This document shows, piece after piece, positions 1 to 64,000 of a DNA stretch of 64,000 nt. The position numbers were made by a program, and so were the translations under genes. The stretch lies in contig JAWHQI010000065.1 in the NCBI GenBank assembly GCA_033032865.1, positions 1,116,001 to 1,180,000 of the forward strand, given 5' to 3'. The stretch is from Dactylorhiza incarnata (Eukaryota > Streptophyta > Magnoliopsida > Asparagales > Orchidaceae). The notes below the pieces were generated by a model. It had not been told where the DNA came from. It ran no database searches and saw only the letters and a list, made by a program, of their open reading frames with translations. Every line of letters begins with the position of its first letter. The first letter of the stretch is position 1.

Positions 1-1
1 T

Positions 2-55
2 GACGACCCAGAGCCGTTCGACCTGATAGATCTGATAAATGCAGACCAGTTATGA
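2..55 (+). CDS. C-terminal end of an unidentified ORF, cut by window edge
   Basis: Seventeen acidic, leucine-rich codons (reading DDPEPFDLIDLINADQL) end in TGA at 53-55. The stretch is too short to assign. It could be the last codons of a retrotransposon polyprotein lying just before the L1 LTR-like repeat, or a chance open frame. I do not recognise it. Confidence 0.2.
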   Translation, partial: DDPEPFDLIDLINADQL

Positions 56-1324
56 TTAAATGTATATTATGTCACAAAAATGTGATCTTTTGTTATAAAA
101 AAATGGGGCCCTTAGAGGCCATAAAATGAATAATGGGCAGATACAACTCTTGTAGAACTTTGAGTCTACTTTCTACAGGAATTGAAATCAAGTCATTTAG
201 GGCCCTACAACTCCTTATTGGGCTGTTATGGTGGAACTGGTCTTTGGGAAGAACAGAAATTTGAAGATGAATAACTTTCATATAGTAGATTGCATGAAGC
301 TAAAATTTGGACCACATGTGTGTGTACCTTGGACCTACTGTGTGCCCAAAAATCAAAAAATTTAGGGCACATTTTTCTAAGGTTTTAGTAATAATTTAAT
401 AAACCATCTATGGTGTATAATTTTGGTTAAATTCACTCAAATACTGCCAAATCTTCTCTGGAAGGTTGGTTGTGTGTATAATAGTGCCTGGTAAAAATCT
501 TGGGTCATTTGGACCCATGCGCGTGAATAAATCTAATTTTCAAATGAACCTTAGTAGGAAAATTTTAAGGATGTGACATGGAGGGTATTTTGTGAATTTT
601 CCCTAATCCTTGGGAGAATGAACCTGAAATTTCTTACATAGTTTAATATACCTATGTGCACCCTCTCCCCAAAAATGAGTGATATTGGGGAAAATTTTCC
701 CATGGCTTTTGTAGATATTTATTATAGTATGTTTGTGTGACACACATATTTAGATCACACCAAATGAGCCCAAATTTTGATGGGTGATGAGGTAGGCCCC
801 TATGAACCTCTGGTTGAAATTTGAGACCAAATGGGTTCATTCATTGGTTGGTATCCAACTTTTTATGTTAGGTGGAAAGTCTTGGTGTCTAATAACACAA
901 ATTTATAGATCAAAATTTTAGGGTCAAACCTACTCATTTTGAACAAAAATTGAGATGGCATGATAATAAGATCATGATTATGCCCTAGTTAAAGGTTGAG
1001 CCCAATGAGACTCTTGTATGTGAAGGAAATTCACATGCCAAAAGTCTAGGTGTTAAAAGGTGTTCAATAAGGTATTTAAGCAATACTGTTTTGAGAATTG
1101 AAGGGTATTCCCGTGGTCAATTCTCATGAAACTTAAAACATATACTTAGGGTTATGAGATAATATCATTTAAAGAAAATCATGAACCTTTGGGTTGATTT
1201 CCTTAGGAAATTAAGTTTTATGTGATTTTGTCACAATGGCCTTAAATGAGTATTATTAGGGTCCAAGCTTTCTGAAATTTCATGGGACTCTGGTATTCAC
1301 TTAGAGAGGTGATATTACACCTTG

Positions 1325-2262
1325 TGAAATTTGGTTAGATTTAATTGTGGAGAATACATCACACTTCCTTCACAATGTAGAACTTCAAGTTATAACTTGA
1401 GAAATTTATATCTTGATTTATTGACACTGGAATGGTATAAAAATTTGTACATAGACTTTTGATAGCAATATAAACCTCTGGAAATTTTGTTAGATTTATT
1501 TATTGAGAAGACATCATACTTCCTTCACAATGTAGAACTTGGAGTTATAACTTGAGAAATTTATATCTTGGATTATGTACACTGGAATGCTATAGAAATT
1601 TGTACATAGACTTTTGATAGCAATATGAACCTCTAGAAATTTTGTTAGAATTATTTATTGAGAAGACATCATACTTCCTTCGCAATGTAAAACTTGGAGT
1701 TATAACTTGAGAAATTTATATCTTGAATTATTGACACTGGAATGCTATAGAAATTTGTACATAGACTTTTGATAGCAATATGAACCTCTGGAAATTTTGT
1801 TAGATTTATTTATTGAGAAGACATCATACTTCCTTCACAATGTAGAACTTAGAGTTATAACTTGAAAAATTTATATCTTGAATTATTGACATTAGAATGC
1901 TATAGAAATTTGTACGTAGACTTTTGATTGCAATATGAACCTCTGGAAATTTTGTTAGTTTTATTTATTGAGAAGACATCATACTTCCTTCACAATGTAG
2001 AACTTGGAGTTATAACTTGAAAATTTTATATCTTGAATTATTGACATTGGGATGCTATAGAAATTTTTACATAGACTTTTGATAGCAATATGAACCTATG
2101 GAAATTTTGTTAGATTTATTTATTGAGAAGACATCATACTTCCTTCACAATGTAGAACTTGGAGTTATAACTTAAAAAATTGATATCTTGAATTATTGTT
2201 GCTGGAATGTTATAGAAATTTGTATATAGACTTTTGATATTATTTGGAAATTTTCTTGGAAT
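1325..2262 (+). repeat. 155-bp tandem repeat, six copies
   Basis: The word CTTCCTTCACAATGTAG (CTTCCTTCGCAATGTAA in the third copy) recurs at 1363, 1519, 1674, 1829, 1984 and 2139, a spacing of 155-156 bp. Neighbouring units differ at only a few positions. The array lies inside L1 and has no coding potential. It is a private minisatellite of this LTR-like repeat: L3 carries different arrays of similar period. Confidence 0.95.
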
Positions 2263-3102
2263 TATTGGCATGTGACAAAAGCTACCTCATGTTCAAATCT
2301 AGTCTCACCAGGTTTATAAGAACTAATTAAATAGGCCCAAATACGTTTGTTCGGTGAAATAAAATTAGAAATCTGAATGTGGGTAACCCTACAACTACTG
2401 GAACTAGAATCGACTCATTCTTAATTAGGATTCATATAGTCACCCTTTTAGGACATGTGGACTTGATTAAAGGTCGCCGGTCTGCGAATAGTAAAAACTG
2501 AAATGTTAGATTTAGTCCCCTCCCTTATGGTCACCACCCTCGGAGGTGCTAACCATTTGGTATTTACATGTGCATAATTGATCAATGAGTTAACCAGTAG
2601 TGGAATACACTAGTAGTGGAGGTTGGGGTGCGGTTAGTAAAATTATCAAATCGGGATTTTGATAATTCAAGCTAAGTTTTAAAGGGGGGAGGTCTACAGT
2701 AACTAGAACCCCAGTTAATATTAGGTCATGGAACTTATAGATCATGTTTAAGAGAGGTCGGGAGAGACAGTCCACTATTAAAGCAAGGCAAGGACTGGTG
2801 TTCAATTGAGCTCTGTCGCTTCCCTGTCCATGTAGTTGAAATCATCCTAATAAGACAGCATAACATGAGAGGTACTACGGTAAAAGAATGGGTAGTCACC
2901 AATAAGAGTAAATATCTGAAAAGGGGGATTTGGGCTTCAACCCATTGTCTTCCCTGGTATCGCTGCGAGCCCTTCATCGGGTAGACCTCGGGAAGTCCAG
3001 GATTCACCCTAAACTTCTAAGTATAACTAAACAATAGACAGGAGTAGTAAGTAGGAGAACTCGATATGTGAACCTCATCCCAAAGTTGGGACGGAACGGT
3101 AC

Positions 3103-3240
3103 AAGTACTAGATAGTTCTATGAGCGGTAGGCTCGATATTGTCTAAGAAGGACTAGATAGTCCTATGAGCGATAGGCTCGGTATTATAAGAAAGGAAGGG
3201 CTAAGTCCTGCGAGCTGAGGGCTCAGTGTTTCACTTAGAG
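3103..3240 (+). repeat. Short diverged direct repeat around 'GAGCGGTAGGCTCG'
   Basis: Three successive blocks (near 3103, 3149 and 3200) repeat the pattern 'tagt(c/t)ctatgagcg(g/a)taggctcg'. The third is strongly diverged. They lie in L1 and are non-coding. Confidence 0.7.
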
Positions 3241-3258
3241 GCATTATTGTAAAAAGTA

Positions 3259-3500
3259 GTACGCGTATACCCTGTGTGTTCTTAGGGACATACATAAAGT
3301 TTTAGGCCAGATGTAGTTTCATATATAAGCCTAAGAGTGGAGACTCAAAAAGGGAATATAGAGGTGGTGCTTATCGGATAGTACGTGAATACCTTGTGTG
3401 TTCTTAGGGGCGTACGTAAGGTCTAGGATGGGAAATGTGTGACATAAGCCTAGAAGTGGACATGCCCGATCCACTACCCTGTTTACCTCAACTAGGTACT
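3259..3500 (+). repeat. 122-bp tandem duplication in L1
   Basis: Two copies start at 3259 and 3381. Each opens with GTACG(C/T)G and shares CTGTGTGTTCTTAGGG or a one-base variant, then 'ataagccta(a/g)(g)a(g)agtgga'. The block corresponds to the GC-richer block of L2 (5160-5340) and L3 (25660-25830) read on the other strand. Confidence 0.75.
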
Positions 3501-3618
3501 TGAGTTGTCACACTCGAACAGGGGGAACTAACAAAAGGTCTGTACATACATAGTCGGTGGGTGAGTTGCATCATTGCATTGCACAACATAACATATCATC
3601 ATTGCATAAACAAGACCA

Positions 3619-3716
3619 CATCGTATAAATTAGTATGGGCTCTTTTATACGATGAGTTTACCTTAGTGCCAGATTCCTTAACTTATATGTTTGTATGAGC
3701 ATCCATATGAGTTAAG
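3619..3716 (+). other. Twin hairpin block of L1
   Basis: Two adjacent stem-loops are present. The first has arms CATCGTATAAA (3619-3629) and TTTATACGATG (3644-3654). The second has arms CCTTAACTTATATG (about 3676-3690) and CATATGAGTTAAGG (3703-3716). The same pair is present in L2 and L3 in reverse orientation, with stem changes that keep pairing. The loops share GTATGAGC or GTATGGGC. Role unknown; a packaging, dimerisation or terminator-like RNA structure is possible. Confidence 0.7.
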
Positions 3717-4032
3717 GTAACTTTTGTAGCTGCTCTCCATATATAGAATTATGCATTCAGATACTTCTTACTATGATTACTATTGTTGGGTGTTTCATTA
3801 TACTGCTATTTAGAACCTTCTGAATTGTTGTATTATTACATATGGCTTACTTATATAAATTGCTAGAGATAGACTATACTTTATTCATAACTATGCAAAA
3901 TAGTCTTGTCACCTGCTTGATATATTACCCCTTGTTGTCATCCACTTCCTCCTCCTGCATGGTGCCTAGGAGTCGCAGGTGGAGGCGGTGAAGAGCCTGT
4001 TGAGTCTTATAAACTGACGTCCGGTTGTGGCA

Positions 4033-4668
4033 TAATAAACAGGAGTGCTAGGAGGAGCAGACCCGCAACCGGAGGGAGGAACATGACACAGTAGCAAGGC
4101 CCAAACTTGAACTCTCAGCAGCTACAGGGAGAGCACTGGTGAGCGACCATCTTCCGATTCCTGTCCTTCATATCTACCTTGTTCAGAGTAGAGAGTTACT
4201 CATTCGTGAAGGCACCGTCGAATGTCAGTGCTAACAATGCTATATTTTTGCCAAGAGAGATGTAAACCCCCTACCAGAACACGAGACACGGCCGAGGTGA
4301 GTCCTATGCCCAGGATAGCCACCTTACGGAAGTGCCAGCACACGTGCTAGCCCCCTCCACAAGATGCCTATCCTGCCGGCTATTCTCACATATCATCATG
4401 CCAACCCATCAATAATAGAAAACAACAGAAGCCATTTATTCACAATTAAGTAATAATGTCCATACATCATAAAAGGACAGGAAGCTACAAAAGCTCCTGT
4501 TAAACATCAGAGTACAAACTTACCCTAAGGCTAAATCTCAACCACTCGCTCACATCTGCCACTGACGGTAGCCGAGGTATCGTAGTCACCAGCCCTATCA
4601 CCCTGGCCTGGCTGTCCTCCTGTGTCGTACGCTACTGTTCCATCTGAGTATGCTCCTAAAAATGGGGG
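4033..4668 (+). other. Non-coding stretch between L1 and L2
   Basis: No ORF or RNA gene is visible. The right half (about 4300-4668, containing TCCTGCCGGCTA at 4373) resembles the reverse complement of 8039-8330, the stretch that borders the far end of L2. It is probably internal sequence of the element that owns the L-type LTRs. No primer-binding site is recognisable after 4032. Confidence 0.4.
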
Positions 4669-4946
4669 TGTAACAACCATTAGTCATAAAAGACTAAGTG
4701 GCTTCACATCCTCTCCCCTGGAGACTCCAAGGCATCGGGCGGAAGGGAATGGAGAAAAGCTGCAATATAATCAGTAGTAGCAAAAGCAGGTGACATGCTG
4801 ATGTTCTTAATCTAGCAGATATTATATCAACAGTACAACAAGAAGGCAGGTTACATCAAGAGGTATCACCATGTATATAAAAGCACATATATACTACCAG
4901 TATATCAATACATGAGTATGCAGTATATGGCAATTTCACAACGTAC

Positions 4947-5039
4947 CTTAACTTATATGAATGCTCATACAAACTTATAAGTTAAGGTTTCCAATTTGGA
5001 ACCCATCATATAAAAGAGCTCATACTAATTTATATGATG
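4947..5039 (-). other. Twin hairpin block of L2
   Basis: The arms CCTTAACTTAT (4947-4957) and ATAAGTTAAGG (4978-4988), then CATCATATAAA (5004-5014) and TTTATATGATG (5029-5039), form two stem-loops. They are equivalent to the L1 pair at 3619-3716 read from the other strand. Confidence 0.75.
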
Positions 5040-6236
5040 GACCCGATGCGATGCAATGCTATGTTCATGAAAGGATGAATGCAATACAATGATTATGATA
5101 TGATGACTCACCCATGCATATTTGCTATGTCGACATAGACCTGTAGTTCCCATTTTTCGAGGGTAGCTAACCTCTCAGGCGCCCCCCGTCGTGGCCAGGC
5201 GGTGGCAGTGGAGCAGGCTCCTCCACTATTAGGCAGGTATGAACACTACCAGACCTAGGCCTATGTATGCCTCGACGCTAAGAACACACAACAGAGACCC
5301 TGCGTACTGCTTACATCATGCTGAGTTTTCATAACACGGAAGGGGTCTTGGGAAGTGAACACCAAGAACACAGCCCAACCGGTCTAGAGTCTAACTGCCG
5401 GCTTCTGTCGGTGTCACGACTAGCAAGCTCGTAGACCCGCCACAAGTAATCCTCCAACTAGGATCATTACACCACCATGTGTAAACCATGCACATCCTTG
5501 TAATTCCCATGCACACCCATGTTATCGAGCACCCAAGGACTCACAGATGGAGTCTTCTTACTTTTCACATCATACCAGTTCAACCGATGTTAATTAGCAT
5601 CAAGTGCCCCCAACAACCGAGTCCCTAACATCTCACCATAAGATATAACCATATCTTATAACCCACATCAAGCCATCAATTCTACCCATACCGAGTTGCT
5701 ATAACTCTTGTGTGGTGGCGTGCGCATAACCTGGAAATTACTCTACAAGATCCTGCAGGACTACCCATGTGTAAAGAGACATATTCATATTTCGCTACAT
5801 AAGTAAGCCCAAACATTTCACTGATATTCAATCCTCAAGCACAGACCACAACGCGTTCCAACACGATAAAGTTATCAACCTTATTGAGAGGTTATCACCA
5901 AATTGGACATCCGATAGATTGTCAATCGATGCGTGCATTTATATAAACATGTGCTTTTTACGATTCCACATAAACTATTAATTGAAAGTTCATTTAAGGA
6001 GACATATCAACAACATAAATCTGAAGTTATTATCGCAGGCCCATACTAGCATGTACATGATTCATACAAAATTTCGGCCCCATCGGCCTTCACATCTAGC
6101 ATTTATATCTCCTTCAGGTTATCAAATGAAACAACGATAACTTTATTACTACTTATCCAAAATTATGAAACCCAACCAGAGTATACATATTGTCATCACA
6201 AATCTAATCATCTGATGTACTATCAACCGATGGGAG

Positions 6237-6246
6237 CATTTATATA
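6237..6246 (-). promoter_or_regulatory. TATA-like box in L2 (second copy near 5936-5945)
   Basis: On the minus strand it reads TATATAAATG, about 150 bp downstream of the GC-rich palindrome array. A nearly identical context recurs about 300 bp further downstream, so the region seems duplicated. Assignment is by sequence only. Confidence 0.4.
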
Positions 6247-6390
6247 AACAAGTTCTCTAAATTATTCATTCAATTGTGCATCGAAATGCCCCATTTCAGG
6301 ATCATAAAATTCATCTACACCTCACCCAATTGATATGGGAATCCAGGAACTCCTACCCCACCAAAGGAGGAGAACCAAAAGTTCTCTGCT

Positions 6391-6970
6391 TGCTAGCGCC
6401 GGAGGTAGCGCTACCGCCGGGCGCTAGTGATCCAGCCGACACAACTTCCTGTCGATGTCGACGGGAAGCTAACCCTTCCCGTCGATGGGAAGCTTTTCCT
6501 TCTCGTCGATTTTCATATAACCTTTCCCCGTCGACATTTTGACACACTAGCACCAGCGGTAAGGCTATCGTCGGGCGCTAGTATTTCTACTTCCACTCCT
6601 TCCTGTGGATCTTAAGTGTGACGAGAAGTTCTCCCTTCTCGTCGGCAAGTTGGCTCGCTAGCGCCGGCGGTAGCACTACCGTCAGGCGTTAGTGATTCTA
6701 TCCACTCCCTTTCCATGGACATTAAGTGTCGACGAGAAGTTACTCCTTCCCGTCGATGTTGGCGGGAAGCTAACCCTTCCCGTCGATTTTCACATAGCCT
6801 TTCCCCGTCGACGTTTCGACATGCTAGCGCCGACGGTAGCGCTACCGCCGAGCGCTAGCGATCCTACCAGCATCCCTTCCCGTCGACATTAAGTGTTAAC
6901 GGGAAGTTATGTCTTCCCATCAGCAAGTCAACATGCTAGCGCCGGCGGTAGAGCTACCGTCGAGCGCTAG
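6391..6970 (-). repeat. Array of about 36-bp GC-rich quasi-palindromes in L2
   Basis: Five copies of a near-perfect palindrome with outer arms GCTAGCGCCGGCGGTAG / CTACCGCCGGGCGCTAG lie at about 6391-6427, 6547-6582, 6656-6692, 6823-6859 and 6934-6970. Between them are TCGACGGGAAG / CTTCCCGTCGA inverted words. Two shorter copies occur near 7815-7866. This is the GC-rich counterpart of the palindrome arrays in the copia LTRs of this window. Small ORFs on both strands here are by-products. Confidence 0.85.
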
Positions 6971-8038
6971 CTTAACAGAGTAGATCCTCTGTTATTCATT
7001 TCCAAATCTCTTCTCTGGTAGCCCAGCTCTTAATTCATATAAATTTTAGTTCTTTCCCTAAGATTTGGACCTTCATCTCTATTCATGAGTATATATCCAC
7101 TATGATTCAAGTCAACAACTGCTACCATAGTTATAATTTAGCCCTTTTTAACCTAGACTATTCATCATCTTCCCCAATTAAGAAATTAGGGCATTACAAC
7201 TTCTCTCCTCCAATACTCCCTAATTAGACCATGGATTTCTACTAAATTAAATCCTATCTCTTCCTTTTGAATAGAAGAAGTGATTGAAGGAACTTTCGCG
7301 GCAATCGGTGCCCTAAAATGAAAGATCCGATTTAGTCTTTTCCTAAGAAGCTCCATTAACTCACAAGCCAAGCTCTTTTGAGCTCAACACCTCTCCTAAT
7401 TTTCTCTACGATCTAGCACCAAGGGAGAGGGGTCGGAAGTCACCTTATTTTTTGGCCATGGTTGGAGCTCGTCTTCATGGCAGCATGGTGGTGGTCGGCC
7501 AAGCTCCAAGTCCTTCTCCAATGTTGCTCCTTAAAGAACCCTAGGTTAAAAGCTTAAGGTGAGAGGAAGAGGATGAAGAAAAAGAAGAAGGAAAAGAAGG
7601 AGAAGATGTGGAAGAAGATGAATAATTCCTCTGATTAAGAATTCAGCCCACTCATGCTTAAGAGAAAATGAAGAGAGAGAGAGCATTAAAGAGCTTTTAA
7701 TGCAATTCCAACTCCCAAGACTTGTGCCAGCCGTTTAATGGCTTTTAAATTCCATCTTTGACTTAGATTTAGGCGATTAGGCCACTCACCAAGTAAAAAG
7801 TCAAGGGTTCTAATTCGGCCGCTACCGCCGGCGCTAGCTAAATCTACCGCCGGCGCTAGCTCCCTACTACCAATTCCTTGCCATTTGCCTCCTAACTTCA
7901 AAGGGTGAGGGTTACACCCACCCCTAGAGATCAGGGCACATCCATGGCACCAATAGGATCTCAAGAATCCTACTTAGCGCAAGCATCTCCAAGCAACTTG
8001 TGTCACTCGAAGGGTCTAGCTCGAATTGGGATGTTACA

Positions 8039-8349
8039 AGAGAGGCCAAGAAAATATGATGTATCGGGCTTAAGCCCTTTTTACTCTAGCGTTTCTTTTT
8101 CAGTACTCTATCTATTTTGTATCTCATTTGGACAAGTATCTTAATGATTATGTGATTGTTGTGGATATGGTTTCTTATTTATACTATGATGCATGGTTGG
8201 CCTGGATGAATGATTAGCCGGCAGGATCAGCGTCTTGTGGTGGGGTCCTTCCTGAGTGAAGGTGTCATCACAAGACGCTGGTTCTGGGAGGTAAGACCCG
8301 GGAATGAATGCAAAAAATGGGTATTACATGACAAATCACATGTGTCGTG
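8039..8349 (-). other. Non-coding remnant bordering L2
   Basis: Similar in reverse to 4300-4668 (shared TAGCCGGCAGGAT core near 8217). The inverted words CAGCGTCTTG and CAAGACGCTG (8229-8281) form a hairpin. No ORF of note. Its right end meets the internal side of GypG, which is truncated here. Confidence 0.4.
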
Positions 8350-8368
8350 TTCCCCGACAGCGGTGCCA
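8350..8368 (-). other. Primer-binding site of GypG (tRNA-Asp type)
   Basis: The minus strand reads TGGCACCGCTGTCGGGGAA. It differs by a few bases from the complement of the plant tRNA-Asp 3' end, the PBS common in Athila/Tat-type gypsy elements. It abuts the inner end of the LTR at 8375. Confidence 0.75.
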
Positions 8369-9233
8369 AAAACTTGACGCGCCGCCCCACTGCACCGCTA
8401 TAGGCGGGAACGAGACTACGGTCTGAAAGACGGTGAACCAGTCATTGTCAAGTAATAAATAAAACGAGAATAAATCCCCGAGTATCGAATCTCACATGGA
8501 ATACGCCAGGGTGGATTAATCGTTTGAGGAGAGACTTGAGATTGAAGTCCCTTAAGTCGGGGTTTAACGGGGGGTTTTGGTTTCTGATTACAGCTAATGT
8601 GGGAAAAGGAAACTTGAAACTATATGGGTCACCTTCACCGCTTCGCGCCTCCGTGGGCCGCAAACCTCCGCTTCGCACGTTGCACCTAGCAAATGCTAAG
8701 GTCAACCTTTCTCTCAATGTCAACACAAGAACTCAAGTGGAAAATAACACATACAAGAGGTTAGGCCTCCTAAGCAACTCAAAGGAACATGACATAAATA
8801 GATTTGCATATAAGAAAAACCATGTCCACAACCATCATCATAAATAGAAGAGCACAACCATTCAGCTACCAAATGTGCGGAAAAGAAGAGAAGATATACA
8901 AACAGTGCTCGAGACTATTCTGTGGATGCGGAGGAAACTCTGGAGGAACACTCCATTGAAGCTTCGATCATCGACTATCGTCCAGGGTCCTTGAAGTTGT
9001 CTCCCTTTTAGCCCATCTTCTCGAGAGAATGCACCGTCCACGTCTCCACCTCACGATCCTAGCTTACAGAGAGGAAATGGCGGCTAGATCTTCACTTAGA
9101 TGCTCTTGGATGATGGAGAGAGCTTAGGGGATGATTCCTAACCCTTGGAGGAAGAAAAATCGCCTCTAGGGCGTTGACTGCGGAAGGGTTTCAGAGGGAA
9201 AATTGCAGATCCCGTCATTCCTGTCAAATCCAG

Positions 9234-9241
9234 TATTTATA
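9234..9241 (-). promoter_or_regulatory. TATA box of GypG LTR
   Basis: The minus strand reads CCTATAAATACTGG around here. It sits about 15 bp downstream (transcription sense) of the lower edge of the CTCGTGCG word array. Confidence 0.6.
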
Positions 9242-9249
9242 GGCAGCAA

Positions 9250-9660
9250 AAATGAACAACACGCACGAGTAGACGCACGACCTCTGGTCATGCGCTAAAG
9301 AAGTCCAGTACTCGTGCGCCAAGGAACTTGTACCAAAAATGTCAGAAAGATAAGCGCGCACTAGTAGGCGCAGGACCACTAGTCATGCGCTAAGGAATGT
9401 CATCTACTCGTGCGCGAAGAAACATTCGTCGAATAGAGCTGGTGGGAGGTAAAATCCGTCGAGACGAATCAAGGAGATTTTTAAGACATAACCACTGGTC
9501 GTGTGCGAAGAAATCCCCTGATCGTGCGCGAAGGATGGCCAACACTCGTGCGATTTTCTGGAGAATTTTGACCAAATAGTGCACACGACCACTGGTCGTG
9601 CGCGAAGGATCCACTGATTTTGCGTGAAGGAAAACGCACGAGCAATGGCCAATGATGCAA
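9250..9660 (-). repeat. Interspersed palindromic words (CGCACGAG / CTCGTGCG) in GypG LTR
   Basis: At least eight intact or decayed copies of the inverted words, often with an intervening CTGGTC/GACCAC, are spaced 15-60 bp apart upstream of the TATA box. The short ORFs drawn through this region on both strands are not genes. Confidence 0.75.
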
Positions 9661-9957
9661 AATGGGCCAAAACTCTTCGGAAATCCACACAATTCTGTAC
9701 CTGCATGAAACACAGCCAAACCCACTAGAACAATGCATCCACATAGAAAAACATAAAGTAAAATAAAAAGAGAAGGAGAGACAATCTCCTTCATGCAAGG
9801 AATGACCTAAACTAAGCTCCAAATAGCTAAAACTTGCTCAAAAGACTATAAGACCACAAACAAAGATTTTATGTTATTATCAAATGAAAGATGAGCGAAA
9901 AGAGAAGAAACTGAGCTATTAAATGAGCCTAGAATACTATATGAAATACACTCATCA

Positions 9958-11535
9958 CACTTCTTCTTGTTCTCACTCCTTGGCTTATGTATCCAATGAC
10001 TTAACTGCTTGGGTGGTCTTTAAGGTGTCTCCAAGCTGGTGGAATTGCTCCTTGATTATCAGCAGTTTCTATTCCTGCTGGTTATTGTCCAAGCACCGTC
10101 TCTTGTGATTCTCTTTAGATTTGTTCTCCATCTTCAATGATCAAGTCTTGAGATGTAGACTCTTGTAGGCTTAGCTCTTTCAGCTTCAAATCTATTTCTG
10201 CAACATTAGAAGAACTATATAAGACTTCATGAATCATGCCCGTCTCATCAAATACAACATGAATTGATAATTCTACAACATGAGTCTTTTTGTTGAATAT
10301 TCTATAAGCCTTGTTGTGCCTACTATATCCAACATAGATTCCTTCAAAACATTTTTTTAGCAAATTTCGTTAGATAAGACTTTCCATTATTTAGAACAAA
10401 ACACTTACATCCAAAGATCCTAAAGTAGGCTAGAATTGGTTTTCTGCCCTTCATTAGTTCATAAGAAGTTTTCTTGTGACATTTGATGATAGAAGTTCTA
10501 TTCTGCACATGGCATGTAGTGTTGACAGCTTCAGCCCAGAAATATTTTTGGTAGTGAAAGAGTCACTTAACATGATTCTCCCAACTTCTATGAGAGTTCT
10601 ACTTTTCCTCTCAATAACTCCATTTTGCTATGGTGTTCTTAGAGAAGAATTTTTTTGAAGGATACCTTGTTCTTTGTAGAAATCTGCCTTGAGTTCAGAC
10701 TGAAATTATGTTCCATGGTCACTTCTGATTTTGACCACAGTACAGTTCTTTTCATTCTAAACTTGCTTGACAAATGATACAAAGATGTCCAAGGTATCAG
10801 ACTTTTTCTTAAGAAAGAACACCCAAACATATCTAGAGAAGTCATCAACTATAACAAAAGTGTATAACTTCCTTCCTAAACTATGAATTAACATAGGACC
10901 AAATAAATCCATATGCAATAGATACAAACATCTTTCAGAATCTTTAGAGTCAAAGCTCTTAAAGGTGGTCTTAGTCTGCTTGCCCATCTGGCAGGCGTGA
11001 CAAATACCCTCTTTAAAGCATTTGAGATTATGTCAATTTTTAACTAAATCTTCTGAAAATAGCTTGCTGATTGTCTTGTAGTTCATGTGAGCAAGTCCCT
11101 TGTGCCATTGCACACAAAGAGAGACTTTCTCATTTGCTACAAGACAAACAAGTGTAGAAAATTCTAAGCATAAGAAGTTTAAACAATATACATTTCCACT
11201 CCTAGTGATTGATAGGATTGTCTCAAAGTTTACAAAATATTTAATAAGACACTTATCCTAGTAGAACTCAATGACATAGCCTAGATCATATAGTTGGCTA
11301 ATGCTTATAAGGTTGTGTTGCAGCCCTTCTACATAATCTACTTTTGTAATTGAGACTATGCCATTGGTAATCATACCATAGCCTTTAATGATGCCTCTGC
11401 AGATCCACCAAATATTACTTTGGCTCCATCTTCCATAGGGGTAAAGTTCTTCAAAAGGCTTCTTGTTCTAATTATGTGCCTGGAATATCCACTGTCCAAA
11501 TACCAGATAGGCATTTTGTTGGTCTTTGTACATAC
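9958..11535 (-). pseudogene. SireB pol fragment: protease and integrase
   Basis: Ty1/copia pol, minus strand. It starts with the protease core WYLDSG near 11500, followed by the integrase zinc-binding region (HWHK...; CHACQMGKQ near 11000). The integrase catalytic core comes next: LLHMDLFGP near 10900, VIVDDFSRY near 10850 and a decayed QNGV-ERK near 10640. The GYSRHNKAYRIFNKKT block lies near 10330 and a linker leads to RHLKDHP near 10000. Many stops and frameshifts occur. Homology ends at 9958 where GypG begins; reverse transcriptase is absent from the window. It is the oldest-looking copia copy here and the host of SireA. Confidence 0.85.
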
Positions 11536-11557
11536 CTGCAAAAATAAACTAGTTTAC
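11536..11557 (-). other. SireB gag/pol intron-like block, 22 nt
   Basis: Minus strand: a CCTAAG codon pair, then GTAAACTAG...TTTTTGCAG, then GTATGT. The gag frame meets TAG three codons after AAG. Leaving out these 22 nt makes gag and protease continuous. Equivalent blocks occur in SireA (16636-16657) and SireC (51583-51605). Confidence 0.6.
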
Positions 11558-12691
11558 CTTAGGAACCCAAATAAATTTGGGTCATTGGTTCCTGTTAGCC
11601 TTGACTACATGATGCTTGATAACAAAATTACTAGCAAGCTTCACATTCCTTGCTATAGGAATTGTTGGATTGAACCAACATTCCGTGGAAAAGTGGTCAA
11701 TCTTGCCACATCACCAGCAATCAAATATATTGTACCTCCTCTTCTGAGTCACCTTCTGAGTGGAGTGATGGTGCTGATGATCAGAAGAGTAGACTGCTTT
11801 ACATCTAGCATTTCTTTAGCTAATCATGTGGCTGTGCATAAAATTGAGATTTGATTGCACAGTCACAGGTTTCACTCTAGGGACAAGCTTTTGAGGATGA
11901 GACTTTCCCTTTCCTTTGGCTGATGGTGTTGTAGAGACAGGTACAAATGTCCCTTGATCCTTCATCTGGATCTCCTCATGAGGTGCCTTGAGAGTACTCA
12001 GTCCAATGTTTGCTCTATTCTGAGTTTTGTGGCTTAGTTCCACTAGTTGAGCAACCATTGGAGAGATATCCATAGGTTAGATCATGGTCATAGGTATTGG
12101 AGGGCAGGATAACCTTTTGGAAGATAGTTTTATCTTGGGAGGTCTCTTCCTTTTCCTTATTATAGTCAAGTCCTCCTTTATAGGGAGAAGAGAAACTGTA
12201 TATAATAGGTAGAACAGTTTTAGGCTTTGAGAAGCTTGCCACAAGCTTCCTTTCTAAAAGAATCTTTTCCTCCAAAGCTTTGGTGGTTCTTTCCCTTTGA
12301 ACTAACAATTTGCTTTGAGCTTTGGCCAACCTTATTATTTCTTGGATTTTCTCATTCACTTGGGATTTGAATGGCTCAATAATTTTTGTTTCTTCGGCCT
12401 GAGCTTTAGCCAAGGCTTTAATTTTCTTTAGTGCTTTTTATAGAGCACTATACTTACTAATTAGATCATTATATTGATCTGCTAGTTCAGAATCACTCTC
12501 ATCATCAGCTGATGAGTTTACTTCTGTTCTAGCATCAGATTCAATATTAGATATAGAAATAGAAAGAGAGGCTTTGATATATACCTTATCAGGATACATG
12601 TTATCCTGCTTCTCTTCATCAGCTAGAGCCATTAGTCCAAAACTGATCTCTTCTTCTTCTGATTCACTGCCACTGTCTAACAATGATAGGG
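11558..12691 (-). pseudogene. SireB gag, C-terminal half
   Basis: Minus-strand gag remnant, read from 12691 down. It has an acidic serine-rich segment (LDSGSESEEEE near 12670), then a charged coiled-coil-like segment (12010-12480). It continues with conserved Gag strings such as KPKTVLPII and KVILPS..YDHDLTYG, APHEEIQ, and a second zinc knuckle in decayed form near 11690. It ends at the WVPK-type motif before 11558. Frameshifts near 12050 and 12430 break it. Its upstream part is at 24574-25153, displaced by the SireA insertion. Confidence 0.8.
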
Positions 12692-12696
12692 GTTCC
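12692..12696 (+). other. Target-site duplication GTTCC, left copy of SireA
   Basis: GTTCC immediately precedes the 5' LTR. The same five bases follow the 3' LTR at 24569-24573. Confidence 0.9.
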
Positions 12697-13009
12697 TGTT
12701 GGGTATTGTATTCACAATAACCTTGATTTGTAGAAAGTTAACTATGAACCAAGATTGAATTGCTTATGTATTTGATATGTTTCTCTAGTATTGTCTTGCA
12801 GGTTCCCATTGCTAAGTGTAAACCAATGTCAGGTCACAGTGGGTCAATGAGCACAGTCTCTTACAATGTAATTCCTCATTGTATGAGATATGGTGTTGAC
12901 TCATATGTGATCTCTCTATTGGGATGCATTTCTAATCAAGACAAAGGAAGCTAAGGTCTTGGAGGTGTAGCTGTTCTCAGAGAAAAGTTTAAAGAATTTC
13001 TTCCAAGTG

Positions 13010-13435
13010 TATTTCTCGAGAATCCAAGTTTATTTCTCGAGAAATCAGAAAAGCTCTCGGAAAATCCTTTGGAATTCTCGATAAGTTCTTTTCAGCTTAA
13101 GTCTTCGAAGGAAATCCAAATTTCTCGAAAAGCTATCTTTATTTCTCGAGAAGTCTGTAGTGCTCTCGGAAAATCCTTTGATTTTCTCGAGAAGCCTTCT
13201 TTGCTGAAATTCTCTGAGAAAATCTTTCCTCTCGAGAAGTTTATCTGATTTCTCGAGAAGTTCTTGTTTCTTCCGAAAAAGGTTAGTTTATCTTATTTCT
13301 CGAAGAAGATCTTTGTTCTCGAGAAATCCCTTCTTTTCTCGAGAAGCTCTGTCAATTTGTTTGAAAGCCTTTTTCCGAGATCCAGCCGTGATTTCTCGAG
13401 AAGTCTTCTTTCTCTCGAGAAATCTGTTTCTCGTT
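13010..13435 (+). repeat. Interspersed TTTCTCGAGAA(A/G) palindromes in SireA 5' LTR
   Basis: More than a dozen copies or one-step variants of the 10-bp palindrome TTCTCGAGAA occur in about 425 bp at irregular 15-60 bp spacing. The 3' LTR has the same array at about 23332-23757. At least two of the few differences between the LTRs fall in the 5' copies of this word. Confidence 0.93.
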
Positions 13436-13529
13436 CCTTCAAACTGTTTTTGCCGACTTCTGTTATCCGTCTGTTTGACGAGATTCCTTTTCTGGCTTAA
13501 GGCTTAAATATTCTATTTAGACCTTCTCC

Positions 13530-13537
13530 TATAAAAG
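13530..13537 (+). promoter_or_regulatory. TATA box of SireA 5' LTR
   Basis: TATAAAAG in the context CTCCTATAAAAGGCCC, about 95 bp after the last palindromic word. The 3' LTR counterpart is 23852-23859. Confidence 0.75.
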
Positions 13538-14250
13538 GCCCTCTATCTTAAGTTTTTAATTATTATTCCTTTCCGATTCTCTCTCTCCCTAAATCAAGAA
13601 GTCGCAAAGTGCCGTGCGAGTCGCCCTCGTTGGAGACTGTTCAGAAGTTTCGATTTCTCATCTCCAAGTGAAAGAATAGGTTCGATCGATCGTTGCTTGA
13701 TTCTCTCTGAATTCTATTGGATCGATTCGAATTCTGGAAGATCAGATCTGAGTCATTAGGATCTTCATCATCGACATCAATTCAAATCCATTCCAATCTC
13801 AAGGAGGAAGAAGAACCCTAAAGAGTTTTTCAGATCTGATTGTGATTGATAAGTATCATATCATCTCTTATTTTCATTTGTTTGTAGGAGAAGTTTTCTC
13901 CGAGTTGTAGGAGCTTTGTTCTCCGAGTTGTAAGAGAAGTATTCTCTGAGACTGTAGGAGATTTGTCTCTGAGATTGTAGGAGTTTTGACTCCGAGTTTG
14001 TAGGATCTTTCTTGATCCGAGATTTTGTGAAGTAGTCAATTCTAGCGGTGGTGCTAGATTGGCGAGGCCGGCAAGTGGAGTACCCAAGATCGGGGAACCA
14101 CTATAAATTTCTTGCTTCGTCTATGATTGTGGTTTGCTTTATCTGTGTTCTTTGTCATCAAGTTTGTTTTTTTTTATTTCCGCAAAAGACGCTATATTCA
14201 CCTATTCACCCCCCTCTAGGTGATTTAGGTTGGCAATTAGATATTTCAAT

Positions 14251-14262
14251 TGGTATCAGAGG
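14251..14262 (+). other. SireA primer-binding site (initiator tRNA-Met)
   Basis: TGGTATCAGAGG begins 2 nt after the LTR end. It matches the copia PBS TGGTATCAGAGC at 11 of 12 positions. Confidence 0.9.
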
Positions 14263-14325
14263 AAGGTTGTTCGTTGCTAGGTTAACACCTTGAACAAGAT
14301 CCCTTCAATCTTTTTGCTTTCTATC

Positions 14326-16644
14326 ATGGAAAAGTGCAAGGAATCTTCCTCGTTGAAATTGCCTATATGCACCAAGGGTAATTTCCCCATGTGGAAAGAG
14401 AGAGTGAAATTCTACATGGAGGCCGCAGATCCAAGAATCTTCCAAGTTGTGGAGGAAGGCCCTCATGTGCCTATGACTTCTTCTACAATTGACCCTCTCC
14501 TAAGAGTGTCTAAGAAGATGATGGATTTGACCAAGGATGAGATCGCTCTCGTTGCCTTGGATAAAAAGGCGAAGAACATTATTGCCAGTGCAGTGGATGA
14601 TTCAATGTTGCAAAACCTAATTCACTGCAAATCTGCCAAAGATATGTGGACTTCCTTAATCGTTCTTATGGAAGGCACCGAAGAAGTAAGAGATGACAGA
14701 AGATCTCTTCTGAATCAGGAGTACGAAGCATTCAAACAGGGTAAGAAGGAATGCATTGCAGATGCATATGAAAGATTCTTTAAAATAGTAAATGGCCTAA
14801 AGAATTATGGTCGGGAATTCACTAATGGAGAACTAAATGACAAATTTCTGCGATCCCTAACAAAGGATTGGGATAGTAAAATAGTTGCCATCAGGGAATT
14901 CGGAAAGCTACCCAACCTAGATCCTCAGAATCTGTTTGGGAAATTATTATCCCATGAGCTTCAAATGAACATTCGCAAAACAGAAGAAGATGGGAATAGA
15001 ATCTCTAGCAAGGAAAGGACCTTGGCTATGAAGGCCGAGAGTTCCAGAAAGAGCAGAGCATTGTCTCCAGTTAGAGCTTTAGAATCTGATGAAGAAGAAG
15101 AATCAGAAGCCGGCTCCTCCAATTCTGAAATGACTGATGGGGAGTTCTCTCTAATCTCCCGACAGTTTAAGAAACTGCTGAATAAATGAAGGCAAATGAG
15201 GAACAAGCCATCTTCCTCAGATTATAGACACTCACATCGTGAAGGCGATTACTATAAGAAAGGCTCAAGCACAAATGACAGGTATAAATCCAAACCGAAC
15301 AAACATACTTCTACTGACATTATTTGCTATTGTTGCAATAAGCCAGGGCACATGATCGCTGAATGCCCTCATAAAAAGAGAGAGGGCGGAAGAAAAGATG
15401 TGAAGAAACCCACTAATGAAAAAAAGAAAAACGAAAGAAGTTTTGTAGCCAAGAAGGCTAAAACACTAAGCGATGGTGATTCTGATAAATCAAGCACTGA
15501 AGAAGAAGCATACTTTGGGCTTATGGCCATGACAGATGATGAAGAAGAACCTCCATACACTGGGAAGGTAAATTCTCACACTATGCTATCTGATTCGGAT
15601 TATGCTTCTGCTGAACAAAAAGATTATTTCTCTGATGATGAATCTAAACTCATGACCCAATACACCGAAATGCTCAAGAGCTTTGACAAGTGCCGAAGGG
15701 TTGTCAAATCTCAGACCAAGGAGATTATGTCTCTTAAGGAAATGGAAACCAATTTGAGAAAGGAAGTTGAACAACTTTCTTCCTTCAAAGAGGAAGTCCA
15801 AGTCTTAAAAGACAAGATCAAAAGCTCGGATGAGCTCCTTGATCGGAGAGCGAACTCTATCAAAGTTTTGGAAGAACAGCTAGCCGCTGAACGAAAGCTA
15901 GTTGAAAAGTTTTCACAACCCAAAACAATTCTTCCGCTCATTGATAGATTCACTGCTCAAGCAAGTACTAGTGGATTAGGTCATGTGGCAGGTCCTAGTA
16001 ACACTACTAAGGGCACACATGCCAATAAGAAATTCATGAATGCTAAGAAAGCCTCCATTGAAGAGAAAGGGAAAGCCCATCAAAAACATGTACCATTTCA
16101 GAAAGTTATTTTTCCCTCAAACATTTATGACATGCAAAGCACTTATGGTCACTTGACCCGACCAATTAAGTTTGGACCTGTCAAGGACTATAAGGGATGG
16201 ACTAGTCCCCGAAACTTCGGAAATAGTGCTTTCAAAGCATCTCATGAAGAGATAAATCTAAGAGATTATGGTCCTTACGTTCACGGACATAATGAGAAGA
16301 AAGCACCAATTGTAAAGGCTGTTGCACCCAAGCCTAATGAGATAGCACTACCTTGTGTGTGCTGTACTCACGAAGCATCCACTTCTAGAAAGAATGCTCC
16401 TGCTAAATCTTACATTCAAAAAGGTCAGCAGGAGAATACAAAGAGAAGGTACAACAGGTTTAAATGTTGGTGCTGCGGCAAACCAGGTCACTTTGCCGTG
16501 GATTGTTGGTTCAATGTTTCTTATGCCAATAGACCACAAGTTAACACTGCAAGGAAGATCACTCGCAATGTTAACATTCAATGTGGATCTCAACTAACAA
16601 GGGACCAAGGACCCAAATTTGTTTGGGCTCCTAAGGCAAAATAA
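14326..16644 (+). pseudogene. gag: SireA gag (nucleocapsid/capsid polyprotein), one internal stop
   Basis: The product is about 770 codons of copia Gag, which coats the RNA in cytoplasmic virus-like particles. I start at ATG 14326, the first in frame; nothing credible lies upstream. The N-terminal third is UBN2-like (LPICTKGNFPMWKERV; DRRSLLNQEYEAF; LNDKFLRSL). An in-frame TGA at 15187-15189 is where SireB has ATG. Next come zinc knuckle 1 (CYCCNKPGHMIAEC near 15327), an acidic stretch, and a heptad-like charged segment (about 15660-15910). Zinc knuckle 2 (CWCCGKPGHFAVDC near 16465) precedes a terminal FVWAPK. The frame stops at TAA 16642, inside the 22-nt intron-like block. Apart from the TGA it is open. 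Confidence 0.9.
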
Positions 16645-16657
16645 TCTGTTCTTGCAG
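16636..16657 (+). other. SireA gag/pol intron-like block, 22 nt
   Basis: After CCT AAG come GCAAAATAA...CTTGCAG and then GTATGTCC. The gag frame ends at TAA inside the block. The protease frame (one base off) is continuous with gag only if exactly 16636-16657 is skipped. Its ends look like a GC-AG intron, but 22 nt is far below any plant intron I know of. Confidence 0.6.
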
Positions 16658-19600
16658 GTATGTCCAAAGGCCAACAAAAATCCTATCTGGTATTTGGACA
16701 GCGGTTGTTCTAGGCACATGACCGGGACTAGAAGTCTATTGCAAAATTATACTCCAGTTGTGAATGGACCAAAAGTTATTTTTGGGGGATCAGACCGTGG
16801 AGTTACAAAAGGCTATGTTATGATTTCTAATGGCAATGTATCTTTCTTAGATGTGGCTTATGTGGAAGGATTAGAACATAATCTGATAAGTATAAGACAA
16901 CTCTGTGATAAAGGATACATAGTCGATTTTCGTAAAGATAAGTGTCTGATAAAGTCGGCAGAGAATTCTGAAACGATTTTATCAGGGACTCGCTGTAGGA
17001 ATATCTTTTGCTTAAACTTTCTATGATTATCTTCTTCTACACCAGTGTGTCTTTTAGCCAAAGATAGTGCATCTCTTGTCGATCATTGGCACAAGAGACT
17101 AGCACATATAAATTTTAAAACTATTAATAAACTGTTTTCGCAAAACTTAGTGCGCAATGCGCCAAATGTTAAGTGCGTTAAAGATAGACCTTGTCATGCA
17201 TGCATAAAAGGCAAGCAAACAAGAGCTACCTTCAAGAGCATTATTGGCAAAGATTCTAACATGTGTTTATACCTGCTTCATATGGACTTGTTTGGTCCGT
17301 TGCAAATTAGAAGCTTAGGAGGTAAGTCTTATACATTGGTTATTGTGGATGATTACTCACGTTTTGCATGGGGATTCTTTCTAAAACACAAGTCAGATAC
17401 TTTCGACACTTTCACAAGCTTTGTTAAACAAATCCAGAATGAATTTAACTGTTCAGTGGTCAAAATCAGAAGTGATCACGGAACAGAATTTGAATCTGGA
17501 GCTATGACAGACTTTTGTGAAAGCCTTGGTATCTTTCATGAGTTTTCCTCTCCCCGGACTCCACAACAAAATGGAGTAGCCGAGAGAAAGAACAGAACAC
17601 TCATTGAGGCTTGCAGAACTATGTTGAGTGATTCGTCATTACCAGAATATTTCTGGGCTGAAGCTGTCAACACTGCTTGCCACGTGCAAAACAGAGCACT
17701 CATAAATAAGAACCATGAAAAGACTCCTTATGAACTTTTAAAGGGCAAGAAACCAACCATTTCTTATTTCAGAATTTTTGGCAGTAAGTGCTTTGTACTT
17801 AACAATGGAAAGCAGTACAAAACTAAGTTTAGCGAAAAGAGCTTTGAAGGTATTTTCGTAGGCTATAGCAGCCATAGTAAAGCTTATCGTATTTTTAATA
17901 AGAAAACTCTGGTTGTAGAAGAGTCTATTAATGTTGTATTTGATGAGACGAGCATGCTTCAAAGCAGCTCTTCTAGTTCTTCTATTGAAGTTGCAGGTTC
18001 AAAGTTGCAAGATACACACTTGCATAAGCCAGTTAAAGACGACGCTCAAACCTTCGTCAAGATCTCTCCTCTAACCTTAGCTGAAGAGGAAGATCACCTT
18101 GATGAAGAGCCAACTCCAGTGGAAGAATTTGTTCCAGTTGAAGAAGAAATAGTTCCTGTTGTTCCAAACGATGCGAGGAATCTTGAATTCAGACACATGA
18201 GGGACCACCCTATTAATCAAATCATAGGAGATCCTCATGAAGGTATTAGAACTAGAAGAGGTACTACTAACAAAAATTTGCACTTGAGCTTTCTTTCACA
18301 GGGAACCAAAGAAATTTCAAGAAGCAAATGAAGACCCACACTGGATTATTGCAATGGAAGAAGAATTAAACCAATTCAAGCGTTGCAAGGTCTGGACACT
18401 TGTTCCAAAGCCTAAGGATAAGAACATAATTGGAACAAAGTGGGTGTACAGAAACAAGTTGGACGAAGATGGAACAATCATCAAGAATAAAGCAAGACTT
18501 GTAGCTAAAGGCTACAGACAAGAAGAAGGAATCGATTTCGATCAGACATATGCACCGGTAGCAAGACTCGAAACGATTAGGCTATTTCTAGCCTTTGCTG
18601 CATTCAAGGGTTTCACTGTATACCAAATGGACGTCAAGTCAGCATTCCTCAACGGAAATATCAAAGAAGAAGTATACGTAAAACAACCTCCAGGTTTTGT
18701 CAATCCAGACTTTCCTAATTATGTTTATTTACTTCAGAAAGCTTTATATGGTTTAAAACAAGCTCCTCGAGCTTGGTATGAGACGCTGTCTAACTTCCTT
18801 CTTGAGAACAAGTTCACAAGAGGAAAGATAGATAAGACATTATTTCTTAGGGAAGTAAAAGGCAAGATTTTGCTAGTGCAAATCTATGTTGATGACATTA
18901 TTTTTGGCTCAACCGATGACAACCTTTGGAAGAAGTTTTCAAAACTTATGCAGGGGAAGTTTGAAATGAGCAGTATGGGTGAGCTGAAGTATTTCTTAGG
19001 ACTTCAAGTAAAACAATCTGAAGATGGAATTTTCATCTCTCAGACGAAGTTCACCAAGGAGTTAATTAAGAAATTCGGAATGGAGAGTGCAACCTCCATG
19101 AGGACTCCAATGAGCTCAGCTATGTCTCTGAACAAGGACGAGAAAGGGAAACCTTTTGATGAAACTAAATACAGAAGCATAATTGGCTCTTTGCTCTACC
19201 TTACTGCTAGTAGACCCGACATAATGTTTTCCACATGTGTATGTGCTAGATATCAGGTGAACTCTAAGGAATCTCACTATACTGCTGCAAAGCGAATTTT
19301 GAGATATCTTAAGGGCACACCAAATCTTGGCTTATGGTACCCAAGAAGTAATGATAGCGAACTAATAGGCTATTCAGATGCAGATTTTGCAGGTAGCAGA
19401 GACGATAGGAAAAGCACTTCCGGAACATGCCAATTTCTCGGAAGACGACTTATATCCTGGAGTAGCAAGAAGCAGAATTGTGTTGCAATTTCAACCGCCG
19501 AGTCAGAATATATTTCTGCAGGCAGCTGTTGCGCACAACTTCTATGGATAAGGAATCAACTTCAAGACTACAATATGAAGGTCAAGAATATTCCAATGTT

Positions 19601-19829
19601 TTGTGATTCTTCTAGTGCAATTGCTATAGCAAACAATCCAGTCTCCCACAGTCGGACAAAGCATATTGAACTAAGGTATCACTTCATCCGGGAACATGTG
19701 GATAATGGGGACATCAACTTAAGCTATGTCCCTACGGATAAGCAAGTTGCAGATATATTCATGAAGCCGCTGGATGAGACCAAGTTCTCTTTCTTCAAGA
19801 CGGAACTTGGATTGCTCAACTTGGAGTAA
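16658..19829 (+). pseudogene. pol: SireA pol: protease, integrase, reverse transcriptase, RNase H
   Basis: Domains in order: aspartic protease (WYLDSGCSRHMTG, 16690); integrase HHCC zinc region (HWHKRLAH at 17087; CVKDRPCHAC at 17174); catalytic D, D, E at LLHMDLFGP (17273), VIVDDYSR (17340) and QQNGVAERKNRTLIEA (17564). Reverse transcriptase follows ([12 protein letters not shown], 18426; [12 protein letters not shown], 18621; YVDDIIFGS, 18886), then RNase H ([12 protein letters not shown], 19370; [22 protein letters not shown], 19660). Breaks: TGA at 17024-17026 between protease and integrase, and a one-base frameshift about 18299-18305 in a CAGGGAACC run before the reverse transcriptase. 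Otherwise it is full length for Ty1/copia and well preserved. Confidence 0.93.
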
Positions 19830-19929
19830 TGCTTAAAGCAAGAAGAAAAATGGAGTTTCTAAAAGTTATATATCTATGGAAAGCAGGAATCTGTCCTTCA
19901 GAAAGAAAGAGGTAGAAAATTTCTAAGTC

Positions 19930-20150
19930 TTAACAGGATTTCTCGAGAAATGACATAGGCTTTTCGAGAAATGAAAGACTTCTCGCAAAATGTACCTGCA
20001 CTTCTCGAGAAATGGGTTATCCCTCGAGAAATGCTTTTTCAAAGTCAGAAAATCAGAATTCTGGGATCTCTCGAGAAATCAAGATACTTCTCGAGAAATT
20101 AGAATAGTTCTCGCAAAATCAGTATATCTCTCGAGAAATTGCGTTCAATT
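19930..20150 (+). repeat. Second CTCGAG-palindrome array, between pol and aORF of SireA
   Basis: About nine words of the form (T/C)TCTCGAGAAAT or decayed TTCTCGCAAAAT occur in 220 bp. They are the same word as the LTR array although this is internal sequence. A TATA box (20258) and the aORF ATG (20424) follow. Confidence 0.9.
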
Positions 20151-20257
20151 TTCAGAATTCTAGTCTTTCTTTTCCGGGATACGAAAGGTCAGGTATGCGC
20201 GTTTTTATTTTCTTTATCTACAAATAAATCTCGAATAATTGTCACATCAAACCAAAC

Positions 20258-20266
20258 TATAAATAG
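20258..20266 (+). promoter_or_regulatory. Candidate internal promoter TATA box upstream of SireA aORF
   Basis: TATAAATAG lies 108 bp after the palindrome array and 158 bp before the aORF start, reproducing the LTR promoter order. Function is inferred from layout only. Confidence 0.5.
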
Positions 20267-20423
20267 ACAATCGAAACAAATTTATGTTCACGCGAGTTCC
20301 TTCGTCTTCTTCTCGTAAAACCGCCGACGGTTCGTCTTCCTCTCACGCGAAATCGAGCTTTCTGGTCAGTTAATTCTTGATTTTCTTTCTCTCTCGCATT
20401 CAATTGTTCATTCCTCGTGATCA

Positions 20424-22783
20424 ATGGCGCCTCATTCAAAGCCAAAGGTTGGCGTGGGCAGTGAATTAGTGCGAGAAGGCCTAATTTCCATCTCAGATGA
20501 TTTCAAGAACCTGTTTTATCTTCTTGAAGCCGCCGGTTTATCTTTTGTTATAGAGCAGCCATGCAAAGTCCTGTTTAAAGAGGTGGAGGATTTCTTCATT
20601 AATGTTAAGGTTCATAAAACTGGATTGAAGATGAAATCTACTATTGGGAATTCCAAAATCAAGATCACTCCTAAGTCTATTTCCAAACATCTGAAGTTGC
20701 CTTTAGTGGAGGAAGAAGATTCTCTGGATGATAATGATTGGGTAAAAGCAGTGAGCTATGTAGGTTTGACTTCAGCCAAGACAATTCGTAGACAGCAAAT
20801 GAATGATGTCGGGAAACTTTTGGTGGACATCATCTCCAAGGTGCTGCTGGGAAATACTGGAAGCCTGGGATATGTCTCAGTGGATGTGTTCAGTTTAGTT
20901 ACAGCAGTAATCTGTGGGAAGAAGTGCAGCTGGGCAGACATAATGTTCAATAAGATCAAAGAGAGCATTTCTAGTCCTAATTTTGCAAGGATTATAACTC
21001 TCTATCTGAATCAGGTTGATCCTCAAGTCTTTGATATGTCCAAAGGGGCTATCATTCATCACTTGAAGAGGTTGGATGTGTTCACCCTCCAAAGGTGGAA
21101 CATCAGGATAACCAAGCCTTCAGGAGGTGGTCATTCCCAGGGGAGCCTTCTGGTCAACAGGATGTGCATTCAACTCCTCCTCCAGACTCTTCAGCACAGC
21201 TTCAAGCTCCTCCATCTCCAAGTCTTCTTCCATCTTCAGGTCAGCAGCATGTCCCTCCAGCAGCAGATTTAGTTCCTCCTCTTACATCAGATAATATTCC
21301 ATCAGATCAGGTTCCTCCAGGATCAGAGATTTCTCCTACTGATGTAGTATTCTCCCCTATCTTAGATATTGTGGCTTCTTCTCCTCCTCCTCCTCCTCAT
21401 GATGTTGCAAAAGAAACTGTTGATGCTAACATAGCAGATGTTCTTCTTGACATTCAGAACACTGTAGTTGATGATGAGCAGAACTCCAGTGATCACCATG
21501 CTGGTTCAGGTGCAGTTTATGAATTCCATCATGATGATGATGATGTTTCTGTTCACAATACTCCTTCTCCCCCAGCAAATACTGAGGGGGAGCAAGAGTC
21601 CTATATGGAAATAAATACAGAAGCACAGGGACAGTCTGTAGTTCAAGTAGATGAGACTGTGAATCTGTCTTTTCTTCCAGAGAAAAGTACAGTTGTTCTA
21701 GAAGAAATCCCTGAACCAGTCCAGCCAGCCCCCATTCCTCCTCCTCTCTTTGCTGACCATGCCTTGCTAGGTCAAATTGAAATGTTACTCCAAAGGCAGA
21801 GTGCCAAGATAGATTTATCTTTCAAGGAATTGCATGCCAGGATAACAGATATAGAGAAAGCTATGGATAAAAAGCTGAAAGCCTTCCAAGATAGTTCAGA
21901 AGAACTCAAGAGGATTGTCTTTCAAGGAGGAAAAGCTATTGACCACACCATTGAGGGTGTTGGTAAAGTGTTAGAGCAGGTAATTGAAGTCAGAAAGACT
22001 CAAGAATCTATGTATAATAAGGCTGATGAACACTGTTTTAAAATTGTTGATGAGGTAGGGTTGTTCAAAGAATCTGTTCTCCAGACTCTTCCTGTAGAAG
22101 TCAGAAAGGGGGAGGACAAGTTGATAGGTTCAATTGATGAGAATTTATTTGTATTTCATAATCACATGAGTGAGAAATTTGATCTACTGTCTCAGGGAGT
22201 CCAGAAGCAGGTAGCTGATGTCAAAGATTTCACACAAAGGTCTATTGCTTGGCTCCACAGTGAGATCTTTCCAGAAATGGGCATTGACCCTGCTGTTCCC
22301 CCTCCTCAGTATGATCTCCCTCCTCAATATCCTTCTGCACAGTATGAGGCTCCTCAGTTTTCTCCAAGACAAGATGTGTCTTCTGATGTAGAAGTTGTTT
22401 CTTCTAAGCAAGGGACAAGAAAAAGAAAATATGGTGAAGGACCTTCTGCTAAGAGATCAGTTCCTGAATCTAGTTCAGCAGGCTCTGGCAAAGCTGCTGC
22501 TACTGATCCTGTGAATTATCCAGAATTATGGAGTCCTATTTCAAAGGCTATTATTCTTGATTCACTCAGATTAGTTGAAGAAGGTGGAATGCCAGTTCAA
22601 GACTATTTCAGCACTTCTGAATGGAAACTTTATCAAAACAGCAAGATCAAAAGGAGATTACATTACAGGACAAATAAGTACAATGATCCTACAGCTCCTC
22701 CAGCTCCTCCAAAGTACCATCCTAAACCTTATGCATACTTCAAAAGACAGGATCAGAAAAGAAGAGACAATGCCAGAGAATGA
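20424..22783 (+). pseudogene. SireA aORF: third ORF downstream of pol, one frameshift
   Basis: About 786 codons starting at ATG 20424, the first after the TATA-like box. The N-terminal domain (about residues 1-220) starts MAPHSKPK, has IEQPCKVLF and KIKITPKSISKHLKLP, and resembles SireC aORF exon 1. I think it matches the family called 'putative plant transposon protein'. A one-base frameshift near 21091-21097 moves the frame. A Pro/Ser-rich linker (21140-21770), a helical charged segment (about 21770-22240), a KRKYGEGPSAKR basic patch and a C-terminal SEWKLYQ...YHPKPYAYF block follow. No signal peptide or transmembrane segment is seen, so an envelope role is not supported. Function unknown. 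Confidence 0.75.
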
Positions 22784-23004
22784 AGACCATCAAATTCTTT
22801 TTGTCATATGCTTGTGTGAACTTTAAGTCATGAGACAATCTGAAAATCTATATATAGTTTTGATTTTGATGTGATAATTATCTTTCTTTTATAGATTTAG
22901 TTTTTGATGCTCTTTCTTTATTTGTCTCTATTTAATTCCTTGTATATCATGTTGTGTATTATTTTGTTGCAATTCATCTGGGTAAGTAGGGTTCTGACTT
23001 CTAC
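22784..23004 (+). other. SireA 3' untranslated stretch
   Basis: AT-rich, non-coding sequence between the aORF stop and the PPT. Nothing else is seen. Confidence 0.6.
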
Positions 23005-23018
23005 AAATAGGGGGAGAT
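23005..23018 (+). other. SireA polypurine tract
   Basis: AAATAGGGGGAGAT directly precedes the 3' LTR. The identical 14 bases precede the SireC 3' LTR on the minus strand (43661-43674). Confidence 0.92.
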
Positions 23019-24568
23019 TGTTGGGTATTGTATTCACAATAACCTTGATTTGTAGAAAGTTAACTATGAACCAAGATTGAATTGCTTATGTATTTGATAT
23101 GTTTCTCTAGTATTGTCTTGCAGGTTCCCATTGCTAAGTGTAAACCAATGTCAGGTCACAGTGGGTCAATGAGCACAGTCTCTTACAATGTAATTCCTCA
23201 TTGTATGAGATATGGTGTTGACTCATATGTGATCTCTCTATTGGGATGCATTTCTAATCAAGACAAAGGAAGCTAAGGTCTTGGAGGTGTAGCTGTTCTC
23301 AGAGAAAAGTTTAAAGAATTTCTTCCAAGTGTATTTCTCGAGAATCCAAGTTTATTTCTCGAGAAATCTGAAAAGCTCTCGGAAAATCCTTTGGAATTCT
23401 CGAGAAGTTCTTTTCAGCTTAAGTCTTCGAAGGAAATCCAAATTTCTCGAGAAGCTATCTTTATTTCTCGAGAAGTCTGTAGTTCTCTCGGAAAATCCTT
23501 TGATTTTCTCGAGAAGCCTTCTTTGCTGAAATTCTCTGAGAAAATCTTTCCTCTCGAGAAGTTTATCTGATTTCTCGAGAAGTTCTTGTTTCTTCCGAAA
23601 AAGGTTAGTTTATCTTATTTCTCGAAGAAGATCTTTGTTCTCGAGAAATCCCTTCTTTTCTCGAGAAGCTCTGTCAATTTGTTTGAAAGCCTTTTTCCGA
23701 GATCCAGCCGTGATTTCTCGAGAAGTCTTCTTTCTCTCGAGAAATCTGTTTCTCGTTCCTTCAAACTGTTTTTGCCGACTTCTGTTATCCGTCTGTTTGA
23801 CGAGATTCCTTTTCTGGCTTAAGGCTTAAATATTCTATTTAGACCTTCTCCTATAAAAGGCCCTCTATCTTAAGTTTTTAATTATTATTCCTTTCCGATT
23901 CTCTCTCTCCCTAAATCAAGAAGTCGCAAAGTGCCGTGCGAGTCGCCCTCGTTGGAGACTGTTCAGAAGTTTCGATTTCTCATCTCCAAGTGAAAGAATA
24001 GGTTCGATCGATCGTTGCTTGATTCTCTCTGAATTCTATTGGATCGATTCGAATTCTGGAAGATCAGATCTTAGTCATTAGGATCTTCATCATCGACATC
24101 AATTCAAATCCATTCCAATCTCAAGGAGGAAGAAGAACCCTAAAGAGTTTTTCAGATCTGATTGTGATTGATAAGTATCATATCATCTCTTATTTTCATT
24201 TGTTTGTAGGAGAAGTTTTCTCCGAGTTGTAGGAGCTTTGTTCTCCGAGTTGTAAGAGAAGTATTCTCTGAGACTGTAGGAGATTTGTCTCTGAGATTGT
24301 AGGAGTTTTGACTCCGAGTTTGTAGGATCTTTCTTGATCCGAGATTTTGTGAAGTAGTCAATTCTAGCGGTGGTGCTAGATTGGCGAGGCCGGCAAGTGG
24401 AGTACCCAAGATCGGGGAACCACTATAAATTTCTTGCTTCGTCTATGATTGTGGTTTGCTTTATCTGTGTTCTTTGTCATCAAGTTTGTTTTTTTATTTC
24501 CGCAAAAGACGCTATATTCACCTATTCACCCCCCTCTAGGTGATTTAGGTTGGCAATTAGATATTTCA
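23019..24568 (+). repeat. SireA 3' LTR (1550 bp)
   Basis: Near-identical to 12697-14248. Differences seen by eye are A/T and T/G single changes near 23368, 23402, 23449, 23483 and 24070, and two fewer T in the run near 24486. It is followed by the GTTCC duplication. Confidence 0.95.
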
Positions 24569-24573
24569 GTTCC

Positions 24574-25153
24574 CTTATGCACACCCTGACTATAAGATAG
24601 CCAACCTCTCACTCATCTTCTGAGACTGCATTGAGCCCAATGTAGGCTTTCTCCTCAGATTCAAATGAGCATGAGTCACTATCACTCAAGGTCTTGAGCT
24701 TCTTTCTTATGAAGCTTTTTTCAGACTTCTTGCCTTTGTGAGATCTTCTCATCAGTTCTTTTTCCGTCTTTCCTTTTATCAGGACAATCAGCTATGACAT
24801 GACCTGGCCTATTGCAGCAATAACAAACAATGTCAGATGAAAACTATTTGTTTTGTTTGGAGGCATACCTGCCACTTTTGGGATTATGCTTTGGCCTATC
24901 GGGGCTGTTGTAATTCTTCTTTGAGCAAGAGGAGGAGGATGGTCTATTTTTCCACTGCCTCATCTTGCTAAGAAGCTTCTTAAATTGCTTGGATAACATG
25001 AACAATTCTCCATCTGTAAGATCTGAGCCTGAAGTGCTGGTCTCAAATTCTTCTTCTTCAACATCTCTCTCCTTGAGGGCTGAGGAGTCCTCTCTACTCC
25101 TCCTGGAGCTTTCATCCTTGAAGGCTACAGACTTCTCTCCTTGAAGGCTCCAC
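24574..25153 (-). pseudogene. SireB gag, middle part (first zinc knuckle region)
   Basis: The minus strand from 25145 reads a gag segment aligned to SireA gag: EKSVAFKDESSRRSREDS, then DLTDGELFMLSKQFKKLL and a Ser/Lys linker. A zinc knuckle (CYCCNRPGHVIADC-like, near 24800) and acidic repeats follow. It is continuous with 12691 across the SireA insertion. The N-terminal UBN2 part is missing because L3 begins at 25154. Confidence 0.8.
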
Positions 25154-25447
25154 TGACCGTTAGTCAAAAAGACTAAGCGGTTTTGGCATCTGCACCCCCG
25201 ACCACTCCTAGGCACGGGGCAGAAGGATGGAAAAGGAAGGTACAATATAAGTAGTAACAATAATATAAGCATGTGACATATGGGATAATGTATTATATCG
25301 TGTCATTCATAACAATATATCAAGTAGTTGTACATGTAGGAATAATTAGCGTGTTATAGTTCTCAGCACATAATTATAGATCTACGTCTACTGTTAAAAA
25401 CAGGATAAACTACCATGTACAATCATATAACAGCAGATAATAAATAA

Positions 25448-25553
25448 CTTAACTTATAAAAATGCTCATACAAATTTATAAGTTAAGGGTCATTCTAGCA
25501 AGTAAAATAACTTATCATATAAAAGAGCTCATACTAATTTATATGATGAGGAT
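25448..25553 (-). other. Twin hairpin block of L3
   Basis: The stems CTTAACTTATAAA / TTTATAAGTTAAG and TCATATAAA / TTTATATGA have the conserved loops ATGCTCATACAA and GAGCTCATACTAA. It is the third copy of the structure seen in L1 and L2. Confidence 0.75.
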
Positions 25554-26559
25554 CTTTGGTGAAGGTTTATGATATATATCTCATGCTATGCTATGATATG
25601 ATGACTTAGCATGCAGTTACCCACACACACAAACTCTATGTCGACATATACTTTTAGTTCTTACTTTTCGATGGTAGCTAACCTCTCGGGAACCTCCTAT
25701 CATGGTCAAACGGAGACAGTGGAGCGGGCGTCTCCACTACTAGGTGGGCATAACACACTACCATACCTAGGCCTTGCGTATGCCTCAACGCGTGAGCATT
25801 ACGAAGCCTCTGCGTACGCTTGCTATAATGTACCAAACCAGACTCCAAGGCTTAAGGGAGAGTCATTGGGAAAGCGTCTCCAAGACACCATCTGAGCTGG
25901 CCCACTAGACCTCAACTCCTATAGCCAAGTCTACATGCTTCCATCGGTGTTACGACTGGACACGCATCATAGACCCACCATAAGTAATCCCATCATTAAG
26001 ATCTATATGCACATGCACAAGTAGACATCCCCACCTCATATGTATCACTGAGCTAACAGCTTCCAGGGACTAAGAACCAAGTCCTCCCTATACTCATCCA
26101 CCAAGATATATAAGACAGTTGTATAAGTTCCGAGTGACAACACCCAATAACCTAAGGTTCAAGTCCTGTGTGGAGAAGTTCAAACCGTAGTAATTTAATC
26201 ATGATCCTAAGGATTACTTATGTTATTATGAGTGTATATCCTTTGATTAATATATTCATCGTACATAGACTTAACGATGTACGTTGAATCTTAAGACTTC
26301 CCGAGGTCTATCCGGTGAAGGGCTCGCAGCGGTACTAGGAGGTGCGATGAGATGACATCCCAAACTTCCCGTTCTCAAGATAATTAACATCATGGGCTCC
26401 CATTACTTCTTAATTGTATATTCATTTGGAAGGGGTTGCTACGAGGTTATATTGGAATAAAGGTTCATAACCAAAGATTACTAACCACACCCACATTTGA
26501 GATTTCATATGAGATCAACCATGTTAGACTACCCCAATGGGCCCAAACTTCTACCAAAA

Positions 26560-27230
26560 GTTAAGGAATTACTTAATAAGGTTCTTCCAAAGTTTGGTCA
26601 TCCTATGGTAATTATTCAGAAAGGTATGCCCGTAACTAGAATTACTATTTGCACCCTCAATTAGGACTTTATATGAGGTTTGTTGAGTTAGCCTACCTAA
26701 CTGTCCCAAAACTTCTACCAAGGGTCTAAGATAAGTTAAATATACTGCCAGAAAAATTTGGTTAATTTTTGATGATTATTAAGAGAAATATTCCAATAAT
26801 CAAAATTACTATTAGCACACCACATATGGATCACAAGTGTGTACATCAAATTCTATTTAACCAATTGACCTAAAATTTCTACCATAGGTCTATGATAGGT
26901 AAAATATACTTGCAGCAAAATTTGGTTAATGTTTAATGAGTATTAAGAGAGATATTACAATAATAAAAAATTACTATTAACACACCACATGTGGATCAGT
27001 GTACATCAAATTCTATTTAACCAATTGACCTAAAATTTATACCATAGGTCTAAGATAGGTCAAATATACTGCCAACTAAATTTGGTTAATTTTTTATGAG
27101 TATTAAGAGAGATATTCCAATAATAAAAAATTACTATTAGCACACTACATGTGGATTACAAGTGTGTACATCAAACTCTAGTTTAACCATTTGACCTAAA
27201 ATTTATACAAGAAGTGTAACATTTAAGGCC
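26560..27230 (-). repeat. Tandem repeat of about 160-170 bp, four diverged copies
   Basis: The phrase (G)ACCTAAAATTT(C/A)TACC and the following 'ggtctaagataggt' recur near 26696 (diverged), 26867, 27027 and 27193. The unit includes ATTACTATTAGCACACC. Non-coding, within L3. Confidence 0.85.
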
Positions 27231-27269
27231 TAATTATTTCAATAAGGCCATAGTGAAACATGAATTAAA

Positions 27270-27735
27270 TATTGTCAAATAATGTGTGATTATTCTAAAA
27301 TTCCCAAAATATTTCCAGAAATGTATTTTGACCTATATAAGGTTCTACCAGAGGTTTGGAATTTTCCCCATTTATTTGGCTTATATTATTTCATTTATTT
27401 AATGTTGTGCATAGTTTAACTAATGTCAAATAATATGTGTGATTATTATAAAATTTCCAAAATATTTTCAAAGGTGTATATTGGCCTATATAAGGTTCTA
27501 CCAGAGTTTTGGAATTTTCCCTTTTTATTTGGCTTCCATTATTTCATTTATTTAATTGTGTGCATAATTTAAATAGTGTCAAATAATATTTGTGATTATT
27601 CTAAAATTTCCAAAATATATCCAGAGGTGTATAATAACCTAAGTCATCATGTGACATAAAATTAAAATTTTCCTAAGTCTTTTGGTCACTTTCATTTCAT
27701 TAATATAATTATGTGGCATAATTAAAATTAATTAG
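27270..27735 (-). repeat. Tandem repeat of about 152 bp, nearly three copies
   Basis: GTCAAATAAT starts units at 27274, 27425 and 27578. Shared phrases include TATATAAGGTTCTACCAGAG and TTTGGAATTTTCCC. Non-coding, within L3. Confidence 0.88.
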
Positions 27736-29746
27736 ATGTCTAAGATTTTTAACTCCTAAAATCATAATTTTCTAGAGATGATTCCTTTCATCATAATGCG
27801 TGCATGACCCAAATATCATTTACATGTATCAAGTCATTTGTGATAAATTCACAAAATACAAAACCTGTGCTATATGCACACCAAATTCCCATACACCATA
27901 TTCACATGCATGTGGAATAAACCAACATGTAGAGATCCAAATGACTTAAAATTTATACCATAGATGTAAAATGACCTAAAAACATGTCACCATATATTTG
28001 GTACTTTTTCACATCACTTAAGGTATAAAATTTTCATTTATATTATTAGTGTCACACCTCTAAATTTTTCACAAAATCTTACAAAAATTAATTCCAAAAA
28101 TTCTAAAATTCATAAATATGGTGCATAACATCATGACACACATTAGGTCCAAATTTCATAGATATGCAAGCAATGATTTGAGAGATATACCAAATAGTGC
28201 ATTTTCAAGGTCTTAACAATACCCCAACTTTGAATCAAGATTGTGAGAGGTACAGGTCACCTCAAAGGGAGTTCAAGTACAATTCCGGAAGCCTTCACCA
28301 AGGGTTACAACATTTATGTTGAAGCCTTGGTCTGGATCTAACCAGAGCTAGCTCAAAACTGAGCTTGAAAGGGCTGACTTGGGTTTGACAAAAGTCAACC
28401 CTTCTTAATATAAGCATATGACTGCGAACAGTGTGATCTGCACGAATCCTGGTGCAAATCCAACGACTCTCTGTCATCTTCAACCTCCAGCAATGGCCCA
28501 GATCTTCCCAACCTGGAGCAGCTTTGGAGGGGATTTCCCAGCCACCCGAGCATCTTCCCGGCCAACCACCGCTACCACCACCTTCGTCGAGGTGAGGGCT
28601 ATCAGAGGGTGGTGGTCCGGCGACATGAGGTGGCCAGAAAATGGGATTCCGGCATGGCTGAAAATTGTAATTTTGACCGATTTGGTGAGCTCGATTCAAG
28701 CTCAATTGAGCTCGAATCTTCATGGAAATGAGTTAGGAAGCTAGGACTAAGGGAGAAGAGCGGAAACACACTTGAGATCGTGCTCGAGCCCTGGTAATTT
28801 TTTGGGGAGGCATAGTGGTGGCAGATTCCGGCGACCTTGCTCCAATCAGAGCTCCTGAGCTCAAAGTCTTCCACTGGATGGCTTGCTCGACTCCTCAGTG
28901 GATGGGGAAGATGATAGGAAGGTCAAATGGGGCTGATGGTGGTTGTATGTGGAAAAGCCATTAGTGGGGTTGTCAGCCTTGCCTTGTTTCTCCCTCCCTT
29001 GCTCCACTTGTCACCCAATCAACACATATCCGGCTGGGCTCACTGAGAGGAGTTAATTCCATAGCTTGGGGAAGGGAATGGAGGTGCCATGTGGCCTCCA
29101 TTCCATGAATTCCTCTTGTCTCATGTGAAAGGTTGGCCAAAAGACCAAATTGGCCCATGCATGCAATTGCATGATGATTTCAGAGGGTAAGGGGTGGTAA
29201 TTTTTCCATGGATTGCAGATTGGGCAGTGGGCCAAGCTCTTGACCCATTGGAATTGGGCTTGACACCTTAATTTCTCTTTAGGCCAATATTTGACCATGG
29301 TTGACCTTGGTGATGAATTGGTCAACTGATGAGGTGGCTGCCCCCACATGATAGTAATGGGTCCTATGTCACCACCCAAAGTGAGTTGGGTCATGGTGGG
29401 GTCATTGGGTCATGGTGGGGTCATTGGGAGGTCAATTTAACCAAATTAAGGCAATTTGGGTTATGTTGACCTAGAGTTGACTTTGGTCAAATCTAGGGAA
29501 TTAGGTGGCCCAATGATGTTGGTCATGGCTCTAATGACTTATCTTTGTAATCATTGGGGTGAGGTGAGATCAATTGGGTCATTAGGGGTTCAATTATGGT
29601 GTCCTAGGCAATGTTGACCTAGTTTGACTTGGGTCCAGAAGGTGGGTTTACTAAGCCTATTCGATTCTAGACCTTTCACCTTGCCCTTGCCATGTCACCA
29701 TGGCCTATATTACCGTAAGGGGTCTAGAAGGGAAGGGGATGTTACA

Positions 29747-29968
29747 TGGACTTTCTCATATGTTTTATAGTATGACCTGTCCTTTTTGAACTATTTTCTT
29801 TGTTCCTTAGTATACCTCTCCCATATAGGTATTTTTCTCCCATATTGTCTTCCTATGAATGTGTTCCTTTGTCTGGGATCTGATGCTGGAACTGGTAGAA
29901 TAGGGATAGGAGGAAGTAGGGCAGGAGTAGAAGCAGGAGAAGATAAGATAGGATCAGAGATAGGAGTA
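29747..29968 (-). pseudogene. SireE 3' coding remnant, left part
   Basis: The minus strand is open in one frame with a Pro/Ser-rich segment (ISDPILSSPASTPALLPP) and a basic tail (GRQYGRKIPIWERYTKEQ) before a stop. Composition and position (after pol, Pro/Ser linker then basic end) recall the aORFs of SireA and SireC, but I cannot align it with confidence. It is continuous with 37923-38494 across the SireN insertion. Confidence 0.4.
29964..29968 (+). other. Target-site duplication GAGTA, left copy of SireN
   Basis: GAGTA precedes the 5' LTR and is repeated at 37918-37922 after the 3' LTR. Confidence 0.92.
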
Positions 29969-30285
29969 TGTTGGAGCATATGTTCCGCATCTCTTGGTTT
30001 GAGAATAACAAATACCATATTGTATTTGATCTTGTATTTTGTGTGTTTATAGTGTCCAGGTTGTACAGGTTGAATGAGGAGACAAGTCCTCGTTCAAGGT
30101 CGGACATGATCCAAGAGTGTGTACACTTTAGAAAAAGCAAAAGGATGAGTTTTGTGTGTTGATCTTAAAATGACCATAACTTTCAATCCGAGTTACGGAA
30201 CGGTCCACCCCATTTTGTAGATGAGAACGAATCCATATACAGTCTGGAGAAGTTTTAGATGGCAAAAATGAAGAGGAGCTATCGA

Positions 30286-30520
30286 ATTCCGACATCTAGA
30301 TGTCGGAATCCGACAACAAAATGAAGTCAGCATGACGACGGGTATGTTCCGCACGATTTGCACGAAGAATAGTTATATCCACTGTCAGAATTCTGACATC
30401 GATGTCGTCGACGACAGCTCCACGACCATCAAATCTCGTAGAAACGCCGCATTCATGGGACACGTGGCAGCCGGAGAAGATAACGCCGGCGGATGACATC
30501 TAGATATCGGATTCCGACAG
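30286..30520 (+). repeat. Palindromic words upstream of SireN TATA box
   Basis: The perfect palindrome ATTCCGACATCTAGATGTCGG (first 20 bases shown as arms ATTCCGACATC/GATGTCGGAAT) lies at about 30287-30310. GTCAGAATTCTGAC, then CATCGATG and GTCGTCGACGAC, lie near 30383-30418. A decayed copy is near 30493-30520. Confidence 0.8.
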
Positions 30521-30527
30521 CGAAAAA

Positions 30528-30535
30528 TATAAATT
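30528..30535 (+). promoter_or_regulatory. TATA box of SireN 5' LTR
   Basis: TATAAATT directly follows the last palindromic word. The 3' LTR counterpart is 37140-37147. The 3' LTR also holds a perfect TGACGTCA (36934-36941), a classic bZIP-type site, which is TGAAGTCA in the 5' LTR (30322). Confidence 0.6.
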
Positions 30536-30787
30536 GGTTAGTTTTTCTATGGAGAACAGTTTTTCCATCATCTGGAGTACCAATACCCGAGTGCATTCCG
30601 TCCAGAGAGCTCCAGAACTCCGAGAACTCCCATTTTGGCAAGAACGTTGAAGAGCAAAGAAGAGACGGTCTGTGCGCAGTATCTTAGGCAATCTTTGCAA
30701 GGATTCGACGCCGTCTTCATAGCTTCATATTTAGGGAGTTTCATATCTGAATTTCTATTTTGTATTTTATCTTATCATTTTGTAATC

Positions 30788-30990
30788 GGAGGAGGAAATC
30801 GTCGCCTTGTGCGTGGCTTCTAAGTCCGTGTGTGGCTTAGGGGAAATCGCCGCCTTCCGCGTGGCGTCTAGGTCCTTGTGTGGCTTAGGAGGAAACCGCC
30901 GCCTTGCGCGTGGCATCTAGGTCCTTGTGTGGCATAGGAGTAAATCTCTGCCTTGTGTGCATCGTCTAGATCATGGAGAGATCTAGGGGG
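30788..30990 (+). repeat. Tandem repeat of about 50-55 bp in SireN LTR, four copies
   Basis: Units open with GGAGGAAATCG, GGGGAAATCG, GGAGGAAACCG or GGAGTAAATC and share GCCTTG(C/T)GCGTGGC and 'tctaggtccttgtgtgg'. The 3' LTR carries the same at about 37398-37600. Confidence 0.85.
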
Positions 30991-31320
30991 AGGCTAGTAG
31001 TAAGATCTAGGAAGAGATACGATATAGCCGTCCGGTCCTTGGTTGAAGGACCGGTAAATTAAAAAGAAGTTTATTTTTATCATTGCCTTGATCTTAAGCT
31101 TTTTTAAGATCAATAGTTCTTTGTATTCATCACTTGTGAAAATAAAATTTGATTTCCAATTACCTCATGATTTTCTAAGTGATTATTTTGGTTGTGTAAA
31201 AATCTATTTGTTTATCATTGCAAAATAGTCTTAATATTTTTGAAAATTTTCAAAGTAAATATTAGCCCTTATTCACCCCCCCCCCCCCCCCACTCTAAGG
31301 GAGCCGCAAGATCCAACACT

Positions 31321-31332
31321 TGGTATCAGAGC
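31321..31332 (+). other. SireN primer-binding site
   Basis: TGGTATCAGAGC, a perfect copia initiator tRNA-Met PBS, 2 nt after the LTR end. Confidence 0.93.
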
Positions 31333-31368
31333 GTAGGTTATTTCAATACGTCTTCACAACTGGGAATA

Positions 31369-32658
31369 ATGGCGCTTCATGATCTCGCATCTTCTAGAGG
31401 GGATAAGTTTTATGAAAATGAAAAATCATTATCACCACCTATATTTATGGGTGAAAATTATAATGTGTGGAAAACTCTTATGGAAAAATTTCTTAAATCT
31501 TTGGATATTGAAGTTTGGAATATTACAATTAAAATGCCCCCAATTATTCTAAATAAAAATGAAATATTTTTAAATGCCAAATCTATGAATAGTCTATATT
31601 GTGCACTACATCAAAATATTTTCAAACTTATTTATACGCTTCCTACTGCTTTTGAAGTTTGAAAATTTCTTGAGAATTCTTATAGTCTTACCTCCACAGA
31701 TGATGAACAAGAGCAACTTCTTATGGATCCAAGAGAAGAATCCGATGAGGACTCATGCTTGGAGGAAGATCTATCTAAGAGAGAAGAATTCAACGTCACA
31801 ATATTGGACTCAAATGATGGCAACACATCAAGCAAAAGAGAAGACAGAAATTCAACTATGGAAGAGGAATGTCAAGAAGATGTCAAAGGAACCTTTGGTT
31901 CAAATCTTGCCTCATCTCATAGCAAGGTAAGAAAATCAAAATCTTCTCTTTTTGTAACAAGTTCCATTTCTACTTTTTGCATACGTGAAATTGCTAAACG
32001 TAAAATTTTAAAGTTGAAAATTGCTAATTCCAAATTACGTTTAGAAAATAAAACTTTAAAAGAAAATGTTAAAGTAGAATCAAGTATTGATGTGTTAAAT
32101 TCTCTTTCATGCTCTTTAGTTGAAATTCCTACTCCTTGTTTTGATTTTAATGATCTTAAAGAAAAATTCAAGGATTTTGAAAAAGTGCTTTTAATTTCAA
32201 AAGAACACAATGAAAAAGTGATAATTGAAAATAATGTTCTATCTTATAAACTAGAATCTCTAAAATCACATGTGCAAAAAATTTCAAATGATTTTTAAAA
32301 TCTTTTTTCTAGTTTATCCTCAAAATTGTATAAAGCGTCTACTAGTGTTTCAAACTTTATAAATCATGAACCAAGTAGAATATTTATTTCTAATCCTCAT
32401 TTAGCATCTCCCAACAAAGACTTAAATGTTCTCAAATTTCCTATAAGTAATACTTCTGAAAATAATTATGGAAATTTGAAGTATAAGAATATTAAACCAA
32501 AGTATGAATGGAGGCCCAAAATTAAAGATAAAACATTAACCTTATTTGAAAGAACCCATTCATCACTATCTCCCCAAAAGCCAACACGATGTATTTGGGT
32601 ACCCAAAGGAACCATCGCACTTGGTCCCCTTTGGATACCTAAATCTCTCATTCACTAG
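31369..32658 (+). pseudogene. gag: SireN gag, internally shortened, two stops
   Basis: A single frame of 430 codons from ATG 31369. The N-terminus is a copia Gag UBN2-like start (PIFMGENYNVWKTLMEKFL). It then jumps, after TGA at 31660, to an acidic linker (DPREESDEDSCLEEDL). A long Lys/Glu coiled-coil-like region follows (about 31980-32290: KIANSKLRLENKTLKENV). TAA interrupts at 32296, and a C-terminus with YEWRPKIK and CIWVPKG comes next. The zinc knuckles and most of the capsid domain are absent. The frame ends soon after the WVPK motif that marks the gag/pol boundary in the other elements. Confidence 0.8.
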
Positions 32659-35600
32659 GAATCATTGTATTGCATGAAGTAGGAATAAATTAAAAATGAA
32701 ATATCATTACTCTACTTCATGATATGCTTAATTGTTTTTTCTTTTGTTTATTTTTTATTTTTGAGCCAACACACTATGATCACTTTATATATCATGAGAT
32801 ATGACTTTCATTTTAAGCCTAATGTTTAACAAATCAAATTGAATTAAATTGAACATAAAGTCATAATTTTTTGTAAAGTGATCTATCTTTTCTTTTTCTA
32901 TGTTTTATCCTTGTAAAATCCATTGCCAATAAATGTCTTATATTATCATTATAAATTGAATGCTAAATTTGCTAAATGATATTATGAAGACTAATTAAAT
33001 TACTTTCAAAATTGGATTTAAATGGACTTTTAGGGGTCTTAGGCTAAAATATTAAATATACAACTTATTGCATAATTGTCTATTTTCTTTGTTGCATATG
33101 ATAGCCCCTATAATGAAAAATTATAATTGAAAAATTACAAAAATGATGAATATGATTTCACACACTCCACCTTGATCTATTAATATCCTATGCTAAAATT
33201 CATTATTATCATATATCATAATTCATTATCTATCAAGAATTATCATGAATCAACTATTTCTATCAACCTTAGGATTTATGAAATATATGATGGCGATTGG
33301 TATTATAGTTTCATATCTTGTTTAGTGTGTGTGATGTGCATCTCTATTGTTTGCATGAATCTCATCATATTTAGACTTTAAAATTAACTTGACATTAACA
33401 AGATGAAATCAAATAGAATTGCCTCTTCATTCTAGGTCTATAAATTTTCAAAACTCTATAATTGATTATAGGCAAACCAATTATATATATTTAACATATT
33501 TTGCATAACATCCAAATTCATTATCCTAGCTGCATCTCTTGGTATATTCTCAATTTAGTGTCTATGCTAGGATTATCAATATAGTGACATGCTAAAGGTA
33601 GAGAAATTTGAACTTTAAAATTCATGAGTACAATGTGGTTTCAAAATCCACTATATGTTCTAAAACTAAAACAAACTCATGTTTTATGAATCGATCCTTA
33701 GACTAAAACGCTTAGTATATCCATAATCATTAACTCATGACTTGTGTCTCACAATAGAGAGGGCGTAGGATTGTGTGCATTAGAGACCTAACCTCTAAGT
33801 CATGTCTTGTCCTTAACCGGGGAGGGTTACAGTAAGGCCTTGCGAGGCACTGGGGGAAAGAGTGCTAGGTTGAGTGTCGTCTTTTGTATGCATATGGGAT
33901 TAACACCCCAACCTACGACATGCATGCATCTCCTCATGCCCATCTGTCACTTAGTACGGGGCTAGAGTGTAGTCATGTAGTTAAGGTATCTTGATCTTAG
34001 ATATGCTTATATTATATTCATTGCATGAACTTTATCTCACTCTTTATACTTAAATCATGCATATTTATTTTTGTTCTAACATTGCATCTTGTGTTTGCAT
34101 ATTTTATTATTTTGAGCTTTAATGATTTTACAAAACACAAGTATTTGAAAACTCACCAAAAACATGTTAAAAGAGCCTTCAAATCTAATCAATATACTCT
34201 GAAACTTCAACTGAAGGAAGGTATCTTTATAATACAAATGAATTGTGAAAAATGTTTTTCAAAATATCAAAATTTGTAGTTTTGTCTCGGCGTTAAGGAG
34301 CTAACGCCTGGCGTTAGCTCCTTTGCTCCAATTTTTTTTGAATAATTTCTGGTATTGTTTTAATGTTGTGTGTTTTTATTTCTCTGTTTGTAAAGGGTTT
34401 TCTATCTTTTTATTTCCATTAAAACAAAATTTTATTTCTTTTCAATTTTTTTTTTGTATTTTCTCATGCATTATTTTGGGATTATTTCTCTGGCATAGAA
34501 TATCATCTACTGATAGGGCTAAAAAAACTTCTATGTTTTCCTGAAAATATTTAAATTTGAATATTTAAAAACAAATACAAAATTACAAAACAATTTCAAA
34601 GAATAAACATATGTTTTTCTCTTTATGCGTGACTATTGTTTTGTACTTATATAAAAATTAAAAAAATATTTAGAAATTGATTGTTATTCATTGCCATTGT
34701 CAAAGATGATTAATTATATCAATTAAAGATTAAATACAATGTTTAATTTAACTCTCAAGTTTCTTAAAAAACTTTGTTTTGTATTTGTCATGCCTTGAAA
34801 ATTATCTTGTTATGTGCAATGAATTGATTGTAGACAAACATGCGTAGAAACGCTTAGCATGCCTCTAAGTATGAGTAATGTATTATGTTTGATAATGATT
34901 CATTCACTCACTTATTTTTTTATAAATTACATGTGTTTACAATCTTATTCTTACATGATTGTATAATGTAATAACATAAGTAATTAAAATGCTTAAATAG
35001 ATTACATACACAACATTGAATTGGTTATTACAATTCTTTGTCTTTCGTGCACTTATTCTTAAGAGAAATGTAGTTGAAAATGCTATGTTTGCAAAACAAG
35101 TGAATTCAGAGTCCTTAGTCACTAAACTAAAAAACAAACAATAAATGACAAGGAAAACTCCACCAAGCACTACTCACCCTCCTGATAAGTCTTAGTGAGC
35201 ATTGTGAGGTTGGGCACTTTGGATAAGAATTGTAAAGTGTCTTGTAACAAACAATTTATACACCACTTCTCTTAGTACACCAGGATCACAAAAAATGAAA
35301 ATAAAGCTAAACAGTATAAAAGTGATCCTCAAGCACTACTTTGCACCCTGATAAGTCTTAATAAGCATTGTGTGTGCATAGCACCTTGGTAGTTGTACTA
35401 TTTATTCATGTGCATTGAAATATTATGGAAGTAATAGTATTTGTGTATTTTAATGTTGTGTTAATTCATTATATATGTTATGTGTTTTTGATTGATTCAC
35501 CTGTATACTTTATCAAAACACTATTTTGTACACATTATTATCTTTCATAAAACTTCTACTCCTGAGAATTGGATCCTAATGCGCATATACACTATTCTCT

Positions 35601-36119
35601 ACAAACTTAAGTAAATGCACTAGATAACAAAGCATGACCGCTACAATGTTTATGTTTACTTAAAATGCAAATTTTATTATATTGTAGTTTATGTATCTTT
35701 TCTTGATAGTATAAAATCATGCTTGCAATTTTATCTTAATGGAATAGCATCTCTTGAATCTATAACTCAAACATCAACTTTTCAAATTTAAAACTCATTA
35801 TCCATTATATGATTTTATCTTCTAAAATGATGTTTATGTTTAAGAGTGCTTATTATATTCTTCTGCTAAGTTTATCATTTATGCTCATTCATGTCTATTA
35901 TTCTTAACACCGTGCTATTCTTTTCAACAAGTGGTATCTTAAAATAGAATGCTTACTTTATCATGTCAGTCATGTTGCTTACTACTATATGTTCCATCAT
36001 GCTTATATTTTTCTTAACAAGTAGTATTTAACAAGCTTTTGATTGCAACCTATTTTTCTTCTCGACATAGAACATATTACTTCTTATTGCACACTCTCAC
36101 CTAAACCTTCTTTTGATAC
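32659..36119 (+). other. SireN non-coding interior
   Basis: About 3.5 kb of AT-rich sequence with no pol homology in any frame. It contains a perfect hairpin at 34296-34324 (GGAGCTAACGCC / GGCGTTAGCTCC). A diverged direct repeat sits around 35165-35220 and 35330-35390 (AAGCACTACT...CCCTGATAAGTCTTA). Small ORFs here look random. Confidence 0.7.
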
Positions 36120-36574
36120 TACCAAAAGGGGAGAATAAATTACATAAATCTAATCTTTAGGGGGAATACATTATAATGATTTCAAACTCAAAGAAAGTAT
36201 TTATGTAGGGGGAGTAATCATATAGGAGGTGCATACACTATCATATGCTCGATCATGACAATCCTTCAATAAGTGGTTCCTCATCAATCTTAGTAGATAT
36301 ACACTCATCCCTACCCACTTTTTCTAATAACAAAGGGGGAGAAGAAATTGAGAAATCTAGTCAAGTAGATATTTAGGGGGAGTAAATTATAAGAGAACAC
36401 TTATGTAGGGGGAGGACTTCATATAGAAAGAGTATGCATTATTGCTTTCAAATCTATCACGTTTTTAACCTGTTATCCATGCATATCTTATTAACGCACT
36501 TATCTATAAACACAAATTGTCTTAAAGTCACTAATTTCTCAAATAGGTATTTGTTATTATCAAAAGGGTGAGAT
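36120..36574 (+). other. SireN multiple polypurine tracts
   Basis: Successive tracts are AAAAGGGGAGAAT (36124), TTAGGGGGAATAC (36157), GTAGGGGGAGTAA (36206), AAAGGGGGAGAAG (36333), TTAGGGGGAGTAA (36374) and GTAGGGGGAGGAC (36407). The terminal tract CAAAAGGGTGAGAT (36561-36574) abuts the 3' LTR. Repeated PPTs are a feature reported for Sireviruses. Confidence 0.85.
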
Positions 36575-37917
36575 TGATGGAGCCTATGTTCCGCATCTCT
36601 TGGTTTGAGAATAACAAATACCGTATTGTATTTGATCTTGTATTTTGTGTGTTTATAGTGTCCAGGTTGTTCAGGTTGAATGAGGAGACAAGTCCTCGTT
36701 CATGGCCGGGCATGATCCAAGAGTGTGTACACTTTAGAAAAAGCAAAAGGATGAGTTTTGTGTGTTGATCTTAAAATGACCATAACTTTCAATCCAGGAA
36801 GAGTTACGGAACGGTCCACACCATTTCGGAGATGAGAACGACTCCATCTACAGTATGGAGGAGTTTCGGACGACAAAAATGAAGAGGAGCTATCGGATTC
36901 CGACATCTAGATGTCGGAATCCGACAACGAAAATGACGTCAGCATGACGTTGGGTATGTTCCGCACGATTTGCACGAAGAACAGTTATATCCACTGTCAG
37001 AATTCCGACATCGATGTCATCGACGACAGCTCCACGACCGTCAAATCTCGCAGAAGCATCGCATTTATGGGACAAGTGGCAGCCAGAGAAGATAACGCTG
37101 GAGGACGACATGTAGATATCAGATTCCGACAACGAAAAATATAAATTGGTTCGTTTTTCTATGGAGAACAGTTTTTCCATCATCTGAAGTACCTATACCC
37201 GAGTGCATTCCGTCCAGAGAGATCCAGAACTCTGAGAACTCCCATTTTGGCAAGAACATTCAAGAGCGAAGAAGAGACGGTCCGTGCGCAGTATCTCAGG
37301 CAATCTTTGCAAGGATTCGACGCCGTCTTCAGAGCTTCATATTTAGGGTGTTTCATATCTGAATTTCTATTTTGTATTTTATCTTATCATTTTTAATCGG
37401 AGGAGGAAATCGCCGCTTTGTGCGTGGCGTCTAAGTCCGTGTGTGGATTAGGGGAAATCGACGCCTTGCGCGTGGCGTCTAGGTCCTTGTGTGTCTTAGG
37501 AGGAAACCGCCGCCTTGCGCGTGGCGTCTAGGTCCTTGTATGGTTTATGAGTACATCTTTGCCTTGTGTGCAACGTCTAGATCATGGAGAGATCTAGGGG
37601 GAGGCTAGTAGTAAAATCTAGGAAGAGATACACTATAGTCGGTCGGTCCTTGGTTGAAGGACCGGTAAATTAAAAAGAAGTTTATTTTTATCATAGCCTT
37701 GATCTTAAGCTTTATTAAGATCAATAGTTCTTTGTATTCATCACTTGTGAAAATAAAATTTGATTTCCAATTTCCTCATGATTTTCTAAGTGATTATTTT
37801 GGTTGTGTAAAAATCTACTTGTTTATCATTGCAAAATTATCTTAATATTTTTGAAAATTTTCAAAGTAAATATTAGCCCTTATTCACCCCCCTCTAAGGG
37901 CGCTGCAAGATCCAACA
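36575..37917 (+). repeat. SireN 3' LTR (1343 bp)
   Basis: It starts TGATGGAGCCTATG and ends GATCCAACA, and matches 29969-31318 with numerous substitutions. The U5 C run is short here (TATTCACCCCCCTCTAAGG), unlike the expanded run in the 5' LTR. GAGTA follows. Confidence 0.93.
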
Positions 37918-37922
37918 GAGTA

Positions 37923-38263
37923 GACATCACAGGTGATAAGGTTGTGGATTCTTCAGAGGCAGGCTTGACTTCTGTGATCTTAGGAATGAGTGAATTAGCT
38001 CATACTGAAAACTCTTTCATACTTGCCCAATAGTCCTGATCATTTGAGAACAGATCAGACTCCCCCTGAGTTGAGGACTACCCCTGGATTGAAGACTCTC
38101 CCTGGATTGCAGGCAAGAATCTGTGTGGAGAAGATGATGTAAGAGCCAGGAAGAGTTGAGAAGTGATTGTTGGTTCCCCTTCAGAGACATGGGAGGTTTG
38201 ACATTGGTGCTCAAAAACAGTATACATTGAATCAGGTCGAGGCTTGCTGTCACCCTTCTCCCC
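37923..38263 (-). other. SireE stretch with PPT-like tracts downstream of its third ORF
   Basis: On the minus strand GTAGGGGGAGAAGGG (near 38262), CAGGGAGAGTC, CAGGGGTAGTCC and CAGGGGGAGTCTG (near 38050) follow one another. This resembles the multiple PPTs of SireN. Open frames are short. The sequence joins 29968 across SireN. Confidence 0.55.
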
Positions 38264-38494
38264 CTACATTATATCATTGAAGAAGGATATAAAGACTTCA
38301 GCAGGCAACACTGACGAGCGCAGTTCCTTCTTGATGGCTTTTGTCTGGGAAGAGAGGTTCCTTAACCTGTGATGTTGAGCACATAACTTTCGATAGAAAT
38401 CTTCTGAGAAATCCAGGTATAAAGAGGAGAGCTGAGAAAACAATGTCTCTAAAGCCAGATCAATTGCGTCAAGAATGTCTCTATTAGAGGCCAT
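38264..38494 (-). CDS. SireE short ORF after pol (76 aa)
   Basis: It starts at ATG 38494 on the minus strand (MASNRDILDAIDLALETLF) and stops before the first PPT-like tract. It is leucine-rich and probably helical. It occupies the place of the aORF start in SireA and SireC, 150 bp beyond the palindromic-word stretch, but I see no clear sequence similarity to them. It may be the N-terminal piece of a different third ORF. No known domain recognised. Confidence 0.45.
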   Translation of the reverse strand: MASNRDILDAIDLALETLFSQLSSLYLDFSEDFYRKLCAQHHRLRNLSSQTKAIKKELRSSVLPAEVFISFFNDIM

Positions 38495-38587
38495 TGATTG
38501 TTGTTGTGTACCTGCAAAGAAGGAAGAAGACAGAAGTAGAGAGGCAGAAAGAGAAGAGAGTGAGAGGGAGAGAATTCGAAAGCACAA

Positions 38588-38825
38588 TAAATTCTAACGA
38601 CTGTGTTTTTTTAGAAGATGATTCATCTTAACTTAGGATTGTGCTCGAAGCAACGTCGAAAAGAAGTGGATTCAGCGTGCCAAAATATGTCAAAGTAGCT
38701 TCTAGAAGCAAAGTCTGCGCGCGCTTTGAAAAGTCGACGTGGCATCGAGTGGAAATCAACGTGGCTTCAAATGAAAGCAACAACTATTGTGTCGAAGCAT
38801 GCATCGATATGAATTTGACGTTGCG
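38588..38825 (-). repeat. SireE pol-to-ORF3 spacer with CGTCGA-type words, right of array F junction
   Basis: It contains GTCGACGTGGCATCGAG, CATGCATCGATATG and TTTGACGTTGCG. The words resemble those of the SireE LTR (63228-63600) and continue at 42324-42420 once array F is set aside. Non-coding. Confidence 0.6.
38821..38825 (+). other. Target-site duplication TTGCG, left copy of array F
   Basis: TTGCG precedes the TGTAACGG terminus. An identical TTGCG follows the ACCGTTACA terminus at 42324-42328. Confidence 0.9.
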
Positions 38826-39063
38826 TGTAACGGTACTGGCCAGGACCGTCAACACATGACCTACAAGCCCAGTACCGCCGGCACCGACGGCCCAGGACCG
38901 TCAACAGACCTACTGGCACCGCCGGTTAAGCCTCACCCGAACGGGTTAACCACAAGCCTGCAGGCTGTGCACCCCAACCCCTCTCTGGCCCACCACAGGG
39001 CCCAGCGGGTTGTTGGAGACATACAGTCTCCCTTCGGTGAGAAGTGAGCCAGTTAAGCGGCGC

Positions 39064-39150
39064 CACGTGGACTTCCCAGGAGGTCACCCATCCCGTGACT
39101 ACTCCAGCCCGAGCACGCTTAACTACAGAATACTTTCACTTCTCATCACC
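39064..39150 (-). ncRNA. 5S rRNA-derived segment, minus sense (further copies 39732-39818, 40425-40512, 41123-41209, 41460-41546, 41967-42053)
   Basis: These are inverse partners of the plus-sense copies, each about 87 bp with the same box A and box C cores. Paired copies across one centre share private changes, e.g. 40425-40512 with 40533-40620. The copy at 41123 carries GAGCTGGGTGACC in place of GGATGGGTGACC. Confidence 0.85.
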
Positions 39151-39169
39151 AACTGAGCTGCACTCAGTT

Positions 39170-39256
39170 GGTGATGAGAAGTGAAAGTATTCCGTAGTTA
39201 AGCGTGCTCGGGCTGGAGTAGTCACGGGATGGGTGACCTCCTGGGAAGTCCACGTG
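39170..39256 (+). ncRNA. 5S rRNA-derived segment, plus sense (further copies 39839-39925, 40533-40620, 41567-41653)
   Basis: It contains AGTTAAGCGTGCTCGGGC, equivalent to the 5S box A region, and GATGGGTGACCTCCTGGGAA, equivalent to box C. The spacing is like that in plant 5S genes. The first part of 5S (upstream of about CCGTAGTTAAG) is replaced by unrelated sequence, so this is not a functional 5S gene. The internal RNA polymerase III control region could still work. The copy at 40533 has CTACTGGG and GCGCGC changes. Confidence 0.85.
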
Positions 39257-42200
39257 TCGCCGCTTAACTGGCTCACTTCTCACCGAAGGGAGACTGTATG
39301 TCTCCAACAACCCGCTGGGCCCTGTGGTGGGCCAGAGAGGGGTTGGGGTGCACGACCTGCAGGCTTGTGGTTAACCCGTTCGGGTGAGGCTTAACCGGCG
39401 GTGCCAGTAGGTCTGTTGATGGTCCTGGGCCGTCGGTGCCGGCGGTACTGGGCTGGTAGGTCATGTGTTGACGGTCCTGGCCAGTACCGTTACAAAAAGT
39501 GTACTGGCCAGGACCGTCAACACATGACCTACAAGCCCAGTACCGCCGGCACCGACGGCCCAGGACCATCAACAGACCTACTGGCACCGCCGGTTAAGCC
39601 TCACCCGAACGGGTTAACAACAAGCCTGCAGGCTGTGCACCCCAACCCCTCTCTGGCCCACCACAAGGCCCAGCGGGTTGTTGGAGACATACAGTCTCCC
39701 TTCGATGAGAAGTGAGCCAGTTAAGCGGCGACACGTGGACTTCCCACGAGGTCACCCATCACGTGACTACTCCAGCCCGAGCACGCTTAACTACGGAATA
39801 CTTTCACTTCTCATCACCAACTGAGCTGCAGCTCAGTTGGTGATGAGAAGTGAAAGTATTCCGTAGTTAAGCGTGCTCGGGCTGGAGTAGTCACGTGATG
39901 GGTGACCTCGTGGGAAGTCCACGTGTCGCCGCTTAACTGGCTCACTTCTCATCGAAGGGAGACTGTATGTCTCCAACAACCCGCTGGGCCTTGTGGTGGG
40001 CCAGAGAGGGGTTGGGGTGCACGGCCTGCAGGCTTGTTGTTAACCCGTTCGGGTGAGGCTTAACCGGCGGTGCCAGTAGGTCTGTTGATGGTCCTGGGCC
40101 GTCGGTGCCGGCGGTACTGGGCTTGTAGGTCATGTGTTGACGGTCCTGGCCAGTACCGTTACAAAAAGTGCACTTTTTGTAACGGTACTGGCCAGGACCG
40201 TCAACACATGACCTACAAGCCCAGTACCGCCGGCACCGACGGCCCAGGACCGTCAACAGACCTACTGGCGCCGCCGGTTCAGCCTCACCCCGAAGGGTTA
40301 ACCACAAGCCTGCAGGCCGTACACCCCAACCCCTCTCTGGCCTGCCACAGGGCACAGCGGGTTGTTGGGGGGGGGCACGAACCCACGCCCTCCCTTTGAT
40401 GAGAATTGAGCCAGTTAAGCGGCAGCGCGCGGACTTCCCAGGAGGTCACCCATCCCGTGAATACTCCAGCCCGAGCACGCTTAACTACGGAGTTCTTTCG
40501 ATTCTCATCACCAACTGAGCTGCAGCTCAGTTGGTGATGAGAATCGAAAGAACTCCGTAGTTAAGCGTGCTCGGGCTGGAGTATTCACGGGATGGGTGAC
40601 CTACTGGGAAGTCCGCGCGCTGCCGCTTAACTGGCTCAATTCTCATCAAAGGGAGGGCGTGGGTTCGTGCCCCCCCCCCCCAACAACCCGCTGTGCCCTG
40701 TGGCAGGCCAGAGAGGGGTTGGGGTGTACGGCATGCAGGCTTGTGGTTAACCCGTTTGGGCGAGGCTGAACCGGCGGTGCCAGTAGGTCTGTTGACGGTC
40801 CTGGGCCGTCGGTGCCGGCGGTACTGGGCTTGTAGGTCATGTGTTGACGGTCCTGGCCAGTACTGTTACAAAAAGTGCACTTTTTGTAACAGTACTGGCC
40901 AGGACCGTCAACACATGACCTACAAGCCCAGTACCGCCGGCACCGACGGCCCAGGACCGTCAACAGACCTACTGGCACCGCCGGTTCAGCCTCGCCCAAA
41001 CGGGTTAACCACAAGCCTGCAGGCCGTACACCCCAACCCTTCTCTGGCCCACCACAGGGCCCAGCGGGTTGTTGGAGACATACAGTCTCCCTTCGGTGAG
41101 AAGTGAGCCAGTTAAGCGGCGGCACGTGGACTTCCCAGGAGGTCACCCAGCTCGTGACTACTCCATCCCGAGCACGCTTAACTACAGAATACTTTCACTT
41201 CTCATCACCAACTGAGCTTTTTGTAACGGTACTGGCCAGGACCGTCAACACATGACCTACAAGCCCAGTACCGCCGGCACCGACGGCCCAGGAACGTCAA
41301 CAGACCTACTGGCACCGCCGGTTCAGCCTCACCCCGAAGGGTTAACCACAAGCCTGCAGGCCGTGCACCCCAACCCCTCTCTGGCCCACCACAGGGCCCA
41401 GCGGGTTGTTGGAGACATACAGTCTCCCTTCGGTGAGAAGTGAGCCAATTAAGCGGAGGCACGTGGACTTCCCAAGAGGTCACCCATCCCGTGATTACTC
41501 CAGCCCGAGCACGCTTAACTACGGAATACTTTCACTTCTCATCACCAACTGAGCTGCAGCTCAGTTGGTGATGAGAAGTGAAAGTATTCCGTAGTTAAGC
41601 GTGCTCGGGCTGGAGTAGTCACGGGATGGGTGACCTCCTGGGAAGTCCACGTGCCGCCGCTTAACTGGCTCACTTCTCACAGAAGGGAGACTGTATGTCT
41701 CCAACAACCCGCTGGGCCCTGTGGTGGGCCAGAGAGGGGTTGGGGTGCACGGCCTGCAGGCTTGTGGTAAACCCTTCGGGGTGAGGCCAGGACCGTCAAC
41801 ACATGACCTACAAGCCCAGTACCGCCGGTTCAGCCTCACCCCGAAGGGTTAACCACAAGCCTGCAGGTCGTGCACCCCAACCCCTCTCTGGCCCACCACA
41901 GGGCCCAGCGGGTTGTTGGAGACATACAGTCTCCCTTCGGTGAGAAGTGAGCCAGTTAAGCGGCGGCACGTGGACTTCCCAGGAGGTCACCCATCCCGTG
42001 ACTACTCCAGCCCGAGCACGCTTAACTACGGAATACTTTCACTTCTCATCACCAACTGAGCTGCAGCTCGGTGGAAGTCCACGTGCCGCCGCTTAACTGG
42101 CTCACTTCTCACCGAAGGGAGACTGTATGTCTCCAACAACCCGCTGGGCCCTGTGGTGGGCCAGAGAGGGGTTGGGGTGCACGGCCTGCAGGCTCATGGT

Positions 42201-42323
42201 TAACCATTCGGGGTGAGGCTGAACCGGCGGTGCCAGTAGGTCTGTTGACGGTCCTGGGACGTCGGTGCCGGCGGTACTGGGCTTGTAGGTCATGTGTTGA
42301 CGGTCCTGGCCAGTACCGTTACA

Positions 42324-42519
42324 TTGCGTCGAGTGCTATTCGAATGAACTATCCCAGTCAGCTCTCGAAGCTAGCGTCGACTAGAAGTTGACGATGCGTT
42401 GAGTTGTATTCGACGCAGCTCTGAATGAACATTTATATTTTTCTCAAAAAATTTACTATTTTTCCCAGCAATATCTTTATATGGAAATAGGTTTTATTAC
42501 ATAATAGATGTGACCTAAA
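42324..42519 (-). repeat. SireE pol-to-ORF3 spacer, left of array F
   Basis: It holds GCGTCGAGTGCTATTCGA, AGCGTCGACTAG and TTGTATTCGACGCAGC (42326-42420), the same word type as the SireE LTR. Then AT-rich DNA runs up to the pol stop TAG at 42515-42517 (minus strand). Confidence 0.65.
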
Positions 42520-42524
42520 GAGTT
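42520..42524 (+). other. Target-site duplication GAGTT, left copy of SireC
   Basis: GAGTT lies left of the 3' LTR. The same bases are at 55578-55582, right of the 5' LTR. Confidence 0.9.
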
Positions 42525-43660
42525 TGATAGTTTATATAGGTGTAGTCAATAATACCTAGAGGGGGGGGGGTGAATAGGTTTTACTTATTTTCTTTGTTTA
42601 AACCTAATGTTTCTATCTGCAGAAAACACAAGCACAGAAAACACACAAGGATGTATAGGGGTTCCTCAAGACAGGGTGTCTTGAGTAGTCCTCTTTCCCC
42701 CTTCACCTTTCTAACAATGAGTTAGACAAGGCCACAAACTCCAATCTCGACTCCTTGAGCTTACACCACAAGTTCCTCAGAACTTCTCAGATCCAGAGTG
42801 ATCCTACCTCAGGCACAGCAGCCCTACACTCAGGCTCAGCAGCCCTACACCTCAGGCTCAGCAGCCCTACAGCTCAGTCTCAACAGCCCTACACCTCAGG
42901 CTCAACAGCCCTACACCTCAGGCACAACAGCCCTACACCTCAGAGTTATGAACTCATACCACTCAGAAATCCCACAGATTTCCTACCTCAGACCTATCAA
43001 GAAGTCCTACCACTCAAGCTGTCAACACAGCTTTACACACAGGCTCAACAGCCTTTTACTCAGGAAATGCCTTACAAAGATGTAATAGAGTTTGAGGTAG
43101 ATACAAAAGACAAAAGGTTTACTCTTTGGTCTTCTGAATCTTTTCTTCATATCTGAAAACAGCTGCTTTAGATTTGTATCACCTTGATCTTCTCCTTCAG
43201 CAAAGCAGAAGATCAACTTGCCCTTCTTGAGTTTGTACAGGAAGAGCTAACTAATCTCCTTAGAAGATTAACTTCAGCTACAGAGAATAACTTTAACTGG
43301 CTGAATCGTGAATGCTCGATTGCGGCGTGTCTCAGCAGTTGGGCTGAGACAGCTTCCAGTCTCAGCGGCAGCCCCAGTCACCTTCTCAGCGGTTGCTCCA
43401 GTCTCCTTCTCAGTGGATCCGCTGAGATGGCTCCTCGTCTCAGCGGTTCTGATCCTTCGTCTCAGCGGTTATGCTGAGACAGATCTTCATCTCCTTGTAG
43501 ATGATTTCTTCTTATCTAAGGCCATGTTTGGCCCTTCCTTTTGAGTCACATGTGCTTGTATATCCTACACAAGTATAGCTTTATTAAATACAATATGTCC
43601 TTAGCATTAAGAGTGGTGCCTCTTCAAATCAAGGTAATATTGAGGACAATATACCCAACA
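42525..43660 (-). repeat. SireC 3' LTR (1136 bp, internally deleted)
   Basis: On the minus strand it reads TGTTGGGTATATTG...ATAAACTATCA. Compared with the 5' LTR it lacks the segment equivalent to about 55036-55240, the join lying near 43330. The loss removes the TATA box and part of the CTCAGCGG word array. It includes a 22-bp minisatellite and the U5 motif with a G run at about 42562-42572. Confidence 0.92.
42815..42955 (-). repeat. 22-bp minisatellite in SireC LTR, six copies
   Basis: CCCTAC recurs at 42822, 42843, 42865, 42887, 42909 and 42931 in the unit CCCTACACCTCAGGCTCA(G/A)C. The 5' LTR holds the matching array at about 54525-54650. The Gln/Pro/Tyr-repeat ORFs read through it are not genes. 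Confidence 0.9.
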
Positions 43661-43674
43661 ATCTCCCCCTATTT
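43661..43674 (-). other. SireC polypurine tract
   Basis: Minus strand AAATAGGGGGAGAT, identical to the SireA PPT. Confidence 0.92.
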
Positions 43675-44211
43675 GAAGAAGGCAGAACATCCCCAATGCT
43701 AAGGTCCATTAACAATAAAAATCTTATCATAGAAACCTATGAACTGTGAAGCATAGGACCTAACAACCTAGGCATTTGCATTTGCACTGGCCCTTTCTCC
43801 CCTTTCTCCAGCATTGGTACTGGCCCTATCTCCCCCTTTCTGGCTTTTTCAACCTTAACTTGCTATGGATAGAGGGACAATAGCTGTAGATCCCTTTGGA
43901 TCAATCTATAGGCTAACCTGTACACTCTTAGCATTTGCCAACTTCCCCTCAACCTGAGTAGGGAATTTACTCCCCCTTAGTTGGAGAGCTATTTTCTGTA
44001 ATAGCTGATCCATTACAATCTGAACATTCCATTTAAGCTATTGAATACTAGAGATAATAAATACAGAGTACATATATCAATAGTAACAAACACAATCTTA
44101 TGATCAGAATATGAAATATCATTTCACTTAAAATGTTCAGTACAGATATATAAAAGAAAATTCAACTTATAGTTGTACATTCAATCCAAAAAAAAGTCAA
44201 GACTGGTTTTT
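43675..44211 (-). other. SireC 3' untranslated stretch with further PPT-like tracts
   Basis: The minus strand shows AACTAAGGGGGAGTAAA (near 43975), AGAAAGGGGGAGATAGGG (near 43830) and GGAGAAAGGGGAGAAAGG (near 43800) before the terminal PPT. Otherwise AT-rich and non-coding. Confidence 0.7.
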
Positions 44212-45764
44212 CTAAGATTGACCCTGAGAGGAACTTTCTCCAATTGTAGACTTTCTTTTCCTAGTTTCAGCAGCAGCCTTGATCTGCTCCTTTACTTTGA
44301 AGTACAGAAGTGGCTTGGGAAGATATCTTGGGGGAATCCTTAAAGGAGTTTCCCTTCTTACCATATTTTCTTTGAGAATTCTTTCCCTTAAAGACTCCCT
44401 TTCAAGGTGTTTGATCCACTCAGCAGCTGAATAGACATGGTCAATGTCCTTCATTGGATTTCCATGGCTCACCCAGGTATTGACAACAATTGTATCCAAC
44501 TCCAGATTGTCATCTTCATGGAGTGGATCCTCTAATCTTTCCATTCTCTTCTGTGCCATGTATTCTTCAGCAGTTTGAATACCCTCTACCCTTCTCCTCT
44601 TTGTTGCTCTCTCATCAGTAATCAGATTTGATTGACTTTGGAAGTCAAAGTCTTCATTTCTGCTAGGGTTCAAGATTGGCAGATTCAAAGCAATTCTTGT
44701 TCCTTGCAGCACTTTTAAGCTTGAGTCCCATTGAGTATCAGTGACCTTTCTGACCATGGTGAGGATATTTTCTTGAATAGCACTGGAGACATTGTTGACC
44801 ACTTCCACCATTTTCTTGCTGGCTTCTTCTTGATTGGAGAGTATCAGTTTGTGAGAGGACTCCATGTTGTTGTACAGTTGTATGTGAGCTCCTTTCAGCT
44901 TAGCATGTAGATGGAGTATCTTCTCCTCCCCTTCTTTGCTATGTTCCACTATTTTCTTCTCAATTTCAGAGTGTTGATCCAATATGGATTGAGAGAGAGT
45001 CTAAAAGGTGCTGTCCACATCATCCAAAATGCATTCCTTTGCCTTGTCAATGTGGGACTTGACTTGGCTGCTTGATGTGTTGACCACTTGTGCCATTCTG
45101 GCAACAGCTTTTTCCCAGACATTCTCATTTTTGTAGAGGTGATTCTTTACATATGTGATGTCCTTTGTGGAATCCCCTTGATGGTCTGCAATATCCTTCA
45201 GAACTGTGTGCTGGGCAGCAACAGTATTTTTGGCCATTTCAAACCATCTTGTCATCTGCAGAAGGATATGATCTGATGCAGTTTTGACATCATTAACTTG
45301 GGCATTTAGTTCAGTTCTCACTTCAGCCACTCTTGACTCCATTCTTTGCTCACTGGCTTGGATCTCCTGAGTCAATGCAGCTCTTGTTGTATGTAATTCA
45401 TTCCTTATCTGGGTAGATACATCATGAACCTTTTCAGCAACAATCTCTTTCATAGACAACATCTGACCCTCAATCATTGTTTGTATTGAGTTTATCAGGT
45501 CAGATGTGTCCAGAACTGCAACTGGACTTTCCTGGGGTAATTCCTTTTCAACCATCTCTTCAGCTCCACTTTGAGCATTAGCCCTCCCATCATTAGGGAT
45601 CTGCTCCCCCTCAGATGGGGCATTAAGTGTACCTTATAGATTTGGAGGGATTGATTCCTGTTCATGTTCTCCCCCACTAGCATACCCACCTCCTCCTTCA
45701 TAGGCAGGGCTATGCTCCCCCTCACTTGGGGCATCCATAGGAGGAGAATTTTGTCTAAGGTCAC
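44212..45764 (-). pseudogene. SireC aORF, exon 2
   Basis: It continues exon 1 after a 77-nt intron. It opens with a Ser/Pro/Glu linker, then a long helical segment (about 44700-45520; e.g. MLSMKEIVAEKVHDVSTQIR, VAEVRTELNAQV), a basic patch ATKRRRVEG near 44600, and a C-terminal block SAAEWIKHLERESLRERIL...RYLPKPLLYF near 44300-44430. The C-terminal block corresponds to the SEWKLYQ...PKPYAYF block of SireA aORF. Two in-frame stops, TAA at 45634-45636 and TAG at 45001-45003, break it. No membrane span is seen. Function unknown. Confidence 0.7.
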
Positions 45765-45841
45765 CTGAAAAGTGATTGAGGAGTTAGACACCTAGACTAT
45801 ACTATTGATAGAAAAGAGTCCTAACTGAAATCCTAATTTAC
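45765..45841 (-). other. Candidate spliceosomal intron in SireC aORF, 77 nt
   Basis: Minus strand: CCCTG|GTAAATTAGG at the 5' end, CACTTTTCAG|GTGACC at the 3' end, with TCTAACTCC as a possible branch region. It is phase 1 (splits a Gly codon). The frame continues on the far side for over 40 codons before a stop, while unspliced reading stops inside the intron. Length is typical of short plant introns. Confidence 0.6.
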
Positions 45842-46817
45842 CAGGGATAGGTGAATTGGGAAATTCATCTTCAGCTTGATGAACAGCTGGATCAGCATTC
45901 ATCTGGGTTGGCTCAGGATTGGGCACAACACTTCCTTGTGGCTCCTCATTTGTCCTGGGGACCTCTTCATTGTCAATGTTCATTGGGTTGCTGCCAGATC
46001 TATGATCAGACCCATGACTATCTTCATTTTCAGACCCATTTGACTTTGAGGATGAGTCTGATTTGTGCTGAGATGAATCTTTCTTCTTTTCCTTTGCCAC
46101 AGATGGTTGGCTCATAGGGAGCACTCTGGAGAATCTATCCAGAGTCTTAATGTCCATTCTTTTGAGATAATGGAGATTTGACCCCTTGGAGTTTGCAAAG
46201 GTCTCTGAATAACTATTCTGTAGGTACAGAGATAGTATTCTTCCCATATTGGGGGCTTGTAGGGATTCCTTTATCCTTTGAAAAATAACTTCTCCCCATG
46301 AGGTTCTCTTAGACAGAATTATCCTTGTCATTAATTCAAACATGAATTGAGAGACAGTGTCATGTGATCCAGGCTTGCATAGGATAGCTTTGCCTACTAT
46401 GTCAGACAACAGCTTCCCCTGTTGATTGAAGAACTTCCTCCTTAGACAAATGGTCTTAGTATCACTGTATCCTGTCCACTTTAGGGCAGTCCTCTTATCC
46501 TTTTCTGATATTTCTTCCTCTTCAGTTTTACTGCAGGGAGTTAATTTCAGCCCCTTCTCCAACCTTTTAGCAGTAATCTTTATCTTCTCACTTCCTATCT
46601 TGGACTTCAGGATGGTTTTGGAAGGAGACAGTTTGACATGGTTGAACCATTCCAGAACTTCAGTTCTGAGAATGCAGCAGGGTTCAGACAGCATATGCTC
46701 CAGAACTTGAGCTTCCATTAGATGAATCACATGTCGTATTTCTTCTGAGGCATAAGAGAATCCATCTCTTACTATTTCATAGCCCTCCAGGAGATCTTTT
46801 GAGCTTTTTGGCGCCAT
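45842..46817 (-). CDS. SireC aORF, exon 1
   Basis: It starts at ATG 46817, 97 bp after a TATAAATAG box. Its 325 codons form the same N-terminal domain as SireA aORF: MAPKSSKDLLEGYEIVRDGF start, LSEPCCILRTEVLEWF, SEKIKITAKRLEKGLKL, then MFELMTRIILSKRTSWGEVIF and LHYLKRMDIKTLDRF. A Ser/Asp/Glu-rich low-complexity tail with repeated N/D/S follows (about 45870-46090). The domain is intact. I believe it belongs to the family annotated as putative plant transposon protein, which should be confirmed. No catalytic motif recognised. Confidence 0.75.
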
Positions 46818-46913
46818 GGAATCAGAAAGTCGAGGCGCTGAGACGGGAGAGAAGATGAATCGTCTCGACGGCTAAGGGTTTGGCTTTGTGGTGTGTTTTA
46901 GGTTACAGTGTAT

Positions 46914-46922
46914 CTATTTATA
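46914..46922 (-). promoter_or_regulatory. Candidate internal TATA box, proximal module, upstream of SireC aORF
   Basis: The minus strand reads CCTATAAATAGATAC, 97 bp before the aORF ATG. It lies about 105 bp downstream of the CTCAGCGG words at 47025-47110. Context resembles the second box at 47409. Confidence 0.5.
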
Positions 46923-47024
46923 GGATTTTAGTTTCGTTTTTATTAACCCTAGGCTTTTAGACTTAATTACCTTGTTGTGTTAAGGAGTTTTAGGTTAGTT
47001 AACAAATTTCATACTGATCATACC

Positions 47025-47115
47025 CCGTCTCAGCGGTTCAGCTGAGACAGAGACCTATGCCGCTGGGACAGTGAACTGTCAACCGCTGGGACAGTTTGCT
47101 CATCTCAGCGGTGTT
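47025..47115 (-). repeat. CTCAGCGG / CCGCTGAGA words upstream of SireC aORF
   Basis: Words GTCTCAGCGGTTCAGCTGAGAC, CCGCTGGGACAG (twice) and CATCTCAGCGG lie within 90 bp. They are the same word family as the LTR array at 55207-55399. Confidence 0.85.
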
Positions 47116-47408
47116 GAAACCGATTTCTCGGTCTCGAGTGGAGCTCGGGGCCCTCACCGAGATGAGGGGCAGCTAGCCCTTACCGGTCCCTCGGGAGAGG
47201 TAAGGTTGACGACTCGAGCAAAGAACGAAGACCCTAGTCTCAGCGAGGAGGTCCCTCCACTAACCCGGAAGATCGTTGAGCGCTTCCCCTCCCAAGCCAA
47301 AGCTAAGACTCGGGCACCTTGGAGAGCTAGAGAGCCCAAACCAAAGCGACCTAGGGAGAGAAGAGCTCAGATAATGAACCGCCTCTCTTCCAAGGTGCCC
47401 TTTGAGGT
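47116..47408 (-). other. GC-rich spacer between the two promoter-like modules of SireC
   Basis: About 290 bp, clearly GC-richer than its surroundings, with CTCGAG, CTCGGG and CCCTCGGGAG words and an isolated TCTCAGCG. Small ORFs on both strands show no homology. Possibly the leader of the distal module. Confidence 0.45.
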
Positions 47409-47417
47409 CTATTTATA
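47409..47417 (-). promoter_or_regulatory. Candidate internal TATA box, distal module of SireC
   Basis: The minus strand reads TCTATAAATAGACC, followed by AAAATCTATA context similar to the box at 46914. It lies downstream of the CTCGCGAG word array (47580-48070). Confidence 0.45.
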
Positions 47418-47579
47418 GATTTTAGTTTTGTGGTCTGTCAATAACCAAATCCCGCTGTCCATTCTCACTATCCGCACACCGGATTGGTCTGCTAACAGCC
47501 AAACTCCGCTGTTTGAGGAAGCTAACCGCAGACCACCAGGGGCCTCTTGGTAAAAATCCCTTCCCGGACTTTTACTGGG

Positions 47580-48070
47580 CGAACCGGCCTGCCCCGAGGC
47601 CTTCCTCGCGAGAGGAGCTCGCAAGCCTCTGGGTCAGTGAGCCCCCGAATTACTATCGCTACATTGCCTGGCTCGCTCGCCCGCACCACCTCGGCGCATC
47701 CCCAAAACGGCTAACTATACCCCAAGACGGCCTTCCTCGCGAGTGGAGCTCGCGAGCCTGCGCCACCTCGGCGAATCCCGGAATGGCTATCCGCACCCCA
47801 AAATGGCTAACTGTACCCCAAAATGGCCTTCCTCGCGAGTGGAGCTCGCGAGCCTGCGCCACCTCGGCGAATCCCAGAATGGCTATCCGCACCCCAAAAT
47901 GGCTAACTTTACCCCAAGACGGCCTTCCTCGCGAGTGGAGCTCGCGAGCCTGCGCCACCTCGGCGAATCCCAGAATGGCTATCCGCACCCCAAAATGGCT
48001 AACTGTACCCCAACATGGCCTTCCTCGCGAGTGGAGCTCGCGAGCCTGCGCCACCTCGGCGAGCTTCAAG
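47580..48070 (-). repeat. 96-bp tandem repeat with CTCGCGAG palindromes
   Basis: CCTTCCTCGCGAG starts units at 47731, 47827, 47923 and 48019, with a partial unit at about 47600. Each unit carries two CTCGCGAG palindromes and the phrase ATGGCTATCCGCACCCC. The period of 96 is a multiple of three, so repeats stay in frame and create long spurious ORFs on both strands (47513-48132 plus, 47659-48069 minus). The region is strongly GC-rich. Confidence 0.93.
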
Positions 48071-48438
48071 GAAGCTGGTTAACTCCCCTCCACTGGGCTC
48101 GCTCGCCTGCGCAGTCTCTTGCTCTTCCTTGACCTACCTCGCCGGAGATCAGGGTTCGCCCCTCTGGGCTCGCCTCCTTGAGCGCGAGTGGCGAACATCG
48201 GGGTTGTACAAGCGGTTCAGCTGGGATTTTTCTCAGCTGATTCAGCTGAACATACTCCTGCATTTTAGCTGATCATATGGTTTAGACCTAATGTAGATGT
48301 TTTGGCTTAAGATGGGTCCTAGTCATGTCACTAAGTTATAGTGTACAGTAATATAAAGTTTGATAATTTACCATTCATAATCAACAATAGTGATTACCTA
48401 ATCAACAATAGTGATAGCTATTACTCATGCATTTAGGA
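48071..48438 (-). other. SireC spacer just after pol
   Basis: Non-coding. It holds a short cluster of CAGCTGA words (48217-48275: CAGCTGGG, CAGCTGA, CAGCTGAAC, AGCTGATC), then AT-rich sequence with a duplicated 'aatcaacaatagtgat' (48380-48413). Confidence 0.6.
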
Positions 48439-51400
48439 CTATTCTATACTAAGCATGCCAAGATCAATTTTGAAATCATTGAATTTAGATTCATCCAGTG
48501 GCTTTGTAAATATATCAGCTACTTGTTTGTCAGTGGAGACATATTCAAGACAGATATATTTACTTTCTACATGTTCTCTAATAAAATGATATCTAATCTC
48601 TATATGCTTAGTCCTGCTATGAGAGACAGGATTTTTAGCAATAGAGATTGCACTGGATGAATCACAATACAAAGGAGATTCCCTTACCTTGAGGTTGTAA
48701 TCCTCCAACTGATGTTGTGTCCAAAGGAGTTGTGCACAACAGCTACCTGCAGCAATGTATTCAGACTCAGCTGTGGATATTGCCACACTGGTTTGTTTCT
48801 TGCTGCTCCAAGATATCAATTTTCTCCCTAGGAACTGACAAGTACCACTTGTACTCTTCCTGTCTTCTTTGCAACCTGCAAAATCTGCATCTGAAAAGCC
48901 TGTAAGTTCAAAGTCATTGTTCTTAGGGTACCACAGGCCAAGATGCAAGCTGCCCTTAAGGTATCTCAATATCCTCTTCACAGAGGTGTAGTGAGATTCC
49001 TTAGGACAGGCTTGATACCTAGCACAAATACATGTAGCATACATAATGTCTGGCCTACTAGCAGTCAAGTACAATAGGGATCCAATGATACATCTGTACA
49101 TGGACTCATCAAAGGCCTTTCCCTTTTCATCCTTGTCTAATGATACATTGGACCCCATGGGTGTTCTCATGGTGGAGGCTGATTCCATCCCAAATTTCTT
49201 GATGAGCTCCTTAGTATACTTGGTCTGGGAGATGAAAATTCCATCATCAGACTGTTTCACTTGGAGCCCAAGGAAATATTTGAGCTCACCCATACTGCTC
49301 ATTTCAAACTCCCCCTGCATTAGATTGGCAAATCTCTTGCAGAGGTTGTCATTAGTAGACCCAAAGATTATGTCATCAACATAGATTTGGACTAAGAGAC
49401 ACTTGCCCCTTGTTTCCCTAAGAAACAATGTGCTATCAATCTTTCCCCTCATGAACTTGTTTCTGAGGAGAAAGTTGGACAAAGTCTCATACCAAGCTCT
49501 TGGAGCTTGCTTGAGACCATATAGTGCTTTCCTAAGAAGATAAACATGAGAAGTTAGGGTTGGATGCACAAAACCTGAAGGTTGCTCAACATATACCTCT
49601 TCCTTCAAGTCTCCATTGAGAAAGACTGATTTGACATCAATCTGGTAGACTTTGAACCCCTTGTGGGCAGCATAGGCAAGGAATAGCCTAATTGCTTCCA
49701 ACCTTGCAACTGGTGCAAAGGTTTGATCAAAGTTTATACCTTCCTCTTGCCTGTATCCTTTGGCTACTAATCTGGCTTTGTTCTTGATGATTGTACCATT
49801 CTCATCCAGCTTGTTCCTGTATACCCATTTAGTGCCAATCACATTGTGTCCCTGAGGTCTTGGCACCAGCTTCCAAACTTTGCATCTCTTGAATTGTAGG
49901 AGCTCTTCTTGCATGGCTTCAATCCAGAAAGTGTCTTGATTGGCCTCTTCAAACTTCTTGGGCTCCATTTGAGAAAGGAAGCTCAAGAATAGTGCTTCAT
50001 TATGAGCTCTGCTTCTTATCAATATGTCTTGGGTATGATCTCCAATTATTAGATCTCTTGGATGATCTCTCAGGTGTTTTGCAGCAGCTGGAAGAGGGTC
50101 TTCTGGTGGCTATGGTTGTTCCACTGGTTCAGCTGTGACTTCACCATCTTGTACCTCTTCTTCTTCAGGAATTGCAGTAGCTGTTTGTGTTTTGCTGCAG
50201 TTGGGCTTGTCTTGGATAGTCAGCTCATGCAACCCTTCTTCATTTCCTATCAAAATAGAAGAGCTAGACCATTCTTTGTAGAGAAGGCTGGTCTCATCAA
50301 ACACAACATGCATAGATTCTTCTACAACATGGGTTTTCTTGTTGCAAATTCTATAAGCTCTACTATGTGAGCTATACCCAACAAGAACTCCCACATTGCA
50401 TTTTTCTGCAAACTTTGTTAATTGAGATTTTCCATTATTTAGAATGTAGCATTTGCAACCAAAGATTCTAAAGTAAGAAATTGTAGGTTGTTTGCCTTTC
50501 AGAATCTCATAAGGGGTTTTCCCAAGGACCTTATTGATGGAGGCTCTATTGAGAACATAACAGGTTGTATTGACTGCCTCAGCCCAGAAGTATTCTGGGA
50601 GTGAGGAGTCACTAAGCAATGTTCTCCCAGCTTCTATCAAGGTCCTATTCCTCCTCTCAGCCACACCATTTTGCTGTGGAGTCCTTGGGGAAGAGAACTC
50701 TTGGGTGATACCAAATTCTTGACAAAATTTTGTCATGGCTTCAGATTGAAATTCTGTGTCATGGTCAGTTCTTGTCCTGACCACAGTACATTGTAGATCA
50801 TTCTGAATAGCCTTGACATAATTTATAAGGACATGTAAGGTATCTGACTTCTTCTTAAGGAAGAATACCCATGTATACTTTGAGTGATCATCTACAATTA
50901 CCAAAGTATACAACTTCCCACCTAGGCTCTGAATTGGCAAAGGACCAAACAAGTCCATGTGCAATAGGTATAAACACCTTTCAGTATCCTTGGAGCCAAT
51001 ACATTTAAAGGTGGTCCTAGTTTGCTTACCCATTTGGCAAGCATGACAGGGACCACTTTTAACACATTTTAGATTAGGACTATTTCTAACAAGGTTTTTA
51101 GAAAATAATCTATACATTGTCTTATAGTTAATGTGGGCAAGTCTCTTGTGCCATTGGACACAGAGAGACTCACTTTCATTAGCTACAAGACACACAGAGG
51201 AGATAGAATAATTGCAAATGAATTCTAAGTAATAAACATTCCCACTCCTAGTGCCTGAGAGAATGGTCTCCAAGTCTTTAGAATTTTTGATCAAGCACTT
51301 GTCATTGTGGAATTCAATGACATAGCCTAAGTCACATAGTTGGCTTATGCTTACAAGGTTGTGTTGCAACCCTTCAACATAAGCTACCCTTGTAATTGAG

Positions 51401-51582
51401 ACTATGCCATTTGAAATCATACCATATCCTTTGGTGACTCCTTTTTCAGATCCACCAAAGATAACTTTGGGTCCATTCTTCACTGGATGGTAATCCTTTA
51501 GAAGATTCTTAGTTCCTGTCATGTGCCTTGAGCACCCACTGTCCAAGTACCATATTTGGTTGAGACTGGTACTTGAACTAAC
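48439..51582 (-). pseudogene. pol: SireC pol: protease, integrase, reverse transcriptase, RNase H; one stop
   Basis: About 1047 codons, minus strand, essentially collinear with SireA pol. Protease WYLDSGCSRHMTG lies near 51550. Integrase zinc region QWHKRLAH (51145) and CVKSGPCHAC (51055) precede LLHMDLFGPLP (50960), VIVDDHSKY and QQNGVAERRNRTLIEAG (50670). RT follows with [12 protein letters not shown] (49845), [12 protein letters not shown] (49640) and YVDDIIFGS (49375), then RNase H with [12 protein letters not shown] (48890), AESEYIAAG and [13 protein letters not shown]. The only break found is TAG at 50110-50112 in the integrase/RT linker. Notable change: integrase DHDTEF where SireA has DHGTEF. 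Confidence 0.93.
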
Positions 51583-51605
51583 CTGCAACACAAAATTTAA
51601 TGTAC
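51583..51605 (-). other. SireC gag/pol intron-like block, 23 nt
   Basis: Minus strand: CCTAAG, then GTACATTAA...GTGTTGCAG, then GTTAGT. Gag stops at TAA inside. Skipping the 23 nt joins gag to protease in frame. Length differs by one from SireA and SireB, so a single fixed frameshift cannot serve all three. Confidence 0.65.
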
Positions 51606-54148
51606 CTTAGGAACCCAACTGACTTTGGGTCCTAGGTTCTTGTTAACATCATAGGGAATATTCCTAGAGAGGGCTGGTTTGGCTTGAGGTTCATTCCTTG
51701 CCTTTGGCACATTGGGGTTGTGCCAACAATCAATTGCAAAGTGTCCCACCTTGCCACAGCACCAACAATCATGAATATTGTATCTCCTTTTCTGAACAGT
51801 TTTTTGAATTGGTACAGCACTTTGTACATGTTCAGCAGAAGAGATATCAGCATACTTCCTATTTCTTTCAGCAATAATCTGACTGAAGGATAATCTGTGG
51901 ACAGTCTTGCTGCTCTTTGTCCTGATGGCCTCAGTTTGCATTGACTTGGCAGTCATACAAGATCTGATGGAATCAGACACTAGGCAGCAGGTCTTGTCAA
52001 CAGATTTGACAGCAGTCTTGCTTTTTGCTGAAGCAGATTTGGAAGAGCTTGCTTCCATGTTCTTAGCTGAGGGTGCTGAGACACCAAACACAAATGGTCT
52101 AGGTTGGGCCATTTGTATTTCCTCATGTGGAGCTTTCATTGCACTTAATCCCATGCCCTTTCTATTTCCATAGCTGTGAGCATTCTTGCTCAAGTTATAA
52201 GAACTTCCATTTAGTAAGTGACCATGAATACTTTCTTGGTCATACTTGTTTGAGGGCATCAAGACCTTCACAAAGGAGGTCTTAAATTCTTTTGAGTCCT
52301 TGACCTTTCCCTTAGTGTTGCTAGTAGCTGCCTCTTTGTTGAAACCAACACCTCTCCTGCCATGTGAGTTGAAGGTGTCAATAATAGGCATCACTGTCTT
52401 GGGCTTGGAGAAATTAGTCACTAGCATCCTCTCCTTGAGGAGCTTTTCTTCAAGATCCTTGATGATCTTGTTCTTGTGACTTATGGTGCCCACATGGATC
52501 ATTGACATTCCTCTTAGCCTGCCAATCTCATTGCTCATTAGAGCTAGCTGGGTAGCATGCTCAATGCACTCAGATTTTGATTGCTTTAGGGAAGTAATTT
52601 CTTGGGCTTGCCTCTTGGCTAGCTTTTTGCTCTTTTTCAGAGCTTCCAGGAGTGCACCATATTCATCAATCAATTGATTGACATCCTCCTCAGAATATGA
52701 TTCACCTCCAACTTTAGATGGAGGAGATTCAGATTCTGGATTTTTTTCATAATCAGAAGAAGAAGAAATGCAGTGTATCAATACCTGCTCATGTTCTGAA
52801 TTGCTGTGGCTGTCCTCATCTTCAGTTATAGCCATCAGCCCATGGTCATCTAAAGTGACCTCATCCTCCTCTTCATCACTATCTGAATGTGATAGAGGGG
52901 CCCTGATTCCTATTCTGGGAGTAGAATAGCCTTCTTCCTCCTCATCAGCAAACAACCCCAAGTAGGCTTCCTCCTCACCATCTGAATCTGAAGATGAAGA
53001 CTCGGATTCACTCCAGCTCTTGCCTTTCTTAGCTAGGAAGGATTTTTCTCCCTTCCTCTCCTTCTGATGCTGAGGCTTCTTGTCACCTCTCTCCTTTCTC
53101 TTGACTGGGCAGTCAGCAATGACATGTCCAGGCTTACTACAGCAATATCAAATTATGTTAGTTGAAACATGTTTACTAGTTTTAGAGTCATACCTGTCCC
53201 CTTTGGGATGTTGCCTCTCAGATCTGTAATGATCCTTCTTGGGATGAGAAGAGGAGGAAGGTTTGTTCTTCCATTGTTTCCTCTTGATCATCTTCTTGAA
53301 CTGCCTTGTGAAGCAGCAAACTCCTCATCAGAAGAGGAGCTGTCTGATTTGCTGCTCTCAGATTTCTCAGATTCAGCAGCCTTTCTTGGAGGTGACTGCA
53401 CTCTAACCTTGTTCCTCTTAGAGCTTTCAGCTTTGAGAGCAACAGATCTCTCCCTTGTGTGAGCCCTGGAGGAAGAGTCCTCCTCCTTTCTTGCAGAAAG
53501 CTGCATCTCATATGAGAGCAGTTTCCCAAACAGTGTATGGGTGGGGGTTTCTCCAAGTCTTGCCCCTTCCCTGATTGCACAGATTTTAGTGTCCCATTCT
53601 CTAGTTAGAGATCTAAGGAACTTGTCATTAAGTTCATAATCTGTGAACACCCTTCCATAGGTTCTTAGTTCATTTACAATCCTAAAGAACCTTTCATAGC
53701 ACATGGAGATATTCTCCTGGCTCAGCTGTCTGAAGGCTTCATACTCCTGATTGAGGAGTGACTTTCTGTCATCCCTTACATCAGATGTTCCCTCCATATA
53801 GACAACCAAAGTGTCCCACATTTCCTTGGCAGTTTGGCAGTGTACCAAGTTCTGAAATGTAGTGTCATCAATGGCATTTACTATTATGTTTTGGGCTCTC
53901 TTGTCCATAGTGTACAGTGCTAGCTCATCATTGGTCAGTTCAGAAAATACCTTAAGTACTTTTCTAGTAGGGTCAATAGTGGAGACTTTCTCAAAGGTAT
54001 AAGCACCATTTTTGATAGTCAAAAAGATCCTTGGGTCTGATGCTTCCATGAATAGCCTTACCCTTTGCTTCCATATGCCAAAGTTTTCTTTGGAGCATAT
54101 AGGCAACTTCATTGACCCCAACTCCTTCTTCATTCCACTGTTGGCCAT
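51597..54148 (-). pseudogene. gag: SireC gag, one frameshift and one stop
   Basis: ATG 54148 lies 68 nt after the PBS. The UBN2-like N-terminal part is intact (LPICSKENFGIWKQRVRLF, DDRKSLLNQEYEAF, LNDKFLRSL). A frameshift near 53300 (in an acidic Ser-rich segment) moves the frame to TRQFKKMIKRKQWKN. Zinc knuckle 1 has its first Cys codon turned into TGA (53148-53150). An acidic Ser/Glu linker, a coiled-coil-like segment (about 52430-52700), KPKTVMPII and KVLMPSNKYDQESIHGHL follow. Zinc knuckle 2 (CWCCGKVGHFAIDC, near 51760) and a terminal WVPK end it. Same length and domain order as SireA gag. Confidence 0.88.
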
Positions 54149-54215
54149 TTGATTTCAGATTTGACTACTCCTTTGTAGGATCTGATCAGACTGTTAAGTC
54201 TTTTTGATCAACCTC

Positions 54216-54227
54216 GCTCTGATACCA
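54216..54227 (-). other. SireC primer-binding site
   Basis: Minus strand TGGTATCAGAGC, 2 nt from the LTR end; perfect copia tRNA-Met PBS. Confidence 0.93.
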
Positions 54228-55085
54228 CTTGATAGTTTATATAGGTGTAGTCAATAATACCTAGAGGGGGGTGAATAGGTTTTACTTATTTTCTTTGTTT
54301 AAACCTAATGTTTCTATCTGCAGAAAACACAAGCACAGAAAACACACAAGGATGTATAGAGGTTCCTCAAGACAGGGTGTCTTGAGTAGTCCTCTTTCCC
54401 CCTTCACCTTTCTAACAATGAGTTAGGCAAGGCCACAAACTCCAATCTCGGCTCCTTGAGCTTACACCACAAGTTCCTCAGAACTTCTCAGATCCAGAGT
54501 GATCCTACCTCAGGCACAGCAGCCCTACACTCAGGCTCAGCAGCCCTACACCTCAGGCTCAGCAGCCCTACACCTCAGGCTCAACATCCCTACACCTCAG
54601 GCTCAACAGCCCTACACCTCAGGCACAGCAGCCCTACAGCTCAGAGTTATGAACTCCTACCACTCAGAAATCCCACATATTTCCTACCTCAGACCTATCA
54701 AGAATTCATACCACTCAAGCTGTCAACACAGCTTTACACACAGACTCAACAGCCTTTTACTCAGGCAACAATGTCTTACAAAGATGTAATAGAGTTTGAG
54801 GTAGATACAAAAGACAAAAGGTTTACTCTTTGGTCTTCTGAATCTTTTCTTCAGATCTAAAAACAGCTGCTTTAGATTTGTATCACCTTGATCTTCTCCT
54901 TCAGCAAAGCAGAAGATCAACTTGCCCTTCTTGAGTTTGTACAGGAAGAGCTAACTAATCTCCCTTAGAAGATTAACTTCAGCTGCAGAGAATAACTTCA
55001 ACTGGCTGAATCGTGAATGCTCGATTGCGGCGTGTAGCAAAAGCTTCTCAATAAAACAGTGCTTGTTGTTGTGCCCTAGCTTGTT

Positions 55086-55093
55086 CTTTTATA
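55086..55093 (-). promoter_or_regulatory. TATA box of SireC 5' LTR
   Basis: The minus strand reads GGTATAAAAGAAC. It lies about 115 bp downstream of the word array. Absent from the 3' LTR because of its deletion. Confidence 0.7.
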
Positions 55094-55206
55094 CCTCCAG
55101 AAGGCTTCAACGGCTATATCGATCCTCCTGACACAGTATGGGACAGATTGGACTTGCTTTTCCCTCTCAATTGTCCTTTGCGCCAAAAGCAGATCCCGTC
55201 AACACA

Positions 55207-55399
55207 TTTGGATCTGTCTCAGCGGTTGGGCTGAGACGGCATCCAGTCTCAGCAGTTGGGCTGAGACAGCTTCCAGTCTTAGCGGCAGCCCCAGTCACCT
55301 TCTCAGCGGTTGCTCCAGTCTCCTTCTCAGTGGATCCGCTGAGACGGCTCCTCGTCTCAGCGGTTCTGATCCTTCGTCTCAGCGGTTATGCTGAGACAG
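55207..55399 (-). repeat. CTCAGCGG(N)CCGCTGAGA word array in SireC 5' LTR
   Basis: About ten words such as GTCTCAGCGGTTGGGCTGAGAC, GTCTCAGCAG, CTTCTCAGCGG and GGATCCGCTGAGACGG occur in under 200 bp, many as inverted pairs. Confidence 0.9.
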
Positions 55400-55577
55400 A
55401 TCTTCATCTCCTTGTAGATGATTTCTTCTTATCTAAGACCATGTTTGGCCCTTCCTTTTGAGTCACCTATGCCTGTATATCCTACACAAGTATAGCTTTG
55501 TTAAATACAATATGTCCTTAGCATTAAGAGTGATGCCTCTTCAAATCAAGGTAATATTGAGGGCAATATACCCAACG

Positions 55578-56667
55578 GAGTTCCATTAAGCATTCCCAAT
55601 GCATTGATAAAGAAATTGTATTTGCTTTCATTAAGTGGCTTAGTGAATATGTCATCCCTTTGATTATCAGTGGAAATGTATTGAAGAGAGATCTTACCCT
55701 TCTCTACATTGTCTCTGAGAAAGTGATGCCCTATCTCTATGTGGTTAGTTCTACTATAGAGAGCAGAATTGGAAGCTATAGAAATAGCACTAGAACTGTC
55801 ACAGAATATTGTGGAGTTATCAAGAGTAAAGTTGTAATCAAACATCTGATTCTGCATCCACAATATTTGTGAGCAGCAACTTCCTGCAGTTATATACTCA
55901 GCTTCAAGTGTAGAAGTGAAGACTGAGGTTTGCTTTTTGCTAAACCATGAAATCAGTCTAACACCCAGGAATTGACAAGTCCCTGAAGTGCTCTTTCTAT
56001 CAAGTCTACAACCAACATAATTTGCATCTGAATAACCTACTAGATCAAATCCAGATTCTATGGGATACCATAAGCTAAGTTCAGGTGTACCCTTTAGATA
56101 TCTGAGTATTCTTTTTATATAACTCATGTGGGATTCCTTGGGGTCAACCTGAAATCTAGCACATATACAAGTAGCAAATATGATATCTGGCCTGCTAGCT
56201 GTAAGATGGAGGAGTCAGCTAATGGTTGCTCTGTAAGTCTTCTGATCAATTGACTTACCCTTTTCATCTCTATCAAGTACAATATTGGTAGTCATGGGGG
56301 TTTTCATGATAGAGGCATTTTCCATCCCAAATCTCTTGATGAGCTCTTTGGTGTACTTGGATTGAGATATGAAAATGTCATCTGCACTTTGCTTTACTTG
56401 GAGGCCAAGAAAGTAGGATAGTTTCCCAATGCTACTCATCTCAAACTTAGACTGCATTAGGTCAGCAAACCTTTTGCAAAGCCTTTGGTCTGTTGAGCTA
56501 AATATTATATCATCTACAGATATTTATACTAGAAGTAGCTAATTTTTATGTGCTCTAGTGAACAGTATTTTATCCACCTTAGCTCTTACAAAGGAGTGTT
56601 CTAGAAGAAAGGTGGATAATGTCTCGTACCAAGCTCTTGAAGCTTGCTTGATACCATAAAATGCTTC
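55578..56667 (-). pseudogene. SireE pol: C-terminal reverse transcriptase and RNase H
   Basis: Minus-strand copia pol. It runs from the YGIKQASRAWYE region (56650) through a decayed catalytic site near 56500 (expected YVDD region contains a stop) and [20 protein letters not shown] (56430). RNase H follows with YSDANYVGCRLD (56025), a C-terminal HIEIGHHFLRDNVEKG, and KPLNESKYNFFINALGMLNG (55610). Stops and small indels occur near 56130-56215. The last codons and TAG lie at 42515-42519, beyond the SireC insertion. Confidence 0.85.
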
Positions 56668-56835
56668 TGTTGGTGTTTCCAAGGTGATCTGTAAGTGATC
56701 AAGCATTTAGTCTCACTGCCAACGCGATATGAGCCTATGGGGTCACACACAAGAGTGTTTGGAGAAGTTGGATGAAGAATTGTGTTGGCCTTACTCATAT
56801 TGGATATGAGTGGAGGATGAATACTATGAGCAATT

Positions 56836-57185
56836 GGAGTTGCGTCGAGAATGTCTCGACGGGAAAAAGGAGTTCACGATGAATCGTCGAGAGAGTCTCG
56901 ACAAATTGCATTGTACTCGATGAATCGTCGAAATGTCTCGACGATATATGTGTTAATTAGTCTCATTGAATTCGTCGAATTGTCTCGACGAAATAGATGT
57001 ACTCGACGAATTGTCGAGATTGTCTCAACTGAACACGTATTGATTCGTCACATCGAATCGTCGAATTGTCTCGACGAACTATATTGTATTCGACGAATCG
57101 TCGAATTGTCTCGACGAACTATATTGTATTCAACGAATCGTCGAATTGTCTCGAAGATTTTGGTCTATACTCGACGAATTCTGTT
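56836..57185 (+). repeat. TCGTCGA / TCTCGACGA palindromic words in SoloD
   Basis: More than ten words such as TTGTCTCGACGAA, TCGTCGAATTGTCTCGACGA and ACTCGACGAA are spaced 20-50 bp apart, upstream of the TATA box. The 131-aa ORF drawn across it (56851-57246) is a by-product of the repeats. Confidence 0.9.
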
Positions 57186-57237
57186 TACTCCAATATTAGT
57201 TGTGGGTGTGCGGATAACTTTTCTCTCTCGCCTGAGG

Positions 57238-57246
57238 TATAAATAG
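57238..57246 (+). promoter_or_regulatory. TATA box of SoloD
   Basis: GGTATAAATAGG, 53 bp after the last word. Confidence 0.7.
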
Positions 57247-57721
57247 GTTATGCTTTTACGCCCTAGGTGTGGCTCTCACTTTTGCGATTCTTCAGAGAAA
57301 TAGAGAGATCGCGAATAACCGCTGACGGAAAAGTTTCGATCGGGTTCTATCTCGCCACCGCCCTTCGATCTCACCGTCGTCTTTCCCCTTGTCGGATCTA
57401 GTAATTTGTGGGAAACGCAGAGGGCTATCCTTCTCTGACCTTGTTCTTGTGCGACAAGAATCTATGGTTCTTCTTCACTAGTGTGGACTTTCGTAGAGGC
57501 ACCGATCGATTTCAGTGCTTGGAACTCAACGATTGTTCTTCAGATTTCCTGTTGGAGCATCTTGATTGAGTATTGACTCAATCTCCTTCAGGTATATTGC
57601 AAAGTGTTGTTTCTCTATTTCTTGATTCATGAAATCGCAAGGTCCTTTAGTTCTTTTGGGTTTTTCTTGTTCGTATTTTCCGCTGCGTGCTTTTGATGCA
57701 TTGTTCAAAGAAAACCCAACA

Positions 57722-58307
57722 ACTTTATCTAACCTATAACAAAGGATGGATGAGATGGATTGACAAAACCTAGGGGCTGCTCCACATATACTTTTTCTTG
57801 AAGAGTTCCATTTAAGAATGCACTCTTCACATCCATCTGATATACCTTTATCTTCATATAAGTAGCATAAGCAAGAAACATCCTTATTGCTTCCAATCTA
57901 ACTACTTGAGCAAAAGTCTGATTGTAGTCAATTCCCTCTTCTTGCATGTATCATTGAGTAACAAGTTTGGATTTATTTCTTACTATAACTCCATTTGAGT
58001 CCATCTTGTTTTTGTATACCCATTTTGTTCTAATAATTGGGTAGTTCCTTGGTCTTTCAACTAAAGTCCAAATTTTGTTTCTTTCAAATTATGCAAGCTC
58101 CTCTTGCATGACAGCTAACCAGTGAGGATCACTGTCTGCTTCTTCAAACTTCTTTGGTTCATATTGAGAGAGGAAGCACTGCAACATAGTCTCATTTGTG
58201 ATCTGATTTCTGGTCTTCACTCCCCCAGTCATATCTCTTATAATTTGAGATGGAGGGTGATCCTTTAGGGTTATCCGAGTTCTTGCTGAACTGTTGAGTC
58301 GATTCAC
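57722..58307 (-). pseudogene. SireE pol: N-terminal reverse transcriptase
   Basis: Minus strand. A linker (LKDHPPSQIIRDMTGGVKTR) leads to [14 protein letters not shown], then a decayed K(W)VYKNK region with stops (57950-58080). EEGIDYNQTFAQVVRLEAIR and [20 protein letters not shown] (57830) follow. A frameshift lies just before the SoloD insertion (57721). Confidence 0.82.
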
Positions 58308-59760
58308 ATCCTCATGGATTTCTTCTTCTTCATTGGTTGTGGGAACACCATTTTCTTCCTATTGAATAATCACTGTTTCTGGCAGACTAGGTGTTTTAAT
58401 GACATCATCATCTTCAGCAGAGTCTTCATCTGATTCATTGCCAGTTTGTTGTTTTCCCTTATCCTGACAACCTGATGAGTGATTTATGATACTAAGCCTT
58501 TCAACTTGATATGCAAGTTGATCTTCTTCCTGCAATATGACATTGGTGGAAGTTTCCTTCCCCTTGGAGAACATGTTAGTCTCATTAAAAACCACATGCA
58601 TTGACTCCTCAATTTTGAGAGAGCTTTTATTATAAAACTTATAGACCTTGATTGATGAGGAGTATCCCAAGAAAATCTCATCATCAGCCTTCTTGTTAAA
58701 TTTGGCAAGTTGGCCCTTTCCATTGTTTAGAAGGAAGCAAGTACACCCAAAAATCCTAAAGATTGTGACTATAGGTGTATTTCCTTTCAATAGCTCATAA
58801 GGAGTCTTTAACTTAGTTTTGTGGATGAGACTCCTATTCAGAACATAGTTGGTTGTATTCACTACCTCAGCCCAGAAAGACTTTGGCAAATTGGATTCAG
58901 CCAATAATGTCCTTCCTGATTCAATTAGGGTTCTATTTTTCTTTTCAGCAACCCCATTTTGTTTGGGGGGGGGGGGGGGGTCTAGGAGCTGAAAAGATTT
59001 GTCTTATCCCTTCATACTCATATAATCTATAGATTAACTGATTCTCAAACTCTGTACCATGATCACTCCTGATCATAGCAACCTGAGTATTGAATTCAGA
59101 TTGAATCTGTCTAATGAATCTTGAGAGGATCTTTAAAGTTTCTGACTTAGCTTTTAGAAAGAACACCCAGTTGAATCTAGAAAATTCATATACAATAACT
59201 AATGTATAAGACTTCCCTGCTATGCTTTGAGTGGAGATAGGACCAAATAGATCCATGTGCAACAGATATAGGGTTCTGGGAGAATCATTCTTACCAATTA
59301 GTTTGAATGAAGATTTTGTTTGTTTTCCTAGTTGGCAGGCTCTACAAGGATGGTCCTTCTTGAACTTACCATTTGGTAAGCCTCTTACTAGGTTATGCTT
59401 GGATAGCTTAACTATTCTTTTAAAATTTAAATGACTAAGTCTCCTATGCCATAATTTAGTATTTTCTAGGTTAGAATTAGACAAACAAACTTCTGATTTA
59501 CAGTAATCAAAATCTACTACATACACCTTATCTTTTCTAAGGCCAGTTAATACTATTTGATTAGTTACTGAGCTAACAATATGACATAAAGACTTAGTGA
59601 ATACAACTTTGTATTCACCATCACATAATTGACTAATACTGATTAGGTTATGTTGAAGACCATCAACATAATCTACCTTAAAGAAGGAGATTTCTCCAAC
59701 TCTGAGCACATCATATCCTCTGGTCTGACCAAAGTGAGAGTTACCAAAAATTACCTTAGG
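58308..59760 (-). pseudogene. SireE pol: protease end and integrase
   Basis: Minus strand. The protease tail (VIFGNSHFGQ, 59750) and LQHNLISISQLC (59660) precede the integrase zinc region LWHRRLSHLNFKRI (59440) and HPCRACQLGKQ (59345). The catalytic core comes next: LLHMDLFGPIS (59265), VIVYEFSRF (second Asp changed to Tyr-Glu; SireA has VDDYSR), and IRSDHGTEFENQL (59060). The QQNGVAEKKNRTLIE region is disrupted by an expanded run of about 17 G (58964-58980). Then GRTLLAESNLPKSFWAEV (58900) and a C-terminal linker with HVVFNETNMF (58590) follow. The protease DSG is decayed to GSG near 59830. Confidence 0.83.
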
Positions 59761-60602
59761 GCCTTTCTTAGCCTTTTAGTTTTCCAACACATCTTTTGCT
59801 TCAGTTATAAGCATGGATCATCCACTGCCCAAGTACCATTACTAGTTTGTGGTAGATCAGACTCTTTTCTGCACATAAATTTAAACATTAGTATGAATCC
59901 TCTTTTGCTGGGGTCCCTTTCTTCTACCATCATAAAGAGTTATGAAAGAATAAGTTGGTCTTTTAGGATACCCCTTAAGCTGAAGAAGTGTTGGTTTATT
60001 ATGCCAACAATGTTTGGCCTTGTGTCCAATCTTAGAACAATAAAAGCATTTAGAATTGTTGTGAGAAATGAGAGAGGGAAGTTTAGATGTTTAAAAAACT
60101 TTTGCTGGAAACATGCGTCAAGAAGAAATCGACGCATACTAGAGATGCATCGAATGGAATTCAGCATGTCTGCATAGTTGTGTTGATAATAGGTCGATGC
60201 AGAATGTTGGTTGCGTCGAGTGTAATTCGATGCACCTTCATACCTGCTTCGAGTTGATGTCGATGCACATGCAGAACTCCGTTGAGTTGCATTCAACGCA
60301 GCATTAAAGTTGCATCGAGTTCTATTCAATGCATAATTCTTTTTATTAACAATCTGATGATTATTGATTGATTCTTCTAAAGGGTGATTGCCTAGAATTC
60401 CTTTTTGGTAAATAATGTTTACCCTATTGAATACAATGATCTTATCAGGGTGGTTATTCAATTCTTCACAGGATTCTATATTGTCACTTGATTGATTTTC
60501 ACTAGATCTAATGAATACTATATGATTTTCCCATGCTGGTTTGCTAGAGGTTACTGTGTTGGTGTATGAATCGGCTCCTAAACCAAGATATCTAAATCTC
60601 AT
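59761..60602 (-). pseudogene. SireE gag, C-terminal part with word-riddled segment
   Basis: The minus strand continues gag: an N-terminal piece (60350-60600), then a segment encoded by CGTCGA-type palindromic words (60100-60330; e.g. residues NFNAALNATQ, ACASTSTRSR). A frameshift leads to zinc knuckle 2 (CFYCSKIGHKAKHCW, near 60000-60050) and a degraded gag/pol boundary. The boundary still shows a T-rich TTTATGTGCAG near 59872, comparable with the intron-like blocks of the other elements. Confidence 0.65.
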
Positions 60603-60722
60603 AGAGAGATTCTGTGTGATATTCTTTAGCTTTTGACTCCTCCCATTGAGTGAGTCTTCAAAGGCTTTTGCTATTATAAGCTCTTCTTTTAGTGTTAGAT
60701 TTTCATTAGTTAATTCATTGAT

Positions 60723-62015
60723 CTATGTTTCCTTATTATATATCCTATTCCTTAATTCATAGTTAACATAATACATATTATCTTTCTTAAGATCTTCTAA
60801 TTCTTTCCCAACTGCTTTAAATTCTGTTTGAATTTTAAGATAATCTTGACAAAATTCTTTGAAGCAACTTTTAAAATCTTCTGAAGAAAAGTCAAAGTCA
60901 TCAAATAAAGATACCTGATATTTTTCAGATGAATCTTCCAAAGCCATCAGACATGATTCATCAGCAACACTTTCTTTGTCACTTTTAGATGAAGAGCTTG
61001 ACTCAGATTCTGAGTCACTCCATGTTTCAGCTATGAAACCTCTTCTTTTCTTTTTGTCCTTCTTCCTAAAGGACTTCTTCTTGTGCTCCTTCTTGCTGTC
61101 TTTGTCCTTTTGCTCTTCAGGACATTCAGGGGCAATGTGTCCTGACTTTCTGCATGCAAAGTAGATTACTTCCTGCTTTGGAGTCTTATCAGACCTTTGT
61201 TTGTTTGAGCTCTTTTCCTTCCTTCTTGAGTCTTCAATCTTGACCCATCTTCTAAACCTTTTGGCCAAGAGATTAAACATCTCTTCCTCAGAAGTAGAAG
61301 GCACTCCTTCAGCTACCTTCAATGATATAGTCCTTTCTTTTGGAGTTGAGACTTTCTCTTTTGCCACTGTCTCAGCTCTACTTTTCAGTAGCAGCTCATA
61401 GTACTTGAGCTTGCCAAGTAAGGCATCAATGGAGATTTCTCTGTGGCATCTGGACTCTCTAATGACCAAGATCCGTGAGTCCCAAGTACTTGAGAAGCAC
61501 ATGAGGAGCTTGTCATTGATCTCAGTTAATGAGATCTCCTTATCCAGTCCCTTAAGCTTATTAATGATGATGCTGAATCTTTCATACATTTCAGCAACAT
61601 TCTCTTCAGCTTTCTTTTGAAAGTTCTCATATTGGGATATGAGAAGGGACTTCCTGTCCTTTCTTTCATCCGAGCTCCCTTCAATTAATCTGGATAGTGA
61701 CTCCCATATTTCCTTTGCTGATTGGCAGTCAGACACTTTCTGGAATATGTCATCTGACATAGTTGACACCAAGATATTCATAGCCTTTGCATCACAGGCT
61801 TTTACTTTCTTCTCTGCATTAGTCCATTCAGCTATGGGGACAAGTTCTTGTGTCAAAGTCCCACTTGCATCTTTTCTGTATGGAATTGGAGAACCTCACA
61901 TCAAAAATGTCATCATCAATGGAAGTCATATATAGTTTTATTCTGGCCTTCTAGAGTGTAAACTTATTCAGATTACACACAGGTGGTCTAGTGGATGCAT
62001 AGTCTTTAGAACTCA
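60723..62015 (-). pseudogene. gag: SireE gag, N-terminal and middle part
   Basis: ATG 62015 lies 90 nt from the PBS. The first segment (to about 61860) has a TAG and a frameshift. It then reads as UBN2-like Gag: WESLSRLIEGSSDERKDRK, YERFSIIINKLKGLD and EINDKLLMCF. Zinc knuckle 1 (near 61140) has its first Cys changed to Tyr (VIYFACRKSGHIAPEC). A Lys-rich segment, SESESSSSSKSDKES and a helical end follow. Stop at 60723-60725. More distant from SireA and SireC than these are from each other. Confidence 0.82.
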
Positions 62016-62095
62016 TTTTTTTGAAAATATTTTAGAATATAAAAATTTGAGTGAGAGGATCTTTTGATCAAGGTGTTAACCTTTTTTTGATTAAC

Positions 62096-62110
62096 CTCCC
62101 TCTGATACTA
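62096..62110 (-). other. SireE primer-binding site, mutated
   Basis: Minus strand TAGTATCAGAGGG follows the LTR end by 3-4 nt. It differs from TGGTATCAGAGC by a G-to-A change and the last base. Confidence 0.7.
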
Positions 62111-62389
62111 ATTGAAAGTGCACAGTGACTCCCCTGAGTATTCTCTAGAGGGGGAGGGGTGAATAGAGATTTAAAACTTTTCTATTAAATGTGCATAGAA
62201 CAATAATAATTCTAATTACTAAGCATCCAGAATTCCAACCAGAATAAAATAAACATAGAATAATAAAACTAAGTAAAGGGACAACACGGGAAATTATCAC
62301 AGCACATATGAGACAAGAGCTATAGTGGTTCCACAAAATATGGGTACTCCACTCTTCTACCACCTTGGTAGGAATACACTATCACAATG

Positions 62390-62570
62390 CTTGAGTCTTT
62401 TGATAAGGAGACTCTTAGAACCAAGATCTGAGTCTTTTGTTAAGGATACTCTTAGAACCAAGACTAGATCTTTTGCTAAAGAGATCTTGAACCAAAACTA
62501 GATCTTTTGTTAAGAAGATCTTGAACCAGGCTAGATCTTTTCTTAAGAAGATCTTGAACCAGACTGAATC
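62390..62570 (-). repeat. Short tandem repeat in SireE LTR
   Basis: Five units of about 33-45 bp are built on GATCTTTTGTTAAGAAGATC and 'ttgaaccaagact(g)agatc'. Each unit has an inverted GATCTT/AAGATC pair. Confidence 0.8.
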
Positions 62571-63167
62571 CTTTGAAGAGGGATTCTCAGGACTCTTTAC
62601 TCAGTTTACAGTAAAAAGAAAATAGAGTAAAGGAAGAAGAAGAATAAGATGAAGATTGTTCTTCTATGAATGAATCCTTTTGCAGCAATCAAAAAGGATT
62701 GTAGACACTAAGTGTTTTCTGGATCCTTCTTTAGTGAATGAATCCTTGCTTGAGAGAGATGCAAGGATTATATGGCGCTGATCCAGTAGTTGATCTCTGT
62801 ATATTTTGTATGCTTCTTTCAGAGAGGGAAAGGAAGAAGAAGCCTTCTGTTCAATCTGTACAGAGATCTGTCGTGTATTTTCTGTAAGGGAGAAAGCTGA
62901 AGCAGAAAAAGAATAATATTCCAGAATAATAATCACTCTAATTTTGAATTTTGTATGTATATTCCTCTGTCGAATGGAGATGAATGACTTTCCTCTTCTG
63001 ATCTTTCTCCAGTTGGAATATCCAAGATGAATTATTGCTTTCTTTCTATTTGAGTTCTCTGTCCGTCAAAATCCTTTGTATAACTTCTAAATATATCAAT
63101 ATTGAATCTTTGGAATTCTTCTTTCCCTTCTGGTTCATGAACAAAATGTTATAATTCAAATAGCTTC

Positions 63168-63176
63168 CATATATAT
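63168..63176 (-). promoter_or_regulatory. Possible TATA box of SireE LTR
   Basis: The minus strand reads GATATATATGG, about 55 bp downstream of the word array. Weaker match than in the other LTRs. Confidence 0.35.
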
Positions 63177-63227
63177 CATCTGAATAAGCTTCAGGATTGA
63201 TTCCAGGAAGTTTTCCAAAACTATGTC

Positions 63228-63600
63228 TGTATTCGACGTTGCGTCAAATAACTTTGCATTCTTATCGACGCACCTCTGAGTTCTGTTAGAAGCGACTTCG
63301 AAATCATCCCCAACTTTGAGTTGAACTCTGCTATCGACGTTGCGTCAATTTCTTATCGACGTATCCGTCGAGATGAAGACAGACTTTAAACTCTGACTTC
63401 TGCGTCGAATACATTTTGAAGTTGCGTCGACTTATAATTATGCTTCGACTGGCTCTGGCTTCTGCATCAAATACAATTCGATGTGGCGTCGACTTCCAAT
63501 GTTGCATCGACTCCCAGTATGAGTTATCTTTACTTCTATTTGAAGTTACTTCAACTTGCAGTCGAAGCTGCGTCTACTTTTTTTGACGCAGAATTTACTC
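63228..63600 (-). repeat. CGACGTTGCGTCGA-type words in SireE LTR
   Basis: Words such as TTCGACGTTGCGTCAA, ATCGACGTTGCGTCAA, TATCGACGTATCCGTCGAGA, TGCGTCGAATAC and GATGTGGCGTCGAC are spaced 20-50 bp apart. The same word type recurs in gag (60100-60330) and after pol (38640-38825, 42324-42420). Confidence 0.85.
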
Positions 63601-63773
63601 AACTGAATTTTGCACTCTTTTGACTGGATTTTGATACTATAATGTGAGTGTGACATCCTAGGACATCTAAAGACCAAATTACCCTTACTATACAATATGG
63701 GTAATAACTCATAGAGGATGAAATCACTTTTTCATAATTTGTAAGATAAATCAAGATGATGTTTTTCCCAACA

Positions 63774-63846
63774 GACCCGACAGTCTTTGATGAGGAGGGA
63801 GAGTCCGCAGGTGAAGGAGAAGAGGAGGAAAAAATGAGAAGAAGAG
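63774..63846 (+). other. Purine-rich stretch between two LTRs
   Basis: The plus strand is open and acidic (DPTVFDEEGESAGEGEEEE) into the next LTR. It could be the end of a coding region used as insertion target by both LTR elements, or chance. No homology recognised. Confidence 0.2.
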
Positions 63847-64000
63847 TGAAAGTTTGATTTGTAGTCTAATCACCTAGAGGGGGGGGGGGGGTTGAATAGG
63901 TTCTTCAAAAAATTTTAAGTCTCTTTTGAGTTGTTGACTATTCTAGTTCAGAGAAAGTAAAACAAACAACACAAAGAAGCACACAAGTATTTATAGTGGT
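63847..64000 (-). mobile_element. SireH: inner end of a further Sirevirus-like LTR, cut by window edge
   Basis: The plus strand starts TGAAAGTTTGATTTG. It carries the U5 motif as CACCTAGA followed by a 14-G run and TTGAATAGGTTC, the same layout as the inner ends of the SireC and SireE LTRs. No PBS lies to its left, so it would be a 3' LTR or solo LTR in minus orientation. Confidence 0.6.

Follow-up and report, generated by a model that had tools for sequence, protein, structure and literature searches.

Inverted chains of 5S-core, Cassandra-like units form a repeated family in Dactylorhiza incarnata and may derive from integrated palindromic cDNA

The window analysed here, a stretch of 64,000 nucleotides of the Dactylorhiza incarnata genome, contains between positions 38826 and 42323 a 3498-bp block made of 11 related units (about 340–355 bp each where complete), which is bordered on both sides by the same five bases. 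Dimers and longer chains of such units are present at many other loci of the assembly. The arms that meet at the heads of the units correspond mostly to one template, and the joints at their tails are often of mixed templates. We consider it somewhat better than an even chance (a probability of about 0.55) that the block is a member of a palindromic, non-autonomous retroelement family, in which reverse transcriptase produced palindromic cDNA of a Cassandra-like LTR fragment that was then linked end to end and integrated through an LTR-type integrase.

Taking the sense of the 5S-like core as reference, the orientation of the units across the block is -+-+-+--+-+. The alternation put forward in the preliminary description was thus confirmed, together with its sole exception, the direct joint at 41217/41218, which is covered by a tandem repeat of period 337 detected by TRF at 40880–41555. 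A complete unit, read in the 5S sense, runs from a head (CAGCTCAGTTGG) through the 5S-like core to a tail consisting of GTTACA and AAAAAGTG. U1 (38826–39162, 5S sense on the minus strand), whose outer tail end lies at 38826, forms a dimer with U2 (39163–39500, plus), both being joined head to head with 5 nt between perfect arms. The tail of U2 retains AAAAAGTG and adjoins U3 (39501–39828, minus), the tail end of which is missing; U3 forms a dimer with U4 (39829–40170, plus), a complete unit (CAGCTC...AAAAAGTG). U5 (40171–40522, minus) belongs to a C-rich subfamily and is the dimer partner of U6 (40523–40877, plus), a mosaic with a U5-like head part and with its last 144 nt identical to U7 (40878–41217, minus). 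U8 (41218–41556, minus) follows U7 in direct orientation, at a point which is uncertain by 2–3 bases because of a common CT, and is joined head to head with U9 (41557–41787, plus), the tail of which is deleted. U10 (41787–42066, minus) carries a tail-end and an internal deletion. U11 (42067–42323, plus) lacks the head and most of the 5S core, and provides the other outer tail end of the block. The incomplete units are therefore U3, U9, U10 and U11, and divergence between units inside the block reaches about 10%. It had been proposed that every unit starts with TGTAACGG and ends with CCGTTACA; this is not so, these sequences being the outer ends of the block only. Intact inner tails continue to AAAAAGTG, and inner heads reach CAGCTC.

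The core of the units was compared with the box A and box C consensus for Cassandra, as given in the available text of PMC7215508. Box A (RGTTAAGYRHGY) is present in 10 of the 11 units and absent elsewhere in the window. In U4 it is located at 39865–39876 on the plus strand and is followed, after an 18-nt spacer, by a box C-like sequence at 39895–39907 with 1 mismatch to the strict consensus, the whole motif spanning 39865–39907. The nine further copies of box A are found at 39124 (-), 39196 (+), 39792 (-), 40486 (-), 40559 (+), 41183 (-), 41520 (-), 41593 (+) and 42027 (-). Seven of the ten units with box A also hold the strict box C (RRRATRGGTRACY), 18 nt away from it. When scored with the Rfam 5S model, the units reach 24.5–31.2 bits, under the gathering score of 38. 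By manual count on the Rfam alignment, box A, which lies at unit position 37, corresponds to about position 51 of the 5S model, so that the start predicted from 5S spacing would lie about 13 nt beyond the unit head. Matches of the block to miRNA families were also considered; the best ones were under their gathering scores and spanned palindrome centres, and were taken as palindrome-driven.

A search of the assembly to which the window belongs (3.27 Gb, 3184 contigs) for further copies, with positions 39829–40171 (U4) as query, revealed many multi-palindromes, lone dimers and chains included. Of 1999 candidates 40 were scored, and these contained at least 183 matches. All clusters among the listed matches outside the window make up 39 regions, and with the window 40 loci; as these are the best-scoring candidates, they are a non-random sample, in which L040, L041 and L042 are near-copies of one array. 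Adjacent unit matches have opposite orientations in 37 of the 39 regions, the two exceptions being L031, where one unit lies beside another palindrome, and L048, with two direct units. The head 30-mer occurs exactly 131 times in the assembly; among 100 listed occurrences, on contigs with several of them, 15 of 16 neighbouring pairs (<60 bp apart) are head-to-head. The possibility of a one-off element was rejected because of the many loci found, and the unit represents a family with subfamilies. In L015 and L031 it is chained to other palindromes that have the same kind of termini. In L018 the unit head is fused to the LTR end of another LTR element, exactly where the PBS begins in a relative of this LTR located in L046 (78.6% over 313 columns).

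The points at which units are joined recur across loci. In the window, the head-head centre GAGCTGCAGCTC at 39823–39834 is found again at 40517, 41551 and 42058, and the U1/U2 centre has one base fewer. Complete tail-tail centres, in which AAAAAGTG is joined to CACTTTTT, read AAAAAGTGCACTTTTT and occur at two places in the block (40163–40178 and 40870–40885). Intact joints meet at TG|CA, and the U7/U8 and U9/U10 joints are irregular. AAAAAGTG/CACTTTTT are retained at inner tail joints and missing from the outer ends of the block. This coexistence of short outer ends and longer inner joints, which had been noticed beforehand, holds in the window and recurs at other loci. Taking into account that U2 retains AAAAAGTG beside U3, which is devoid of its own end, these bases are part of the unit and not made by mirroring. 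Across the 40 loci, 86 of 88 instances of GTTACAAAAAGTG continue with CA. For the exact tail CCAGTAYYGTTACAAAAAGTG, searched assembly-wide, the next base is C in 267 instances and G in a single one; the latter (L071) is a lone diverged unit extending from CACTTTTT to GAGCTG, with no clear duplication at its flanks. CTGCAG is the commonest spacer between inverted heads (60/109), direct tail-to-head joints with a common TGCA occur in L013, L032, L034 and L035, and joints between different subfamilies at tails still use identical bases.

Insertion of the block as a single piece, with a duplication of the kind produced by LTR integrases, is supported. A perfect TTGCG is present at 38821–38825 and at 42324–42328. 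Four TGTAAC[GA]G starts and four C[CT]GTTACA ends exist in the window, and only the outermost pair has a 5-bp flank match; random 3498-bp intervals showed such a match in 322 of 200000 trials. When the flanks are joined with one TTGCG, they align gap-free across the join, for 49 bp, to a neighbouring copy at 42365–42413 (77.6%, E 1.4e-4), which is what an empty site should give. TGTAAC/GTTACA-type termini accompanied by a 5-bp duplication were obtained at 16 of the 40 best-scoring loci, window included, with sizes from 670 bp to 3498 bp, and the duplications found sit outside the whole chain. An automatic rule that takes the outermost ends, and whose search margins were set after duplication pairs had already been seen, retrieved perfect duplications of 5 bp from 15 of the 40 loci, compared to 1 of 480 shifted controls (12 shifts x 40 loci). 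The 16th locus is L046, where CCCCG flanks a lone dimer of 670 bp at both ends; the rule overlooked it owing to the presence of a second family member in that region, and L046 also contains a further diverged 551-bp palindrome with ACAGC on both sides. L045 is a 673-bp dimer with an ATAAA duplication. As shifted controls gave 27 hits in 320, many of them from one shift, when all pairs of starts and ends were allowed, the outermost-only rule was adopted. Pairs of starts and ends other than the outermost, with 5-bp matches, were observed in L012, L020, L025 and L031 and left out of the count. Under these rules, 24 of the 40 loci have no clean outer duplication, and several of them end in a free head or in a free tail.

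The basic piece of these structures is the head-to-head dimer. Arms around centres were compared at 38 loci (without L041 and L042), which provided 71 head-centre and 46 tail-centre hits; 26 of the former and 12 of the latter were dropped, fewer than 60 of 150 nt being alignable. Arms reaching 93% identity or more over 120 or more of the 150 nt were found at 41 of 45 head centres versus 16 of 34 tail centres (Fisher p 2.5e-5); if dropped hits are counted as misses, the figures are 41 of 71 and 16 of 46. Head arms hence come mostly from one template, and the lower arm identity at tail centres indicates that tail joints often link different subfamilies. Within the window, U3 and U4 show 1 difference in 328 aligned bases, and a C-rich insertion is common to U5 and U6; in the alignment, U6 tracks U5 as far as column 207 or so, and from column 214 onwards it matches U7 without differences. 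Compared with permuted pairs, the head-joined pairs of the window show an excess of similarity in both halves of the unit (p 0.003 and 0.002); for tail-joined pairs this excess is limited to the tail half (p 0.045, versus p 0.61 in the head half), these four tests being uncorrected. The reverse holds for U9, which has 3 differences from U10 and 6 from U8, its partner at the head, in 231 positions.

Some other properties of the block were analysed. Covariation at the RNA level among the window units amounts to one two-sided change only. Protein searches with a spurious ORF in the block and with the ORF of a neighbouring retroelement gave nothing at the chosen E-values. Three scans of viral contigs were also performed; the first gave L001–L003, which were taken for chance matches, and the other two none.

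Judged by its sequence, the unit is Cassandra-like in core and termini. Box A and box C lie 18 nt apart in window units, and TG...CA ends with a 5-bp duplication are found, at the 16 loci mentioned above, at the outer ends of the whole array. The Cassandra PBS (TGGTATCAGAGC) is located downstream of box C according to the available text of PMC7215508. The exact tail followed by this Met-tRNA PBS (CGTTACAAAAAGTGGTATCAGAGC) has no exact match in the 3.27 Gb, a result that refers to this tail and this PBS and not to diverged tails or to the PBS of another tRNA. Allowing up to 3 mismatches gave 6335 matches, among which, in the 100 listed, at least one has a single mismatch; the 20 loci taken from these matches (L051–L070) are devoid of box A and of any similarity to the unit. 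No pair of direct LTRs with an internal domain and a PPT was recognised from the order and joints of units at the 40 best-scoring loci. As the exact tail never occurs with the Met-tRNA PBS, membership in plain Cassandra fails on the feature tested, and an assignment to Cassandra with its LTRs, with which the units had been compared in the preliminary description, could not be upheld. For the same reason, a tRNA-primed strong-stop origin from a living parent lacks support: strong-stop cDNA of a living Cassandra with a Met-tRNA PBS predicts the tail and PBS that are absent, and the looser cDNA reading was kept.

According to the looser cDNA reading, the unit would be a discrete, cDNA-like piece of a Cassandra-type LTR, extending from a head (CAGCTC) close to where Pol III transcription from a 5S promoter begins to a tail (GTTACA and AAAAAGTG) that ends slightly beyond the LTR terminus. 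A head about 13 nt short of the predicted start, together with a tail just past a TG...CA-type terminus, suggests the extent of a cDNA made from an LTR transcript. Reverse transcriptase would copy the strand back on itself at the head, giving rise to a dimer whose two arms are nearly identical and which carries an LTR-type terminus at each end. Linear dimer intermediates would end in TGTAAC when processed or in CACTTTTTGTAAC when unprocessed and, their termini being equal, an LTR-type integrase could use both ends. Longer chains would then arise through template jumping or ligation, by which dimers and other cDNA ends become linked end to end at TG|CA; this would account for tail joints of mixed origin, direct joints and single units, as well as for the L018 fusion between a head and the LTR/PBS boundary of another LTR element. 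Finally, the integrase of an autonomous LTR retrotransposon would trim the outermost tails to TGTAAC/GTTACA and, by inserting the chain, create a duplication of 5 bp. Pol III, reverse transcriptase and integrase may each have played these roles, and the head may correspond to an RNA 5′ end. The first-strand primer may have been a tRNA on a parent since lost, or else the self-complementary tail of an array transcript. Reaching the outer ends would require the removal of 7–8 nt, more than is usual in integrase processing; this trimming, the absence of the Met-tRNA PBS after the exact tail, the 24 loci without a clean duplication and the closer similarity of U9 to U10 were counted against the palindromic-cDNA explanation.

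Priming by the transcript itself leads to a variant that we regard as possible, if rather improbable. Pol III transcripts of the array would stop at a T run past the tail-tail centre, and the RNA, ending in the self-complementary AAAAAGUGCACUUUUU, would prime the first strand on itself or on a partner RNA; if transcription starts about 13 nt inside the opposite arm, the cDNA 3′ end would carry a head hairpin that primes the second strand, the array would be the active master and no tRNA primer would be involved. The lack of a Met-tRNA PBS after the exact tail, the conservation of the tail centre in joints between different subfamilies, outer ends beginning with the first bases that such an RNA primer would leave and a start predicted to lie on the far side of the head centre, at about 13 nt, are all consistent with this variant. 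However, tail joints often join different templates, which is unexpected from simple self-priming, and lone dimers such as L046 occur without a tail centre. Sense-strand T runs are not specially depleted in the units either, and selection related to Pol III termination was discarded, there being no bias of TTTT over AAAA inside them (6 and 3 of 124, respectively). Taken further, self-priming would define a self-sustaining class of palindromic retroelements devoid of LTR pairs, PBS and tRNA primer, in which the array is its own master, head and tail palindromes at the ends of Pol III transcripts prime both strands and the LTR-type integrase is borrowed. We are comparably sceptical of such a class.

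Foldback elements and palindromic MITEs, which are DNA transposons typically with other duplication lengths, have long inverted termini and palindromic lone copies. The family described here resembles them in both respects, and inverted termini flanked by a duplication of fixed length, 5 bp, are present. A DNA transposon with very long TIRs that acquired 5S sequence, and whose transposase generates 5-bp duplications, is nevertheless improbable, since the TG...CA ends, the 5S boxes with Cassandra spacing, the fusion at an LTR/PBS boundary in L018 and the mosaic chains point to reverse transcription. 5S-derived SINEs have a 5S head, an A-rich 3′ tail and one copy per insertion, and inverted multimers with TG...CA ends do not correspond to this organisation. 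Slightly less credible still is growth in place, that is, insertion of a single Cassandra-like LTR or dimer followed by amplification through replication template switching or unequal exchange, with conversion of arms. The U6/U7 tract does resemble conversion around a palindrome centre, and template switching at yeast forks gives inverted amplification, as described in the available text of PMC10766183. But different subfamilies meet at the tail joints of chains from separate loci, and growth in place would not recruit foreign subfamilies; furthermore, the duplication, where found, is outside the whole chain. Palindromes are a known artefact of long reads, and inverted read chimeras might on this account be suspected. 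An artefact of assembly is very improbable here, considering the divergence of units within the block, the duplication at its flanks and the recurrence of the design in 37 of 39 regions.

The closest prior art, in the portions of the published texts at hand, consists of direct Cassandra arrays (PMC7215508) and of one inverted TRIM pair in maize (PMC4717578). Cassandra, as far as described in the available texts of PMC7215508 and PMC10853983, is alike in the 18-nt spacing of box A and box C within an LTR-like unit, in its TG...CA ends, in being non-coding and in forming arrays. Cassandra elements have direct LTRs, a Met-tRNA PBS, a PPT and an internal domain, and their arrays are direct, of the form (LTR-internal)n, whereas units are here mostly inverted, with no internal domain recognised and with an exact tail that is not followed by that PBS. 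TA-TRIM arrays (PMC4717578, available text) are likewise TRIMs of several units that entered as a single piece and are flanked by a 5-bp duplication. The legend of Fig. 2 in that paper describes one insertion of two inverted TRIMs flanked by CTTCA, and its available text reports that such maize loci are backed by PCR and sequencing; neither this published inverted pair, nor the existence of a family with subfamilies, nor the dimer as basic piece had been foreseen in the preliminary description. The maize case, as presented there, is a single inverted pair of another family (SMART), in contrast to the dimers of LTR fragments and palindromic chains found here at many loci. TA-TRIMs comprise at least three LTRs and two internal regions per insertion, whereas the window units abut with no internal region between them. 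Tandem TRIM arrays of bivalves are similar in their long multi-unit loci, but are made of direct TDR-internal repeats, with no palindromic chains noted in the available text of PMC6934838. Self-priming of a cDNA end that matches the RNA 5′ end is described for minus-strand strong-stop DNA of HIV-1 in the available text of PMC4668388; the product is there an abortive by-product, whereas here such products would be integrated and numerous. No palindromic 5S family was found in the literature searched, which largely comprised papers other than subscription ones (the 2008 Cassandra paper being among the latter) and was judged mainly by titles and by the beginnings of abstracts.

If the palindromic-cDNA explanation is true, LTR-type integration works on palindromic cDNA with one type of terminus at both ends, and has done so repeatedly in one genome. 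By-products of reverse transcription could then turn into a mobile family. The joints of the chains would record the sites of template jumps, and a process known mostly from test tubes would become readable in a genome. The chains also put many opposed 5S promoters and near-perfect inverted repeats into the chromosome, where they would be a likely source of small RNAs.

Among the loci fetched from the same assembly through matches to the roughly 340-bp Cassandra-like unit, further palindromes with TGTAAC/GTTACA-type ends are present at L031:1662-1991, L015:2678-3083 and L046:3891-4441; the former two are chained to the unit, and that of L046 lies near one. At L018, L031 and L037, free unit heads adjoin sequences with LTR-like ends, GGG(A)TCTTACA, the head junctions being close to the expected start of the primer binding site (PBS). 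Loci L040, L041 and L042 correspond to one array in three near-identical copies spread over two contigs, which reflect either segmental duplication or redundant contigs.

Within the window, about 200 bp separate the right side of the palindromic block of units (38826-42323) from the start of a minus-strand Copia element (42524-55035) that carries gag as well as integrase and reverse transcriptase domains. Its terminal repeats (42524-43330 and 54229-55035) are 96.7% alike, and its PBS is located at 54216-54227. An LTR pair 92.7% alike belongs to the stretch 29969-37917, which has GAGTA on each side and TGTTGG...CCAACA ends; both LTRs include a 49-bp tandem repeat. Two tandem arrays were also found, one of 155 bp in 5.9 copies (1326-2239) and one of 96 bp in 3.8 copies (47695-48062), the latter with one open frame that reads as a repeated peptide.

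At 12697-24571, long ORFs are enclosed by two LTR-like sequences with 99.5% similarity across 1555 bp. The single ORF tested for domains gave a weak match to Transposase_32. This stretch is read as a recent insertion.
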